Shown: positions 1 to 64,000 of the stretch, one piece after another
Position numbering within the stretch: the stretch's first letter is position 1
Layout of the letters: each line of letters begins with the position of its first letter
Assembly (NCBI RefSeq): GCF_004803695.1
Contig: NZ_CP039393.1
Location: 558,001 to 622,000, forward strand
Length of the DNA stretch: 64,000 nucleotides
Origin: Muribaculum gordoncarteri
GTDB lineage: Bacteria; Bacteroidota; Bacteroidia; Bacteroidales; Muribaculaceae
Reading direction: 5' to 3'
The notes under the pieces: model-generated
The model's input: only the letters and a program-made list of their open reading frames with translations
What the model was told of the DNA's origin: nothing
Database searches by the model: none
Translations under genes and position numbers: made by a program

Positions 1-335
1 GCGAACAATGTCACGAGTCCCTGCTGTTTTAGATTCCCTGGAGAATCGAATATTGCCACACACCGTGTTTTGCGGATGTTGCCTATGAACCCGAATAGGG
101 CTTCTTCCTTATTCAATGAAAAAGGAAGAACCTCATAGGGGATGGCGGTATCTCCCGAAGGATAGCGTTTCAGGTCGCTCTCACGCCGTTGCGCCAGACT
201 CTCCTGCGAATCGCAGTCAATGACAATCACCGGGAGCCCCTTCTTTACAAGATAGTTGGCAAAAGTGACGCATAGAGTTGTTTTCCCTACGCCCCCTTTC
301 TGATTGGCAAATGTTATGATTATTGATTCGTCCAT
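1..335 (-). CDS. ParA/TraA-type ATPase, N-terminal part (cut by window edge)
   Basis: The reverse strand reads from ATG at 335 and leaves the window without a stop, so only the first 111 residues are seen. Residues 11-18 form the deviant Walker A motif of ParA/MinD ATPases (NQKGGVGKTT), followed by VIVIDCDSQ (Walker A') and AIFDSPG (Walker B region). In Bacteroides conjugative and mobilizable elements a ParA-like protein (TraA) lies downstream of the mobilization genes, as here behind the relaxase at 538-2100 on the same strand. It may act in partition or in coupling the element to transfer. Family assignment is firm; the role in transfer is inferred from position. Confidence 0.88.
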   Translation of the reverse strand, partial: MDESIIITFANQKGGVGKTTLCVTFANYLVKKGLPVIVIDCDSQESLAQRRESDLKRYPSGDTAIPYEVLPFSLNKEEALFGFIGNIRKTRCVAIFDSPGNLKQQGLVTLF

Positions 336-393
336 TACACCCTGGTTCAATGATTCATATGGCAAAATTACCACGGTGCTTCATCGCGATATG

Positions 394-410
394 TAACTTT
401 GGACACCTTT
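394..410 (+). repeat. 17-bp direct repeat, copy 1 (partner 2776-2792)
   Basis: TAACTTTGGACACCTTT occurs here and, identical and in the same direction, at 2776-2792. The two copies bracket the relaxase and MobC-like genes. The first eight bases fit the Bacteroidetes -7 box TAnnTTTG, so each could be a rightward promoter, though no good -33 box was seen. A related word (TTTGGACACCTT) is found at 11113-11124. Confidence 0.6.
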
Positions 411-460
411 CTTCAAATCTTGGGACTTTATTGTGATACAGTTTTGCCGTCATAAAAGGA

Positions 461-503
461 TAAAGCCTTGCAGACATCATATACTGCTGTCTGCAAGGCT
501 TTA
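461..503 (-). terminator. Hairpin terminator after the relaxase gene
   Basis: A perfect 16-bp stem (461-476 with 488-503) with an 11-nt loop lies 35 bp past the relaxase stop. On the minus strand it is followed by TCCTTTTATG, a modest U-rich tail. It probably ends the MobC-relaxase transcript before the ParA gene. Confidence 0.7.
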
Positions 504-537
504 TGTCGCAATCGCGGCATGGTGACAAAATCCCTTG

Positions 538-2100
538 TCACATCTTTATGCTGTTTTCATCATCTATGCGGTTATAGTCGCCACGGTAGCCAACTTCCCA
601 CTCACGGTTTTCCCCACGTCCGGAAGCCGCGTCACGCATACCTCTTATGCCGCGTCCGGTTGTTTTGTCACGAGGCTTTTCAGTTGATTGTCTGCGACGG
701 AGTTTTTCAAATCTCCTGTATTCGAGCTTACGGGTGTCAAATCCGACTTCCGAAAGATTGATGATTGTTTTTGATGAAAAATCTATTGCGAACCATTCAT
801 CGCCTTCATGTCTGATGTGGAACCCTGAAGAACGTATGGCGGCACGGAGATTTGTTATACTGTCATCATCAAAGAGCAGGTTCAGGTTATTCACCGCGTC
901 ATGGTAGCCGTTATCTCGTGACGGGGTGAGCCTTACAAGTTCCGGAGTATTCACCTTATATATACGGCAGAGCAGGTCGCGCTCGGACGCTGAGCCGGGA
1001 TGGAAAGACTCTATCCTCCGAATCTTGTCATTCCGTAGAATTGTGGAGGCCATAAAATCCTTTAGCGGCCGTGTGATTCCTCCGCAATATATCACGCCTC
1101 GTCTTATGTATGCGTTACTGCGGAATAGTTTTTTGTTGATGGCCCATGTGTCTATTGTCGGATTATCCTCCAGCAGCCTGTCAATGAAAGCGTCGATACG
1201 TGCGAGTTTTTCTTCCGGTGTGGAGAAATCAAGAAGTGATTTTATAGACAACACCCATGCGCCGTTATATACGGTTTTGTTCGCATGATCCACTATCATG
1301 TAGCCATAGGGATTGTCAGAGCGTCCGAAGAAAACGAGATCAATTCCCAGCTTGCGTTTAACCGCATCCTGTAGTTCCCGGCGGTCGGAGCTTACATCCC
1401 GGTATTTCCGCAGCATGGCCCACAACTGCCTCCTGCGTTTGTCGTCAACACTGACCCTCTGGAATCTGTCGCTTATCTCGGCAAAGTTAATCTTTACCTG
1501 CACTGCACCGTCGCGCTTGATATACACAACATCGTTCTTCTCATACACCTCATAGCCCATCGAGGACATCAGGGCCTTGTATTGCGCGAATGTGGAGAAT
1601 GTATAGGTCAGTGAGGCTGCAAGATCCTCACCGGCCTTTGCCTTTACATCATTTCCGACAAGCCTGTTCAACACAGCTTGTGACCTAACCCTTTCATGGT
1701 GGTCGCTGATTTTCTTTCCGTCTGGAGAAATGCGGGAGGTGATTATATGTATATGTGTGTTGTCGGTATCGGTATGTGAATATACCAGCAAAGGCTGCCC
1801 CTCGCTTCCATATCCCATTTCACCGAGATACCTGTGGGCGAAATCCAGCAGCTCATCTTCCGATTTTTCATGTCCTTTGCAGGATATGGCCAGATGGAAC
1901 TGGGCTTTTTTGATTCTCGAATTTCGGGAAGAGTAGGCTATCAAATAGTCCTGAAGCTCTTTCGGTGTCGGCTGTGAGAGTACCCCGACATGGCCGAAAT
2001 TGCTCATCTCAAGAAGGCGTGCCACTCCCAGGGCCACCTTTTTCTCATTATATGCAACTGCGTGAAAGTTGGAACTTGACGGAAGTATTGTAGCTATCAT
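538..2100 (-). CDS. Relaxase/mobilization nuclease (MobB-type, MOBP-like)
   Basis: 520 residues. The N-terminal 130 residues carry the relaxase three-histidine signature: H109 in VYSHTD and H116/H118 in THIHIITSR, with motif I-like QFHLAIS at 68-74. The protein would nick oriT and stay bound to the 5' end during transfer. The middle and C-terminus are Arg/Lys-rich without a domain I recognise. It lies 88 bp downstream of the MobC-like gene; the gap holds an 18-bp repeated word. Start ATG at 2100 is the first in frame. Relaxase identity is firm; the exact MOB subfamily is an inference. Confidence 0.92.
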   Translation of the reverse strand: MIATILPSSSNFHAVAYNEKKVALGVARLLEMSNFGHVGVLSQPTPKELQDYLIAYSSRNSRIKKAQFHLAISCKGHEKSEDELLDFAHRYLGEMGYGSEGQPLLVYSHTDTDNTHIHIITSRISPDGKKISDHHERVRSQAVLNRLVGNDVKAKAGEDLAASLTYTFSTFAQYKALMSSMGYEVYEKNDVVYIKRDGAVQVKINFAEISDRFQRVSVDDKRRRQLWAMLRKYRDVSSDRRELQDAVKRKLGIDLVFFGRSDNPYGYMIVDHANKTVYNGAWVLSIKSLLDFSTPEEKLARIDAFIDRLLEDNPTIDTWAINKKLFRSNAYIRRGVIYCGGITRPLKDFMASTILRNDKIRRIESFHPGSASERDLLCRIYKVNTPELVRLTPSRDNGYHDAVNNLNLLFDDDSITNLRAAIRSSGFHIRHEGDEWFAIDFSSKTIINLSEVGFDTRKLEYRRFEKLRRRQSTEKPRDKTTGRGIRGMRDAASGRGENREWEVGYRGDYNRIDDENSIKM

Positions 2101-2112
2101 ATATTATGTTTA

Positions 2113-2154
2113 TATCTCTATATGTCTTGAAACCATTATCTCTATATGTTTTGA
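2113..2154. repeat. Two 18-bp direct repeats just upstream of the relaxase start
   Basis: TATCTCTATATGTCTTGA at 2113-2130 and the same word with one change (T for C) at 2137-2154, start to start 24 bp. They lie between the MobC-like gene and the relaxase start. Such phased repeats would suit binding of a relaxosome protein or an autoregulator. Confidence 0.65.
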
Positions 2155-2188
2155 GCCGATAATGTAAGACAGACTGTATGACTTGCGG

Positions 2189-2584
2189 CTAAGAGCGTAG
2201 CCTTGTCGCTTTCTTGGCAATGTGAGCCTGTTCCTCCTTTATCGACACCACGAGCCTCGATACTTTTTCAATCAGGGGGGATAGATTATCCCTGAAATAA
2301 CTCTCGGACAGGATGCCGGCTACGGCAAGTTCGTTGGCTCGTTTGACAGCCTGATTCAGATTGCTTCCCATCCAGGACAGCTCATCTTGGAATTTGCGGC
2401 ACAGCCGGGCTGTGTCGTTACACAATTCAAGGCGCGTCTTTGCATCGGTATCCGAAAACTCGTTGACTGCCATCCTTATAAAGTTGCTCACGCTGTGGTA
2501 GCGTTTCGATTTTTCACGGATTCCGGCAATTTCCTCAGGCGTAAGCCTCATTTCAAATCTTTCAGTTCGCTGCTTCATATCCAT
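2189..2584 (-). CDS. MobC/BfmA-like relaxosome accessory protein
   Basis: 131 residues. Residues 8-50 look like a ribbon-helix-helix DNA-binding fold (FEMRLTPEEIAGIREKS followed by SVSNFIRMAV). The segment ELSWMGSNLNQAVKRAN at about 68-84 matches the conserved L-W/I-G-NLNQ-AN pattern of MobC family proteins. These bind oriT and help the relaxase nick. The gene precedes the relaxase on the same strand, the usual order in Bacteroides mobilizable elements. The candidate oriT lies 50-110 bp upstream of its start. Confidence 0.85.
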   Translation of the reverse strand: MDMKQRTERFEMRLTPEEIAGIREKSKRYHSVSNFIRMAVNEFSDTDAKTRLELCNDTARLCRKFQDELSWMGSNLNQAVKRANELAVAGILSESYFRDNLSPLIEKVSRLVVSIKEEQAHIAKKATRLRS

Positions 2585-2635
2585 ATCATTAATTCACGAG
2601 GAACGATGTGATTCTCCACCGCCGCGCAGTGGTCG

Positions 2636-2692
2636 GCAAGTCGCTTTTCCACGGGCAAAACTCGGTTTTGTACGGAGAAAAGCACAACTTGC
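2636..2692. other. Candidate oriT: nested inverted repeats
   Basis: Outer arms GCAAGT-CG-GCTTTTC (2636-2649) and GAAAAGC-ACA-ACTTGC (2677-2692) pair with only the 2-3 nt interruption unpaired. Inside lies a second perfect repeat, CAAAAC TCG GTTTTG (2656-2670). The structure sits upstream of the MobC-like and relaxase genes, where oriT is usually found. Function is inferred from structure and position; the nick site was not identified. Confidence 0.5.
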
Positions 2693-2775
2693 TACCCAAT
2701 CTCTGCACGACAGGGCTATTACTCCCCATCGTTCACTCCGGCCACGAAGTTAGGCACCCCATGACATACAGGCAT

Positions 2776-2792
2776 TAACTTTGGACACCTTT
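2776..2792 (+). repeat. 17-bp direct repeat, copy 2 (partner 394-410)
   Basis: Identical to 394-410 in the same orientation, 2382 bp away. Together they bracket the mobilization genes. Confidence 0.6.
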
Positions 2793-3228
2793 AATGTTTC
2801 AAGACCCGGTTATATCAAGATTGTAAGACTTAAAGACATCAAGCCATGCGGTAAATAATCATACAAGCGATAAAAGGGGTATGTTTTCAATATTTGCGGA
2901 CTTGCAAGGATACTATCTATAAGATTATATATTGCCAAAAGATGTGACCTGCGTATCATAAAGACATGGGGTCTTAATCTATTCAAGTCATACAGTCTTT
3001 ATATCTTCAAGACAATATATCCGCTATTCTTGATGTGATACAATGAATATGGCTTTAAGGGAAAAAGAGATTGTGTTATCAACTGTCATTAATCTGGTGC
3101 GTCGGATAATTGTCAAAACTTCAACGGGTTAGGCTGAATTTTATCGCTTGGAAATTTGCATAAGTCGTTGAAATTTAGTATATTTACATTCCAATAATAG
3201 TGTTGGAACGAGTTAATATGCATTTGAT
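2793..3228. other. AT-rich non-coding stretch
   Basis: No convincing gene. The tract has many loosely repeated AAGAC/GTCTT words (for example near 2824, 2834, 2962, 2972, 2996 and 3010), some in inverted pairs such as AAAGACATGGGGTCTT around 2961-2976. It could hold control sites for the mobilization genes, but the repeats are too irregular to call iterons. Confidence 0.4.
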
Positions 3229-3432
3229 ATGTTTGAGCTTTTACTGATTATATACCTGCTCCCTGTGGTTATTGTCGCAGCCTTGCTGTTGCGGCTGGCA
3301 TTGTTCCTGCTCAAAAAGTCGATTAGGGTTGCGCTATGGGTAATCCGGAAGTCTGCACTGCTCCTGAAACTGCTTGTAGTCTGGCTTTGGAACCGTACCG
3401 TCCGCAATCGTCCGCTTTCTCAATATCCGTAA
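3229..3432 (+). CDS. Small hydrophobic protein (67 aa), unknown
   Basis: Starts at ATG 3229. Residues 3-29 are a strong membrane segment (ELLLIIYLLPVVIVAALL) and residues 33-56 a second amphipathic, Lys/Arg-dotted hydrophobic stretch. It is followed after 25 bp by another tiny membrane ORF on the same strand. I do not recognise a family. A shadow ORF lies on the opposite strand; the plus-strand reading is preferred because its composition is that of a membrane protein. Confidence 0.45.
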   Translation: MFELLLIIYLLPVVIVAALLLRLALFLLKKSIRVALWVIRKSALLLKLLVVWLWNRTVRNRPLSQYP

Positions 3433-3457
3433 TAGGGTGGAGCGGCGACGCTATGAT

Positions 3458-3589
3458 ATGAGCCTTGGAATGTGGGTTTGTTCCCTGCTGTGGATGCTTG
3501 TTTTAACGCTGGCCTTTGTGCGGCATTGTACGCGAGTGTTACCGCAAATGCAAACGGATGGTCAGATGTGGAGGCAAATGCGCAACTGA
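3458..3589 (+). CDS. Tiny membrane ORF (43 aa), unknown
   Basis: ATG at 3458 behind a GGTGGAG ribosome-binding-like stretch; stop TGA at 3587-3589. Residues 4-22 (GMWVCSLLWMLVLTLAF) form one membrane span; the tail is polar and Met/Gln-rich. It follows the 67-aa ORF by 25 bp, so the two may be co-transcribed. No family recognised. Confidence 0.35.
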   Translation: MSLGMWVCSLLWMLVLTLAFVRHCTRVLPQMQTDGQMWRQMRN

Positions 3590-3666
3590 AAGCTGAACCA
3601 AACGCAGGACTAAACGCAGAGGTGGACGCGCTATTAATTCGGTTGCCCTAAGACTTGTGATTGTTC

Positions 3667-3678
3667 GGACTCGAACCT
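3667..3678. repeat. tRNA T-arm-like 12-mer
   Basis: GGACTCGAACCT is identical to the T-arm part of the tRNA-Leu gene at 28589-28600. It lies alone, 270 bp left of attL. It may be a relic of an older tRNA-targeted integration or chance, since the T-arm word is common to many tRNAs. Confidence 0.3.
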
Positions 3679-3901
3679 AATGAAATTCTTATGAAATGTA
3701 ATAGAGGGCTGTGGCGAGAAGTGGAAAATTCGCACACTAATTTTAATACTATTTAATAATTGATGGTGGCGAATTTTTCATAATCTCTATTGATGACGAT
3801 TAAAGGAGGCTATAAAATTAGGCCAAATCTGCGCTTTGCGGAGGACGAAAAATCGGTAAAATTGAAATAGGAGGACAAAAGGAGGACAAAAATCAAAAGA
3901 G

Positions 3902-3941
3902 AAATCCCGCAACTCTTGATTTTCAATGAGTTGCGGGATTT
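3902..3941 (-). terminator. Hairpin beside attL, reading leftward
   Basis: Perfect 14-bp stem AAATCCCGCAACTC / GAGTTGCGGGATTT (3902-3915 with 3928-3941), 12-nt loop. On the minus strand it is followed by CTCTTTTGATTTTT. It lies 4 bp left of the attL core, just where the terminator of tRNA-Leu would have been before the island inserted. It is either that native terminator or the end of an older element in the same site. Confidence 0.7.
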
Positions 3942-3945
3942 TACA

Positions 3946-3962
3946 GTGCCCAGAACAGAACT
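3946..3962. other. attL: copy of the tRNA-Leu 3' end
   Basis: GTGCCCAGAACAG-A-ACT matches 16 of 17 bases of the tRNA-Leu 3' part at 28576-28592. With the integrase 187 bp inside and the intact tRNA at the far end, this marks the left end of a 24.6-kb island. Confidence 0.82.
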
Positions 3963-4076
3963 ACCGATATTGCTTCCTGATATTTTTAATTACATTTTAA
4001 TTATATTGATTATTAATGAGTTATACTTATGTAGTTTTCAATTGAGTTTCTTTTAGTGTAAGGAAAAGCAAGATTT

Positions 4077-4100
4077 TTGCACGTAAAATTGCACGTAAAA
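4077..4100 (+). repeat. Left arm-type repeats (two TTGCACGTAAAA copies)
   Basis: Two perfect tandem 12-mers, 4077-4088 and 4089-4100. The same TGCACGTAA word occurs twice at the right end (28500-28508 and 28511-28519) in the same orientation. Paired repeats inside both ends are what arm-type binding sites of a tyrosine integrase look like. The second copy supplies the -33 TTG of the integrase promoter. Confidence 0.7.
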
Positions 4101-4119
4101 TTTATTCGTAGTATCTTTG
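4089..4119 (+). promoter_or_regulatory. Integrase promoter
   Basis: TTG at 4089-4091 (TTGC), then 20 bp, then TATCTTTG (4112-4119), matching the Bacteroidetes consensus. The -33 box lies in the second arm-type repeat, so bound integrase could repress its own gene. Confidence 0.7.
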
Positions 4120-4148
4120 CAGAGTAAAACCTTTATACTCTCCGAAAG

Positions 4149-5576
4149 ATGGCAACATTTAGATTTGAACTCGACCATAAGCCGACCCGCAATAAGACCT
4201 ACAACCTCTATCTGATGGTGACGGCTGCGGGTAAACGCACAAAAAAGAAGACCGGTATTCAGTTGAAACGCATTGACGACTTCAATCCTCAATGCAAGGG
4301 AAACAACTGGATTCGAGCGAATGTTCCCGAGGCAAAAGTCCTCAATGAGCAGTTGCGCCTTATGCTCGCGCAAGCTAACGAGGCTTATCAGGAATTGGCA
4401 TCAGATGGCGATGTTTCATCCGCCAAGGTTATAAAGAATCTGGATGCTGAATATGTGTCGCCGTCTTTTATGGCGTTTGCCCGTGAGCGTGCGCAGATGA
4501 TTTATGACAACGGGGGATGGAGAAACTGGCGCAAGTATTGTGGCCTCATCAATAAGCTCGATGCCTTCCGCAAGAAACGCCGTATGGCTGATATAACCGT
4601 CGATGACCTGACTGTTGATTTGTTGACTCGCTTTGACAACTTCCTCCACAAATGGGAGAATGAACGTGAACCGGGCAAATTGCTCCATCCTAACACAATC
4701 GAAGTTCAGTTTAACATTTTGCGTACACTTGTTCATCGAGCAATCGAGGTCGGTATAATGGAAGCGTCAAAGGATCCCTTCCTCGTATTCAAATACAAGG
4801 GAGTAAAGACAACGAAAGAAAAGTTGAGCGATACGGAAATGGAGCGCATTATTGCGCTTGAACTTGAAGAAGGTTCGCTAATATGGCATTGCAAGAATTA
4901 TTTCCTGTTCAGTTATTATTGTGCCGGAATCCGTGCCGCCGACTTGATTCAGCTTCGTTGGCGTAATGTTACCGAAAATGGGCGACTTCATTATCAGATG
5001 GGCAAAAACCACAAAGACCGAGACCTCTTACTCGTCGACCAAGCGTTGGATATTCTTCGGTATTATCACAATGAAGACGTGAAACCGGATGATTATATAT
5101 TCCCGCTGCTTGACAATGATGCGCCGTTTGTCAAATTTGTAATGCAGGCGGATAAGGACAGGATGAAACCGGAGCTGCGCCACCAGCTGTATCAGCAGAT
5201 TTCAGCCAAAAATGCCCTCATAAACAAGTATCTCAAAAAGATTGCTGAAAGAGCCGAGATTACCACCAATCTCACGATGCACATCAGCCGTCATGCTTTT
5301 GCTCACATCGCACAAGAAGCCGGGGCTGAATCATCCGCTATCAAGAACATTCTCGGGCATAGCAATCTCGCCACGACCGAGCGTTACATGGGTAGTTTCG
5401 ATACATCCAAAACCGATAATACTCTGCGCACTCTCTTCAAAAAGAAATCTGGGTCCAAGATGGCGCCACAGGAGGGAGCAGATAGTTCAATGTCGAAAGA
5501 AGAGAAAGCCATCGAACTGCTGAAAGGCATGACTCCTGAGCAAATAATGGCTGTGATTTCGGCAATCAACAAATAG
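4149..5576 (+). CDS. Tyrosine recombinase (island integrase)
   Basis: 475 residues. N-terminal arm-binding region rich in Lys (residues 1-40, RKTYNLYLMVTAAG-type), SAM-like core-binding domain at about 100-210, and catalytic domain at about 220-420. The catalytic set is visible: Arg in CAGIRAADL (about 262), H-x-x-R in HISRHAF (about 378-381), GHSN, and the nucleophile Tyr in ERYMG (about 413). Layout and length fit the Bacteroidetes integrases of conjugative and genomic-island type. It lies 187 bp inside attL and reads inward, and presumably recombines the 17-bp core in tRNA-Leu. An extra 50-residue Lys/Glu-rich tail follows the Tyr. No excisionase gene is adjacent; the HTH gene at 12078 is a candidate. 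Confidence 0.95.
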   Translation: MATFRFELDHKPTRNKTYNLYLMVTAAGKRTKKKTGIQLKRIDDFNPQCKGNNWIRANVPEAKVLNEQLRLMLAQANEAYQELASDGDVSSAKVIKNLDAEYVSPSFMAFARERAQMIYDNGGWRNWRKYCGLINKLDAFRKKRRMADITVDDLTVDLLTRFDNFLHKWENEREPGKLLHPNTIEVQFNILRTLVHRAIEVGIMEASKDPFLVFKYKGVKTTKEKLSDTEMERIIALELEEGSLIWHCKNYFLFSYYCAGIRAADLIQLRWRNVTENGRLHYQMGKNHKDRDLLLVDQALDILRYYHNEDVKPDDYIFPLLDNDAPFVKFVMQADKDRMKPELRHQLYQQISAKNALINKYLKKIAERAEITTNLTMHISRHAFAHIAQEAGAESSAIKNILGHSNLATTERYMGSFDTSKTDNTLRTLFKKKSGSKMAPQEGADSSMSKEEKAIELLKGMTPEQIMAVISAINK

Positions 5577-5629
5577 CGGTTGTGTAACTGGCGAATTATG
5601 AGTATATTTGCACATATAATTACAAAAAT

Positions 5630-7189
5630 ATGCCTCTGACAAAAGATGAAATAAGGTCGCTGTTGAGCGACATAGAGAATGAGCGCGTAGAACGCACATT
5701 ATCCACTGACAATACAAAGAAAATGTCGGAGGCAATCTGTTCGTTTGCCAACGATATACGCAACACGAAGAAACCGGGATATTTTCTTATTGGTGCCGAT
5801 GATAATGGAAATCTCGATGGACAGATGTTCACGGATGAGCAGTTGCGTTCATACGCAGGACTCCGCAATTCAGGAACAATACTTCCTCCGCCGGCAATGA
5901 TGGTATATAAGGAGTCTTTTCCTGAAGGAGAAGTGGCGGTTATCGAAGTTCAGCCAAGCGAAGATACTCCAATCAGGTACAAGGGCGTGATTTGGATTAG
6001 AATAGGCGCAAGAAAAGCCGAGGCAAATACGGAGGAAGAACGTATATTGACCGAAAAAGGGCAGGTACATAGTTCTTCTTTCGATGGCCGTCCGTGCCGC
6101 GAGGCCTCGATTGATGACATTGATGTGGAGTTGTTCAAGAATGAGTATCTGCCAAAAGCCGTGTCGCCCGCGACATTAGCTAAGGATAAGCGCACGCCTA
6201 TCCAGCAGATGGCATCGTTGCGCCTTTTCGACACACGGTTTAATTGCCCGACCAACGCCGGGTTACTTCTGCTCGGACACGACCCCCAATATTTCATTCC
6301 CGGCGCATACATTCAGTATGTTAAGTTTGCCGGGACAAACCGTGCCACAAAGGTTTTGAAAGAAAACCGCTTCAAGGGGAATCTAATTTCAATGCTAAAA
6401 GAGTTGGAGTATTTCATTAAATATTCCATTGAAAGCAAGCGCCCTGAATTTGTCAGCGTGTTGCGCGAAGAGCCACGCATCAACTATCCGTGGGAAGCTA
6501 TCCGCGAGCTCGCTATGAACGCCGTGATGCACCGCGCCTATAACGGCAACAATTCCCCGATAAAATTCTACGAGTATAGCGACCGCATAGAGATTGACAA
6601 TCCGGGCAACTTATATGGCAAGGTGAACTTAGAGAACTTTCCCAACGAAACAGACTATCGCAATCCCAACATAGCCGAGATAATGCTCAATCTTGGTTAT
6701 GTCAACCGTTTCGGCAGCGGTGTGAATACAGTTTCGACGCTTCTTGAAGAGAATAAAAGTAATCCTGCTGAGTTCCTACTTGGTGATTATACCACATTCA
6801 AAGTTGTTGTTCAGAACGCTGATGTCATAGAAAAAGGCACCGATGTCACAGTAAAAGCTCCGGCTGTTATACTTAATTCTACTGAAAGTGGCACCAATGT
6901 CACCAATAATGTCACCAATGGAATGAAGCGAAACAATAGCGGAACAACAGCGGAACAATCCGGAACAATGAGCGGAACAATCCGGAACAATGATGATTCG
7001 CTTGACAACATACAGGATTTAGTATTGAATCAGATTAGGAAGGACAAACGAATAAGCATAAAACAATTGTCAAAAATGTTCAATAAAACCCGAGCTTCGA
7101 TGTTCCGAATAATTGAAAAGCTTAAAGCCGACGGTAGACTTCGTAGAGTCGGATCTCTTAAATCCGGTACATGGGAAGTCATTGAATAA
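5630..7189 (+). CDS. AlbA_2 (Schlafen-type) / GHKL-like ATPase transcription regulator
   Basis: 519 residues. Residues 1-110 match the Schlafen AlbA_2 domain (VERTLSTDNTKKMSEAICSFAND then GYFLIGADDNGN). Residues about 270-360 match the HATPase_c_4 region found in RecG-like regulators (WEAIRELAMNAVMHRAY, IEIDNPG, FGSGV). The last 70 residues look like a winged helix (ISIKQLSKMFNKTRASMFRIIEKL). These proteins are thought to regulate transcription or sense nucleotides. A low-complexity Ser/Thr/Asn/Gly linker (about 415-455) is encoded by GGAACAA words 10-11 bp apart (6941-6989). The HD-domain gene follows after 18 bp, so the two are likely co-transcribed. Role in the island is not known. Confidence 0.8.
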   Translation: MPLTKDEIRSLLSDIENERVERTLSTDNTKKMSEAICSFANDIRNTKKPGYFLIGADDNGNLDGQMFTDEQLRSYAGLRNSGTILPPPAMMVYKESFPEGEVAVIEVQPSEDTPIRYKGVIWIRIGARKAEANTEEERILTEKGQVHSSSFDGRPCREASIDDIDVELFKNEYLPKAVSPATLAKDKRTPIQQMASLRLFDTRFNCPTNAGLLLLGHDPQYFIPGAYIQYVKFAGTNRATKVLKENRFKGNLISMLKELEYFIKYSIESKRPEFVSVLREEPRINYPWEAIRELAMNAVMHRAYNGNNSPIKFYEYSDRIEIDNPGNLYGKVNLENFPNETDYRNPNIAEIMLNLGYVNRFGSGVNTVSTLLEENKSNPAEFLLGDYTTFKVVVQNADVIEKGTDVTVKAPAVILNSTESGTNVTNNVTNGMKRNNSGTTAEQSGTMSGTIRNNDDSLDNIQDLVLNQIRKDKRISIKQLSKMFNKTRASMFRIIEKLKADGRLRRVGSLKSGTWEVIE

Positions 7190-7207
7190 AATTATAAAAT
7201 CATTCGT

Positions 7208-8068
7208 ATGGAAGATTCCGTACTCTCAAAAGAATTGATAAAGGCGTTTCGTCCTATAGCGGAGATGAATAATGCCCGGTTTCGGCAAGTCAAAACGATG
7301 CTTGCCGGATTTATTGCTCTTCAGGAAAGAGATTTGAACTATATGGACGAGTATATGGATACTCTTTTTGATTTCATGGACCCGATGTCGGATACCGAGA
7401 TGCTTATGCGTCAATATTATGATTATATCGCTACATTTGATCCAAAGGAAGCTAAAGAACGTCTTAACAGCCTGGAAAATGACATGGGCTATATGACAAA
7501 AATTGTTTATGCCGCAGGATTGGTGGCTCAAAAGCTGCACAATGGTCAGACGGATAAAGGAGGAAACGATTACTTTGAATCTCATCTCCTGAAAGTAGCA
7601 TCATCCGGATACGATTGGAAAGAAAAAGTCGTAGGCTTTCTGCATGACGCTTCTGAGGATTACAATGTGACCGTAGAAGATGTTATGAATTTGCTTGATA
7701 AAGAAATATCGAGACTCCTGAATAATCCAATAGAAAATTGGTGGGAGGAAGACTGGTGGGAAGATTGGATGGAAGACATTGATAAATATCCATGCGAAAC
7801 AACACACGTCATAACCAATGAAGAGCGCGATGAAATAAAAACGGCATTGACCCTTCTCAACCATCATACCGCATCATCAAGAGAAGAATACATCAACCGT
7901 ATCTCAAGGAATTTTCTCGCTTTGAAAATCAAGCTACAGGATTTAGAGAGTAATATAGATATAAGCCGAATTCAAAAGCCGACGGAGAAAGATTATGCCC
8001 GTATTGAACGCTACAAGAAAGAATATCATATACTGATGGAAGCGTTAAGAAATCGCTTAAACATTTGA
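7208..8068 (+). CDS. HD-domain hydrolase related to SpoT/MESH1 (ppGpp hydrolase-like)
   Basis: 286 residues. Residues 95-165 show the H...HD...D pattern of SpoT/RelA-type hydrolases: AQKLHNGQTDKGG, YFESHLLKVA, GFLHDASEDY and then NVTVEDVM. The protein lacks a synthetase domain, so it resembles single-domain alarmone hydrolases, with extra helices on both sides. In other bacteria such enzymes cleave ppGpp or act as the neutralising half of toxic synthetases; no synthetase is seen here. It forms a tight pair with the AlbA_2 gene. The substrate is an inference. An acidic Trp-rich loop (about 178-194) is unusual. Confidence 0.7.
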   Translation: MEDSVLSKELIKAFRPIAEMNNARFRQVKTMLAGFIALQERDLNYMDEYMDTLFDFMDPMSDTEMLMRQYYDYIATFDPKEAKERLNSLENDMGYMTKIVYAAGLVAQKLHNGQTDKGGNDYFESHLLKVASSGYDWKEKVVGFLHDASEDYNVTVEDVMNLLDKEISRLLNNPIENWWEEDWWEDWMEDIDKYPCETTHVITNEERDEIKTALTLLNHHTASSREEYINRISRNFLALKIKLQDLESNIDISRIQKPTEKDYARIERYKKEYHILMEALRNRLNI

Positions 8069-8193
8069 GACGACTGTTGACTTTTTGTTAACAATGGTTA
8101 ATTGATAAAATATAATCCTCTGATTCTATGTAGTTTATGTGCGATTAGGGCAAATTCAGGCAAATATAGGCCTTGCAATCAAAGGATTTTCTT

Positions 8194-11004
8194 ATGAATG
8201 AATCTGAGTATAACGAACTGGAAAAGTTGCGAATTGAGAATGCCCGACTTAGGGCATTGCTGGCGAAGCATGGAATTGTTGTAGAAGAATCAACTTCGTC
8301 AGTAGTATCAACGCTATCCTTGGAGGAGAAGGTCATGCTGTTTCGCAGTTTGTTTCAGGGACGAGAGGATGTGTTTGCCCGTAGGTGGTTTAGTCCAACA
8401 ACTGGTAAAAGCGGTTATCAGCCGGTATGCGCTCGGGAATGGAATCGGCAATATTGCGATAAGAAAAAGTATAAATGTGCTGAATGTCCCAACCGCGAAT
8501 TCCAGCCGCTTGGATATAATGACATTTACCGGCATCTTGAAGGGAAAGACCCAAATGGACGTGATGTTGTAGGAGTTTATGCTATTTTAGAGGATAGTAC
8601 TTGCAGTTTTCTTTGTTGCGACTTCGATGACAAGAGTTGCGAGCATGGGTATCAAGATGATGTAAGAGCATATGTGTCTGTCTGTCGCGAGTGGGGCGTT
8701 CCGGCATATATCGAGCGATCTCGCTCCGGCAATGGCGCTCATGTCTGGATTTTGTTTGTCGAACCGATAAAAGCTCAGACGGCACGGCGATTGGGCAATG
8801 CAATCCTGACAGAGGCGATGGAGCGAGAGGGAAGAATGTCTTTCAAATCATACGACCGTTTCTTTCCCAACCAAGACCTTATGCCTACGGGCGGATTCGG
8901 CAACCTCGTTGCCTTGCCACTGCAAGGGAGAGCGCGTAAAGACGGTAACAGCGTGTTTGTGGATGATGACTTCATCCCCTTTACTGACCAATGGGAATAT
9001 CTGCAAGGAATGACGAAGATGACAGCCGCAGAGGTTGAGAAGTTAGTGGCGAGATATGACCGGGAGCCGCTTGGCGAACTGTCAAAGTCCAGCGAATCCG
9101 CACCATGGGAACGCCCGTTGCCAAAGCCTATGAATAAGGCTGATTTCCCTAATAGCATCACCATTATACGCTCATCCGGCATTTATATTCCGACAAAGGA
9201 TTTGTCTGCCAAAGCTATAAATCATCTTAAGCGTCTGGCAGCGTTCAAGAACCCTGAATTTTATGCGAAACTCGGAATGCGACTGCCTGTCTATAATCTT
9301 CCACGCATAATATCATGCTCGGAGATAACTGACGAATATCTCATTCTGCCAAGAGGTTGTGAAGATTCCGCCATGGATTTCCTCAGAGAAAATAATGTGG
9401 ACGTTGAGATTCAGGATAAGGCAAACCCGGGAATGCCTATTACGGTAGAGTTCAATGGACAGCTGTATCCTGAGCAAGAACAAGCGATTGTTGAACTTGC
9501 CCGGCATCGTTGTGGAACCCTGTATGCTACAACAGCCTTTGGCAAAACCGTTACCGCTGCCGCTATGATTGCACGAAAGGAGGTCAACACTCTGATATTG
9601 GTACATACCAAGGCATTGCTCGACCAATGGCGCGAACGTCTGTCGGAATACTTGATAACAGATTTTCAACCGGAGGAACAACCCAAAGGTCGTGGCCGGC
9701 GTAAGAAATTTCAACAATTCGGAGCATTATCATCTGCTGAGAACACTCTCAATGGCAAAATTGACATCGCTCTACTACAATCGTGCATTAATGACAATGA
9801 GGTAAAACCGTTTGTGCGCGAGTATGGCGTGGTGATAGTCGATGAGTGCCATCATGCCCCGGCGGTCAACTTTGAGCGCGTTCTCCGTGAGGTGAGCGCT
9901 CGTTATGTCTATGGACTTACCGCCACGCCAATACGCAAAGACGGCCACCAGCCGATCATCTTTATGCAATGCGGTGAAATCCGTTATACGTCCGATGCAA
10001 AAGCACAGTTGTCTAAACAATCATTCCGGCGACTTCTTATCCCGCGTTTTACTTCTCATCGCAATCTCAATGCCGATGGCAGCAACTACGCTCAGATTCT
10101 CGATGAGCTAACCGAAAACGAATCGCGAAATAAGCTCATACTGGATGATGTCGCTGCCAACCTCGCCGAAGGACGCACTCCGATAATTTTGACTGCTCGA
10201 ACGGCTCACGTTGATATCCTTACCGAACAATGTCGTAAGATCTGTCCGAATGTCATACGACTCGTAGGCAATGATTCAGCAAAAGCCAAGCGAGAGGTGA
10301 TGTCTCGACTGAACGATATTCCGGCAAACGAACTATTGATTATTGTCGCCACCGGCAAATACGTCGGAGAAGGTTTCGACCTTCCGCGGCTCGACACTCT
10401 GATGCTTGCCCTCCCTGTGTCATGGAAAGGACTTATTGCACAATACACTGGACGACTGCATCGCAACTATCCCGGTAAAAACGAAACCCGTATCTACGAC
10501 TACATCGACCTGCGCGTTCCGGTCTGTGACTCGATGTATCGTAAGCGTCTTCAAGGTTACAAAGCGGTAGGCTATTCCATCGCTGTCGCTAACGAAGGGC
10601 TGTTTGCCGAACCTACAACTGAGACCATCTTCGATGCGTCGGATTTTGAAAAACCATTCCATGACGATCTTGCATCAGCGAAACAAAGTATCGTAATTTC
10701 GACAATGCGTTTGCGCTGGAATAAGACACCACGAATCATCGACCTGCTCGCCGCCACCACACTACGCGGTATAAGTGTCACAATCGCCATCTCTGAAACA
10801 GGCCATCGAGAAACCGAACTTCAGGCGATGGGCTTCAACATCATTCACCGTCCGGAATGCAAGATGCAATGCGCCATCATAGACCAATGTATAGGGTGGT
10901 ACGGCAGCGTCAACCTCATCGGTCGTTCTCTTGCTGACACCAATGTTATACGGATGGCCTCATCTGATTTGGCGAATGCCTTAATGGATGCTTTGAGGCT
11001 GTGA
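8194..11004 (+). CDS. TOTE-type primase / SF2 helicase / PLD-like protein
   Basis: 936 residues from ATG 8194; an in-frame TTG at 8173 is less likely because the ATG has AAAGGA upstream. After a short coiled coil (1-30) comes a Zn-ribbon-like patch (CDKKKYKCAEC) and an archaeo-eukaryotic primase fold: catalytic CDFDD (about 143-147) and SGNGAHVWI (His about 183), with GGFGNLVALPLQ. Next is an SF2 helicase: TTAFGKT (about 444-450), DECHH (about 550), GLTATP and a motif VI region (YTGRLHR). The last 110 residues resemble a PLD domain, but the H of H-x-K reads Glu (ECKMQCAIID), so this site may be inactive. This domain order is that of the TOTE conflict systems, thought to act against invading DNA. 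No TOTE partner gene is next to it. Confidence 0.85.
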   Translation: MNESEYNELEKLRIENARLRALLAKHGIVVEESTSSVVSTLSLEEKVMLFRSLFQGREDVFARRWFSPTTGKSGYQPVCAREWNRQYCDKKKYKCAECPNREFQPLGYNDIYRHLEGKDPNGRDVVGVYAILEDSTCSFLCCDFDDKSCEHGYQDDVRAYVSVCREWGVPAYIERSRSGNGAHVWILFVEPIKAQTARRLGNAILTEAMEREGRMSFKSYDRFFPNQDLMPTGGFGNLVALPLQGRARKDGNSVFVDDDFIPFTDQWEYLQGMTKMTAAEVEKLVARYDREPLGELSKSSESAPWERPLPKPMNKADFPNSITIIRSSGIYIPTKDLSAKAINHLKRLAAFKNPEFYAKLGMRLPVYNLPRIISCSEITDEYLILPRGCEDSAMDFLRENNVDVEIQDKANPGMPITVEFNGQLYPEQEQAIVELARHRCGTLYATTAFGKTVTAAAMIARKEVNTLILVHTKALLDQWRERLSEYLITDFQPEEQPKGRGRRKKFQQFGALSSAENTLNGKIDIALLQSCINDNEVKPFVREYGVVIVDECHHAPAVNFERVLREVSARYVYGLTATPIRKDGHQPIIFMQCGEIRYTSDAKAQLSKQSFRRLLIPRFTSHRNLNADGSNYAQILDELTENESRNKLILDDVAANLAEGRTPIILTARTAHVDILTEQCRKICPNVIRLVGNDSAKAKREVMSRLNDIPANELLIIVATGKYVGEGFDLPRLDTLMLALPVSWKGLIAQYTGRLHRNYPGKNETRIYDYIDLRVPVCDSMYRKRLQGYKAVGYSIAVANEGLFAEPTTETIFDASDFEKPFHDDLASAKQSIVISTMRLRWNKTPRIIDLLAATTLRGISVTIAISETGHRETELQAMGFNIIHRPECKMQCAIIDQCIGWYGSVNLIGRSLADTNVIRMASSDLANALMDALRL
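10970..10989 (+). repeat. 20-bp direct repeat, copy 1 (partner 12638-12657)
   Basis: TGGCGAATGCCTTAAT then one variable base and GAT; 19 of 20 bases match 12638-12657. Both copies are read in the same frame, giving LANALMD near the C-terminus of the primase-helicase and MANALID at the start of the PLD-helicase. They bracket a 1.65-kb segment holding the hairpin-rich tract and the HTH gene. Confidence 0.8.
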
Positions 11005-11021
11005 AACTATAAGAAAACATG

Positions 11022-11131
11022 GGGACTGCGACTTCGGAGCGGTCCCAAGCCCCGGCACGGCAAGGTCATTTCGTGGTAACGGCAGAGTTACCCGAAATCC
11101 AAACGGTAACTGTTTGGACACCTTGCTGTGC
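11022..11131 (+). ncRNA. Candidate structured RNA: UUCG hairpin plus three-way junction
   Basis: Starts 18 bp past the primase-helicase stop. Hairpin 1: GGGACTGC (11022-11029) pairs with GCGGTCCC (11039-11046) around a C(TTCG)G cap. Then a three-way junction: P1 11055-11066 with 11120-11131 (GCAC-g-GCAAGGT / ACCTTGC-t-GTGC); P2 11068-11080 with 11087-11098 (ATTTCG, bulged T, GGTAAC / GTTACC-CGAAAT); P3 11099-11104 with 11112-11117 (CCAAAC / GTTTGG). The P3 loop repeats GGTAAC and could pair with GTTACC of P2, allowing a switch. A 12-bp direct repeat, CTATAAGAAAAC, lies at 11007-11018 and 11150-11161 on either side. Strand is assumed to be that of the neighbouring genes. No known RNA family recognised. 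Confidence 0.5.
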
Positions 11132-11439
11132 TCCAATGGGCACACTCTCCTATAAGAAAACCTGAATGGATTGCCTCTGTCGTAGTCCCTGTTCAGAGGC
11201 TGTGCAGATGTCGAGGGTAAAGATTTCGGATGGAACGATGCTGGAGACGGGGCTATATCTATTGTATATAGCGATATACATGTACAACCTTATGCTATAT
11301 CTGGCCAAAAATGTTTGGAGGGAATGAAAAATTATCCCTTACTTTGCAACGGCAACGACACGAAACGCCTCCGACGGGAGGCTCTCAAATCGGGTCGATG
11401 ATACGAGATGTCTCTTAATAATACTATGACACCCGACGG
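11132..11439. other. Non-coding stretch between RNA candidate and hairpin array
   Basis: No gene seen. It contains a perfect 7-bp hairpin (GCCTCTG 11173-11179 with CAGAGGC 11194-11200), an AT-rich tract with TATATAGC/GCTATAT words around 11250-11310, and a CCTCCGACGGGAGG hairpin near 11369-11382. The AT-rich part could hold a promoter or an unwinding region, but no clear TAnnTTTG box with a -33 partner was found. Confidence 0.4.
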
Positions 11440-12027
11440 TGATTGACTGTGGCCAACCACGAAGTGCTCGCGTGTGGGCTTGACCCACCGCAATCAGTCG
11501 CACAACTGAATCCCCGTCAAGTCACAATTGATTTTCAGCGCGATAGGCTCACGCCTATGCGTGGATGGTAAATGTTACCGCCCCTATGACCGTCGATTGC
11601 TGCCGCCCATGTTGTCCCACGGCAATTCAATCGACACTTCACCCAACTGATTATACACCTGTTTGATTGACCGGGTAAAGCATCAATCATTCAGTTGATT
11701 GCCTGCCTCGCCAAACAAGCGATTGAGTGACTGATTGGTTAGTCAGAACGTCAGTATCGCTAATGTCCAAAGTGGCAGAACTGCAACTGACTGATTGGCT
11801 AATCAGGCAGAATACCGCTCGCTTGATTGACTGAAGCCATACCCAATCAATCGCCCACCCAATCATCTGACTGCGCAGTTGCGCGATTAACCGGTTGATT
11901 GGTTGAAGACCTGATTAGTCAGCACTTCAACCAATCAGTCAATCGCCTGTGCAACCGACTGATTGAGTGGTCAGGCAGTTGCATATTCAGTTGAGTGAGC
12001 GGTCAAGCGATTAGACAACTGAATTAT
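11440..12027. repeat. Array of TGATTG/CAATCA words in successive hairpins
   Basis: TGATTG starts at 11440, 11664, 11696, 11732, 11792, 11824, 11896, 11960; CAATCA at 11491, 11684, 11844, 11860, 11932; CGATTG/CAATCG variants at 11594, 11628, 11720, 11848, 11940. Thirteen exact copies in about 520 bp is far above chance (about 0.25 expected). Many lie in hairpins: 11592-11635; 11728-11745; 11787-11810; a 13-bp perfect stem 11896-11908 with 11925-11937 inside outer arms 11883-11888 and 11941-11946; 11951-11982; 11986-11993 with 12016-12023. No open frame of note. It may be an array of binding sites, an origin, or a structured RNA. Confidence 0.8.
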
Positions 12028-12077
12028 CAACCGGATTTCATCTTCTTTGTAGATGGAGTCAGAACCCTCACGCCCTA

Positions 12078-12389
12078 ATGCAAAGTACCTCGCAAAATAT
12101 CAACCCATCAACTCTATTGTTCGTAGTGCCGGAAGAAGAATGGCGCAACCTCCATGCCACACTGGAGCAAATCATCGACCTCATCACCCGGCGCAACGCC
12201 GACGACTCCAGCAGCGAATGGATAGAATCCGAAGCTGCTCGAAAGCTCCTCGGCATATCCCCCAAGACGTGGCAGAACTACCGCGACCAACGCCTCATCC
12301 CCTTCTCGCAGATAGGCCGCAAAATCTACGTCAACCGCACCGACCTCGACGCTTTCCTCCGTAAGCATCGCATCGCGCCGAGAAAATAG
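12078..12389 (+). CDS. Excisionase-like helix-turn-helix protein (103 aa)
   Basis: Residues 45-95 form an HTH_17/excisionase-type winged helix: WIESEAARKLLGISPKTWQ, then YRDQRLIPFSQIGRKIYV and DLDAFLRKHRI. Small proteins of this type are common on Bacteroidetes conjugative elements and act as excisionases or regulators. It follows directly after the TGATTG array and precedes an inverted repeat that covers the promoter of the helicase-methylase operon. It is therefore the natural candidate to bind both. ATG 12078 is chosen over an overlapping out-of-frame reading from 12053, whose product is Pro/Arg-rich and unlike a protein. Confidence 0.8.
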   Translation: MQSTSQNINPSTLLFVVPEEEWRNLHATLEQIIDLITRRNADDSSSEWIESEAARKLLGISPKTWQNYRDQRLIPFSQIGRKIYVNRTDLDAFLRKHRIAPRK

Positions 12390-12414
12390 CAACCTGCGTA
12401 GCAACCTTCCCATT

Positions 12415-12450
12415 GGCAATCGGTTGTGTTTTACAGCATAACCGATTGCC
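12415..12450. promoter_or_regulatory. Inverted repeat overlapping the helicase operon promoter
   Basis: Perfect 11-bp arms GGCAATCGGTT (12415-12425) and AACCGATTGCC (12440-12450), 14-nt spacer. The right arm includes the -33 TTG of the downstream promoter. The arms carry CAATCG/CGATTG, variants of the word repeated in the 11440-12027 array. It could be an operator for the HTH protein, or a weak terminator for its gene; there is no T tract behind it. Confidence 0.6.
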
Positions 12451-12475
12451 ATCTCGAAAATTCTTTGTAACTTTG
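12446..12475 (+). promoter_or_regulatory. Promoter of the PLD-helicase/methylase operon
   Basis: TTG (12446-12448), 19-bp spacer, TAACTTTG (12468-12475). This leaves a leader of about 155 nt before ATG 12637; the leader contains a five-codon ORF (ATGGCCGAAACGGTTTAA, from 12504). Confidence 0.7.
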
Positions 12476-12636
12476 CATAAATAGCAACCATAAAAATCTG
12501 AATATGGCCGAAACGGTTTAAACCCTCAGGCAGCGATGCCGCCAAACCACTCAAATTCCGAAACTCCCAAGCAGTCGTTGCAGGCTCGGCCAGCCCTCAG
12601 ATAACTGCCACCGGAGTTTTAATTTTTTTCATAGAT

Positions 12637-15600
12637 ATGGCGAATGCCTTAATAGATAATTCCGAGCAGTTTAAGCTCGTCAAATATATTAAAGAGTTGG
12701 TCTCACGACCTGATTGTAATCATATTATGATTGCGACTGGTTATTGGGACTTACCCGGCACTGCTTTAGTCTATGAAGAACTTAAGGACTTTTTTTCAAG
12801 GGGTGGGAAACTTGACTTACTGATAGGTCAGGAGCCACAATTGCAATATTATCAAGCCTCTCGTGAGGCGCATCAATTCCCGGATTTCTATATTCAGAGA
12901 GATGTCGAATCTCTTACCGATGAGTATAAACCCATTGGTAAGCTGATTATTGATAATGCCTTGACAGAAGAGAATCCGGATGGAAAGTTTGAGATTCGTG
13001 TGTATGGTCAGGGGGAACATAAAGAATTCCTCCATGCTAAGTGTTACATTTTTCTTGGTAATGGATTAGGAACCGGTATTATCGGCAGCTCGAACTTTAC
13101 AGCAAAAGGTCTTCAGAGTAATGCGGAATTGAACTACCTTGAAGAAAATAGCAACTGCGTTACAGCAGATTTCACACTATATTCAAATACGAAATCTCAC
13201 AAAGCATGGTTTGAGGAGCTATGGCAGAACAGCGAATTATGGTCTGGCAAGTTTATTAAAAATATTCTTAAGCCATCACCTATCGGTGTAGAAATTGAGA
13301 AAGACAATGAGACTGAAAATCCTCTTACTCCTTACGATGTCTATATCAAGTATCTACAATTGCAATTTGGAGATATGGTAGATGCGAATACATCTGAAAT
13401 TCTTAAATCCTATTTGCCACCGTCATTCAATACTCTTGAATATCAGCTTGACGCGGTAAAACAATGCTTCTCGGTGATGAAACGATTTGGGGGTTTTATT
13501 CTTGGTGATGTTGTAGGACTTGGCAAAACTGTTGTAGGTGTATTGCTTATCCGTCATTTCCTTGAAAATGCCGAATCTCTCGGTCGCGCTCGTAAAGTGC
13601 TGATTGTAACTCCGCCAGCGATTAAGAAAGCATGGGAAAAGACAATCCAGGATTTTGACAATGATAATCCTCGTAATAATATTGGTCTATGTGTCGAATT
13701 TGTGACAACCGGAAGCATCGGTAAAATTACTGATGAATTGGAGGATGTCGATGATGTTGATGATAGTGACGAAATTGATAACATTGAGGTTGGGAACTAT
13801 GGTTTGGTACTAATTGACGAGAGCCACAATTTCCGCAACTCTGATACTCAAAAATACAAGGCGATTGATGACCTGATTGGCATTATCAATCCCACTCCCT
13901 ACGTTGCACTATTATCTGCAACTCCACAGAATAACTCGCCTAAAGATCTTTATAATCAAATACGCTTATTTCAACGCACACCCAACAACTCTAACTTGCC
14001 TAATGTCGAGGGTGGCAAGCTTGACTCTCTATTTAATGCGATGGAAAGACGCTTTAAAGAAGCACGAGCCATTTCTCAGGATACAGATGAGGGTAAAATT
14101 CAAGCACGCACTATTGTTAAGGAGGTCTCAGAAAAAATCCGAAACAGTGTCCTTAATGACCTCGTAGTTCGTCGTACCCGTACCGATATTAGAAATCTAT
14201 ATGGAGAAGATGCAGAATTACTGAAGTTCCCCACTGTCAAAGGGCCACATAAGCTCGAATATAAGATGGATGAGGAACTATCAAAGCTCTTTTCTGATAC
14301 CGTAGATGCCATATGTCCTCCTGCCTTAGGAGAGTCTTTTGACCCGAATAAACATATCGGCTTTTACCGTTATGCCGCAATTACACACTTCGTCGATGAG
14401 GGCAACAAGAAACTGTATGAGAAACGAAACCTTACGGTTGATAGCATTACGCAAAGACTTCAGCGTATTATGCGGATTCTATTGGTAAAGCGTCTGGAAA
14501 GCAGTCTTGCCGCATTCAAGAAGACGCTTGAAAATCTGAACCGATACAATGAGGTTATGATAGATATGCTCCAACACGACTGTGTATTTATATGTCCTGA
14601 TATAGATGTAAACAAATTGCACAACGAGTCCAAGGGTAATTTTGCCGCTTTCAAAACTGCGGTAGAAACTATCATAGCTCGTAAAGGTGGTAACAACAGG
14701 TGTTTTAAGTCCTCTGATTTTAAGGAATCGTATCTCGCAGACTTGCAAAATGACAAACTACTTATCGGTTCTTTACTTGAACGGTGGAGAGAAAACACGG
14801 AAGATCCAAAATTCGACCGGTTCAAGGACGCTATAAATCCCGAACTTTTCAATCCTGAAATTAATAATCCATCGGGAGCGAATAAACCTCGCTTAGTTAT
14901 ATTTACTGAAGCTATTGACACTCTCAAATCATTGGAGAGAGCATTGAAAGCTAAAGGTCATAAAGTTTTGAGTATTTCGGCAGGGAATCGGACTGAAAGA
15001 CAAGAAGAAATTGAAGCCAACTTCGATGCAAACTGTAAGCCGGATAAGCGTCGTGATGATTACGATGTTATCGTTACAACCGAAGTTCTTGCTGAGGGAG
15101 TGAATCTACACCGTTCTAATGTCATTCTCAATTATGATGCACCATGGAACGCGACACGTTTGATGCAGCGCATAGGTCGTGTGAACCGAATAGGCTCTAC
15201 TGAAAACTTTGTCCATGTATTCAACTTCTTCCCATCAGACGAAGGCAACAGTCAAATTCGTCTGATTGAAAAAGCATACGCTAAACTCCAGTCTTTCCAT
15301 GAGATGTTTGGCGAAGATAATAAGGTTTTCAGTGAGCGCGAAGAACTTGTTGAGCATGACCTGCAACATTTCGTTGATGGTGATGAATCTCCGTTTGGGC
15401 CATTTATCAAAGAACTGAAAGCATTTCGGGATAATTCATCGGAACGATATGATTATATCGCCTCCGTAGATGCTAACGGACTTGGAGGTGTTTTAGAGAT
15501 TCGTGATGAAAACGCTCATGGTTTTTTCGTATTCACAGACGACTCGCAAGAATTGATTTCAGTAGATGTAGAGAAAACTCAGGAAGATACTTCTTCTAAC

Positions 15601-16041
15601 ATAATCTCCTCATTGTCTACTATGCAGCGATTGAAATGTGAGCCTGATGCGGAGTTTTTCAATATGCAATGTGATGACACACTTGCTGAAATAGCTAAGC
15701 GAGCCTATCAAAAACACGTTGCCCACTATATTACAGCCGCTGATTCAAGCAGAAAGTCTGCGAATGCACTTGCCGTGTTATCATCCTTACGCTCTCGTTC
15801 GGATGTGACACAAGAGTCGAAAAAACTCTTAAAACAGATTGAAAAACTTGTCAGAGCAAAAGATAACTATGTCATCAAACAGGTTATGAGATTCGAGAAC
15901 TACCAAGGTTCGCTCTTTGGTGCTAATGACGATATAAATGCTTTGCTTGATACAGCTCTATCAAATTTAGCTCACCGCGCTCAAGCGAAACGTGGAGACG
16001 CTAAACTAGTAATTTATTCTGAAACGAAATACAATAACTAA
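12637..16041 (+). CDS. PLD nuclease - SNF2-type helicase fusion
   Basis: 1134 residues. The N-terminal 200 residues hold one PLD motif: HAKCYIF (His about 133) and GIIGSSNFTAKGL. The helicase core follows: GDVVGLGKTVVG (Walker A, about 290), LIDESHNF (motif II, about 394), LLSATPQNN, and in the C-terminal lobe EVLAEGVNLHRSNVILNYD and RLMQRIGRVNRIGS (motifs V and VI). The Asp-rich insert at 366-380 is odd. It is joined to the methylase with a 2-bp gap. PLD-helicase plus methylase recalls DISARM, but DrmA and DrmB are absent; the helicase-methylase-ATPase group (Hma) may be nearer, from memory and unchecked. Probably restricts foreign DNA. Confidence 0.88.
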   Translation: MANALIDNSEQFKLVKYIKELVSRPDCNHIMIATGYWDLPGTALVYEELKDFFSRGGKLDLLIGQEPQLQYYQASREAHQFPDFYIQRDVESLTDEYKPIGKLIIDNALTEENPDGKFEIRVYGQGEHKEFLHAKCYIFLGNGLGTGIIGSSNFTAKGLQSNAELNYLEENSNCVTADFTLYSNTKSHKAWFEELWQNSELWSGKFIKNILKPSPIGVEIEKDNETENPLTPYDVYIKYLQLQFGDMVDANTSEILKSYLPPSFNTLEYQLDAVKQCFSVMKRFGGFILGDVVGLGKTVVGVLLIRHFLENAESLGRARKVLIVTPPAIKKAWEKTIQDFDNDNPRNNIGLCVEFVTTGSIGKITDELEDVDDVDDSDEIDNIEVGNYGLVLIDESHNFRNSDTQKYKAIDDLIGIINPTPYVALLSATPQNNSPKDLYNQIRLFQRTPNNSNLPNVEGGKLDSLFNAMERRFKEARAISQDTDEGKIQARTIVKEVSEKIRNSVLNDLVVRRTRTDIRNLYGEDAELLKFPTVKGPHKLEYKMDEELSKLFSDTVDAICPPALGESFDPNKHIGFYRYAAITHFVDEGNKKLYEKRNLTVDSITQRLQRIMRILLVKRLESSLAAFKKTLENLNRYNEVMIDMLQHDCVFICPDIDVNKLHNESKGNFAAFKTAVETIIARKGGNNRCFKSSDFKESYLADLQNDKLLIGSLLERWRENTEDPKFDRFKDAINPELFNPEINNPSGANKPRLVIFTEAIDTLKSLERALKAKGHKVLSISAGNRTERQEEIEANFDANCKPDKRRDDYDVIVTTEVLAEGVNLHRSNVILNYDAPWNATRLMQRIGRVNRIGSTENFVHVFNFFPSDEGNSQIRLIEKAYAKLQSFHEMFGEDNKVFSEREELVEHDLQHFVDGDESPFGPFIKELKAFRDNSSERYDYIASVDANGLGGVLEIRDENAHGFFVFTDDSQELISVDVEKTQEDTSSNIISSLSTMQRLKCEPDAEFFNMQCDDTLAEIAKRAYQKHVAHYITAADSSRKSANALAVLSSLRSRSDVTQESKKLLKQIEKLVRAKDNYVIKQVMRFENYQGSLFGANDDINALLDTALSNLAHRAQAKRGDAKLVIYSETKYNN

Positions 16042-16043
16042 CT

Positions 16044-19000
16044 ATGGAACTCAAGCATAAGTTAGAAAAAATATTTAACGATGATTATCCCGGAACTGAA
16101 CGTTTCATAGCGGATGTTATTGAACCAATCTTCGGTAATGAAATCGAAAATATTAACGATGACCTTGCCGAAAGAGATGAGTATGCAGAAAAAGCTAAAA
16201 AAGCCGGCATCAAGCACATCAAATATATCGGAAACCTCACAGAAAAGAACTACAATGCTGATAATATTGCACTTCTTGATGTAACTCTTGATGACTCAAA
16301 GAACATAGAGCGTTCACGCGTCAATATTCAGCAACTTATCCGCTCTATAATGGATTATCGTCAACATCTTATGATTGTATTCCATTACGAAGATGTCGCA
16401 GATAGACAATGGAGATTTTCTTACGCATATAAAGGAGATTCTTTAAAGGATTCCACCTCTGCCAAACGCTACACTTACGTTTTTGGCAAAGGCTACCATG
16501 GTCGTACCGCAGCCGAGCGCTTTCAAACTCTTGCTGAAAGTCCACGTAATAATGAAGACTTTGAAAAAGCATTCTCCGTTGCGACTCTAAGCAATGAGTT
16601 TTTCGGTAAATACCGTGATATCTATGCTGATTTTGTCCAATATATCACTGGAAAACGATACGAGAAAATTAAAAACAAGTGGGAGGAAGTAAAAAAAGAA
16701 GACCCTAACACTGAAATTTTCTCGCAATTCAAGAATGATAATAAAAGAGTAAGAGATTACGTTAAGAAGATGCTTGGTCGTCTGACATTCCTCTGCTTCC
16801 TGCAAAGGAAAGGTTGGATGAATAACGACCGAAACTTTTTGCAGAATCTTTATCAATCGTCTCCTCTTCAGGATGACTTCCTTGATGCCGTTCTAGAACC
16901 TTTATTCTTTGGTGTGCTGAATACTCCACCTGAAAAACGCAAGGAAATATTTGCAAAAAATGGATGGAATACAGATTTAGCAGATGAATGGAACGAAATT
17001 CCATATCTCAACGGAGGCCTTTTCGAACAGACACGTGAAGATAAACTCACTGTCAAGTTCCCTAAAAAGCTATTCCAAGAACTGTTTAAGTTTTTAGGAG
17101 AATATAATTTCACTATTGACGAGAATGATCCGGATGATGCTGAAATTGGCATTGACCCGGAAATGTTAGGACGTGTATTCGAAAGTCTTCTTGAAGATAA
17201 TAAAGACAAGGGAGCTTTCTATACTCCTAAAGAGATAGTTCAGTATATGTGTCGCCAGAGCATTATTGAACATCTAAAGACTCATACAGCCGAATCGCTT
17301 CACCCGGATATCGAAGACTTGATTAATCAGGGTCTTGTCAATCATGCTCTGCAAAATAAGGATAATGCGAGAGCAATTTATAAGCTTCTTAAAGAGATAA
17401 CTGTATGCGATCCGGCAATTGGTTCCGGGGCATTCCCCATGGGCATTCTCAATATCCTTTTTACTGCGCGTCAGCACCTATATGGCTTCCTTAAAGAATC
17501 AGAACCGTTTAATCCTCTCGAAGTGAAGAAGGCTATTATTCGGGATAATATATACGGGGTCGATATTGAACAAGGAGCGGTTGACATTGCTCGACTCAGA
17601 TTTTGGCTTGCCATTCTTTTGGAGGAACAACAAAAACTCCCGCTTCCTAATCTTGATTACAGGATTGTGCGTGGCAACTCTCTTATCACTACATTTAACG
17701 ATGAATATATAGCACTACCAGAAAAACCGAAAGGCAGCACAAGACTTGGTAAACTTAAGAAAGAGCTTCATCTTTTTCAAAACGATTTATTTGACTTGAA
17801 CGGAGATAAGAAATTCCAACGCGAAATAGAAATCAAATGTAAGATACTGGATATTCTTAAAGTTCAACTTGGCATTGATAAAGCTAATGCTCAGGTAGAA
17901 AGTAGAATTGAATCTGATATATTTGAGGATAAAAAGTTATCCGGAAAGGCGTTAAAGAAAGCCAAACAAGCTCGTGCGATTGAAGAAGTTAAGAGTAAAA
18001 GCCTTTTTGCCCTGAATAATCTTATAACTTCGTTGACTACACCTGCAACCTCTTTAGCAGATAGAGCACAGATTGACATTAAATTCTTTGACTGGAAAAT
18101 TGTATTTAGCAATATCTTTAGTGATGATGCTAATGCCTCCGGTTTTGACATTGTTATTGGGAATCCGCCGTATATAGTATATGAGGGTACAAATACATCG
18201 GATTTGCCAATTCTAAAAGCTATTCGAGAATATAAATCTGCGTTTGGGGGAAAGCTTAACGCATATAAGGTTTTTGTCGCTAGCGCTTTTAATATTTTGT
18301 GTAAACCGAATGGTATTGTGGATTTAATATTTCAGAACTCATTTTTGGCTGATAAACAGGCAACGCTGTTAAGACGCGATATTCTTTCGACTCATAAGGT
18401 TATTGGACTCGATTCTTTCCCAGAGCGTGATAATAAAAAGAAACGCGTTTTTGAAAGTGCAAAAATGAGCGTGTGTATATTATGTGCCCAAAAAGGCCTC
18501 TCTTCGTCTGAAAGTTTCACTGTGAATTTTTGGGATGATAGGCATATGACATCTGGTCTTAAAACTCGGTTCTCATTTAATGACATTCAATCAATAGATC
18601 CCGTAAACTATAGTATTCCTAGATTGGCCTTGGCTAACATTCCTTTAATTGCTAAAATGGCAAAGAAGAATGATATACATTTAAATTGCTACCAAGGAGA
18701 ACTCAACGTGTCTGTTCACAAGGAATATTTTACGAAGAATCCTGCATTTCCAGCAATATTAAAAGGAGCATCGATTCAACGTTACTACTATACTTTTAAT
18801 ATGAGTCAGGGTGTCATTGAATATGTGGATGAACCAAAATACTTATCTAGATTTGGCACTTCCGAGAAATCTCAACATCATACAAGTCCTCGTATAGTAA
18901 TGCAAGGTATGACAGGTGCAAACGATAAAGTTAGACTCGTTAGTGCACTTGTGCCGAGTGGATATTACCTTGCTCATTCATGTAACTATATAGTCCCATG

Positions 19001-19355
19001 TGATGAGATTGATTTAGTTGCATTGCTAGCGATATTAAATTCAAAGGCAATGAATTGGTATTTCAGATGTTTCAGTACTAATAGCAACGTCAATAGTTAT
19101 GAGGTTGAAAATCTCCCAATACCTAGATTAGATAGAAGACAAGAGGAATTACTCCATGATTTAGTAACCAATGTTACTGAAGAAAAACAAAAAAATCCCA
19201 CAGTTGATACTTCATCCAACGAGTCATTAATAGATATCATTGTATATCATCTCTACAATTTGATCTACGATGAAGTCCTCATCATTGATCCACAAACACC
19301 AATCTCTCGTGAAGAGTATGAATTGTTTAATATAGACACTTATGGACAATCGTGA
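16044..19355 (+). CDS. Eco57I-type N6-adenine DNA methylase
   Basis: 1103 residues. Motif I is DPAIGSGAFPMG (about 456-467) and motif IV NPPYIVYEG (about 707), with GAFYTPKEIVQYM typical of type I/IIG methylases. The last 350 residues (QRYYYTFNMSQGVIEY onward, and NSNVNSYEVENLPIP) look like the target-recognition part. The first 450 residues are helical and may carry a nuclease remnant, but I see no clear PD-ExK site. It would mark host DNA for the helicase next to it. The following 116-aa gene overlaps its end by 14 bp, so they are translationally linked. Confidence 0.88.
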   Translation: MELKHKLEKIFNDDYPGTERFIADVIEPIFGNEIENINDDLAERDEYAEKAKKAGIKHIKYIGNLTEKNYNADNIALLDVTLDDSKNIERSRVNIQQLIRSIMDYRQHLMIVFHYEDVADRQWRFSYAYKGDSLKDSTSAKRYTYVFGKGYHGRTAAERFQTLAESPRNNEDFEKAFSVATLSNEFFGKYRDIYADFVQYITGKRYEKIKNKWEEVKKEDPNTEIFSQFKNDNKRVRDYVKKMLGRLTFLCFLQRKGWMNNDRNFLQNLYQSSPLQDDFLDAVLEPLFFGVLNTPPEKRKEIFAKNGWNTDLADEWNEIPYLNGGLFEQTREDKLTVKFPKKLFQELFKFLGEYNFTIDENDPDDAEIGIDPEMLGRVFESLLEDNKDKGAFYTPKEIVQYMCRQSIIEHLKTHTAESLHPDIEDLINQGLVNHALQNKDNARAIYKLLKEITVCDPAIGSGAFPMGILNILFTARQHLYGFLKESEPFNPLEVKKAIIRDNIYGVDIEQGAVDIARLRFWLAILLEEQQKLPLPNLDYRIVRGNSLITTFNDEYIALPEKPKGSTRLGKLKKELHLFQNDLFDLNGDKKFQREIEIKCKILDILKVQLGIDKANAQVESRIESDIFEDKKLSGKALKKAKQARAIEEVKSKSLFALNNLITSLTTPATSLADRAQIDIKFFDWKIVFSNIFSDDANASGFDIVIGNPPYIVYEGTNTSDLPILKAIREYKSAFGGKLNAYKVFVASAFNILCKPNGIVDLIFQNSFLADKQATLLRRDILSTHKVIGLDSFPERDNKKKRVFESAKMSVCILCAQKGLSSSESFTVNFWDDRHMTSGLKTRFSFNDIQSIDPVNYSIPRLALANIPLIAKMAKKNDIHLNCYQGELNVSVHKEYFTKNPAFPAILKGASIQRYYYTFNMSQGVIEYVDEPKYLSRFGTSEKSQHHTSPRIVMQGMTGANDKVRLVSALVPSGYYLAHSCNYIVPCDEIDLVALLAILNSKAMNWYFRCFSTNSNVNSYEVENLPIPRLDRRQEELLHDLVTNVTEEKQKNPTVDTSSNESLIDIIVYHLYNLIYDEVLIIDPQTPISREEYELFNIDTYGQS

Positions 19356-19692
19356 TTATATGAAAGCATTTGGCGAATGGCTATGTTCCATCGCTCCGAA
19401 CTCATTGGTTAAATCTCTGACACATGACTCTATAAGGTATATGTACGAGCGAGATTATGTAATTGTTACTAATTTATGCAATGGCTTTTGGAAAATTCCC
19501 ACTATATCAATTAAGACAATAGATGGAGCAAAAGAACGCTATAAAGAAGTCAATAAGGCGTTGTTAGAAATCTCCCCTCTAGCCGAAGATGAGAAGGAAA
19601 AGGTATCAGTCCAAATCGATCTCAATGCTGAAGAACAAAAGAGGATATGGATAAATATTCTTCAAGTAAAATGTATAACAATAACTGAGTAA
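19342..19692 (+). CDS. Unknown 116-aa protein of the methylase operon
   Basis: ATG 19342 lies inside the end of the methylase gene (14-bp overlap). The protein is mixed alpha/beta: DNRDYMKAFGEWLCSIAP, then IRYMYERDYVIVTNL, then a charged helix AEDEKEKVSVQIDLNAEEQ. No membrane segment or known motif. Its tight coupling to the methylase suggests a shared function, perhaps specificity or anti-toxicity; that is a guess from position. Confidence 0.7.
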   Translation: MDNRDYMKAFGEWLCSIAPNSLVKSLTHDSIRYMYERDYVIVTNLCNGFWKIPTISIKTIDGAKERYKEVNKALLEISPLAEDEKEKVSVQIDLNAEEQKRIWINILQVKCITITE

Positions 19693-19700
19693 TAAATTAT

Positions 19701-20195
19701 ATGTGTCCATATTGTAATGCAAACGCTGAAATGATACCGGTATCTACCGTCTGGTGGATTGTAGTAATATCTGTTTTAGCAACCTTCATAATTTCGTGGT
19801 TTCTATTCCATCACCTGTGGTTTAAGAAAACTTCATATCCGAAGTTTTGCAAACGTATAGAAAATGCAATAGAGTTTTTGGGGTATTGGTTGCAGCGTCT
19901 TTGGTATGCGATTCTATTTGTCGGTAGTTCAATCTATCTATTTATACATTTTGAAGAGTGCAGAGATTTGACTTTCACACCTAAATTTAATGGATTTAAC
20001 GTCATCTTTGTGTTTTGGCTGATTCTTTTAATTCTTCCCCTTTTTGAGAAATTCGAGGGGTTCGGTGTAAATCTTAAATTGAATCGTCAGAATAAAATTT
20101 CAACAGATGCAGCCTCAAAAGCCATGGACTCTACAGATATAATGAGTGTTGAGGAATTAGATCAGATGCATCGGGAAGGAGGTAACAATGAATAA
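19701..20195 (+). CDS. Membrane protein with N-terminal CPYC (164 aa)
   Basis: Starts CPYCNANAE, a CxxC metal- or redox-type motif, followed by three hydrophobic segments at about 16-38, 66-86 and 100-115. The C-terminal 45 residues are polar and end EELDQMHREGGNNE. It starts 8 bp after the previous gene and overlaps the next by 8 bp. A membrane protein inside a restriction-like operon is unusual and could be an effector that damages the membrane. No family recognised. Confidence 0.7.
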   Translation: MCPYCNANAEMIPVSTVWWIVVISVLATFIISWFLFHHLWFKKTSYPKFCKRIENAIEFLGYWLQRLWYAILFVGSSIYLFIHFEECRDLTFTPKFNGFNVIFVFWLILLILPLFEKFEGFGVNLKLNRQNKISTDAASKAMDSTDIMSVEELDQMHREGGNNE

Positions 20196-20448
20196 TAATT
20201 ATATACTTCTTGATGGCGTTATTAGGCAGGGGCTTGATTTAATGCGTCGAGGTAACAGTTTGCAGGAGAACCAATTTAGGTATTGGTTGGATTATTCTAG
20301 AAATACCTTAAGTATGATATCTAATAATCCATTTCTAATGACAAACTATATGAATGTCATTATAGCTGCATTGAGGCCCGGACTTCAGACGTATCAAAGG
20401 TTAAGTATGTGTCTACGTTATTTAATTGGTATCCAATCGGTAGTTTAG
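20188..20448 (+). CDS. Unknown 86-aa protein
   Basis: Starts inside the end of the membrane gene (8-bp overlap) with ATGAATAATAAT. Predicted mostly helical (IRQGLDLMRRGNSLQ, FRYWLDYSRNTLSMI, MNVIIAALRPGLQTYQRL). No known motif. Short, same strand, and tightly packed in the operon; may be an accessory or antitoxin-like part of the cluster, but nothing in its sequence proves this. Confidence 0.6.
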   Translation: MNNNYILLDGVIRQGLDLMRRGNSLQENQFRYWLDYSRNTLSMISNNPFLMTNYMNVIIAALRPGLQTYQRLSMCLRYLIGIQSVV

Positions 20449-20455
20449 TTAGAAC

Positions 20456-21475
20456 ATGTCAACACTGAGCGAACTATATATCACAATGGAGAATCTGCGT
20501 AAGCTTAATCTCCCTATTGATGAGCGGCTTAAACAGGAAGCCGCGAAACTTGAAGAGGATCTCATTCGCACCGAGATTCTCCCGACTCTCACCGAAAAGA
20601 TTGAACCGGCTTTAGCGCAAGTTCAGCGTGAACTGGTCTTAGTCGTTGACTATGTTCCCGGAACTCCTCTTAAAGTTAGCCTATCACGCAAGCGCAACAT
20701 CTCCGATGTCCTCCCCGATGCTGTGGAAATTTCACCCAAAATACCTCATATAGTTACAGCTACGGGCATAAACAGAAGCGCAAGCACTCCTTTTCGTGTT
20801 GAATTTGCAGATGGCTATATATGCACCGGAAATGGCAAAGATACGTTCATTGATGCATTGAAGCATATGAAGCTACCTCGTGTAGCGACATTTGAGAATC
20901 GTATTTTTGCAGGTTTTCCCCTTGTAGGTCGAAAACAGCGTGTTACGGAAGATAATTACAAGTGGCAAGAAAATGTAGACGGTTGGTGGATTTATGTCAA
21001 CATGAGCAACGATACTAAGATTGAAATGATTCGTCAAGTCGCAGACTATCTTGGCATAAGCGTAAAAGTTATGAATCAAGGACAATCGACATCTACGAGT
21101 CCAGTTGAGACAATGAAAGGAAAGCGTGCTATGTTCTCGCTGAATGGTGGTGTACCGATGAATAAACGAGCAACGGTTCTTACCGTTGTAAAGAATTATG
21201 TTTCAGAACATCCTCAGGCCACCTTCTCAAAAATTAAAGAGGTGTTTCCTGATTTACTACAAGGAAGCTATGGCGTTGTAAGACCCTTAGTAGAAATTCA
21301 AAACCGAATTGATGCGGGACAAGATGCAGAGCATCGTTATTACCTTGAACCGGAAAACATCCTGAAAAGTGCAGATGGGATAGTTTTTGCTGTAAGTCAT
21401 CAGTGGGGTAATCAGTTCCCAGCTTTTCAGAAACACGTAAAGAATACACTTAATTGGGATATTGAAGAAATTTAA
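20456..21475 (+). CDS. Unknown 339-aa protein linked to the methylase operon
   Basis: Residues 1-60 are a charged coiled coil. Residues 75-200 are beta-rich (RVEFADGYICTGNGKDTF, ENVDGWWIYVNMS). Residues 225-339 look like a helical or winged domain (VLTVVKNYVSEHPQATFSKIKE, then AVSHQWGNQFPAF and HVKNTLNWDIEE). I recall similar C-terminal pieces next to restriction-modification genes but cannot name the family. It is 8 bp after the 86-aa gene and 2 bp before the STAND gene, so it belongs to the same transcript. Confidence 0.7.
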   Translation: MSTLSELYITMENLRKLNLPIDERLKQEAAKLEEDLIRTEILPTLTEKIEPALAQVQRELVLVVDYVPGTPLKVSLSRKRNISDVLPDAVEISPKIPHIVTATGINRSASTPFRVEFADGYICTGNGKDTFIDALKHMKLPRVATFENRIFAGFPLVGRKQRVTEDNYKWQENVDGWWIYVNMSNDTKIEMIRQVADYLGISVKVMNQGQSTSTSPVETMKGKRAMFSLNGGVPMNKRATVLTVVKNYVSEHPQATFSKIKEVFPDLLQGSYGVVRPLVEIQNRIDAGQDAEHRYYLEPENILKSADGIVFAVSHQWGNQFPAFQKHVKNTLNWDIEEI

Positions 21476-21477
21476 AT

Positions 21478-24400
21478 ATGGCCATCCTCTCCGATATAAT
21501 TGGTCCATTAGGCCAAATGAGTGCTGCTCTCTTCCAGCAATTGGGAGATGAGCTATTAAGGGCTATTTATAAACCGATAAATATTGAATCTCGAGGAACA
21601 AAAGAAGGACAAGTCAAAACAGTAAAAGGAAGTCCCGATACTGTCTTTACGATGTCTGATGGAAAGGTTTTAATTGAATATACAACACAATCAAATCGTC
21701 CAAAGAACCAGTTTGTTGCTAAATTAAAAAACGATATTGATTCTTGTATTAATATCAAGAAAACAAGAATCCCTATTGATGAAATAAAAGAGATTGTATT
21801 GGTTTCTAATCAACGAATTGCGATAGATATTCAAGACAATCTAAGAACATACCTTTGGAAACAATATCCCGATATAAAATTAACGATATTCTCAATTGAT
21901 GATATCGCTACTAAACTGCGGCAAGTCCCAAGAATACTGCAAGAGTATTTAGGGATTGTAACATTCCCCAATTTAGTAGAAATTGATTCTTTTATTAAGC
22001 GTTTCTCCTCTACAAAGTTTTCATACTTAACACCAATTAATAATCCATATTTTGAGATTGACGCACAGCCAATTTCAAAAGGATTAGAATTACTGAAAGC
22101 CAATGATTTTCTCATAATTTCTGGAGAGCCTGGGATGGGTAAAACACGCTATGCAATTGAAATTGCGAAAGCCTTTTCAGATATGACTGGGACGGAAGCT
22201 TTTGTTATTGAGGAAAAGAATCGTAATATAAGAGAAACGCTGGATAATGTTGATAAAAATGTCTCATACTTGTTCATTATAGATGATGCAAATAGAACTG
22301 CCATTTGGGATGAGGCAATCGAGTTTTATGAGCATACCCTCAATAGTAATGTTAAATTTATTGCGACAGTTCGCAGTTATGCTCTTGATTCCGTAATTAC
22401 AAAATGTTCTAATTTGGTAAAAGTTGAGCAAATTGCAATGTCAGAATCTCCGGAAGATCTTGCATCAAAAATTCTTACATCGTTTGGTATTACTAATGCA
22501 CTGTGGCACAAACGCATTAATAATATCACTGGTAAGAATATCAGATTAGCAGTGATGTGTGCTCAAATTGCTTTGGCTGGAAAAAAGTATAACGATTTAA
22601 TTAATGTGGAAGGGGTTTATGACGCATATTACAAACCTTTCTTTGAGCGTTTAATTTCGGATTGTACGGATTGTAAGCTAATCAAGGTAGTTGCAATTAT
22701 TTCTTTTTACAAAGTTGTTGATTTAGAGGAGACTTCATTATTAGATCAAATTGAACACGTTTTTGGTCTTGAATCGTCAGAGTTTAAATCTATATGTCGT
22801 AAGCTTGATGATTTGGAATGTATTAGTATAACAGATGATGATATTGCTACTATAGAGGATCAAAATTTTGGAACTTATGCATTCTATAAATGTTTCTATG
22901 TCCTTAAAGAACTAAGTTTGTCGAATCTAATTGAGAACCTGCATAATCGAAGAGAACGATTGAGAGATAGTATATTTTCCGTATGGAATTGTTTCCATAA
23001 AAAGGAGGTGATAGATTTCTCGCGAAGTTCTATCTCCGATGCATGGAAAAGTCTGTCTGTTTCTATCAAAGAAGAACGAGAAAAATGCGAGTTCTTAGAA
23101 GTATTTAGTGGTGCGATTCCTGCATTGACTTTTCTTTACATTAAGAATTTAATTAAAGAAAATAAATTTGATGATTTTAGTCATTCTTATGTAAATTCTG
23201 ATATAATTCTTTCCATACTTTCTAATTTCTCTCATTCAGAGGAATCTGATACCGCCACGGCATTAGCTCTCATAGTTGAGTTTTTGAAAAGCCATCCTAA
23301 TAAAATGGAAAGTGCCGTAAAAATAATATCAGAACATTGGATATATGATGATATTGACTATGCCAATTCATACAAACGTGAAACGAATATCATTGAAGTT
23401 CTCATAGATTTATCAAAGGAGAGTGAAACTGGCTTCATATTAGCTAGCTGCGTATTGCCATCATTTCTTAAGTTTTCATACCAATATTCACGCATAAAAG
23501 GAAGGAACTTCGTAATCGGACGTTATGCAGTAGTTATCACTGATGAACTGAAGACCAATCGTAAAAGAATATGGGAATGGATTAATAGCAATATCGTTAA
23601 TTTAAATCAGTCAGTATTATTAAGTGATCTTTATGAAGATTTCTATGAAGTAAAATCTATTGCCCGAAAGCTAATAAGTGCTGAATTGGATTTTATAAAC
23701 GATTGTGTTAGCAAACTTAATATCACAGAAGATTTCAATGTGTGTAAGAATCTGGAAACTCTTCGTCAGAGAATAAAAGCTATTATGGGGAAAGACCTAC
23801 TTCAGATAGATTGGTCTAAGGCAAATAGGCATTATCTTCTGGACTGTCAGATAAGCAAGGTTAGAAAACAGAGATGTAATAGATTATATGATTTTGAACG
23901 AGAAAATATTGCTCAAATAATAAAAACAAAATCAGTCACCGAACTCATAAATTTTTGTAAAGATATTGCACATATCTCACATTACAAAAATATCGGAGAT
24001 GACGTTAGGATATCATATGTAATTGAATGTGCTTTTGAACTAAGTCAGGAAAGTGGATTTGAACTTTGGCAATACTGTATTGATCAAGGATTGTATTTTA
24101 TACCAACTCGAATTATTTCAACGTATTATAGTAAGGGACATGATTTAGCAGAGCTTGTTGGATTTATTGGGTCTCAAAGGCTTAATCTAAAATCAGACTT
24201 ATTGTTGGCTTATATCGTTATTATTGATAATGCATCATCTCTGGTTTCTGCATCGGATTTTTGTAAAGCTATACGTCATCACTCTTTAGAGTGGTTTACC
24301 ATAGATGGTTTATGTAATAGATATTTTTCCGCTGAGAGTTTTGATAATGGATGTCGCTCCATAATGGCTGCTCTGATATACAGAATTCGCAATGCTATGT

Positions 24401-25140
24401 CTATTGCTGGATCAGAAGAGTTTTTGTTGAAATTTTGCAAACGACATCAATCAAAAACAGATCTTGTCAAATATGCATACATCAGTGCTATTAAAAGTCA
24501 AGATAAATTTGATTATAACCATAAATTACTTAAGTATTTATTGCAAATATCACCGCAGTTTTGGGTCGAATGTTGTAAAGCCTTTCCAACATTTGTCACT
24601 AAGTATCAAATCCATCCCTATGAGTTTATATGGGATATTGAGAACTATTCCATAGTTATTGAGTCGACACTACAGTATTATGGTGCTATGGCCTATTTTC
24701 CATATAGCGAAAAAGAGAATTTATATTCGTTCTTTTGTAATCTAAAGGATGATACTGCTGCAAATTTCATAGATGATATGATATATAAATACTGCCAAAA
24801 CAGTAATATTTCCAGTATTATTTTTGAGATAATATCGTCATATATGGGTTCTTTTAGAATCCGTCATTACATTACATTCATTTCTTCCAATACCAACCTC
24901 ACCGATTTTCGGCAATTAGATTTATTCCCTCATTCAATGACTGGCGGAGATAGTTTTGCACCTGCCATAAAATGTAGGATTGAGTTTCTGGAATCGCTAA
25001 TTGTAGAGATAAGAAAATTGAAAGATAAAATAAATTATCTTGAGCATATTCAATATCTTACAGAGGAAAAAGAGTCATTGGTACGAGAGTATGAATTCGA
25101 ACTAAAACGCGGTCACAAACATAAACTATACGATTTGTAA
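21478..25140 (+). CDS. STAND NTPase with nuclease-like N-terminus (Avs-like layout)
   Basis: 1220 residues. Residues 35-75 resemble a Mrr/PD-(D/E)xK core: GSPDTVFTM then KVLIEYTTQ, although the usual Lys of ExK reads Thr. Walker A is SGEPGMGKTRYAIE (about 213-222); Walker B is YLFIIDDANR. The C-terminal 800 residues are helical repeats without clear motif, as in sensor regions. Nuclease-STAND-repeat order is that of Avs antiviral proteins, which cleave DNA after sensing a phage protein. Base use is more AT-rich than that of the RhuM gene behind it, suggesting separate origin. RhuM starts directly after its stop codon. Confidence 0.8.
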   Translation: MAILSDIIGPLGQMSAALFQQLGDELLRAIYKPINIESRGTKEGQVKTVKGSPDTVFTMSDGKVLIEYTTQSNRPKNQFVAKLKNDIDSCINIKKTRIPIDEIKEIVLVSNQRIAIDIQDNLRTYLWKQYPDIKLTIFSIDDIATKLRQVPRILQEYLGIVTFPNLVEIDSFIKRFSSTKFSYLTPINNPYFEIDAQPISKGLELLKANDFLIISGEPGMGKTRYAIEIAKAFSDMTGTEAFVIEEKNRNIRETLDNVDKNVSYLFIIDDANRTAIWDEAIEFYEHTLNSNVKFIATVRSYALDSVITKCSNLVKVEQIAMSESPEDLASKILTSFGITNALWHKRINNITGKNIRLAVMCAQIALAGKKYNDLINVEGVYDAYYKPFFERLISDCTDCKLIKVVAIISFYKVVDLEETSLLDQIEHVFGLESSEFKSICRKLDDLECISITDDDIATIEDQNFGTYAFYKCFYVLKELSLSNLIENLHNRRERLRDSIFSVWNCFHKKEVIDFSRSSISDAWKSLSVSIKEEREKCEFLEVFSGAIPALTFLYIKNLIKENKFDDFSHSYVNSDIILSILSNFSHSEESDTATALALIVEFLKSHPNKMESAVKIISEHWIYDDIDYANSYKRETNIIEVLIDLSKESETGFILASCVLPSFLKFSYQYSRIKGRNFVIGRYAVVITDELKTNRKRIWEWINSNIVNLNQSVLLSDLYEDFYEVKSIARKLISAELDFINDCVSKLNITEDFNVCKNLETLRQRIKAIMGKDLLQIDWSKANRHYLLDCQISKVRKQRCNRLYDFERENIAQIIKTKSVTELINFCKDIAHISHYKNIGDDVRISYVIECAFELSQESGFELWQYCIDQGLYFIPTRIISTYYSKGHDLAELVGFIGSQRLNLKSDLLLAYIVIIDNASSLVSASDFCKAIRHHSLEWFTIDGLCNRYFSAESFDNGCRSIMAALIYRIRNAMSIAGSEEFLLKFCKRHQSKTDLVKYAYISAIKSQDKFDYNHKLLKYLLQISPQFWVECCKAFPTFVTKYQIHPYEFIWDIENYSIVIESTLQYYGAMAYFPYSEKENLYSFFCNLKDDTAANFIDDMIYKYCQNSNISSIIFEIISSYMGSFRIRHYITFISSNTNLTDFRQLDLFPHSMTGGDSFAPAIKCRIEFLESLIVEIRKLKDKINYLEHIQYLTEEKESLVREYEFELKRGHKHKLYDL

Positions 25141-26145
25141 ATGGATAACGGACAGATAATATTATTCCAGACGCAGGGCGGAGAGACGAAGATTGAGGTT
25201 CGGCTCTCAAATGAGACTGTGTGGCTCACTGCAGACCAGATGGCGGAGTTGTTTCAGCGCGACCGCTCAACTATACAACGTCATATCAAAAGAATCTACG
25301 ATGAAGGTGAGTTAACCGCCGATTCAACTTGTGCATTTTTTGCACAAGTTCAAACGGAAGGGAAACGGCAGGTTGAGCGTAAGATTCCCATTTATAATCT
25401 TGACATGATTATCAGCGTGGGTTATCGTGTCAACTCTCATCGTGGTGTGCAGTTCCGGCAGTGGGCTACTCAGGTGCTGAAGGAATATATGATAAAGGGG
25501 TTTGCGCTGAATGATGACCTGCTGAAAAATGCCGGACAAGGAAATTATTTTGATGAGCTGCTGGCGAGAATCCGAGATATACGCAGCTCTGAAAAGGTGT
25601 TCTATCGCAAGGTACTTGAAATTTACGCCCTCAGCATCGACTATGACCCTCGCACCGCCATCACCCAACAGTTCTTCAAGACTGTTCAGAACAAAATGCA
25701 CTTTGCCGCACACGGACATACTGCCGCAGAGGTTATCTATGACCGTGCCAATGCCGAAAAGGATTTCATGGGTTTGACAACATGGCGAGGTGCCATGCCT
25801 ACCAAACATGAGGCTGAGATTGCGAAGAATTATCTCGCAGAAGAGGAGGTAGATATGCTGAACCGAATCGTCAACCTATATCTTGACTTTGCCGAACTTC
25901 AGGCCAAGAGCCATGTGCCGATGTATATGAAAGACTGGATTCAGAAGCTCGACGATTTCCTGAAGCTGTCGGGTAAGGAATTACTGAACCATGCCGGATG
26001 CGTCTCGGCCGAAGTTGCCAAGCTGAAAGCCAATGAGGAATACGACAAATTCCGTGAGCGTACCCAGTATCAACTATCCCCGGTCGAAATCCACTTCCTC
26101 GAAGCCTTTGAAGCCGAACAAAAGCGACTCCGCTCCAAGAAATAA
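25141..26145 (+). CDS. rhuM: RhuM family protein
   Basis: 334 residues. N-terminal region matches RhuM: IILFQTQGGETKIEVRLSN, TVWLTADQMAELFQRDRST (HTH-like), HIKRIYDEGEL and YNLDMIISVGYRVNSHRG. Middle region RKVLEIYALSIDYDP and AAEVIYDRANAEKDFMGLT is also typical. Named for a Salmonella pathogenicity-island gene, the family is common on mobile elements; its biochemical role is unknown, possibly DNA binding. It follows the STAND gene without a gap and precedes an unknown gene by 11 bp. Confidence 0.9.
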   Translation: MDNGQIILFQTQGGETKIEVRLSNETVWLTADQMAELFQRDRSTIQRHIKRIYDEGELTADSTCAFFAQVQTEGKRQVERKIPIYNLDMIISVGYRVNSHRGVQFRQWATQVLKEYMIKGFALNDDLLKNAGQGNYFDELLARIRDIRSSEKVFYRKVLEIYALSIDYDPRTAITQQFFKTVQNKMHFAAHGHTAAEVIYDRANAEKDFMGLTTWRGAMPTKHEAEIAKNYLAEEEVDMLNRIVNLYLDFAELQAKSHVPMYMKDWIQKLDDFLKLSGKELLNHAGCVSAEVAKLKANEEYDKFRERTQYQLSPVEIHFLEAFEAEQKRLRSKK

Positions 26146-26156
26146 ACAAAAGAAAA

Positions 26157-27605
26157 ATGAATACATCTAAAGATATATCGCAATTGATTGCCCATGCGAA
26201 CGAAGACGATTTGCGCGATATTGTTTCAGGATGGGCCAACAAACATTCTGATTTCAAGGATTATATCCGAAATTGCCTCTGCCCTTCGGTAGAAAATGTG
26301 GATTTCGCCCGCAAACTCAGTCAGGCCGTAAACCGCGAGACAAAAGAGTTCTTCTCGCGCCATGAAGTGAGAGAAGCGACTGACTGGAGCAATGTCTATA
26401 ATGACTTGATAAAGCCATGGAGCGAAAACGCAGACTCGCTGTCTACCGAGAAGCTATATGACCTGTGTGACGTAATAGTCAAAGAGGTCGGTATGCAGGT
26501 GACTGATGAGGATTTTTACGGTGATGATTGGTATGGCGATGATTTTTCCGGCAGTATTCAGGATATAATGGATGTATTGGGAAACATTGTCGGACTTCTT
26601 ATGATTCGCGAGGATGTCAGCCACGATATTCTGAATTCTTTAGAAAAACTCATTAAAGCTGCTAAAAAGAAGGATGTGATAGACGACTACATTGGTTCGC
26701 CATACGATTTTATTCTTGAACTTATCGCACTCAGACGCGACAACGATGAAGTTACGTGTGGAATATACGATGCTCTGATTGACGAGAATCTGGGTGATGA
26801 GGCAGGGACGTGGGTGTGCCGTAAAATTGATTTTATCCGTTCAATGGGTCTTGCAGATGAAGCTCGCCAATATATGGAGGATGAAATACAGTATCCTGAA
26901 GTCTGCCTGAAATATTATAATGAGTTGCTTGATGCCGACAACTGGCTTGAGGCTATCCTCCTGCTCGACAGGGCGCAGGCAATCAAGGACAATGGCTCTT
27001 ACTTCTATTCGCCAAAGACTCCGAACTGGCTTGAACTTAAACAGCAACTTCTTGTGGAACATGGCACATTGGAAGAACGTATAGATAATCTCAAACGCCT
27101 GTTCTATAACAGCTACAACGATAAAGCAAAATTCTATCATCAACTCAAGGAACTTGTTGACGGGGACAAATGGAACGCATTCTACCATAATCTGCTCTCA
27201 AAGGCAACCGGTTATAATGTCATTGATGAAATCGCCCCATTCCTCATAGAGGAAGGTGAGTTTGACTGGTTATTCCGTCTCGTGTCGGAAGCAACGGCAA
27301 AGGATTCGACTGATTATCGGACTCCGTTAAAGTACGCCGGATCATTGCGTCAAACTCATTTTGAAGAAATGCAGGCGATCCTAATCCGTACAGTCCGTGC
27401 ATACGCTGCCGACCGTTTCCCCCCAAAGAAAAAAGTCAATTCTTCCAAGTACTCATATTTCAGAGCAGACCTGGAATCGTTGTCAGAACTTGGGTATTCA
27501 AAAACGCAAAAGGAAATTGTCGAATTTCTATTGCAGGAATATAGGTTCCGTCCATCTCTCACTAAAGAATTGAAGTCTATAAAACTGGAAACAGACAATG
27601 AGTAA
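26157..27605 (+). CDS. Unknown helical protein (482 aa)
   Basis: Mostly helical, with an acidic aromatic patch EDFYGDDWYGDDFSGS at about 119-134 and repeat-like pairs of helices after residue 160 (DEAGTWVCRKIDFIRSMGL, EARQYMEDEIQYPEVCLKYY, EAILLLDRAQAI), like the scaffold of TPR or SWIM-associated proteins. No catalytic motif. The Fic gene starts 8 bp inside its end, so they may work together, for example as target binder or inhibitor. Confidence 0.65.
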   Translation: MNTSKDISQLIAHANEDDLRDIVSGWANKHSDFKDYIRNCLCPSVENVDFARKLSQAVNRETKEFFSRHEVREATDWSNVYNDLIKPWSENADSLSTEKLYDLCDVIVKEVGMQVTDEDFYGDDWYGDDFSGSIQDIMDVLGNIVGLLMIREDVSHDILNSLEKLIKAAKKKDVIDDYIGSPYDFILELIALRRDNDEVTCGIYDALIDENLGDEAGTWVCRKIDFIRSMGLADEARQYMEDEIQYPEVCLKYYNELLDADNWLEAILLLDRAQAIKDNGSYFYSPKTPNWLELKQQLLVEHGTLEERIDNLKRLFYNSYNDKAKFYHQLKELVDGDKWNAFYHNLLSKATGYNVIDEIAPFLIEEGEFDWLFRLVSEATAKDSTDYRTPLKYAGSLRQTHFEEMQAILIRTVRAYAADRFPPKKKVNSSKYSYFRADLESLSELGYSKTQKEIVEFLLQEYRFRPSLTKELKSIKLETDNE

Positions 27606-28470
27606 GAAGTCGATACGATTTTTCAATGATCGCGAGGTGAGGGCGGTTTGGGATGACGAGAATAACTGCTGGTGGTTCTCGGCTACGGATGTGGTGCGCG
27701 CTATCAATAATGAGCCGGACTATACAAAGGCCGGCAACTATTGGCGTTGGCTTAAACGTAAGCTGAAACAGGAAGGTGTTCAACTCGTGAGTCCCACTCA
27801 CGGGTTCAAATTCGAGGCCCCGGATGGCAAACAGCGTATTGCTGATGTTCTGAATAGCGATGGCGTTATCCTTCTTGCCAAGCATTATCCCAATAACCGG
27901 GCGAGCGGGTTTCTCGACTGGTTTACCTATAGTGATAATACCATTGACGGTCAGAGCCGAAAGAAAGCATACACTTTGTTTGAAAGCGGACTGCTGAACT
28001 CTCTTGAACCGGGCAGTATGAAATGCCTGCAACAGATTCATGCCTACTTGTTCGGCGGCCTATATGAGTTTGCCGGACAAATCAGGAACAAGAATATATC
28101 AAAGGGAGGTTTCACTTTTGCGAATTGCCTCCATTTTCCGACCATCATACCGACCATTGAGGGAATGCCGGAAACGACGCTTGACGAAATTGCCGACAAG
28201 TATGTGGAGATGAACGTGGTACATCCGTTTATGGAGGGCAACGGGCGCAGCACACGCATCTGGCTCGACCTGATGCTCCGCCGCTCGCTCAAACGCTGCG
28301 TGGACTGGAGCCGGATTGATAAGAACGAATATCTGACAGCGATGCGAGAGAGCGTTGTCGACTCCACACATATAAAAACGCTGCTCGAAGGAGCCTTGAC
28401 CGACAAAATCAACGACCGCGAAATGTTCATGAAAGGCATCGACTACTCTTACTATTACGAAGAAGAGTGA
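27598..28470 (+). CDS. Bro-N - Fic fusion (class III-like AMP transferase)
   Basis: 290 residues. Residues 1-110 match a Bro-N/antirepressor-type domain (RFFNDREVRAVWDDEN, WWFSATDVVRAI, YWRWLKRKL). The Fic domain follows, with catalytic HPFMEGNGRSTR at about 209-220. The C-terminus has GIDYSYYYEEE, which contains the S-x-x-x-E inhibitory motif of class III Fic proteins such as NmFic. Such enzymes add AMP to target proteins and are held inactive by that Glu. A Bro-N head on a Fic enzyme suggests DNA- or phage-linked control. It is the last gene of the island, 58 bp before the right arm repeats. Confidence 0.88.
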   Translation: MSKKSIRFFNDREVRAVWDDENNCWWFSATDVVRAINNEPDYTKAGNYWRWLKRKLKQEGVQLVSPTHGFKFEAPDGKQRIADVLNSDGVILLAKHYPNNRASGFLDWFTYSDNTIDGQSRKKAYTLFESGLLNSLEPGSMKCLQQIHAYLFGGLYEFAGQIRNKNISKGGFTFANCLHFPTIIPTIEGMPETTLDEIADKYVEMNVVHPFMEGNGRSTRIWLDLMLRRSLKRCVDWSRIDKNEYLTAMRESVVDSTHIKTLLEGALTDKINDREMFMKGIDYSYYYEEE

Positions 28471-28498
28471 ACCTAACTCAAAGTTGCGTGCAGGCCTT

Positions 28499-28522
28499 TT
28501 GCACGTAATATGCACGTAAAAA
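28499..28522 (+). repeat. Right arm-type repeats (two TGCACGTAA copies)
   Basis: TTGCACGTAATA at 28499-28510 followed by TGCACGTAAAAA from 28511. Same word and orientation as the left pair at 4077-4100, spaced 11 bp rather than 12. Confidence 0.7.
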
Positions 28523-28528
28523 TAAAAG

Positions 28529-28571
28529 AAAGCGACTTAACTTGGTGATATTCACTTTATTAAGTCGCTTT
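28529..28571 (-). terminator. Terminator of tRNA-Leu supplied by the island
   Basis: Perfect 12-bp stem AAAGCGACTTAA (28529-28540) / TTAAGTCGCTTT (28560-28571). On the minus strand it is followed by CTTTTATTTTT. It lies inside the island end and would end the tRNA-Leu transcript, replacing the one displaced to 3902-3941. Read rightward it also closes the Fic transcript. Confidence 0.75.
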
Positions 28572-28573
28572 TG

Positions 28574-28657
28574 TGGTGCCCAGAACAGGACTCGAACCTG
28601 CACGCCTCGCAGCACTCGCACCTGAAACGAGCGCGTCTACCATTCCGCCACCTGGGC
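28574..28657 (-). tRNA. tRNA-Leu (anticodon CAG)
   Basis: 84 nt with encoded CCA. Acceptor GCCCAGG pairs with TCTGGGC; D-arm TGGCGGAATGGTAGACGCG; anticodon loop TTCAGGT gives CAG; a long variable arm fits tRNA-Leu; T-arm GCAGGTTCGAGTCCTGT. It is the target of the island. The intact gene stays at the right end because the island restores the 3' part. At attL the bases after the discriminator read CTG instead of CCA. Confidence 0.95.
28576..28592. other. attR within the tRNA-Leu 3' end
   Basis: GTGCCCAGAACAG-G-ACT, 16/17 identical to attL 3946-3962. It marks the right end of the island. Confidence 0.82.
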
Positions 28658-28668
28658 TTTTGCGACTG

Positions 28669-28698
28669 CAAAGATACGCTTTGTTTTTGTATTTTCAA
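28669..28698 (-). promoter_or_regulatory. tRNA-Leu promoter
   Basis: On the minus strand TTG (28698-28696), 19 bp, TATCTTTG (28676-28669), 11 bp before the tRNA 5' end. Matches the Bacteroidetes consensus. Confidence 0.75.
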
Positions 28699-28801
28699 AA
28701 TATTGTAGCAGTGTTTTTCGGCCGAAAATAAAAATATACCCAATGGTGATTGGGTATATGTCGATCGATTCACATCCTCATGTATTGCACTTAATAGGGT
28801 G

Positions 28802-29152
28802 TCAGTTTTTGTGAAACCACCATTTGAGCTTTTCCCACACGGTGGGCGGGTTGGCTTTCAGGTGAACGTTTACTCCCATGTCGTTTTTGTTGAGGAATAT
28901 GATTGAGCTGTGGAGCACAATCGCTATTGTTTCTTCAAATTGCGAGAAGCCGTGCACGCGTTCAAGCGCTATTTTGTGAAATGGCGACATGGGGTCAAGA
29001 CTCCCGATTACGATGTGTCCCTCCTCGTCAATCTCGACATTGTGATGCTCCGACGCGTAGTCGAAGAGCAGCCCTATGTCAAGATGTTCAATGCCCGGGG
29101 GCAATTTGGCGTATTTCTTATATAGTTCGTCGATAACCTGTTTTGTAATCAT
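28802..29152 (-). CDS. Conserved-looking unknown protein (116 aa)
   Basis: Starts ITKQVIDELYKKYAKLPPG and has mixed alpha/beta sequence: LDIGLLFDYASEHHNVEIDEEG, HIVIGSLDPMSPFHKIALERVHG, then IAIVLHSSIIFLNKND. It ends TVWEKLKWWFHKN. No signal peptide or membrane span. I do not recognise a family. It stands alone between tRNA-Leu and the methylmalonyl-CoA decarboxylase operon and has the codon use of the chromosome. Confidence 0.7.
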   Translation of the reverse strand: MITKQVIDELYKKYAKLPPGIEHLDIGLLFDYASEHHNVEIDEEGHIVIGSLDPMSPFHKIALERVHGFSQFEETIAIVLHSSIIFLNKNDMGVNVHLKANPPTVWEKLKWWFHKN

Positions 29153-29313
29153 AATTTCAGTACATACAAAATTCTGAAAATTTTTTGCATTAATAGTTAA
29201 TATGCACTTATGCTTTGGAGGGAAACGCGGTAAACCTAAAATTGGTTTAAATTGAAGCGTTTATTAACATTTATTATCTGAAGACAATAGGTGACAAACA
29301 TTGGTTGGGTAAA

Positions 29314-29354
29314 CAATGCGGCGGAAACGCATTTAAGCAATAACCGCCGCATTG
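29314..29354 (-). terminator. Hairpin after the decarboxylase operon
   Basis: 11-bp perfect stem CAATGCGGCGG (29314-29324) / CCGCCGCATTG (29344-29354), 16 bp past the beta-subunit stop. No long T tract follows on the minus strand. Confidence 0.6.
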
Positions 29355-29369
29355 ATATTTAGAAGTTTG

Positions 29370-30527
29370 TTATGCAAGGAATCCGAGGAGCACACCTGCT
29401 GCCACGGCCGAACCGATAACACCTGCAACGTTGGGGCCCATGGCGTGCATGAGCAGGTAGTTGCTGGGGTCATATTCAAGACCAAGGTTGTTGGAGATTC
29501 GGGCCGACATCGGAACTGCCGATACGCCGGCGTTACCGATAAGCGGGTTGAGCTTCTTGCCCTTGGGCAATACAAGATTGAACAGCTTTACGAACAGTAC
29601 GCCCGATGCCGATGCAATGATGAATGCCATGAATCCAAGTGCAAAGATGAAGATTGTGTCGAGTGTGAGGAATTCCGACGCCTGGGTCGATGCACCTACG
29701 GTCATACCGAGAAGTATTGTAACGATGTCGGTGAGGGCGTTGCTTGCTGTCTTGGCAAGACGGTTGGTGACACCGCACTCACGGAGCAGGTTACCGAAGA
29801 AGAGCATACCGAGCAACGGAATACCCGAAGGCACTACGAAGCAGGTGAGCAGAAGTCCTACGATGGGGAAGATGATCTTCTCGTTCTGCGACACGGCGCG
29901 TGCGGGCTTCATCTTTATCAATCGCTCGTGCTTGGTTGTGAGCAGTCGCATGATTGGCGGCTGGATGAGCGGTACCAAGGCCATGTAGGAGTAGGCCGAT
30001 ACTGCGATTGCACCCATCAAGTTGGGGGCGAGCTTTGATGAAAGGAATATGGCGGTGGGGCCGTCGGCACCTCCGATGATTGCGATTGCACCTGCCTGGT
30101 CGGGGGCGAATCCCAATGCGAGAGCCACCATGTAGGCTCCGAAGATACCAAACTGTGCGGCTGCGCCTACGAGCATGAGCTTAGGATTGGCGATGAGGGC
30201 CGAGAAGTCGGTCATCGCACCGATTCCGAGGAAGATTAGCGGGGGATACCATCCGGCGCTTACGCCGTTGTAAAGGATGTTGAGCACTGAGCCTTCTTCG
30301 TAGATGCCGATTTCAAGTCCGGCTTCGGCGTTGAAGGGGATATTACCTATAAGTATACCAAATCCGATGGGCACCAGAAGCATGGGCTCGAAGTTCTTCT
30401 TGATGGCAAGCCAGATGAAGAACAGACCCACGACAAGCATCACCAGGTGTTGCCAGGTGGCATTGGCGAAGCCTGTCAGCTCCCAGAACTGATGGAAGTT
30501 GATAGCCATGAATTCGTGGAAAGTCAT
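29370..30527 (-). CDS. mmdB: Sodium-translocating decarboxylase beta subunit
   Basis: 385 residues, about nine to ten membrane spans. It has family motifs [45 protein letters not shown] (the conserved Asp region for Na+ movement), [23 protein letters not shown] and the C-terminal [18 protein letters not shown]. The subunit couples decarboxylation of the carboxybiotin carrier to sodium export. It is the last gene of the operon, 57 bp after the carrier. The same family serves oxaloacetate decarboxylase (oadB); methylmalonyl-CoA is preferred here because the epimerase and carboxyltransferase genes precede it. Confidence 0.92.
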
Positions 30528-30584
30528 AATCTTGAGATTCTAATTGGATTGTAAATTCGTGATATTTGTTCTCTTCGGTTATGC

Positions 30585-31019
30585 TTAATCCAGAGTGATG
30601 AGCACGGCTCCTTCAAGCACTGAGTCGCCGGCGCTTACATTGACCGATGCCACCTTTCCGTCGCGGCCTGCATGGATGGCGTTTTCCATCTTCATGGCCT
30701 CAAGCATGAGCACTGTGTCGGATGCCGAAACGGTGTCGCCCACCTTTACGTTGATCGACAGGATGGTTCCGGGCAGGGGAGCTTTTATCTGGAAGCCTCC
30801 GGCGCTTACATTGGGCTTGCTTACTACCTTTTCGCCTGTAGCTGTGCGCGGGGCAGCCGAGGGACGCGGAGCCGATACGATGCTTACGGGGCCCTGCTTC
30901 TTTTCAAGCTCTACTTTGTAGGGCATTCCGTTTACGAGAACCTCGGCCACGTTGTCGACGATGTCGCCAATCCCCACGTTGTAAGTGTTACCGTTGATTT
31001 TATATTTATATTCTTTCAT
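30585..31019 (-). CDS. mmdC: Biotin carrier subunit of the decarboxylase
   Basis: 144 residues. N-terminal 45 residues are an accessory beta domain (YKYKINGNTYNVGIGDIVDN), then an Ala/Pro-rich flexible linker (SAPRPSAAPRTATG), then the biotinyl domain with VLMLEAMKMENAIHAG; the Lys in EAMKMEN is the biotin site. It shuttles CO2 from the carboxyltransferase to the membrane beta subunit. Confidence 0.93.
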   Translation of the reverse strand: MKEYKYKINGNTYNVGIGDIVDNVAEVLVNGMPYKVELEKKQGPVSIVSAPRPSAAPRTATGEKVVSKPNVSAGGFQIKAPLPGTILSINVKVGDTVSASDTVLMLEAMKMENAIHAGRDGKVASVNVSAGDSVLEGAVLITLD

Positions 31020-31074
31020 TTTGTGGTAATTGTTAAAACGAGTATTTAATGTATACTTTAATTATAGTGGAGAA

Positions 31075-31995
31075 TTAACGACGGGGAATCTCGCGGAGTC
31101 CGTAGATCTTGGAGCTCCACGGCGAGTAGCTCTTTCTCACCTTGTTTATGGTGAGGATTGTGCTTTCCTTGTCGTGGGTGTTGAGGTGTTCGTGCAGTGC
31201 CATTACGATTGCGGCGATTTCCTCGCCCGAGTCGTGGGCCGGACGCTCTTCCTTGGCCAGAGCCTTGGTTTCGAGTCCTTGCGAACGTGCCTTGTTGGTC
31301 TGCGATATACGTGCTCCTATGCGGCTTATGCCGTAGAAGCAGAGGCTAAGGAGCAACAGGGCGCTGAACACGATGCACATCGCCATGATCGACAGTCCGA
31401 ATCCGTGTCCGTCGGTTTCGGCAAACATTTCCACCTTTGAGTTGGTGTCGATGATGATGTTGTTGCTGCTCGGGGTTATGTAGAGCAGGTCGCTGCCGTC
31501 GCGCACTTCCCATGCCTCGGCGCCACTGCCTGCGCCGTCGACTTTGCGGGCGTAGGTTGTGTTGGCTTCAAGTGAGGCGGGGATGGTTATCGAGTCGATG
31601 AGTGTCACTCCGTTGGCGTCGTATATACCTATCCAGTTGTCCTGTCCGGGCTCAAGCTCGAAGCTGAGGTGGAAGGTGCCCTTGTTGGGCTCTCCGTCGG
31701 CCCAGAACACTACATGCTGGCGGGGAGGTATCTCGGTGTTGACATCGCCCAGGGGCACGGGGTACATCTTGGGCTTGTCGGGATTGTTGGTAAGATACAC
31801 ACTCGATATCTCCATCGGTGCATAAGTCGAGTTAAACAGCTCTATCCATGCATGGTGAAGGCCGTAGTCGTCGACATAGTTGCTGTCGTTCTGCACCATC
31901 ACCTCGTTGATGCGCAATCCGCGTCGCCCTTGGGCGTAGGATGCGGCACTCAGGGTGATGACTGCAACGAGCAATAATAATATTCTCTTTTTCAT
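31075..31995 (-). CDS. Lamin-tail-like domain fused to OadG-type gamma subunit
   Basis: 306 residues. Signal peptide 1-22 (ILLLLVAVITLSAASYAQG). Residues 25-170 look like a lamin-tail (LTD) domain: LRINEVMVQNDSN, HHAWIELFNST, SSVYLTNNPDKP. A membrane span follows at about 200-222 (GLSIMAMCIVFSALLLLSLC), then a charged cytoplasmic tail as in OadG/MmdD gamma or delta subunits. OadG normally anchors and stabilises the complex; the added LTD domain would face the periplasm. Position between carboxyltransferase (10-bp gap) and biotin carrier supports a subunit role. Confidence 0.8.
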   Translation of the reverse strand: MKKRILLLLVAVITLSAASYAQGRRGLRINEVMVQNDSNYVDDYGLHHAWIELFNSTYAPMEISSVYLTNNPDKPKMYPVPLGDVNTEIPPRQHVVFWADGEPNKGTFHLSFELEPGQDNWIGIYDANGVTLIDSITIPASLEANTTYARKVDGAGSGAEAWEVRDGSDLLYITPSSNNIIIDTNSKVEMFAETDGHGFGLSIMAMCIVFSALLLLSLCFYGISRIGARISQTNKARSQGLETKALAKEERPAHDSGEEIAAIVMALHEHLNTHDKESTILTINKVRKSYSPWSSKIYGLREIPRR

Positions 31996-32005
31996 TGCGT
32001 GTCGT

Positions 32006-33559
32006 TTATAGAGGAATATTGCCGTGCTTCTTGGCGGGGTTGGTCACTTTCTTGGTGGCGAGCTGCTGAAGAGCGCGGATTACGCGGAAACGAGTGTTGC
32101 GGGGTTCGATTACATCGTCGATGTAGCCGTACTTTGCTGCATTGTAGGGGTTGCAGAAGAGCTTGTTGTATTCGGCTTCCTTCTCGGCGAGAACCTTTGC
32201 GGGATCGTCCGATTCCTTGGCTTCACGGGCATAGAGCACCTCTACTGCACCTGCACCGCCCATAACGGCGATTTCGGCGGTAGGCCATGCGTAGTTCATG
32301 TCGCCGCGGAGCTGCTTACAGCTCATCACGATGTGGCTTCCTCCGTAGCTCTTGCGCAGTGTCACGGTTACCTTGGGCACTGTGGCTTCGCCGTAAGCGT
32401 AGAGAAGCTTGGCTCCATGCAGGATTACGCCGTTGTACTCCTGGCCTGTACCGGGAAGGAATCCGGGAACATCGACGAGTGTTACCAACGGAATGTTGAA
32501 TGCGTCGCAGAAGCGAACGAAGCGTGCGCCCTTGCGTGAGGCGTTGCTGTCAAGCACGCCGGCGAGATATTTGGGCTGGTTGGCTACGATACCTACCGAC
32601 TGGCCGTTCATGCGGGCAAAACCTACGATGATGTTCTTGGCGTAGTCGCGCTGGATTTCGAGGAATTCGCCGTTGTCGATGATTGCGCCGATTACCTCAT
32701 ACATGTCGTAGGGCTTGGTTGCACTGTCGGGGATTATGTCGTTGAGTGAATCCTCAAGACGGTCGATGGGATCGGTGCACTCAACCAACGGGGGCTCTTC
32801 AAGGTTGTTCTGCGGGATGAAGCTGAAGAGCTTGCGGATGATTTTGAGAGCCTCTTCGCCGTCTTCGGCTGCAAAGTGTGCAACACCGCTCTTGCAGGCG
32901 TGAACATTGGCGCCGCCGAGAGCTTCCTGAGTTACATCTTCGCCGGTAACGGTCTTCACTACCTTGGGACCGGTGAGGAACATGTAGGAGATGCCCTTGG
33001 TCATGATGGTGAAGTCGGTGAGGGCTGGAGAGTAAACTGCACCGCCGGCGCAGGGACCGAGAATACCTGAAATCTGAGGTATTACACCCGATGCCATGAT
33101 GTTGCGCTGGAAAATTTCGGCATATCCGGCAAGCGCGTTGATGCCTTCCTGGATACGTGCACCTCCAGAGTCGTTAAGACCGATGACGGGAGCGCCCATC
33201 TTCATGGCCATGTCCATGATCTTGCATATCTTCAAGGCCATGGTTTCCGAGAGTGAGCCGCCGAATACGGTGAAGTCCTGTGCAAATACGTACACAAGAC
33301 GGCCGTCGATTGTTCCGTAACCTGTCACCACGCCGTCGCCGAGGTAGCTTTTCTTCTCCTGGCCGAAGTTGGTGCAACGATGGCGAACAAACATATCGAG
33401 TTCCTCAAACGAACCTTCGTCGAGCAGCTGGGCAATGCGTTCACGTGCCGTGTACTTACCTTTATCGTGTTGTTTCTGGATGGCTTTTTCGCCGCCACCT
33501 AAACGAGCTTCGTTGCGTAATGCAATTAGCTCCTGAACTTTTTCGAGTTGATTGCTCAT
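32006..33559 (-). CDS. mmdA: Methylmalonyl-CoA decarboxylase/propionyl-CoA carboxylase carboxyltransferase
   Basis: 517 residues, the usual length. Crotonase-like carboxyltransferase fold in two halves. N half: [57 protein letters not shown] half: [69 protein letters not shown]. It moves the carboxyl group from methylmalonyl-CoA to biotin, giving propionyl-CoA in the succinate-to-propionate pathway. The epimerase gene lies 58 bp upstream. Confidence 0.95.
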
Positions 33560-33617
33560 GTCTATTTCTTTCCTTTGGAAATGTTGTTATTTAGCCGGCA
33601 TTGCGCCGACCTTGATT

Positions 33618-34037
33618 TTATTTGTTGGGGTCTTCGCAAAGCTCGATGAGCGCACCGCAGGTCGACTTCGGGTGGAGGAATGCGATGTTGAGGCCTTCGG
33701 CACCCTTGCGGGGAGCCTTGTCGATAAGGCGGCAGCCTTTTTCCTCAGCTTCGGCAAGAGCGTTGGCTACACCGTCCTCCATAGCGAATGCTATGTGCTG
33801 GATGCCGCCGCGACCGCCGTTGTTGGCGATGAACTTGGATATTGCACTGTCGTCGCTTGTGCCTTCAAGAAGCTCGATTTTGGTTTGTCCTACTTTGAAG
33901 AAGGCTGTACGCACTTTCTGGTCGGCAACTTCCTCAATGGCAAAGCATTTAAGGCCAAGAATGTTCTCGTAGAAAGGTATAGCTTCGTCCAAGCTGGGAA
34001 CGGCTATGCCCACGTGTTCGATGTGAGAAATGTTCAT
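33618..34037 (-). CDS. mce: Methylmalonyl-CoA epimerase
   Basis: 139 residues, glyoxalase/bleomycin-resistance fold. Metal-binding H in ISHIEHVGIAVPSLDEAI, IQHIAFAMEDGVA in the second repeat, E in IALIEL-type end (GALIELCEDPNK), and conserved SAIAKFI-like stretch (DSAISKFIANNGGRGG). Converts R and S forms of methylmalonyl-CoA so that the decarboxylase or mutase can use them. First gene of the operon. Confidence 0.95.
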   Translation of the reverse strand: MNISHIEHVGIAVPSLDEAIPFYENILGLKCFAIEEVADQKVRTAFFKVGQTKIELLEGTSDDSAISKFIANNGGRGGIQHIAFAMEDGVANALAEAEEKGCRLIDKAPRKGAEGLNIAFLHPKSTCGALIELCEDPNK

Positions 34038-34131
34038 TTTGAAAATGTTTTAAATATGGTTCATTATATAAGTTAACTTGAAAAAAGCCGAGTCGACATC
34101 GCATAAAACGCTGAAGCTACGGATTATTGTG

Positions 34132-34139
34132 CAAAATTA
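34132..34139 (-). promoter_or_regulatory. Possible -7 box of the mce operon
   Basis: TAATTTTG on the minus strand, 95 bp upstream of the mce start. No perfect -33 TTG at 19-21 bp. The left end of the 106-bp duplication falls exactly in this box, so the original upstream region now also lies in front of dnaK. Confidence 0.4.
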
Positions 34140-34239
34140 ATAAATATTGTGGAACTTGCGATATTTTAGATATATTATTTGTGCCGATTATTTTAACATG
34201 AAAAATGTGAATTTTTGGCAGATTCAGGAAATTGTGTCA
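34134..34239. repeat. 106-bp direct repeat, left copy (IS1634-type target duplication)
   Basis: Identical to 37255-37360 as far as read base by base; flanks the IS insertion. IS1634-family elements are known to make long target duplications of variable length. Confidence 0.85.
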
Positions 34240-35229
34240 CGGTAGTTTGACAGTTGCATTTTCATGAATCTTTTTTGCTGGCACGCTTGCACGTGTCAAA
34301 TTTTATTACTATCTTTGTAGCACCGTGTAGCAATCAACGGCAGGGCGGCATAATATGAAGCTGAAAATAACCAAGACAAAAAAGACTTCCATCCTTTATG
34401 TACAGAAGGCATACAGGGACAAGAACGGCAAAAGTACCTCAAGAATCCATGAGCGCCTTGGAACGCTTGAGGAAGTTCGTCAGAGATGCGGAGACAGAGA
34501 TCCTGTTGAATGGGCCAGGGAATATATCGCCAGGCTTACGGCACAGGAGAAGGAGGGCCGGCAGGTGATAATATCACGTCTGTCGCCCACAAAGCTTATT
34601 GAAAAAGGCGAGGCTCAGAGTTGCGAGAGCGGATATCTGTTTCTTAAACGGCTGTACCATAAGGTCGGGATGGACAGGATATGCGAGGCAATCTCACGTA
34701 AACATAAGTTCGACTTCGATTTCAACAAAGTTCTGGAGCTGATGGTCTACGAACGGCTTTTGAGACCGGCTTCAAAACTAGGTAATTATCGCAGGAGCGG
34801 AAGCTATATCGAGCCTTTTGATATAGAAAAACAGCATATCTACAGGAGTCTGGATATCCTGGACAGACACGGTGAATACATCCAGAAGAGACTTTTCCTT
34901 AATTCGTCAAAGGTTGTCGAACGGGATACGACCGTCATGTACTATGACTGCACCAACTATTTTTTCGAGAGAGAATCTGCCGATCCGGACTATGTGACAG
35001 ACAAAAAAGGGAACGTTCATGAACGTATACGCAAGTACGGAGTCTCCAAGGAACATCGACCGAACCCCATCGTACAGATGGGTATGTTCATCGACAACTC
35101 CGGCATGCCGGTTGCGATGTGCATCAATCCCGGCAATGCCAACGAACAGACTACCTTGATTCCAACTGAAAAGATTATAGTTGAGAAGATGGGGGTCAGC
35201 AAGATTGTAGTCTGTACAGACGGAGGTCT
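34240..35229 (+). mobile_element. Duplicated left end of the IS1634-family element
   Basis: The first 990 bp of the IS, apparently identical to 35230-36219, then joined directly to the left end (GGTAGTTTGACAG) of the complete copy. Includes the IS promoter (TTG, 20 bp, TATCTTTG) and the first half of the transposase. Confidence 0.85.
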
Positions 35230-35257
35230 CGGTAGTTTGACAGTTGCATTTTCATGA
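34355..35257 (+). pseudogene. Truncated transposase (left half of the IS1634-type gene)
   Basis: The first 291 residues equal the complete transposase at 35345 up to CTDGGL; the frame then runs into the left end of the next IS copy and stops after GSLTVAFS. It carries only part of the DDE core (YDCTNYFFE and CTDGG) and lacks the Glu region, so it should be inactive, unless it acts as a competing N-terminal fragment. Confidence 0.85.
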
Positions 35258-35344
35258 ATCTTTTTTGCTGGCACGCTTGCACGTGTCAAATTTTATTACT
35301 ATCTTTGTAGCACCGTGTAGCAATCAACGGCAGGGCGGCATAAT

Positions 35345-37150
35345 ATGAAGCTGAAAATAACCAAGACAAAAAAGACTTCCATCCTTTATGTACAGAAGGC
35401 ATACAGGGACAAGAACGGCAAAAGTACCTCAAGAATCCATGAGCGCCTTGGAACGCTTGAGGAAGTTCGTCAGAGATGCGGAGACAGAGATCCTGTTGAA
35501 TGGGCCAGGGAATATATCGCCAGGCTTACGGCACAGGAGAAGGAGGGCCGGCAGGTGATAATATCACGTCTGTCGCCCACAAAGCTTATTGAAAAAGGCG
35601 AGGCTCAGAGTTGCGAGAGCGGATATCTGTTTCTTAAACGGCTGTACCATAAGGTCGGGATGGACAGGATATGCGAGGCAATCTCACGTAAACATAAGTT
35701 CGACTTCGATTTCAACAAAGTTCTGGAGCTGATGGTCTACGAACGGCTTTTGAGACCGGCTTCAAAACTAGGTAATTATCGCAGGAGCGGAAGCTATATC
35801 GAGCCTTTTGATATAGAAAAACAGCATATCTACAGGAGTCTGGATATCCTGGACAGACACGGTGAATACATCCAGAAGAGACTTTTCCTTAATTCGTCAA
35901 AGGTTGTCGAACGGGATACGACCGTCATGTACTATGACTGCACCAACTATTTTTTCGAGAGAGAATCTGCCGATCCGGACTATGTGACAGACAAAAAAGG
36001 GAACGTTCATGAACGTATACGCAAGTACGGAGTCTCCAAGGAACATCGACCGAACCCCATCGTACAGATGGGTATGTTCATCGACAACTCCGGCATGCCG
36101 GTTGCGATGTGCATCAATCCCGGCAATGCCAACGAACAGACTACCTTGATTCCAACTGAAAAGATTATAGTTGAGAAGATGGGGGTCAGCAAGATTGTAG
36201 TCTGTACAGACGGAGGTCTCTCTTCTGAAGGCAACCGGTCATATAACTCCACAGCAGAAAGATCATTCATAACGGTGCAGTCAATAAAGAAACTGGAGGA
36301 TAATCTCAGGGACTGGTGTCTGGAACCGACAGGATGGAAACTTGTAAAGTCCGACACGGTACAAAAAGACAAGCGGTACCGGGATGCAGACGAGGATGAA
36401 CTGGAGTTTGACCTGACTGATGCCGATACTGCCCGTTATTACGGAGACCGCACTTTTTATCGCGAGCGTTGGATTGTCAATGAAAAGACAAAGTTCTCTC
36501 AAAGATTGATTGTGACATTTTCATACAAATACCGCGACTACCTCCGATTCCTGCGTCAACGCGAGATTGACAAGGCTGACAGCAATGCACGTGGAAACAG
36601 GACATTGACCAAATCTTATAAGAGCCCTGACAGGTTCCTTTCCGAGACCTACGCCACAGAAGACGGCGAGGTTGCGGTATTCAGAACCGTCTCCCTGAAT
36701 CTTGACGCCATATCAGAAGAAGAAAAATATGACGGCTTCTATGCGATATGTACGGATCTGTCTGACAATGTGACGAAAATCATCGAACTGAACCATAACC
36801 GCTGGGAGTCGGAGGATGCCTTCAGGGTCATCAAGACTGACTTCAAGGGTCGACCCGTCTTCGTCTGGACGGCGGAACACATAAGGGCCCACTTCATTGT
36901 CTGCTTTATCACACTACTGCTCTTCAGAATAATGGAAAAGGAACTGAACTATAAATACACATCCTCCGCTATAATTGAGAAACTACGGTCAATGACTATG
37001 AACATAGTCAAGGGAGAAGGCTACAAGCCTAACTTCACACGGGATGATCTTACCGATGACCTACATGCCAAAGCCGGCTTCAGACTCGACACCGAGATTG
37101 TTACTCGTCAGAAAATCAAACAGATTATTGCTAATATTAAAAAAGGTTAA
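35345..37150 (+). CDS. IS1634-family transposase
   Basis: 601 residues. DDE nuclease fold: first Asp in TVMYYDCTNYFFE (about 198), second in VVCTDGGLSSEGN (about 288), Glu in HNRWESEDAFRVIKTDF (about 487), a Y/HNRWxxExxFRxxK signature. N-terminal half binds the ends (SILYVQKAYRDKNGKS). Length fits the family. Promoter TATCTTTG lies in the left end, about 25 bp upstream of the start. Confidence 0.92.
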   Translation: MKLKITKTKKTSILYVQKAYRDKNGKSTSRIHERLGTLEEVRQRCGDRDPVEWAREYIARLTAQEKEGRQVIISRLSPTKLIEKGEAQSCESGYLFLKRLYHKVGMDRICEAISRKHKFDFDFNKVLELMVYERLLRPASKLGNYRRSGSYIEPFDIEKQHIYRSLDILDRHGEYIQKRLFLNSSKVVERDTTVMYYDCTNYFFERESADPDYVTDKKGNVHERIRKYGVSKEHRPNPIVQMGMFIDNSGMPVAMCINPGNANEQTTLIPTEKIIVEKMGVSKIVVCTDGGLSSEGNRSYNSTAERSFITVQSIKKLEDNLRDWCLEPTGWKLVKSDTVQKDKRYRDADEDELEFDLTDADTARYYGDRTFYRERWIVNEKTKFSQRLIVTFSYKYRDYLRFLRQREIDKADSNARGNRTLTKSYKSPDRFLSETYATEDGEVAVFRTVSLNLDAISEEEKYDGFYAICTDLSDNVTKIIELNHNRWESEDAFRVIKTDFKGRPVFVWTAEHIRAHFIVCFITLLLFRIMEKELNYKYTSSAIIEKLRSMTMNIVKGEGYKPNFTRDDLTDDLHAKAGFRLDTEIVTRQKIKQIIANIKKG

Positions 37151-37185
37151 ATATAGATAACCCCATTCCAGTGCTACATATATAG

Positions 37186-37225
37186 ACCCTTTTGCACATG
37201 GCTTCACGCCAATGTACAAAAGGGT
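37186..37225 (+). terminator. Terminator inside the IS right end
   Basis: ACCCTTTTG-c-ACAT (37186-37199) pairs with ATGT-a-CAAAAGGGT (37212-37225), 14 bp with one mismatch, followed by TTGCTCGTTTTT. Ends the transposase transcript and shields dnaK. Confidence 0.7.
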
Positions 37226-37254
37226 TTGCTCGTTTTTGGACTGTAAAAGATGGG

Positions 37255-37360
37255 AAATTAATAAATATTGTGGAACTTGCGATATTTTAGATATATTATT
37301 TGTGCCGATTATTTTAACATGAAAAATGTGAATTTTTGGCAGATTCAGGAAATTGTGTCA
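37255..37360. repeat. 106-bp direct repeat, right copy
   Basis: Equals 34134-34239. Marks the right edge of the IS insertion and the start of the native dnaK upstream region. Confidence 0.85.
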
Positions 37361-37431
37361 GTAGGCGTGTCAGTGCCTTGAAAAGCTTTAACTTTTTGTC
37401 ACATATTAAAATAGGCAATGCACCAACCTTT

Positions 37432-37447
37432 TTGGCACATCATTTGT
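37432..37447 (+). promoter_or_regulatory. Sigma-54-like promoter before dnaK
   Basis: TTGGCACATCATTTGT fits the -24/-12 consensus TTGGCACGNNNNTTGC with correct GG-to-G distance of 12 bp; the -12 GC reads GT. It lies 90 bp upstream of the dnaK start. Use by RpoN is an inference. Confidence 0.45.
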
Positions 37448-37537
37448 TTTTCCTATGAATGTCGCGGAAATCCCACCATGGGAAGTGTGACATGAAATTG
37501 TATTGAAATTTAAAAACAAACATAAAATTATAGAATT

Positions 37538-39448
37538 ATGGGAAAGATTATTGGTATTGACTTGGGAACCACCAATTCCTGTGTAGCAGTACTTGAAGGA
37601 AATGACCCCGTTGTTATTCCTAACAGCGAAGGACGTAACACAACACCTTCCATCGTTGCATTCATTGCCGGTGGCGAGCGTAAGGTAGGTGACCCTGCAA
37701 AGCGTCAGGCAATCACCAACCCTGAAGGAACAATATACTCTATCAAGCGTTTCATGGGCGAGAAATTTGACGAAGTGTCTGAAGAAGTTAAGCGTGTGCC
37801 TTATGAAGTGGGCCGCGGCGATAACGGAACAGCACGTGTGCTTGTCGATGGACGTGAATACACTCCTCAGGAAATTTCGGCCATGATTCTTCAGAAGATG
37901 AAGAAGACTGCCGAGGATTATCTCGGACAGAGTGTCGACGAGGCTGTTATCACAGTGCCCGCCTACTTTAACGACTCTCAGCGTCAGGCCACCAAGGAAG
38001 CCGGTGAAATAGCCGGTCTTAAGGTGCGCCGTATCGTGAACGAGCCTACCGCAGCCGCACTTGCCTACGGTCTTGACAAGAGCAACAAGGATCAGAAGAT
38101 TGCCGTGTTTGACCTCGGTGGCGGTACTTTCGATATCTCTATTCTTGAACTTGGCGACGGCGTGTTTGAGGTTAAGTCAACCAACGGTGATACCCACCTT
38201 GGCGGTGACGACTTCGACCATGTAATCATCGACTGGCTTGCCGATGACTTCCAGCAGGAGTACAATGTTGACCTCCGTAAGGATTCAATGGCCCTCCAGC
38301 GTCTTAAGGAAGCTGCCGAAAAGGCCAAGATCGAGCTTTCAAGCTCAACCACTACTGAAATCAACCTTCCTTATATAATGCCTGTCGACGGTGTTCCTCG
38401 TCACTTGGTAAAGACTCTTACCCGTGCAAAGTTTGAGCAGCTTGCCGACAAGCTCATCCAGGCAACTGTAAAGCCTTGTGAGCAGGCATTGAAGGATGCA
38501 GGCCTTTCGGCCAAGGACATTGATGAGGTAATCCTCGTCGGCGGTTCGACCCGTATACCTGCAATTCAGGAAATCGTTCAGAAGTTCTTCGGCAAGGCTC
38601 CTTCCAAGGGCGTAAACCCCGATGAGGTTGTTGCCGTAGGTGCTGCCATCCAGGGCGGTGTGCTTTCAGGCGATGTTAAGGATGTGCTTCTTCTTGATGT
38701 TGTGCCTCTGTCGGTTGGTATCGAAACCCTCGGTGGCGTGATGACCAAGCTTATCGAAGCCAACACTACCATTCCTACCCGTAAGAGCGAAACATTCTCA
38801 ACTGCAGCCGACAACCAGCCTTCAGTTGAAATCCACGTTCTCCAGGGCGAGCGCCCCATGGCCAAGGATGACAAGACTCTTGGTAAGTTCCACCTTGACG
38901 GAATCGCTCCCGCACCCCGTGGCATACCTCAGATCGAAGTTACTTTTGAAATCGATGCCAACGGTATACTTAACGTTTCAGCCAAGGATAAGGCTACAGG
39001 CAAGGAGCAGAGCATACGTATCGAGGCTTCTTCGGGCTTGACCGATGCCGAAATCAAGCGTATGAAGGACGAGGCTGCAGCCAATGCCGCAGCCGATGAA
39101 GCTGAAAAGAAGCGTGTCGACACTCTTAACCAGGCCGATACAATTATCTTCCAGACCGAAAAGCAGCTCAACGAACTCGGCGATAAGATTCCTGCCGACA
39201 AGAAATCGGCAATCGAGTCAGCTCTACAGCGACTAAAGGATGCTCACAAGTCGCAGGATGTTGCCGCAATCGAATCGGCCATCAACGACATCCAGAAGGC
39301 ATTCGGCGAAGCTCAGCAGGACATTCTCAATGCCCAGCAGCAGGCTCAGAACGCACAACCCGGTGCAGGCCAGCCCGGCGCAGGTCAGGCTCCCCATGCC
39401 GGCGGTGATGACCACGTAACCGATGTCGACTTCGAGGAAGTTAAATAA
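37538..39448 (+). CDS. dnaK: Hsp70 chaperone DnaK
   Basis: 636 residues, full length. ATPase domain begins [15 protein letters not shown]; phosphate loops [16 protein letters not shown] and [13 protein letters not shown]; linker [15 protein letters not shown]; substrate-binding domain follows with [21 protein letters not shown]; the lid ends in a Gln/Ala/Gly-rich tail and DVDFEEVK. It folds and refolds proteins with DnaJ and GrpE, neither seen nearby. It stands alone with its own terminator. The upstream region was separated from mce by the IS insertion. Confidence 0.98.
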
Positions 39449-39473
39449 GCTCCCAAACCAACAATAAAAGAAG

Positions 39474-39510
39474 TAGGGTGCCGCTCAACGAGCAGCACCC
39501 TATTTCTTTT
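39474..39510 (+). terminator. dnaK terminator
   Basis: TAGGGTGC (39474-39481) / GCACCCTA (39495-39502), then TTTCTTTT, 26 bp after the stop. Confidence 0.85.
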
Positions 39511-39610
39511 TACCTTTACCGAATGTTCATTAGTTTTGATCAAAAGTATTATTCCGAACAGGAAGAGTGACTTTTATATTTCAAAACTGAGGCGGTTCAG
39601 ACTTTTTTCG

Positions 39611-39618
39611 TAAATTTG
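39611..39618 (+). promoter_or_regulatory. -7 box for the helix/zeta-kinase pair
   Basis: TAAATTTG about 110 bp upstream of the 71-aa gene. The -33 region has no clear TTG. The only good box between the dnaK terminator and the pair. Confidence 0.4.
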
Positions 39619-39730
39619 CGATAGGTTCAATTGCCTTTGGCTCCGCGAACCCACCTATGGCTGACATGCGTTATCGGCCTATGTGTGAGCTTTATAAAGG
39701 TTGGCGTTGAATAATAAAAGATTATAGATT

Positions 39731-39946
39731 ATGTCGGAAGAGCAGATGAATAGTTATCGACTCACATCGATGGAAGAGCCTGGCGACGAACGCATGGCTC
39801 AGATTATGCGTGAGGTCGCCGAGGATGCACGCGAAAGCACTCGCCGGGCTGCCGAGCGTGTGGCTGCTGGTATCGAGTCTGCTACACACGAGGCTCGTGC
39901 AAGAGTTGAAGAAACTTTAAACAAGCTTCGCAATGGCAGCAAGTGA
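39731..39946 (+). CDS. Small charged helical protein, candidate antitoxin (71 aa)
   Basis: Nearly all amphipathic helix: DERMAQIMREVAEDARESTR then RAAERVAAGIESATHEARA and [13 protein letters not shown]. No other motif. The zeta-like kinase gene starts 14 bp inside its end, an overlap typical of toxin-antitoxin pairs. Epsilon, the classical antitoxin of zeta, is also a small helical protein, but I see no sequence likeness. Antitoxin role is inferred from size, charge and overlap. Confidence 0.65.
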   Translation: MSEEQMNSYRLTSMEEPGDERMAQIMREVAEDARESTRRAAERVAAGIESATHEARARVEETLNKLRNGSK

Positions 39947-40610
39947 ATTGCATTCCAATCTTGGCTGCACTCGGAATAGCAGAAACGAGTTTCGCTCTTC
40001 ACTCGTTGGCACAAGAAGTGAACATCGCCCGGTACTGATTGTGATTGCCGGCCCTAATGGGTCGGGCAAAACTTCCGTGACTTCCAAAATTCTACATCAT
40101 GATTGGCTGGAAGATTCTGAGTATATCAACCCGGACAATGTGGCTCGCGATGTGTTCGGCGACTGGAACAATCAGGAGTCTGTGCTGAAAGCCGCTAACT
40201 ATTGCAATGAATGGCGTGAAAGGTGTCTTGCTGAACGCAAAAGTCATATCTTTGAAACCGTGATGTCGGCTACGGATAAGGTCGACTATATTCTTAGAGC
40301 GAAAGCCGCGGGATTTTTCATCCGTCTGTTTTTCGTTTCCACTGAATCTCCGACAATCAATGCAAAGCGCGTTGCTAACCGTGTGCTGAATGGTGGTCAT
40401 GATGTGCCTATACCCAAAATCATATCTCGCTATGACAAGTCCATTGCCAACTGTATCGCGTTGGCACCTTACGTTGACCGATTATATGTCTATGACAACT
40501 CAATTGAGGATACAGAAGCACGGCTATTGTTCCGATTGAGTGACGGCGAGCTTGCGAAACGCTATGTAGAGGAGCTTCCCAACTGGGCTTCAACCATCTT
40601 CCCAATATAA
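39933..40610 (+). CDS. Zeta-toxin-like P-loop kinase
   Basis: 225 residues. Walker A at about 38-46 ([13 protein letters not shown]) and the zeta-family [10 protein letters not shown] segment, then [20 protein letters not shown] and [24 protein letters not shown] with NGGHDVP. Zeta toxins phosphorylate UDP-GlcNAc and block wall synthesis; related proteins have other substrates. The first 25 residues look like untranslated spill-over; later ATG choices are absent before the P-loop, so the coupled start is kept. The macrodomain gene follows 100 bp downstream. Confidence 0.82.
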
Positions 40611-40713
40611 AATTTATACCAACATTTCAGTCGTTAACGCGTCGGTTGTGGGGGATGGAGGGGATTATATTTTGTGCTGTGGGGAAGATGTTGTAATTTT
40701 ACGAAAAACTGTG

Positions 40714-41214
40714 ATGCACGATATGAAGGAGATTAAAGTCATAAAAGGCGACATAACCGCATTGGCGGTTGATGCGATAGTGAACGCTGCCAACAGGTCA
40801 TTGCTCGGAGGCGGAGGTGTCGACGGTGCAATTCACCGTTCTGCCGGCCCTGAATTGTTGGCCGAATGTCGCACATTGAATGGTTGTGCAACCGGACAAT
40901 GCAAAATCACCGATGCCTATCGTCTTCCCTGCAAGAAGGTTATCCACACAGTGGGTCCGGTGTGGAGCGGCGGTAAACGAAATGAGGACGAATTGTTGGC
41001 TTCATGCTATAATACGGCTCTTGACCTGGCGATGGAGAATGGGTTGCGCAGTGTTGCGTTTCCGTGTATCAGCACCGGGGTCTATCATTTCCCGCAGGAA
41101 AGGGCTGCGGCGATAGCAGTCGACACCGTGAAGTCGCATCCATACAATGGTGAGGTTGTCTTCTGCTGTTTCCTGGCTGAGGATTACGACCTCTACAACC
41201 GCATCCTATCTTAG
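40714..41214 (+). CDS. Macrodomain protein (O-acetyl-ADP-ribose deacetylase-like)
   Basis: 166 residues from ATG 40714; a GTG at 40648 would add an unlikely Cys-rich head. Macrodomain motifs: [22 protein letters not shown], then [18 protein letters not shown] and [19 protein letters not shown]. Binds ADP-ribose and probably removes it from proteins or from O-acetyl esters, as YmdB does. It converges on the HxlR gene with a 9-bp overlap. Next to a zeta-like kinase it may also belong to a stress or conflict set, but the gap of 103 bp argues for its own transcript. Confidence 0.9.
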
Positions 41215-41592
41215 GGGCTTCTTCTTGCGTGCCGTAATGGTACTGAAGTTTGATAGTGCCCAGTTGATCATGTCCCCGATTATGGGCATCAGGCTCCGCC
41301 CCACCGGCGTTAGCGAATATTCCACCCGGGGCGGTATCTCGGCATAAACCTTGCGGTTGATTAGGCCGTCGGCTTCAAGATTTTTCAATGTTTCGGTCAA
41401 TACCTTGGGCGAAATGTCGGGCAGGGCTTTGCCAATGGCGTTGAACCGTGTGTCCTCATTTTCGGAAAGTATGCATAGTATCAACATGGCCCATTTGCCC
41501 GAAAATCGCGAGATGACATTGCGCACGGGACATTCATCTATTGATGCATATTTTTTTAGATTTTCTTGTAGTGGCAAACTGTTCATATTCAA
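41206..41592 (-). CDS. HxlR-family transcription regulator
   Basis: 128 residues, winged helix. [23 protein letters not shown] has the conserved Cys of redox-sensing HxlR proteins; helix-turn-helix at [26 protein letters not shown], wing [17 protein letters not shown]. Such proteins respond to aldehydes or oxidants. It is paired head to head with the cupin gene, and the shared region is one long palindrome with both -7 boxes, likely its operator. Confidence 0.93.
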
Positions 41593-41635
41593 TTATCGTT
41601 ACGTTGATGTAAGTGACTTGCTTTTGTGTAACCTA

Positions 41636-41727
41636 TTGTTTTATAGGAATAAAGCTGCTAACTTTGCGCTATCGAAATGATAGTGAGTTTCGATTGCAAA
41701 GTTAATAAACAACATTAAAAGAAACAA
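41636..41727. promoter_or_regulatory. Palindromic face-to-face double promoter of hxlR and cupin
   Basis: Plus: TTG 41636-41638, 20 bp, TAACTTTG 41659-41666. Minus: TTG 41727-41725, 20 bp, TAACTTTG 41704-41697. The -7 boxes lie in perfect arms TAACTTTGC (41659-41667) / GCAAAGTTA (41696-41704), with inner arms ATCGAAA (41671-41677) / TTTCGAT (41688-41694). Predicted start sites are about 17 bp apart and the transcripts overlap at their 5' ends. A dimer on the palindrome would silence both. Confidence 0.8.
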
Positions 41728-41731
41728 AATC

Positions 41732-42142
41732 ATGAACGAAATCAAGATTATTGAATCAGGTGAAAAATTTTCACATTCAACTGTAGGAAATCTGCACGGC
41801 TTCGAGGGGAAGCAGTTTGTCAAGGATGCTACCGGTGCTACCTCTTGTGAAATCTCATTCGGTACGCTTGCATCGGGCCAGTCGGTGCCATTTTTCCATA
41901 GTCATAGGGAAAATGAGGAGAATTACATTATACTTTCGGGAGCCGGGCGATTTCAAGTAGACGATGATGTGTTTGATATTGCTGAGGGGTCGGTGGTGCG
42001 TGTCGCTGTTAACTGTGACCGAAATCTTAAATGTACTTCCGATGTTCCCATGACCTACATCTGTATTCAGGCTAAGGAGGGTAGTCTTGGGGGATATACG
42101 ATGACTGATGCTGAGATAACCGAGCGTGAGAGTCGGTTGTGA
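41732..42142 (+). CDS. Cupin-domain protein
   Basis: 136 residues, single cupin barrel. Motif 1 is PFFHSHRENEENYIILSGAG (His, His, Glu metal ligands); motif 2 lies in DDDVFDIAEGSVVRVAV but its His reads Arg/Val, so metal binding may be weak. A small stress-linked enzyme or sensor, probably controlled by the divergent HxlR protein. Confidence 0.88.
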   Translation: MNEIKIIESGEKFSHSTVGNLHGFEGKQFVKDATGATSCEISFGTLASGQSVPFFHSHRENEENYIILSGAGRFQVDDDVFDIAEGSVVRVAVNCDRNLKCTSDVPMTYICIQAKEGSLGGYTMTDAEITERESRL

Positions 42143-42270
42143 TTACGAGCCTTTTTCATAGTTATTGTTTTTATGCAAATATAGCGCATCGAAAAGCCGG
42201 ATTTCACCCCATAATGTCGCGAAGCGCGGATATGTGGGTGTGGTGTATGGTGTTGTGCAACCCGCAAGGG

Positions 42271-43653
42271 TTCTAGTGGTCGGAAGACACAGCAAAAAGT
42301 CGAGCCTGGTTGTTATATCAAAAAAACAGATATGACTACACAGCACCCAAAAGATAATGTAACAGCCATCGGGGTGATAAAAAACCTCCCATACGATAAA
42401 ATCTCAGAGATAGCGGCCAAAACAAAGGTCGATTACAAAGCAAAAAAATTACGTGGAGTAGACATGATGGTCGACTGCATATTTGCAATGCTGTCTTCAT
42501 CTCAGGTCAGTCAAAGGATTATATCGATAAAAAATGGCATCCCGCTGATGACGGACACAAATGGCACCTCTGACAGCAAGCGCACAGTGGTGGTTCATTC
42601 ATCTTTCAGCGAGCGGCTGACCAGGATAAATATAGATTTTTTCAAAGAGGCATATGCACTGATATGCTCCAAATATCTTAAGTATGTACCCGATGCTGTA
42701 CTGGATGACATGCAAATAATACGCGTTGACAGCACCATGGTCGCCGAGACCTCAAACAAACTTGTGGAGGGTTTCTCTACCGGCATGACAAAAAATACAT
42801 CTTCAGACCGGAGACAACTCAAGTACACCATGGCTTATAACGGACTCAACGTTGTGGCGGCCAATGTCTTTACAGAAAGGACATATTCTGCCGACAATGC
42901 CCCGATAAGCAAGACTGTGGCACAATGTCTGCGTAAAAGGGCGGGGATGTCGAATGGATATGTCTTTGACAGAGGCTTGAAGGATGTGGATGATTTCAAA
43001 TGTATCGCGAAACTGACAAAACAGAACCGGGCCTTCTTCGTCGGGAGGCTCAACCTAAACCGCTGCACACAACCCGTAGAAACGATGTTGCCCGAAGACT
43101 CTGTGCTGGCAGACAATGAAGTGGTAGTGACCGCGGATGACAAGGGTTATCTCAGAGCCAAACAATCCGACAAATGGGATACCTCATGCCTTTACAGGAT
43201 TATACGGGTTAGATTCAAGACACCGCGTCCGGAATCTCCACGAAACACCAGACGCCACGCCCGACACTATGATGACGAGATGGTCTTGATTACCAATAAC
43301 TTTGAGAAAGATGCCATCGAAATTGTCCAATATTACCGAAGGCGCTGGGATATTGAGGTATTCTTTAAATTTCTCAAACAGGATCTGAGCTTTTCACATT
43401 TTATATCAACAAATGTACACGGAATACAGGTAATGCTGTATATGACCCTGATTGTCGCCCTGCTGGTTAAAATATATTCCATTGCCCATAATATGGGGCC
43501 ACGCATAGCCAAACAGGCCATCATGACAGAATTGATTAGATATCAGACAGAAACGATAAAAAGACTTGAGGCTCAAGTAAAATCAATGAAATCAGAGGTC
43601 AATAATCTAAAAATCAAAATACTATCGTTACAAACCTCTTCCGACCACTAGAA
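42271..43653 (+). mobile_element. IS4-type insertion sequence with 9-bp target duplication
   Basis: 1383 bp. Terminal inverted repeats TTCTAGTGGTCGGAAGA (42271-42287) and its complement ending at 43653, 17 bp perfect. Flanked by CCGCAAGGG at 42262-42270 and 43654-43662. The transposase stop codon TAG lies in the right repeat. Confidence 0.92.
42332..43651 (+). CDS. IS4-family transposase
   Basis: 439 residues. DDE signature: Asp in IIRVDSTMV, Asp in YVFDRGLKD, and the IS4 hallmark YYRRRWDIEVFFKFLKQ (Y-2-R-3-E-6-K) near residue 335. C-terminal coiled coil TIKRLEAQVKSMKSEV. Intact, with perfect ends and target duplication, so the insertion is recent. Sits between the cupin gene and the CDF transporter. 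Confidence 0.94.
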   Translation: MTTQHPKDNVTAIGVIKNLPYDKISEIAAKTKVDYKAKKLRGVDMMVDCIFAMLSSSQVSQRIISIKNGIPLMTDTNGTSDSKRTVVVHSSFSERLTRINIDFFKEAYALICSKYLKYVPDAVLDDMQIIRVDSTMVAETSNKLVEGFSTGMTKNTSSDRRQLKYTMAYNGLNVVAANVFTERTYSADNAPISKTVAQCLRKRAGMSNGYVFDRGLKDVDDFKCIAKLTKQNRAFFVGRLNLNRCTQPVETMLPEDSVLADNEVVVTADDKGYLRAKQSDKWDTSCLYRIIRVRFKTPRPESPRNTRRHARHYDDEMVLITNNFEKDAIEIVQYYRRRWDIEVFFKFLKQDLSFSHFISTNVHGIQVMLYMTLIVALLVKIYSIAHNMGPRIAKQAIMTELIRYQTETIKRLEAQVKSMKSEVNNLKIKILSLQTSSDH

Positions 43654-44042
43654 CCGCAAGGGGTTGTGGGATGAGGGTCGCTACCTATCCACGGGTGGCG
43701 CTTCGCTTACCCGCGGTTAAGCACATGTAATGCCTTCGGCATAATACAGGGTTGCGGGGAGCGGTGTTTGAGGGAGTGTGGGTTATTGGGCAACTACGTA
43801 GCCCTCTTTTTTATATAATAGCTCTTTATACCCGTGCTGCGGACGCCTAACGGCGTCCTTGCGCGGGCCTAACATATTAAGCGGCTCTGCAGCTTTGCAC
43901 TAACGCGGGGATTTGCGGGCGGCGTGCGCCCTTCGCTGCGCGTGGCGAATACGTTGGCATTTGCGGGTGCGCGGGGCGAAAGCGTGGACACATGCGGGCG
44001 TGTGGGATGATATGTCTGGCGGCATATACGGGATGGAGGAGG
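43654..44042. other. GC-rich non-coding stretch
   Basis: Several small hairpins: ATGCC-TTC-GGCAT near 43731-43741, and GGACGCC-TAAC-GGCGTCC at 43841-43858. Strings of GCG/CGC words fill 43900-44000. Open frames here are Arg/Ala-rich and unlikely to be genes. The CDF gene reads into this tract, so the hairpins may end its transcript. Confidence 0.45.
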
Positions 44043-45008
44043 TTAGGCGCCGCAGGAGCCGTCGCGGAGGAGTTCTTCTCCTCGGTAGGGTTCAATGTGG
44101 GTGGTTATTATGGCTGACTCGTTGCCGAAATCGTTTTTGAGCTTGTTTTCAACTTCGGTTGCGATTGAGTGACCTTGTTCCACCGTTATGTCTGGGTCGA
44201 CTTTCAGATGCACCTCGATTATGATTTTGGATCCGTTACGGCGTGTGCGGAGATGATGATAGGTTCTCACCCCTTCCGATTCGGCGATTATGTGGCGTAT
44301 CTGGTCCTCCATTTTTTCGGGCAATGACACTTCAAGCAGTTCGTTTATTGCCGGAATTGCCATCTTTATGCCTACGATGATGATGAATATGGCCACGACC
44401 ATTGCTGCGATGGGGTCGAGTATTCGTCCGTTCTCGCCAAGGAACATCGCTCCCGCCACACCGACGAGTGTTGCCACTGATGAAAATGCGTCAGACCTGT
44501 GATGCCAGGCATTTGCAATGACGGCTCCCGACTGGATCCTTACTCCCACGCGTCGCGTGTAGCGAAACAGCCACTCCTTGATTACTATCGAGGCGAAGCA
44601 TATAATGAGTGCTATCCATCCCGGGCGTGCAAGAGCTTCGCCTTGCAGGGCAAGGATAACATGTTTTATTCCGTCGATGAATATGCCTATGCCTACGATA
44701 ATCAAGGCGACAGCAATGAGCATCGTAGCGAATGTTTCGTATTTGCCGTGTCCGTATTGATAGCGGGCGTTGGGTCGTCGACGGGCAATGCCCACCATTA
44801 CCAAAACTATTACATCGGTAATGAAATCGGAGAACGAGTGAATACCGTCGGCGACAAGAGCTCCCGAACGGCCCACGATACCGGCAATGACTTTGGCCGT
44901 GCCGAGCGCGGCGTTGCACCAAAATCCCACCCATGTCACATGGCGGGCTTCCTTTACAGCTTCTTCAGGCGTTACGGATGAATGCTTTATTGAATTTGAA
45001 TTATCCAT
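44043..45008 (-). CDS. Cation diffusion facilitator (CDF) transporter
   Basis: 321 residues from ATG 45008; a longer frame from 45065 is rejected because the promoter lies between the two. Six membrane spans between about 30 and 210; metal-site motif DGIHSFSDFITD in span 2 and HHRSDAFSSVATLVG in span 5 (H/D ligands). C-terminal cytoplasmic domain GVRTYHHLRTRRNGSKIIIEVHLKVDP binds metal and controls opening. It exports Zn2+, Fe2+ or Mn2+; the substrate is not clear from sequence. Confidence 0.93.
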   Translation of the reverse strand: MDNSNSIKHSSVTPEEAVKEARHVTWVGFWCNAALGTAKVIAGIVGRSGALVADGIHSFSDFITDVIVLVMVGIARRRPNARYQYGHGKYETFATMLIAVALIIVGIGIFIDGIKHVILALQGEALARPGWIALIICFASIVIKEWLFRYTRRVGVRIQSGAVIANAWHHRSDAFSSVATLVGVAGAMFLGENGRILDPIAAMVVAIFIIIVGIKMAIPAINELLEVSLPEKMEDQIRHIIAESEGVRTYHHLRTRRNGSKIIIEVHLKVDPDITVEQGHSIATEVENKLKNDFGNESAIITTHIEPYRGEELLRDGSCGA

Positions 45009-45015
45009 AATGTCG

Positions 45016-45023
45016 CAAATATA
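45016..45023 (-). promoter_or_regulatory. -7 box of the CDF gene
   Basis: TATATTTG on the minus strand. It lies 8 bp before ATG 45008, so transcription would begin at or next to the start codon (leaderless or nearly so). Confidence 0.5.
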
Positions 45024-45053
45024 GACATTACTTATTAAAAATGGAATAATCGG

Positions 45054-45086
45054 TTGCTTTTTCATCGAATATTCTCGCTATATTTG
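45054..45086 (+). promoter_or_regulatory. Promoter of the PAS gene
   Basis: TTG (45054-45056), 22 bp, TATATTTG (45079-45086), 28 bp before ATG 45115. Confidence 0.55.
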
Positions 45087-45114
45087 TCAATTATTGATAA
45101 ATATAGCATTCCCA

Positions 45115-45462
45115 ATGGAAAATAGTGAGAAAATATTGCCCGACTGGGCCAAGGCGATGAATTGCGCGGTAACGGTGTGTGATGCCGATTGCAATATAAT
45201 ATATATGAATGACAAGGCTCGTGCCACATTTGCGTCACATGGCGACTTGATAGGCCGCAATCTGATGGATTGTCACAACGAGCGTTCCGTTGCCATAATA
45301 AAGGAGCTGCTGGCAACTGGAGGAGTCAATTGCTATACGATCGACAAAAAGGGCGTAAAGAAGATGATATATCAAACGGCATGGCGTGATAACGGCTCGG
45401 TCGCCGGCCTTGTTGAAATATCGATGGAGATACCTGAGGAAATGCCTCACTACATAAGGTGA
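45115..45462 (+). CDS. Stand-alone PAS-domain protein (115 aa)
   Basis: Starts at ATG 45115 (an in-frame TTG at 45094 is less likely). It is a single PAS fold: AVTVCDADCNIIYMNDKARATFASHGDLIGRN, LMDCHNERSVAIIKELL, then MIYQTAWRDNGSVAGLVEISMEI. No kinase or output domain, so it may bind a small ligand or partner. It converges on the GH95 gene with a 13-bp overlap. Confidence 0.85.
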   Translation: MENSEKILPDWAKAMNCAVTVCDADCNIIYMNDKARATFASHGDLIGRNLMDCHNERSVAIIKELLATGGVNCYTIDKKGVKKMIYQTAWRDNGSVAGLVEISMEIPEEMPHYIR

Positions 45463-47873
45463 ATGTCGACGGATTGTCCGGGCTTCAGGCGTAGTTTCTT
45501 TGTGGTTCCGTTATAGTGCAGCTTTGTCGCGCCGCCGGAACGTGAAGTGACTGTGGCCGACTTTACTTTGCCGTCCTTCCACGCGAAGTCGACCGTGAAT
45601 CCGCCACGGGCGCACAATCCTTTTACTTCGCCCTCGCTCCAGTCGTCGGGTATTGCCGGAAGCAATGTTATGCTTTCGGGTGTGGACTGAATCAGCATCT
45701 CGGCTACGCCGGCGCTGCCTCCGAAGTTGCCGTCGATTTGGAACGGAGAGTGAGCGTCGAGCAGATTGGGGTAGGTGCCGCCTCCACGGCGCGCGTCCTT
45801 GCCACGATAGTTGTCGGGCGATATGTAGTTAAGGAGTTTGCGGTAAATGTGATAGGCGTTTTTACCGTCGCGGAGCCTTGCATATAGGTTGACGCGCCAA
45901 CCGGTGCTCCATCCGGTTGTTTCATCGCCTTTTATTTCGAGTGTACGAGCTGCTGCCGCTGCCAGTTGGGGAGTGTCGTCGACCGACAGGTGATGACCGG
46001 GATATAGCCCGAACAGATGGGACTGATGGCGATGTCGCGGATCCTGGTCGGGCCAGTCGTGATACCATTCCTGAAGGTTGCCGTTGTGGCCTATCTTGTA
46101 GGGCTGCAGGCGTGAAATGGTGGCCGACAGCTGCGATGCGAATTTCTTGTCGATGCCAAGCTCGCGTGTCGCAGCCAATGCGTCGAGCAGGCACTCGCGG
46201 GTCATTGCAATGTCGGAAGTGTTGCCGTAGGATGTCGCTCCGGCATATCCGTCGGGTGTCATAAACTTGTTTTCGGGAGAGGTTCCGGGCGAAGTCATCA
46301 GCTTGCCGTCCTTTTCAATAAGCCATTCTATGCAGAATTCAGCGGCACCCCTGAGCAGCGGATAGTTGCGCATGAGGAACTCCTTGTCCTTGGTGAACTG
46401 GTAGCGCTCCCAGATGTGTGTTGCCACCCATGCGCCGCCCATGTTCCATGAAGCCCATGACGGGTCGCCGCCGTTTAGCCCCACGGGGCAGGTCATGGCC
46501 CAGATGTCGGTGTTGTGCCCAAGACACCACCCGCTATCCACACCATAGTAGTTGCTTGCTGTCGTCCTACCGGTTTTGCTGAGATTTTCAATGAATCCTA
46601 ACAATGGGTCATGCATTTCGCTCAGATTGGTGACTTCGGCACCCCAGTAGTTTTCCTGGAGATTGATGTTGCTTGTGTAGTTGCTGCTCCATGGCGGAAG
46701 CAGTTTCTCGTTCCACAGACCTTGCAGATTGGCCGGTACGCCGGGTGTGCGTGAGCATGATATGAGCAGATAGCGGCCAAACTGGAAATAGAGCGCTTCG
46801 AGTTCGGGATTGCGCTCGTTTAGTTCGGTGTATCGGCGAAGCTGAACATCGGTGGGTAGTGCGGCAATCTGAGGGTCGGTAGCTCCAAGGTCGAGGTTTA
46901 CGCGGTCGAAGAAATGGCGATAGTCGGCGATGTGGGCCGAACGCATATCCTCGTAACTCTTTTTTGAGGCGAGATCCATGCGCCGATTGGCAATCGCTTT
47001 GTAGTCGCGACCTTCCTTGACAGGGTCCTTGTCAAAGCCGTTGAAGCTTGTAGCATCGGTAATCAGTATCGTGACTTCGCGAGGCCCGTCGATCTTGATG
47101 TCGCCGGTAGGATAGGCGGTTACACCTTTGCCGTCAGGCGTTATAGCTTTTATGACAGTAAGGAAGTGTATGCCTCGGGCCGGGTCATAGAGATGCTTGT
47201 CGGAATCCTTTAGCCCGTCGTAATAGTTGGGATAGGATTGGTAGGCGGCATATCCTTCAGCTTCGATGGCTTTTCCGTGTGCCCGGGTTGAATGGGGAAG
47301 CAGGGAGTCAAAGTAGAGGCGCGCCTTTATGCCGTCGGGATTATCGGTGGTAATCTTTAGGGCTATTACCGAGTCGGGAGCCGATGCCAGGTATTCGGTG
47401 CTGAAACTGTAGCCGTCGCGGGTGTATCGGGTAGCGGCTACCGCTTCGTTAAGGTCGAGAGTGCGTTTATAGCCCGAGATGTCCTTAGTGTTGTCATATT
47501 GAATCAGCAATCGGCCGAGGGGCTGATAGTTTTGGCTGTAGTGTCCTTGAATCTTGCGGTTGGCCATGTCGGCTTCGCGATATTTTGCGCTGTCGAGCAG
47601 CGAGCGTATTTCGGGCAAAGCCTTATAGGCGTCGGGCGTTGTGACACCATTTTCAGGCTCTCCGCTCCACAGTGTTATGTCGTTGAGGGATATTTGGTCG
47701 GATGATGTGCCTCCGTATATCGTAGCTCCCAATGTTCCGTTGCCTATGACAAGTGCTTCCTCGAAAAATTCGGCCGGCTTGTCGTAGTGCAGGGTGAGGT
47801 TGCGGGAGAGTGCCGATGCTGTAGTGAGGAGGACGGCGATGATTAGAAATGTGATGTGACGGTTGTGATTCAT
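45450..47873 (-). CDS. GH95 alpha-L-fucosidase, secreted
   Basis: 807 residues. Signal peptide 1-23 (ITFLIIAVLLTTASALS). N-terminal beta domain LHYDKPAEFFEEALVIGNGTLGA; helical barrel with GLWNEKLLPPWSSNYTSNINLQENYWGAE (the Asn pair of GH95 AfcA-like enzymes) and HRHQSHLFGLYPG; C-terminal LLPAIPDDWSEGEVKGLCARGG. Cleaves alpha-1,2-linked fucose (or L-galactose) from mucin or plant glycans, in the periplasm or on the cell surface. Last gene of the pepT-miaA-GH95 run; its start overlaps miaA by 4 bp (ATGA). Confidence 0.93.
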   Translation of the reverse strand: MNHNRHITFLIIAVLLTTASALSRNLTLHYDKPAEFFEEALVIGNGTLGATIYGGTSSDQISLNDITLWSGEPENGVTTPDAYKALPEIRSLLDSAKYREADMANRKIQGHYSQNYQPLGRLLIQYDNTKDISGYKRTLDLNEAVAATRYTRDGYSFSTEYLASAPDSVIALKITTDNPDGIKARLYFDSLLPHSTRAHGKAIEAEGYAAYQSYPNYYDGLKDSDKHLYDPARGIHFLTVIKAITPDGKGVTAYPTGDIKIDGPREVTILITDATSFNGFDKDPVKEGRDYKAIANRRMDLASKKSYEDMRSAHIADYRHFFDRVNLDLGATDPQIAALPTDVQLRRYTELNERNPELEALYFQFGRYLLISCSRTPGVPANLQGLWNEKLLPPWSSNYTSNINLQENYWGAEVTNLSEMHDPLLGFIENLSKTGRTTASNYYGVDSGWCLGHNTDIWAMTCPVGLNGGDPSWASWNMGGAWVATHIWERYQFTKDKEFLMRNYPLLRGAAEFCIEWLIEKDGKLMTSPGTSPENKFMTPDGYAGATSYGNTSDIAMTRECLLDALAATRELGIDKKFASQLSATISRLQPYKIGHNGNLQEWYHDWPDQDPRHRHQSHLFGLYPGHHLSVDDTPQLAAAAARTLEIKGDETTGWSTGWRVNLYARLRDGKNAYHIYRKLLNYISPDNYRGKDARRGGGTYPNLLDAHSPFQIDGNFGGSAGVAEMLIQSTPESITLLPAIPDDWSEGEVKGLCARGGFTVDFAWKDGKVKSATVTSRSGGATKLHYNGTTKKLRLKPGQSVDIHLM

Positions 47874-48814
47874 GACAATGACGATATATCCAATTTCAAT
47901 TTTGAAGTTATAAGTTCCAAAGCCTGTTTATATGCGCTTTCTGGATTCAGTTTTATCAGGTCGGGGTCGCGTTGCAGCCATGTGAGCTGCTTCTTTGCGT
48001 AGACCCTCGTGTTCTTGGCGATGCGAGGAACAGCCACATCAAGGGTCATCGTGCCGTCGAAAAATGCAAACAACTCTTTGTAGCCTACTGTGTTGAGAGA
48101 GTTGAGGTGCTTGAGGTGATATACGCTCCGAGCCTCTTCGATGAGTCCCTCCGCAATCATGTTGTCGACGCGGCGGTTTATGCGGTCAAAGAGCGTAGGA
48201 CGATCGTAATCAATCATCATCTTGATGGTGTTGAACGGTCGTTGCTTGACTTCGCCGGTGCGAAGTGATGAGTAGGGGACACCCGCTTCAAGGCAAATTT
48301 CCACGGCGTGAACGAGTCGGCGATGGTTGGCCGGGTCGGCTGTGCGCAGATATTCGGGGTCGAGGTTGCGTAATGTGGCTCTAACGCCTTCGATTCCTTG
48401 GCTTTCATAGAGCTGCATTACGTGGCGGCGGATGTCGTCGCTTATGGTGGGCAGTTGATCGATGCCGCGTGTCACGGCGTCGATATACATCATCGAGCCT
48501 CCGCACATTATAGCGATGTTGTCGTCGTTCCACACCTTAGGAAGAAGCTCCATCACATCGCTTTCGTAACGCGCCGCGCTGTAATAATCGTCAAGGGCAA
48601 GGGTGCCGATGAAGTGGTGGCGTGCCGATGCAAGCTGCTCGGGAGTGGGGGCTGCCGTGCCTATGGGAATATCGCGATAAAGCTGGCGCGAATCGGCTGA
48701 AATGATGTCGCATTTCAGGGTTTGCGCCAGCTTTATGGATAAATCGGTTTTCCCGGAGCCTGTGGGTCCGGTGATGATTATAAGGGTAGGGCGGGTGTCG
48801 GTTGACACTTGCAT
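47870..48814 (-). CDS. miaA: tRNA dimethylallyltransferase
   Basis: 314 residues. P-loop LIIITGPTGSGKTDLSIKLAQ, DSRQLYRDIPIGTAAPT, GGSMMYIDAVTRGID and the C-terminal NTRVYAKKQLTWLQRD. Adds the dimethylallyl group to A37 of tRNAs reading UNN codons. It starts 4 bp after pepT and overlaps the GH95 start. Confidence 0.97.
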   Translation of the reverse strand: MQVSTDTRPTLIIITGPTGSGKTDLSIKLAQTLKCDIISADSRQLYRDIPIGTAAPTPEQLASARHHFIGTLALDDYYSAARYESDVMELLPKVWNDDNIAIMCGGSMMYIDAVTRGIDQLPTISDDIRRHVMQLYESQGIEGVRATLRNLDPEYLRTADPANHRRLVHAVEICLEAGVPYSSLRTGEVKQRPFNTIKMMIDYDRPTLFDRINRRVDNMIAEGLIEEARSVYHLKHLNSLNTVGYKELFAFFDGTMTLDVAVPRIAKNTRVYAKKQLTWLQRDPDLIKLNPESAYKQALELITSKLKLDISSLS

Positions 48815-48818
48815 TAGC

Positions 48819-50039
48819 TTATCGCTGAGCTACAAGACGAGCTATTTCAACAATGACATCGGTGGCCTTCTCCATCGACTTGACTGGGATGTATTCATAG
48901 CGTCCGTGGAAATTCAGGCCGCCTGCGAATATGTTGGGGCAGGGCAGACCCTTGAACGACAGCTGTGCTCCGTCGGTGCCTCCGCGTATGGGCACAACGT
49001 GGGGCGTTACATCAACATTGCGCATGGCCTCTTCGGCGATGTCGATGATAAATTTCACCGGCTCGATTTTTTCGCGCATGTTGTAGTACTGGTCCTTGAT
49101 TTCGATTGCAGTGCTGTTGGGGAACTCGTTGTTTACCTTTCTCACGAGGTGCTCAAGTTCCTTTTTGCGGCGTTCAAAGCGGTCGCGGTCGTGGTCGCGG
49201 ATGATGTAGGTAATCGTAGTCTGCTCCACGTTGCCTTCGATTGATGTAAGGTGATAGAATCCTTCGTAGCCTTCAGTGTGTTCGGGAGTTTCCCAGCGAG
49301 GCAGCATGGCCATGAACTGGTTGGCGATTCGGATTGAGTTTATCATCTTGTGCTTGGCATATCCGGGATGCACGTTGCGGCCGGTGAACGTTATCTTGGC
49401 CTGTGCGGCATTGAAGTTCTCATATTCAAGTTCGCCGATTTCTCCGCCGTCCATAGTGTAGGCCCATTCGGCGCCAAACTGCTCGACATCGAATTTGTGG
49501 GCGCCTTGTCCTATCTCCTCATCGGGATTGAAGGCAATCCTTATCTTTCCGTGCTTTATTTCGGGATGCTTTATGAGGTAATCGACCGCAGTTATGATTT
49601 CGGCGATGCCGGCTTTGTCATCGGCTCCGAGCAGTGTGTTGCCGTCGGTCACGATGAGGTCCTGACCAACGTAATGGTCGAGTTCGGGAAATTCGCGCGG
49701 TGACAACACGATGTTTTTCTCTTCGTTGAGAACTATGTTGCCGCCCTTGTACTGCGTGACAATGCGTGGTGTCACATGACGGCCCGACATGTCGGGCGAT
49801 GTGTCAAGGTGTGCGATGAAGCCTATAGTGGGAATGGGCTTGTCGGTGTTGGCCGGAAGGGATGCCATAAGGTATCCGTTTTCGTCCAGTGATATCTCCT
49901 TGAGCCCCATTGCCTGAAGTTCCTTCTCAAGATGTTGGGCGAATATCATCTGCCCCGGAGTCGAGGGCCAAAGGTTGGTAAGTTCGTCACTTTGAGTGTC
50001 AAACTTTACGTATTGCAAAAATCGGTCAACTACATTCAT
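48819..50039 (-). CDS. pepT: Peptidase T
   Basis: 406 residues, M20B metallopeptidase. Metal ligands in [28 protein letters not shown] and [37 protein letters not shown] near the end. Removes the N-terminal residue of tripeptides. Cytosolic. First gene of the run with miaA and GH95. Confidence 0.97.
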
Positions 50040-50253
50040 GGCTAAGTAAATTTTGATTATCCGTAATTACAATGTATTTATTTAGGTATATAATGACTAC
50101 AAAGTTAAAAGAAATAACGCAATAAAAAAGTGTTTTGGCATAAAACATCTGCCGGCGGTCGCAATTTTTCGCTTTTGGATTTGTTTATTAGTGAAAAATC
50201 ATATTAGTTTGCATAAATAATCTATTCATCTTTATTTAACTTAAATATTCTAT

Positions 50254-51201
50254 ATGGAAAGAATCTACAAAAGTCTTATTGAATTGATAGGTAACACCCC
50301 TTTGCTTGAGTTGAGCAACATCGAGCGCGAAGAGGCGTTGAAGGCGCGTCTGCTCGTTAAGGTGGAGGCGTTCAATCCCGGTGGCAGCGTTAAGGACCGT
50401 GCCGCTTACTACATGATCGAGGATGCCGAGAAGAGGGGAGTGCTGACTCCCGGGGTGTTGATTATAGAACCTACAAGCGGAAATACCGGAATAGGACTTG
50501 CCTGGGTCGCTTCGCTGAAGGGGTACAAACTGGTGCTGACGATGCCCGACACGATGAGCGTCGAGCGACGCAATCTGCTCAAGGCATTGGGCGCGTCCAT
50601 CGTGTTGACTCCCGGAGCCGAGGGCATGTCGGGCGCAATACGTAAGGCGATGGAGTTGAAAAATGAGAATCCCGGTTCGGTTATATTGCAACAGTTTGAC
50701 AATAAGGCCAATCCTGCTTCTCACGAGAATACTACCGCCGAGGAGATTTGGCGTGACACCGATGGCAAGGTGGATGTGTTTGTTTCTGCCGTAGGTACGG
50801 GTGGAACCGTAAGCGGAACCGGACGAGGTCTTAAAAAGCATAACCGTGACATCGAGGTGGTGGCCGTTGAGCCTGAGGGTTCGCCTGTGCTTGAGGGCGG
50901 TAAGCCGGGACCGCATAAGATTCAAGGAATCGGAGCGGGATTCATCCCCGAGAATTATGATGCCGAAGTGGTTGACCGCGTAATGGCGGTGTCGGATGAC
51001 GATGCGATACGCGGCTCGCGCATTTTGGCGCAGCATGAGGGATTGTTGGCGGGTATCTCGTCGGGTGCCGCTTTCAGTGCCGCGCTTAAGCTTGCTAAAA
51101 AGCCTGAATACAGCGGGAAAACGATTGTAGCGTTACTGCCCGATACCGGCGAGCGTTATTTGTCGACCGTGCTTTATGCATTTGACACATATCCCCTTTA
51201 A
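50254..51201 (+). CDS. cysK: Cysteine synthase A
   Basis: 315 residues, PLP fold type II. PLP Lys in NPGGSVKDRAAYYM (about 46), EPTSGNTGIGLAW substrate loop, GTGGTVSGTGRGLK phosphate loop, AGISSGAAFSAALKLA. Makes cysteine from O-acetylserine and sulfide. The 210-bp AT-rich region before it has no clear regulator site. Confidence 0.97.
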   Translation: MERIYKSLIELIGNTPLLELSNIEREEALKARLLVKVEAFNPGGSVKDRAAYYMIEDAEKRGVLTPGVLIIEPTSGNTGIGLAWVASLKGYKLVLTMPDTMSVERRNLLKALGASIVLTPGAEGMSGAIRKAMELKNENPGSVILQQFDNKANPASHENTTAEEIWRDTDGKVDVFVSAVGTGGTVSGTGRGLKKHNRDIEVVAVEPEGSPVLEGGKPGPHKIQGIGAGFIPENYDAEVVDRVMAVSDDDAIRGSRILAQHEGLLAGISSGAAFSAALKLAKKPEYSGKTIVALLPDTGERYLSTVLYAFDTYPL

Positions 51202-51406
51202 TGAATATATGGTTAATTTGTGTTAACGAGGCGAATATTTTATGTATATGATATGTTATTTATAATAGAAAAATGCATATCTTTGCAATAGTTTTTCATG
51301 GTATTAGATTTAAGGTAAAAAGATTATTCGTCGTGATGACGGGTAATTTTTTTTATGCCTTTACGGAAGCCCGGCCTGCTCACGCTTGGCAAAAACAAAA
51401 TAAATT

Positions 51407-51439
51407 TTGCTTTTTGCTCTCAGCTTATTTGTATCTTTG
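51407..51439 (+). promoter_or_regulatory. Promoter of the U32 gene
   Basis: TTG (51407-51409) and TATCTTTG (51432-51439), spacer 22 bp; a second TTG at 51414 gives 15 bp. Leader about 15 nt. Confidence 0.5.
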
Positions 51440-51460
51440 TGGGCAAAACATTGAATCCAG

Positions 51461-53326
51461 ATGACGACTTATAAGCCATTGCGCAAGATAGAGCTTCTTG
51501 CACCCGCCCGTAATTCCGATATAGCAATTGAGGCGATAAAGCATGGAGCCGATGCAGTGTACATGGGTGCCGATGCGTTCGGGGCTCGTGCGGCTGCCGG
51601 CAATTCGGTTGAGGATATAGCTAAGGTAGTCAACTTTGCCCACTCTTTCCTTGCCAAGGTCTACGTGACGGTCAATACTATTATATATAATGATGAGCTT
51701 CATCGTGTGGAGAATCTCATTAAGGATTTATATCGTATAGGTGTCGATGCCGTGATTGTGCAGGACATGGCCGTGCTGAGGCTCGATTTGCCTCCGATTG
51801 CTTTGCATGCAAGTACGCAGTGCGACACCCGCACTCCTGAAAAGGCTCGGTTCCTGCAGGATGTGGGATTTTCCCAAATTGTGCTGCCTCGCGAGATGTC
51901 GCTCGATGAAATACGTGCGGTCCATGAGGCTGTCGATGTGCCGTTGGAGTCGTTTGTACACGGGGCTCTTTGTGTGAGCTACAGCGGCGACTGTCAGGCG
52001 AGCTATTCGCTAAAAGGGCGCAGCGCCAACAGGGGGGAGTGCGCCCAGATATGTCGTTTGCCTTTTGACCTGTATGACGGAGCCGGAAATTGTCGTCGCC
52101 GCGGACAGCATCTGCTTTCGCTGCGTGACCTTAATCTGAGCGACCGAATCGAGAGTATGCTTGATGCGGGCGTTTCGTCGTTTAAGATAGAGGGTAGGCT
52201 GAAGGATGCGTCCTATGTGAAAAATGTAGTGGCCTATTATCACAGAAAGCTTAACGAGGTGATTGCGTCATCCGGCGGAAAATATGTCAGAAGTTCCGTG
52301 GGTGAGGTGCGTCACTCTTTTGCCCCTCAGCTCGACAAGAGTTTCAACCGTGGATTCACGCGTTACTTCATCGACGGAGCCAATTCCCGGCTGTCAATTG
52401 CCTCAATCTATACTCCAAAGTCGCAGGGTGAGCGTGTTGGTGTTGTCAAGGCGGTTAAACCCGGATGTCTGATTGCGTCGCTTGATTGCGCGTTGAGCAA
52501 TGGTGACGGATTAGGGTATTTTGATTCGCGCAACAGCTTTGTTGGGTTCCGGCTTAACCGTGCCGAGGGCGAGAGGCTATTTCCGGCGTCGAAAGTTGAT
52601 GTCACTCCCGGCACGGTGCTGTATCGCAACAGCGACAAGGCTTTTGATGATGTGCTTTCCCGTGACAGTGCCACGCGCAGTATCGGGGTGACGATGGCGT
52701 TGAGCCGCTCGTCACGCGGCATAGTGCTGAAGGTGGACGACGAGCGAGGCAACGGTGTCGCTGTGACGCTCGACATGGATGAGATGCAGCCCGCCAACAC
52801 TCCCCAGGAGGCGGCGCGTCGCAATGCACTCGGAAAGTTGGGCGGTACTATATATGTATTGAAAGGGCTTGACGACTTGCTCGGTGATCTGTTTGTCCCC
52901 GTGTCAAAATTGGCCGAGCTGCGCCGCCGTGCGATTTCGATGCTCGATTCGGCCAATCGAATTCGATACGAGGTCGACCGAAGGCGCGATGAGATTCCTG
53001 ATGCGAAGTTCCCCGGCAACGGAGTGCTCTCCTATCATGATAATGTGGCCAACGACAAGGCGCGTGACTTCTATGAGCAGCACGGTGCAAAGTTGGGCGA
53101 GCAGGCGTTGGAGGTGGGGAAGTCAAAGCCCGGCCGTCGCGTTGTCATGACTACGCGTTATTGTCTGCGCAGGGAGCTCGGATGCTGCCTGCGTGACAAT
53201 GGTGAGTCGCGAATGCCTTCGCCGTTGACGCTGCGTAACGGCGGCTCTTGCCTCGAATTGGAATTTGATTGTCGCCAATGTATAATGAGGGTGATAAATG
53301 TTGGTGTGAATAAGAAATTTTCTTAA
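51461..53326 (+). CDS. U32 peptidase-family protein (RlhA/YdcP-like)
   Basis: 621 residues. U32 core: IELLAPARNSDIAIEAIKHGADAVYMG, ALHASTQCDTRT, LPREMSLDEI, FVHGALCVSYSGDCQASY (U32 signature), RGECAQICRLPF, SFKIEGRLKDASYV. Four-Cys iron-sulfur ligands appear in these loops and near the C-terminus (TTRYCLRRELGCC). Length and C-terminal domain resemble RlhA, which hydroxylates C2501 of 23S rRNA, rather than the shorter tRNA enzyme TrhP. Substrate is inferred. Confidence 0.88.
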   Translation: MTTYKPLRKIELLAPARNSDIAIEAIKHGADAVYMGADAFGARAAAGNSVEDIAKVVNFAHSFLAKVYVTVNTIIYNDELHRVENLIKDLYRIGVDAVIVQDMAVLRLDLPPIALHASTQCDTRTPEKARFLQDVGFSQIVLPREMSLDEIRAVHEAVDVPLESFVHGALCVSYSGDCQASYSLKGRSANRGECAQICRLPFDLYDGAGNCRRRGQHLLSLRDLNLSDRIESMLDAGVSSFKIEGRLKDASYVKNVVAYYHRKLNEVIASSGGKYVRSSVGEVRHSFAPQLDKSFNRGFTRYFIDGANSRLSIASIYTPKSQGERVGVVKAVKPGCLIASLDCALSNGDGLGYFDSRNSFVGFRLNRAEGERLFPASKVDVTPGTVLYRNSDKAFDDVLSRDSATRSIGVTMALSRSSRGIVLKVDDERGNGVAVTLDMDEMQPANTPQEAARRNALGKLGGTIYVLKGLDDLLGDLFVPVSKLAELRRRAISMLDSANRIRYEVDRRRDEIPDAKFPGNGVLSYHDNVANDKARDFYEQHGAKLGEQALEVGKSKPGRRVVMTTRYCLRRELGCCLRDNGESRMPSPLTLRNGGSCLELEFDCRQCIMRVINVGVNKKFS

Positions 53327-53398
53327 TTTTGCATCGATCCAAATAATAAACCATGTAGACATTAACTTATACAATTTTATAATATACCTATCACAGTC

Positions 53399-54436
53399 AT
53401 GAAGAAGGATATGATTTTGGTTACGGGTGGAACCGGATACATCGGTTCGCACACCGTAGTTGAGCTCCAGAAAGCGGGCTATCCTGTAGTTATAGTGGAT
53501 AATCTGTCAAACTCCAACAAGGAGGTCCTTGACGGGATTGAGCGTATTACCGGCATCCGCCCTGAGTTTGTTGAGGCTGATTGCACCGACATGGCCGCTC
53601 TCACAGCTCTGTTTGACAAGTATCCCGGAATCAAGGGAATAATCAATTTTGCTGCAAGCAAGGCCGTGGGCGAATCCATGCAGAAGCCTATTCTCTACTA
53701 TCGCAACAATCTTAACACGCTCATGAATCTGCTCGACCTTATGGGTGAGCGTGGCGTAAAGGGCATTGTATTCTCTTCGTCATGTACAGTGTACGGCGAG
53801 CCTGATGTTAATCCCGTGACCGAAGCCGCTCCCATCAAGAAGGCCACTTCGCCTTACGGCAACACAAAGCAGATTTCGGAGGAGATTATAACTGATGTAA
53901 TCAACGCCGGAGCGCCTTTCAAGAGCATCATACTTCGTTACTTCAATCCGGTTGGAGCTCATCCGAGCGCCGAAATCGGCGAATTGCCTAACGGAGTTCC
54001 CCAGAATCTCATCCCTTATTTGACTCAGACCGCCATTGGCGTGCGCAAGGAGCTTAGCGTATTCGGCAATGACTACAATACCCGCGACGGTTATTGCATC
54101 CGTGACTTCATCGATGTTGTAGACCTTGCGCGTGCTCATGTCATCGCTGTAGAGCGTATGCTTGAGGACAAGAGCCCCGAAAAGATTGAGATATTCAACC
54201 TCGGAACCGGCAACGGCCTGTCGGTTATGGAGCTCATCAATGCTTTTGAACGTGCTACGGGCGTAAAGGTTCCTTATAAGATCGCTCCCCGTCGTGCCGG
54301 TGACATTGAGCAGGTGTGGGCTAATCCCGCCTATGCAAATGAGGTTCTTGGCTGGAAAGCTGAAACTCCGATTGAGGACACAATGCGTTCGGCATGGGCT
54401 TGGCAGCTTCGTCTTCGTGAGCGCGGAGTCATGTAA
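53399..54436 (+). CDS. galE: UDP-glucose 4-epimerase
   Basis: 345 residues. NAD-binding LVTGGTGYIGSHTVVEL, VFSSSCTVYGEP, catalytic Y-x3-K in SPYGNTKQISE, RYFNPVGAHPSAEIGE and RDGYCIRDFIDVVDLA. Interconverts UDP-glucose and UDP-galactose for surface glycans. Confidence 0.97.
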   Translation: MKKDMILVTGGTGYIGSHTVVELQKAGYPVVIVDNLSNSNKEVLDGIERITGIRPEFVEADCTDMAALTALFDKYPGIKGIINFAASKAVGESMQKPILYYRNNLNTLMNLLDLMGERGVKGIVFSSSCTVYGEPDVNPVTEAAPIKKATSPYGNTKQISEEIITDVINAGAPFKSIILRYFNPVGAHPSAEIGELPNGVPQNLIPYLTQTAIGVRKELSVFGNDYNTRDGYCIRDFIDVVDLARAHVIAVERMLEDKSPEKIEIFNLGTGNGLSVMELINAFERATGVKVPYKIAPRRAGDIEQVWANPAYANEVLGWKAETPIEDTMRSAWAWQLRLRERGVM

Positions 54437-54466
54437 TAGTACTTTATTTTATATACCGTTTTTTTT

Positions 54467-54507
54467 CAAGGTCGTTGTCATTGGATGGCGACCTTGATTT
54501 TTTTTGT
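54467..54507 (+). terminator. galE terminator
   Basis: CAAGGTCG (54467-54474) / CGACCTTG (54489-54496), then ATTTTTTTTG. Confidence 0.85.
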
Positions 54508-54579
54508 GTTTTGCGGGTGTTGATTCACAGGTGGTTGTGAATTTGTTTGGGATTTCGGCTAAAAAAGTGGTGAAAAAAT

Positions 54580-54610
54580 TTGGTGGTTACGGACAAAGGG
54601 CGTAACTTTG
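54580..54610 (+). promoter_or_regulatory. rrn promoter P1
   Basis: TTG (54580-54582), 20 bp, TAACTTTG (54603-54610), about 300 bp before the 16S gene. Confidence 0.75.
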
Positions 54611-54690
54611 CACTCGCTTTTGAGAAAGCGGTCATCCGGCGGAGGCCGGGACGCTCCGGAAGGGCGGCAACAAAATTTTGAATAAAAAGT

Positions 54691-54721
54691 TTGCGGGAAT
54701 GAAAAAAACGTTGTAACTTTG
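54691..54721 (+). promoter_or_regulatory. rrn promoter P2
   Basis: TTG (54691-54693), 20 bp, TAACTTTG (54714-54721), followed by a 190-nt leader. Same spacing and same -7 box as P1. Confidence 0.78.
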
Positions 54722-54913
54722 CAACGCTTTTCCCGGAAAGCCCGAGAGAGCGAGGACATTGAAATTATTACAATAGACAAGAAGTAGTACAAGAGAAGGG
54801 TCATGTTAAACATGATTGCCACTCTGTCAATTCTGCGATAGCACAACACTCCGGCCAGGGGGTCGAGATGGAAAGCGTTTCCGTCAAGACACAGAAAAAA
54901 TAAAAAAAAAGAT

Positions 54914-56457
<1,544 letters not shown>

Positions 56458-56589
56458 GGAGCGGAGCGCGAGCTCGGTTCCCCTGGAGAAAACGGAGGCT
56501 AACGCACGACCGAGTGGACAATCCCTTCGGTACTGCTTCGTCTATTGTTTTATATAACGCATTATCCTCCTTGACGGAGGTTGAAGTGC

Positions 56590-56663
56590 AGTCCCTTAGC
56601 TCAGTTGGTTAGAGCGCTACACTGATAATGTAGAGGTCGGCAGTTCAACTCTGCCAGGGACTA
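56590..56663 (+). tRNA. tRNA-Ile (anticodon GAT)
   Basis: Acceptor AGTCCCT pairs with AGGGACT; anticodon stem CTACA/TGTAG with loop CTGATAA. It lies in the 16S-23S spacer. No tRNA-Ala follows, although both are common in this position. Confidence 0.96.
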
Positions 56664-56804
56664 CGATAAAGGAAGAGGACATTGACATGCTGGAAGCGAT
56701 TCTGAGTAATCAGAATCAAGATACGAGTGAAACAAATGACGAAATCAAAGCATTAGGTATGCATATACGATGCGACAGATTGAGTAGGCGAAAAAAATAA
56801 ACTC

Positions 56805-59697
<2,893 letters not shown>

Positions 59698-59879
59698 CGG
59701 GACGCAAGTCCCCGTGCTCAATGCAAAGGTTCCGCAGGCCACGCCGCCGCGGGACGGTCGCAGTGCACAGTCCGAGGCTTCGATTGAGTCGAAGACCCGT
59801 ATCAGCTTTCAGGAAGTCCGCTTCCTCCACCACACCGGTCGCCTAAGAGATGGCGACGACAGGAAAAAGAGAAAAACTA

Positions 59880-59984
<105 letters not shown>

Positions 59985-59990
59985 CTTCAC

Positions 59991-60032
59991 AATCAGGCCG
60001 ACTGCACATCGCAGTCGGCCTGATTCTTTTTA
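59991..60032 (+). terminator. rrn terminator
   Basis: Perfect 15-bp stem, AATCAGGCCGACTGC (59991-60005) / its complement (60011-60025), loop ACATC, then CTTTTTAT. Confidence 0.93.
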
Positions 60033-60071
60033 TCCCCATGCCATTACAGCAAACAGATTGCCATAAATAAG

Positions 60072-60095
60072 AAAAGCAACCGAGGTGGTTGCTTT
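60072..60095 (-). terminator. Terminator of the TPR gene
   Basis: AAAGCAACC (60073-60081) / GGTTGCTTT (60087-60095), 5-nt loop; on the minus strand followed by TCTTATTTATGG. Works against the rrn terminator, so the two operons are insulated. Confidence 0.7.
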
Positions 60096-60131
60096 GTCGT
60101 TTATAGATGTGCCCCGTTTTGGGGGTTAGAG

Positions 60132-60929
60132 TTATTCTTTTTCGCTAAGCTCGAAAGCCTTTCTTACATCATTTCGGGCATCGTCCTTACGGTAACGCAG
60201 CTTGTTAAGGTAACCGCGATAAAGATAAAGCTCTCCGTTGTCGGGATCAAGCTCAAGTCCTGCGGCTATATCGGCCGACGCTTCGTTTAGCTTTTGAGTC
60301 ATAAGATAACACACCGCGCGTGCGCTGTACAGGTCGGCTGAAGGTTTCTTCTTTATAAGCTCGCTGTAGTAGGGAATCGCTTTTTCCCACTGCTCGGTTG
60401 CAGTGTACAATGCTCCATAAGCGGTGTTGGCCTCATCGCTGCCCGGTGACATGCGGTTCAGTGCGTCACAATCATTCTGTGCAGTTGCATAGTCGCCATA
60501 TCGCAGTGACATCACCGCATGCATGTAACGCGGTTCTATCAGCGTGGTGTCAAGTGCTATTATTTTTGAATAGTCGTTATAGGCCAATGAGTCACGGCCG
60601 AGTGCGAGATACACTTCCGCTCTGTTTTTCAGCACCGTCACCGATACGGGTGCTCGCTTGTGAGCGTCACTTAATGTTGCTATGGCTGCGCTGTCCTGCC
60701 CGAGATAGAATTGAACGAGTCCGAGATTGGACATTAGCAGGATGTTTGACGGATTCTCGGGATCGAGTGCCATAGCGTCCTTCAGGCTCTTTTCGGCTTC
60801 CAGCCATTTACCTTCGGATATGGCTTTGTCGGCATCTCCCATAAGGTCGAAATAAGTGTCGGATAGAGCTGTTACAGGCACCGATACCATTGTGGCCGAC
60901 AGCAATGTGGCTATGATTGATTTGCGCAT
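60132..60929 (-). CDS. Exported TPR-repeat protein
   Basis: 265 residues. Signal peptide 1-23 (SIIATLLSATMVSVPVTALS). Then about six TPR-like helix pairs: DADKAISEGKWLEAEKSLKDA, LSDAHKRAPVSVTVLKNRAEV, YNDYSKIIALDTTLIEPRY, YGDYATAQNDCDALNRM, QWEKAIPYYSELIKKKP, NEASADIAAGLELDPDNG. A protein-binding scaffold in the periplasm; partner unknown. Divergent from the clostripain-type gene. Confidence 0.9.
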   Translation of the reverse strand: MRKSIIATLLSATMVSVPVTALSDTYFDLMGDADKAISEGKWLEAEKSLKDAMALDPENPSNILLMSNLGLVQFYLGQDSAAIATLSDAHKRAPVSVTVLKNRAEVYLALGRDSLAYNDYSKIIALDTTLIEPRYMHAVMSLRYGDYATAQNDCDALNRMSPGSDEANTAYGALYTATEQWEKAIPYYSELIKKKPSADLYSARAVCYLMTQKLNEASADIAAGLELDPDNGELYLYRGYLNKLRYRKDDARNDVRKAFELSEKE

Positions 60930-60948
60930 ATTATTGAGGTTTGACCTG

Positions 60949-60956
60949 CAAATATA
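60949..60956 (-). promoter_or_regulatory. -7 box of the TPR gene
   Basis: TATATTTG on the minus strand, 20 bp before the start codon. -33 region AT-rich without a clear TTG. Confidence 0.5.
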
Positions 60957-61011
60957 CGGCTATTTTTGTTTATAGATGGCTATTGTTTACATATTTAGTC
61001 ATTTTTTAGAA

Positions 61012-61039
61012 TTGCTAATAAAAAGAATTAGTAACTTTG
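61012..61039 (+). promoter_or_regulatory. Promoter of the clostripain-type gene
   Basis: TTG (61012-61014), 17 bp, TAACTTTG (61032-61039). ATG 61046 lies 7 bp after the box, so the mRNA would be leaderless or nearly so. Confidence 0.5.
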
Positions 61040-61045
61040 TATATT

Positions 61046-62197
61046 ATGAAATTGAAATTGCTATTATCATTAATCATTTCCTTTTGTTTGGTTTCTTGTA
61101 GTGATGATGACGGTCCCGAAGTGAAGAAAGAGAGCAGTCGCACTCTGCTTGTCTATATGGTTTCGGATAACAGTCTGTATTCTTTTGGAGAGAGTGATTT
61201 AAAGGAGATGCTGACTGCCGCACGTAACGGCGGATTGAAAAATGACGGACGACTTTTGGTTTACTATGCATCGGGCCTGACGCCTGAATTGCGCGAGATA
61301 ACTCCCGACGGCATTGTCACGCTTAAAACCTACGATGATGTGACATCGTCGGTAACGGTGTCGACTATGCGTCGTGTCATGGCCGATATGCACCAACTTG
61401 CTCCGGCCAATGATTACGCTCTTGTCATGTGGAGCCATTCGAGCGGATGGCTTAAGCCTTCGGTGTCGGCTCCGCAGAATCGTTCATGGGGCGTTGAAAA
61501 CAGTACCGGAGGTGCCGAGATGTCGATTCCCGAACTTGCCGATGCTTTGCGAGGCGAGCATTTCAGCTTCATGTACTTTGACTGCTGTTACATGGGAAAT
61601 ATCGAAACCCTCTATGAGCTGCGTGGAATCACCGACTATGTAGTAGCGTCACCTACCGAGATTCCGAGCGACGGAATGCCCTATAATCTTAATGTGGGAT
61701 GCTTCTTTGAGCTTGTGCCTGATCTTAAGGGTGCGGCACGTAACACATTCGATTATTATGATGTCCAGAGCGGCAAATACCGCAGCTGTACGATTTCAGT
61801 GTATGACATGTCCAAGATTGACCGTGTGGCCAATGCTACGCGCAACATAATGCTTGAAAATCTTACATTGCCTGATGATTATACCCCGCAGGGCTACGGT
61901 GTGGGCAATAAATTCCGTGACAAATACTACGATTTGGGTTATTACGCGCTTTCACTCACTGATAATGCATCGCTTCAAAGCGAATTTCAGTCGGCCATGG
62001 ATGATTTTGTAATATATAAAGAGGCCACCGATTACATGTGGAATTCACTGAAGCTTGAACATTGCAGCGGAGTGTCGAGTTATATAGTCAAAGCGGATGA
62101 AGAGGGAATCTCAAAGGCCGACAATTATGGCTATTTTGATTTGGAATGGAGTGACGATGTTGTCATCCCGGCTTTCTCGGCACACTCGCTGATGTAA
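61046..62197 (+). CDS. Clostripain-family (C11) cysteine peptidase lipoprotein
   Basis: 383 residues from ATG 61046 (an in-frame TTG at 61037 lies in the promoter). Lipobox LVSC: signal LLLSLIISFCLVS then Cys and an acidic SDDDG, a sign of surface export in Bacteroidetes. Catalytic His in YALVMWSHSSGW and Cys in FMYFDCCYMGNIE. C11 peptidases cut after Arg or Lys; the autocleavage site is not obvious. Likely exposed on the cell surface. Confidence 0.9.
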   Translation: MKLKLLLSLIISFCLVSCSDDDGPEVKKESSRTLLVYMVSDNSLYSFGESDLKEMLTAARNGGLKNDGRLLVYYASGLTPELREITPDGIVTLKTYDDVTSSVTVSTMRRVMADMHQLAPANDYALVMWSHSSGWLKPSVSAPQNRSWGVENSTGGAEMSIPELADALRGEHFSFMYFDCCYMGNIETLYELRGITDYVVASPTEIPSDGMPYNLNVGCFFELVPDLKGAARNTFDYYDVQSGKYRSCTISVYDMSKIDRVANATRNIMLENLTLPDDYTPQGYGVGNKFRDKYYDLGYYALSLTDNASLQSEFQSAMDDFVIYKEATDYMWNSLKLEHCSGVSSYIVKADEEGISKADNYGYFDLEWSDDVVIPAFSAHSLM

Positions 62198-62221
62198 CAT
62201 TGTTGAACGCAAAGTGACTGT

Positions 62222-63370
62222 ATGATCGTAAATGTTGAAGATATGATGGCCGGCGGAATGGTTGCCGGCGGGGGAGTCACGCCTGCTCCTACCGATTCGA
62301 TTTCCGGATTTGACAAAGGCATGAAGACGCTTGAAAGCATGTCGCTTGATGATTTAATCAATCGGCTTGTGAGCGGATTGGTCGATTTTGCCATACACCT
62401 GGCTATCGCCATACTCGTATTCTATGTAGGAAAGTTTATAATCACCAAGATTTATAACATAACATCGTCGGTGTTTATAAGGCGGCGGATTGACCGTTCG
62501 CTCGCCACGTTTGTCCTGAGCCTCATACGCATAGTGCTCTATTTCATTCTTGTGGTGACGGTGGTCGGCATCCTCGGCATCGAAACGAGCTCGTTCCTCG
62601 CGCTGTTTGCATCGGCCGGTGTTGCCGTGGGTTTGGCGTTAAGCGGAACATTGCAGAATTTTGCCGGAGGAGTGCTGATATTGCTCCTCAAGCCCTATAA
62701 AATCGGTGATTACATCGAGGCGCAGGGCTATTCGGGAATCGTCAAGGAGATTCAGATATTCAGCACCATAATCAACACGCCCGACAATAAGCAGATAATC
62801 ATACCTAACGGCGGATTGTCGACAAGCTCAATCAACAACTACTCCAAGGAGGAGTATCGTCGTGTCGATTGGTCGGTGTCGATAGCTTACGGCGATGATG
62901 TGGATGTCGCAAAGGCTGCGATTCTCGATATGCTCAGGAGCGATGATCGCATTGTGGTTAAGTATGTCGAGGACGACCGCAAGATGCGTGCCGACCGTAA
63001 GGAGATCGAAGAAACATCCGACAATGGTGACGCGGAATCGGAGGCAGCTGTCGAGCCTGTTGAGAAGAAGAGCTGGATTAAGCGGGTTTTCAGCAGCCGT
63101 AAGAAAGTGACCGTCATCTCCGACAGGATCGATGCCGAGCATGCCAAGACTCTTGAGATGCTGCCCAAGGCCGACCGCTCGCCGTTTGTCGCACTTGGCG
63201 TATTGAACTCAAGCAGCATCGACATAACGGTGCGCGCCTGGACACGCTCCGAATTCTATTGGGGAGTCTTCTATGAGATGAATGAGCGCTTCTACAAGGA
63301 ACTTCCTGAAAAGGGCCTCCACTTCCCATTCCCTCAAATGGATGTGCATCTCAACCATATCAATAGTTAG
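62222..63370 (+). CDS. MscS-type mechanosensitive channel
   Basis: 382 residues. Three membrane spans at about 55-78, 92-118 and 120-148; pore helix FASAGVAVGLALSGTLQNFAGGVLILLLKPYKIGDYI and the beta domain GYSGIVKEIQIFSTIINTPDNKQIIIPNGGL are classic MscS. A charged insert of about 45 residues (MRADRKEIEETSDNG to RVFSSRKK) splits the C-terminal domain. Releases solutes on osmotic downshift. The gene follows the peptidase by 24 bp, so they may be co-transcribed. Confidence 0.95.
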   Translation: MIVNVEDMMAGGMVAGGGVTPAPTDSISGFDKGMKTLESMSLDDLINRLVSGLVDFAIHLAIAILVFYVGKFIITKIYNITSSVFIRRRIDRSLATFVLSLIRIVLYFILVVTVVGILGIETSSFLALFASAGVAVGLALSGTLQNFAGGVLILLLKPYKIGDYIEAQGYSGIVKEIQIFSTIINTPDNKQIIIPNGGLSTSSINNYSKEEYRRVDWSVSIAYGDDVDVAKAAILDMLRSDDRIVVKYVEDDRKMRADRKEIEETSDNGDAESEAAVEPVEKKSWIKRVFSSRKKVTVISDRIDAEHAKTLEMLPKADRSPFVALGVLNSSSIDITVRAWTRSEFYWGVFYEMNERFYKELPEKGLHFPFPQMDVHLNHINS

Positions 63371-63406
63371 AATTTGAAAATATAAATTAATATAAAACAA
63401 TGTCGA

Positions 63407-63437
63407 TATAGCCATTTTTTAAAAAGAAATGGCTATA
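63407..63437 (+). terminator. Hairpin after mscS, overlapping a -7 box
   Basis: TATAGCCATTT (63407-63417) / AAATGGCTATA (63427-63437), 9-nt loop. The right arm runs into TATATTTG (63434-63441), a possible promoter for the downstream genes. Confidence 0.65.
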
Positions 63438-63477
63438 TTTGCGTTATATCCCCAAGTCGGTTTTCGTGCCTCTCCTC

Positions 63478-63570
63478 ATGCTCACGATGAACGGCCGGCT
63501 TCATTATATTATGCTCTCTCTTCTTGCAGCCGTTGTTTACAGCGGCCTCTTCTACGCCAAAAATAAATAA
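63478..63570 (+). CDS. Tiny membrane ORF (30 aa), unknown
   Basis: ATG 63478 to TAA 63568-63570. Residues 11-27 (YIMLSLLAAVVYSGLFY) form a single span with a Lys/Asn tail. A longer reading from GTG 63466 is possible. It ends 8 bp before recJ. No family recognised; a real small membrane protein or a leader ORF. Confidence 0.35.
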   Translation: MLTMNGRLHYIMLSLLAAVVYSGLFYAKNK

Positions 63571-63578
63571 CAACATAA

Positions 63579-64000
63579 ATGATAAGTAAATGGAATTACT
63601 TACCCCTTACTACAGAAGAACAAAAATTAGAGACGGAATTGGCGTCGCGTTACGCCAACTGTCCTCCTATTAGCGAGCTTTTGGTTCAGCGTGGCATATC
63701 GTCGGTGGAAGAGGCTGAGCGTTTCTTTCATCCGTCGTTGAAAAATATGCACGATCCGTTCCTTATGCCCGATATGGATAAAGCTGTAAACAGGCTTAAC
63801 AGAGCCATGGGGTCAAAGGAGAAGATTCTGGTGTTTGGCGACTATGATGTCGATGGCACAACATCGGTGGCATTGGTCTATAAATACCTTCAGAATTTTT
63901 ACTCCAACATTGAGTATTACATACCCACTCGTTACGATGAAGGGTATGGAATTTCAATCAGGACTATTGACGAGGCCGCCGCTTCGGGGGTCAAGCTCAT
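63579..64000 (+). CDS. recJ: Single-stranded-DNA exonuclease RecJ, N-terminal part (cut by window edge)
   Basis: First 140 residues seen. ISKWNYLPLTTEEQKLE, ISELLVQRGISSVEEAERFFHPSLKNMHDPFLMPDMDKAV and the DHH-type motif ILVFGDYDVDGTTSVALVY are typical of RecJ, as is YYIPTRYDEGYGIS. A 5'-3' exonuclease in recombination and mismatch repair. The rest lies outside the window. Confidence 0.95.
   Translation, partial: MISKWNYLPLTTEEQKLETELASRYANCPPISELLVQRGISSVEEAERFFHPSLKNMHDPFLMPDMDKAVNRLNRAMGSKEKILVFGDYDVDGTTSVALVYKYLQNFYSNIEYYIPTRYDEGYGISIRTIDEAAASGVKL

Follow-up and report, generated by a model that had tools for sequence, protein, structure and literature searches.

An oriT region very probably captured from a CTnDOT/CTn341-type conjugative transposon, with a word array in a 4-bp register, in a tRNA-Leu island of Muribaculum gordoncarteri

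The window (the whole 64-kb stretch of M. gordoncarteri DNA analysed here) contains a 24.6-kb tRNA-Leu island, and a non-coding cassette of this island is the subject of the present work. The island is bounded by att repeats at 3946-3962 and 28576-28592, with the consensus GTGCCCAGAACAG(A/G)ACT at both ends. Its ends, the neighbours of the cassette and part of the cargo are as follows.

3946-3962, no strand: attL, GTGCCCAGAACAGAACT (repeat; homology to two other islands begins nearby, at 3902 and 3953)
4149-5576, plus strand: tyrosine integrase of the island (Pfam)
8173-11004, plus strand: TOTE-type primase-helicase, left neighbour of the cassette (Pfam AEP-TOTE and ResIII/DEAD; PLD under cut-off)
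12078-12389, plus strand: HTH_17, excisionase-like protein, right neighbour of the cassette (Pfam HTH_17, E 5.5e-13)
21478-25140: nSTAND3 NTPase, cargo (Pfam)
25141-26145: RhuM, cargo (Pfam)
27598-28470: Fic/Bro-N, cargo (Pfam)
28576-28592, no strand: attR, GTGCCCAGAACAGGACT, in the 3' end of tRNA-Leu(CAG) at 28574-28657(-) (repeat and tRNA)

Between the att repeats, 15 ORFs were taken as genes. Pfam analysis of these detected integrase, SLFN_AlbA, TOTE, HTH_17, helicase, methylase, nSTAND3, RhuM and Fic/Bro-N families, and no relaxase, transfer or T4SS family (six of the ORFs match no family). The island carries defence-like genes. The protein encoded at 12078-12389 scored 20.8 bits with the NCBIfam excise model, under the cut-off of 28.8, and is a candidate recombination directionality factor. 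The cargo at 12425-20102 (PLD-SNF2 helicase and Eco57I-type methylase) shares 99.88% identity with genome G001 (locus L039) over 7678 bp, and in that genome TOTE is about 90% and the oriT region 84-94% identical to the window; the cargo just behind the HTH gene has apparently been exchanged recently between the two lineages. Outside the island, to the left of attL, the window has another mobilizable element (538-2700), with a MobB-like relaxase at 538-2100(-) and a NikA-like gene at 2189-2584(-). This relaxase sits outside attL and hence is not an island gene.

An earlier note on this DNA, made from the letters alone, had pointed out an array of short words arranged in hairpins between the TOTE and HTH genes. 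The array and its parts are listed below.

11440-12030, no strand: flagged word array as a whole (word counts and homologues)
11450-11491, no strand: lineage-specific insertion of a hairpin into the tip of the first inverted repeat (alignment; 29+6 nt beyond four other islands and both homologous conjugative transposons)
11538-11585, plus strand: two very conserved short hairpins directly before the lattice, including an invariant 25-nt stretch (alignment; helices 3 and 4 of the consensus fold)
11560-12040, no strand: 4-bp lattice domain, most pronounced from about 11640, in which direct and inverted words share a register (sliding lattice score)
11896-11937, no strand: best hairpin, with perfect 13-bp arms

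The reported 8 TGATTG and 5 CAATCA words and their CGATTG/CAATCG variants were correct on recount. Within 11440-12027, TGATTG starts at 11440, 11664, 11696, 11732, 11792, 11824, 11896 and 11960, CAATCA at 11491, 11684, 11844, 11860 and 11932, CGATTG at 11594 and 11720, and CAATCG at 11628, 11848 and 11940. Elsewhere in the window the maximum of TGATTG/CAATCA in a 588-bp stretch is 5. The repetition is far above chance: direct 6-mer repeats in 11440-12040 number 206 vs. 53.7 ± 9.9 in dinucleotide shuffles, and inverted 6-mer repeats 238 vs. 56.1 ± 9.3 (0/200 shuffles as high in either case). The two arms of the 13-bp stem (11896-11908 and 11925-11937) are indeed exact reverse complements, no ORF of at least 60 aa is listed inside the tract, which had been described as non-coding, and Pfam confirmed AEP-TOTE to the left and HTH_17 to the right. 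The longest stop-free run across 11005-12078 is 95 codons. An Rfam search of the tract at gathering scores and a plasmid blastn search with it gave no match. Two points had been overlooked: the 4-bp positional register of the words, and the extension of the conserved unit leftward to about 11015, which brings in the oriT core.

A 43-bp part of the insertion at 11450-11491 is found in dispersed repeats of genome G036 (5 matches, four viewed). These repeats (L007, L010, L011, L013, and L014) are about 290 bp each, and the four viewed copies have the inverted ends AACAG..CTGTT; a 43-bp hairpin is common to the repeat and to window 11454-11495. The array of G078 contains two copies of the G036-type repeat unit, both in opposite orientation to that of the window.

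The flagged tract is the right part of a non-coding cassette of about 1 kb (11015-12035). The homologue of this cassette in a CTnDOT/CTn341-type conjugative transposon (CTn) is the gap between mobA and traA, the oriT region. Two features lie in its left part.

11017-11157, plus strand: oriT core with a CGACTTCGGAG box, a GCAAG...CTTGC outer stem and a terminal hairpin (covariance model R1)
11253-11347, plus strand: promoter-like segment common to islands and the CTn traA upstream region (alignment of six islands and two CTns)

At two CTn loci, L041 (genome G160) and L042 (G108, contig 16), the homologous DNA lies exactly between a divergent mobA(-) and a ParA-like traA(+). Left of the tract, 350 bp align with the window at 73-74% identity; in the tract itself the identity is 69-71%, along 420-500 bp. 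Since this homology spans the mobA-traA gap, the conserved unit is about 1 kb long and the array forms its right part. We take this gap to be the location of oriT in CTnDOT/CTn341-type CTns. The L041 mobA gene is of the MobC_2 type (139 bits with NCBIfam Bacteroid_MobA, cut-off 150); mobB and mobC, behind mobA, score above their cut-offs. Two DUF3408 genes come after traA, and a Bacteroides-type TraG ATPase lies farther downstream.

The R1 model was built from mobA-upstream DNA of Bacteroidales genomes found with the MobA model (20/295 genomes). Cores were chosen by the GCAAG..CTTGC pattern, which was present at 16/27 mobA loci; one duplicate was dropped and 15 were aligned, excluding the islands and L041/L042. 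The model has at least one two-sided change in 15/26 pairs, and it leans to the GCAAG..CTTGC motif because the cores were selected by that pattern. It also recovered 11 loci of the MobA set absent from its alignment. In the window there is only one full R1 match, at 11017-11157 (41.9 bits, E 6.9e-8), and it starts 13 nt past the TOTE stop codon. R1 also matches the five other islands that share the cassette (listed below), both homologous CTns, and the mobA-ParA-DUF3408 loci in records of Bacteroides fragilis (strain 214), B. ovatus and a Parabacteroides distasonis plasmid at 128.7, 122.3 and 87.4 bits, respectively.

The cassette therefore resembles the oriT region of CTnDOT/CTn341-type elements in its core, in the homologous array of L041 and L042, and in the neighbourhood annotated in the named records (mobA-mobB-mobC and ParA/ATPase-DUF3408). 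The difference is that the island lacks mobA and has the HTH_17 gene at the place of traA. The copy in the window is not located between mobA and traA as in L041 and L042, and this putative oriT is a captured copy outside its home context. The cassette is very probably an oriT region captured from a CTn of this type. The earlier note had listed a transfer origin among its readings; this part is supported, although the oriT core is found to the left of the flagged array, which is its companion. The promoter-like segment has TTTG at 11314-11317 and TTACTTTG at 11339-11346, 21 nt apart, and may be a promoter by the Bacteroides consensus. A promoter-like motif of the cassette recurs in L087 (1495-1590) and L097 (about 1500-1590, minus strand), approximately 1.2 kb before another gene that by eye is HTH-like; no oriT and no lattice were found at these two loci.

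Matches to the tract at E ≤ 0.001 were found in 10/397 genomes of the family. The cassette with the same neighbours occurs in six islands (the window, G078, G108 contig 65, G090, G001, and G123); a 180-bp part of the array is missing from four of them. The homology search proposed earlier thus located tracts beside the same genes in other genomes, and the array does not fall for want of such homologues, which had been named as the outcome that would speak against it. As far as the fetched stretches extend, the order is integrase, SLFN_AlbA protein, TOTE, cassette, HTH_17, and cargo. In G123 TOTE is reduced to its last 47 residues and the cassette and HTH gene are retained, which rules out a dependence of the cassette on TOTE. 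TOTE was detected in 23/397 genomes of the family, with an R1 match within 1.5 kb downstream in 7/23 loci (several contigs end early).

This distribution bears on whether the words are operators of the neighbouring HTH_17 protein, as had been suggested. The gene is directly downstream in all six islands and its product is HTH_17/excisionase-like. However, the homologous array of L041 and L042 precedes traA in place of the HTH gene, and no HTH relative was found in these two CTns; conversely, unrelated oriT regions are followed by an HTH relative in the islands L127 and L045 (59% identity of the HTH) and L043 (90% identity in the last 42 residues). The arrays of L041 and L042 rule out the operator as the main reading, and we consider it quite improbable.

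Related islands carry other CTn-type oriTs at the position of the window's cassette. The oriT region of G009 (TOTE 87% and integrase 92% identical) is unrelated and is followed by a DUF3408 gene. The gene order is SLFN-TOTE-mobA-oriT-HTH in G292 and mobA-oriT-HTH in G003, and there was no mobB match within the fetched stretches of these two genomes. The genome of the window itself has a second integrase island at C1:1508821, unrelated to the first, with an oriT of 65.4 bits and its own array; no MobA or MobB match was found in 19 kb. This locus (L137, C1:1500000-1519000) also has a DNA methylase-like gene (by eye) and a lattice score of 0.434, among the strongest, and it is a candidate second relaxase-less island. 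The only MobA+MobB element seen in the same genome (C1:3233188) has a different oriT region and no lattice, and no TraA was found there.

R1 matches were obtained in 59/377 Muribaculaceae genomes, at more than 100 places, from which 80 stretches were fetched (those left out were mostly near contig ends). Classification of 95 oriT places gave 30 with MobA, MobB and TraA, 9 partial CTns, 16 with MobA only and 40 with none of the three in reach; 30 of these 40 have an integrase match. The relaxase check covered the whole island in the window and the fetched stretch elsewhere, where contig ends may hide genes. Read in this way, oriT-only islands may rival conjugative elements in number (40 places vs. 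39 whole or partial CTns). Grouping of 91 loci by oriT-region similarity gave 42 clusters. Three clusters mix CTn and island loci, which suggests that oriT capture, or loss of transfer genes, happened more than once.

We examined the positions of the words in the array. Starts divisible by 4 were found for 8/8 TGATTG, 4/5 CAATCA, 3/3 CAATCG and 1/2 CGATTG (tract 11440-12027). The sliding lattice score reached 0.26 in the array vs. a window mean of 0.002 (sd 0.027), and the six best places in a scan of the 64 kb in 60-nt steps all fell in the array. Autocorrelation of the arrays of the window, G001 and L041 has peaks at 4, 8, 12, 16 and 24 and dips at 2, 6, 10 and 14; a peak at lag 20 is absent in these three. 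In the window, 67/79 direct 5-mer pairs within 60 bp belong to one class modulo 4 and 104/123 inverted pairs to one class of position sum, so forward and reverse words sit on one lattice. Hairpins as the organizing principle, the picture first given of this tract, were replaced by the register, because the inverted words occupy the lattice of the direct words; the hairpins look like a by-product of it. The near-invariant hairpins at 11538-11585 may be a separate signal.

From about 11640 on, indels of 180, 12 and 4 nt between homologues keep the register, and a 37-nt hairpin insertion in G078 breaks it. A 4+11-nt indel at 11608/11618, which distinguishes islands from CTns, breaks it as well, and single-base indels occur at the right edge of the array. 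The second break weakens the argument from indels; the non-coding and shuffled controls given below strengthen the lattice.

A structured RNA leader was also considered: transcription from a promoter near 11314-11346 would give the HTH gene (or traA, in CTns) a 5' leader formed by the array, whose hairpins would regulate termination or translation. The conserved promoter-like segment upstream and the two very conserved hairpins at 11538-11585 agree with it, and the plus strand of the window folds strongly (z -8.25). A covariation test, which the earlier note had recommended, gave 13 pairs with two-sided changes in the consensus fold of eight sequences vs. 7.0 in shuffles (0/500 as high), although by our reading only about four distinct lineages back it. 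The minus strand folds equally well or better in the window (z -11.9), and L041 gave -6.2 on the plus and -5.4 on the minus strand. Both strands were tested, and because both fold well and the consensus fold of each gathers its own G-U pairs, no strand is singled out. Furthermore, an RNA structure does not need a one-register lattice that includes direct words, nor the other words in other CTns. The RNA proposed earlier thus gains from the covariation and loses from the missing strand signal, and the register explains the inverted words better; we regard a leader as rather unlikely.

Hairpins could also act in the transferred single strand, as a priming site or as a promoter for the leading region. 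Single-strand promoters are known in F-like plasmids, the position beside oriT is suitable, and DNA-parameter folds of both strands lie far below shuffles (z about -8). Yet among 11 other CTn gaps a clear excess of close hairpins was seen only in L070 and L068, and arrays of the L194 and L199 type consist mostly of direct 8-bp repeats. This role is unlikely. A 4-bp period is expected from slippage of a 4-mer, and such a period was observed in the array and at other loci; the tract might then be a functionless relic. We find this very improbable: the inverted words occupy the same register, the array is kept at about 70% identity between islands and CTns, and different words occur at the same place in many lineages. 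Compared with these alternatives, we favour a register-bound protein array beside oriT, which is probably the correct reading of the pattern.

The register was then scored at the other oriT loci. A lattice was called when the best 160-nt score in the 1 kb 3' of oriT exceeded the largest value of 161 control 1-kb stretches (0.103); these controls are mostly coding, and non-coding and shuffled controls were added. Scores above the control maximum were obtained for 22/30 full CTns, 2/8 partial CTns, 3/16 MobA-only loci and 19/37 orphan loci. By cluster, the lattice was found in 12/17 CTn-only, 8/22 island-only and 1/3 mixed clusters. Non-coding stretches elsewhere in the same loci exceeded 0.103 in 0/102 cases (largest 0.082), and dinucleotide shuffles of the test stretches in 1/910. 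In the order-level mobA set 17/27 loci were above 0.103 (750 nt used; the set includes the near-duplicates L050/L051 and L058/L067 as well as four Muribaculaceae loci). Two of the three named records exceeded it (0.117 and 0.188), and the P. distasonis locus L251 gave 0.058. L074 has the strongest word repetition among 11 CTn gaps (z 45.6), yet its lattice score is 0.061. As many loci, including L251 and L074, do not exceed the control maximum, the array is not part of every CTn-type oriT. The word, lattice, DUF3408, cluster and extra-control comparisons exclude loci with less than 550 nt 3' of oriT (L186, L198, and L232) as well as two second hits, L206b and L224b, and the word-repetition and lag set also excludes L224; the window was added to the word-repetition, lattice, cluster and extra-control sets, its z among word-repetition loci being carried over from the separate 6-mer repeat count.

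Repeat lags divisible by 4 averaged 69% in 28 loci with a word z of at least 8 and 35% in 39 low-z loci, compared with 26% expected by lag count. Many of the loci with z of at least 8 use unrelated words, e.g., GTTCAGAC in L194 and GGCCGTAT-like words in L207. Neither such arrays nor oriT-only islands of Bacteroidota turned up in the mainly open-access literature searched.

The genes behind the array in CTns suggest possible readers. DUF3408-family proteins were detected in 34/35 TraA loci and are also annotated in the three named records. The ParA-type gene adjoins the array in CTns, not in the island itself. TraB/TraC (DUF3408) together with the ParA-like TraA could be the readers of the array, an assignment by analogy that we hold with slightly less than even confidence. 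The DUF3408 C-terminus was judged by eye to be a possible ribbon-helix-helix. The single-sequence AlphaFold model of TraC (pLDDT 37.7) gave no support for this fold, comparison of DUF3408 with solved structures gave no link to solved ribbon-helix-helix proteins (best match E 0.13), and profile comparison with MobA gave no sequence link (0.6% probability).

Islands with their own DUF3408 gene had the lattice in 1/14 cases and islands without it in 20/38 (kinship uncorrected). DUF3408 near oriT with no TraA was seen in L182, L184, L185, L205, L200, L208, L212, L043, L226, L228, L231, L234, L229, and L218, and 13/14 of these are without lattice. The scarcity of the array in such islands is predicted by no simple model. 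This exclusion, seen by locus, was set aside because it rests, by eye, on about six related groups.

We propose a centromere- or overdrive-like delivery site, since the lattice suits a spreading symmetric binder and ParA and DUF3408 genes follow it in CTns. The island would be excised, perhaps triggered through the HTH gene at the former traA place behind the promoter-like stretch shared with CTns. The MobA/MobB relaxosome of a helper would nick within 11017-11157, and the helper's secretion system would export the excised island. The array 3' of oriT would serve as a binding array on the 4-bp register for TraB/TraC, small DUF3408 proteins of the helper. With these coating the DNA next to oriT, the ParA-like TraA would bring it to the transfer pore, as ParG-ParF do for plasmid centromeres. 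A lattice of two-fold related, element-specific words could have been selected by a small symmetric DNA-binding protein spreading in register. The explanation as a whole, a captured oriT in an oriT-only island with a register array read by the helper's DUF3408/ParA proteins, is one that we favour with moderate confidence.

Partition sites offer one comparison. The delta-omega sites of pSM19035 are heptads. With its regularly spaced short boxes, direct and inverted and in one register, the present array resembles type Ib partition centromeres such as TP228 parH with ParF-ParG (PMC7308502, PMC9178275), and it likewise resembles the pSM19035 sites in its short degenerate boxes at regular spacing. 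As with these systems, the array in CTns precedes a ParA-type gene followed by small DNA-binding candidates. Unlike them, it lies beside the oriT of a conjugative element and has a 4/8-bp register, with a binder that is inferred. The Agrobacterium overdrive with VirC1/VirC2 is a short site where a ParA-like and a small DNA-binding protein act beside the transfer origin. The likeness, by description, is in this pair of proteins; the overdrive is short, unlike the array.

With an integrase, att repeats and an oriT akin to one from a conjugative element, and with neither a relaxase nor a transfer family detected by Pfam, the island fits an oriT-only IME. Such elements are called iOriT in PMC11389934. 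Relaxase-less integrative mobilizable islands (MGIs) have an oriT like that of SXT-type ICEs, with 63% identity over 282 bp (PMC5704250, PMC11389934, PMC5397120); the present island has 73-74% over 350 bp before the tract plus 69-71% over 420-500 bp within it. MGIs and iOriT elements share with it an own tyrosine integrase, cargo, and the lack of a detected relaxase or transfer family. They differ in host, as relaxase-less IMEs were reported from Firmicutes and Proteobacteria in a 2017 review (PMC5704250) and the present host belongs to Bacteroidota. Here, moreover, the helper would be of CTnDOT type, the copied region includes the promoter-like part and the phased array, and relatives of the island either have another type of oriT or still carry mobA. 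Among Bacteroides IMEs, NBU1, Tn4555 and others are integrated and mobilized by CTns, but they have their own MobP relaxase (PMC5704250).

Capture of oriT suggests that the island travels on the transfer machinery of its helper. We tentatively extend this to a class of elements: CTnDOT-type CTns across Bacteroidales might carry, between oriT and the ParA-led tra operon, an undescribed array of several hundred bp with element-specific words on a 4-bp register, acting as a centromere-like delivery site, and relaxase-less islands might copy the matching version together with oriT to ride a chosen helper. In gut Bacteroides, tetracycline resistance is carried chiefly by CTnDOT-type elements. Should a phased delivery array be part of how their transfer origins function, a poorly understood step of transfer would become testable.

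Two minor observations concern other parts of the window. Beside the relaxase of the element left of attL there is a partial R1 match at 2635-2693 (23 bits), and weak lattice scores (0.10 and 0.08) were obtained nearby at 2761 and 2941. At 51289-51356 a match to the Rfam Bacteroidetes FopS small RNA family was detected, barely above the gathering score.
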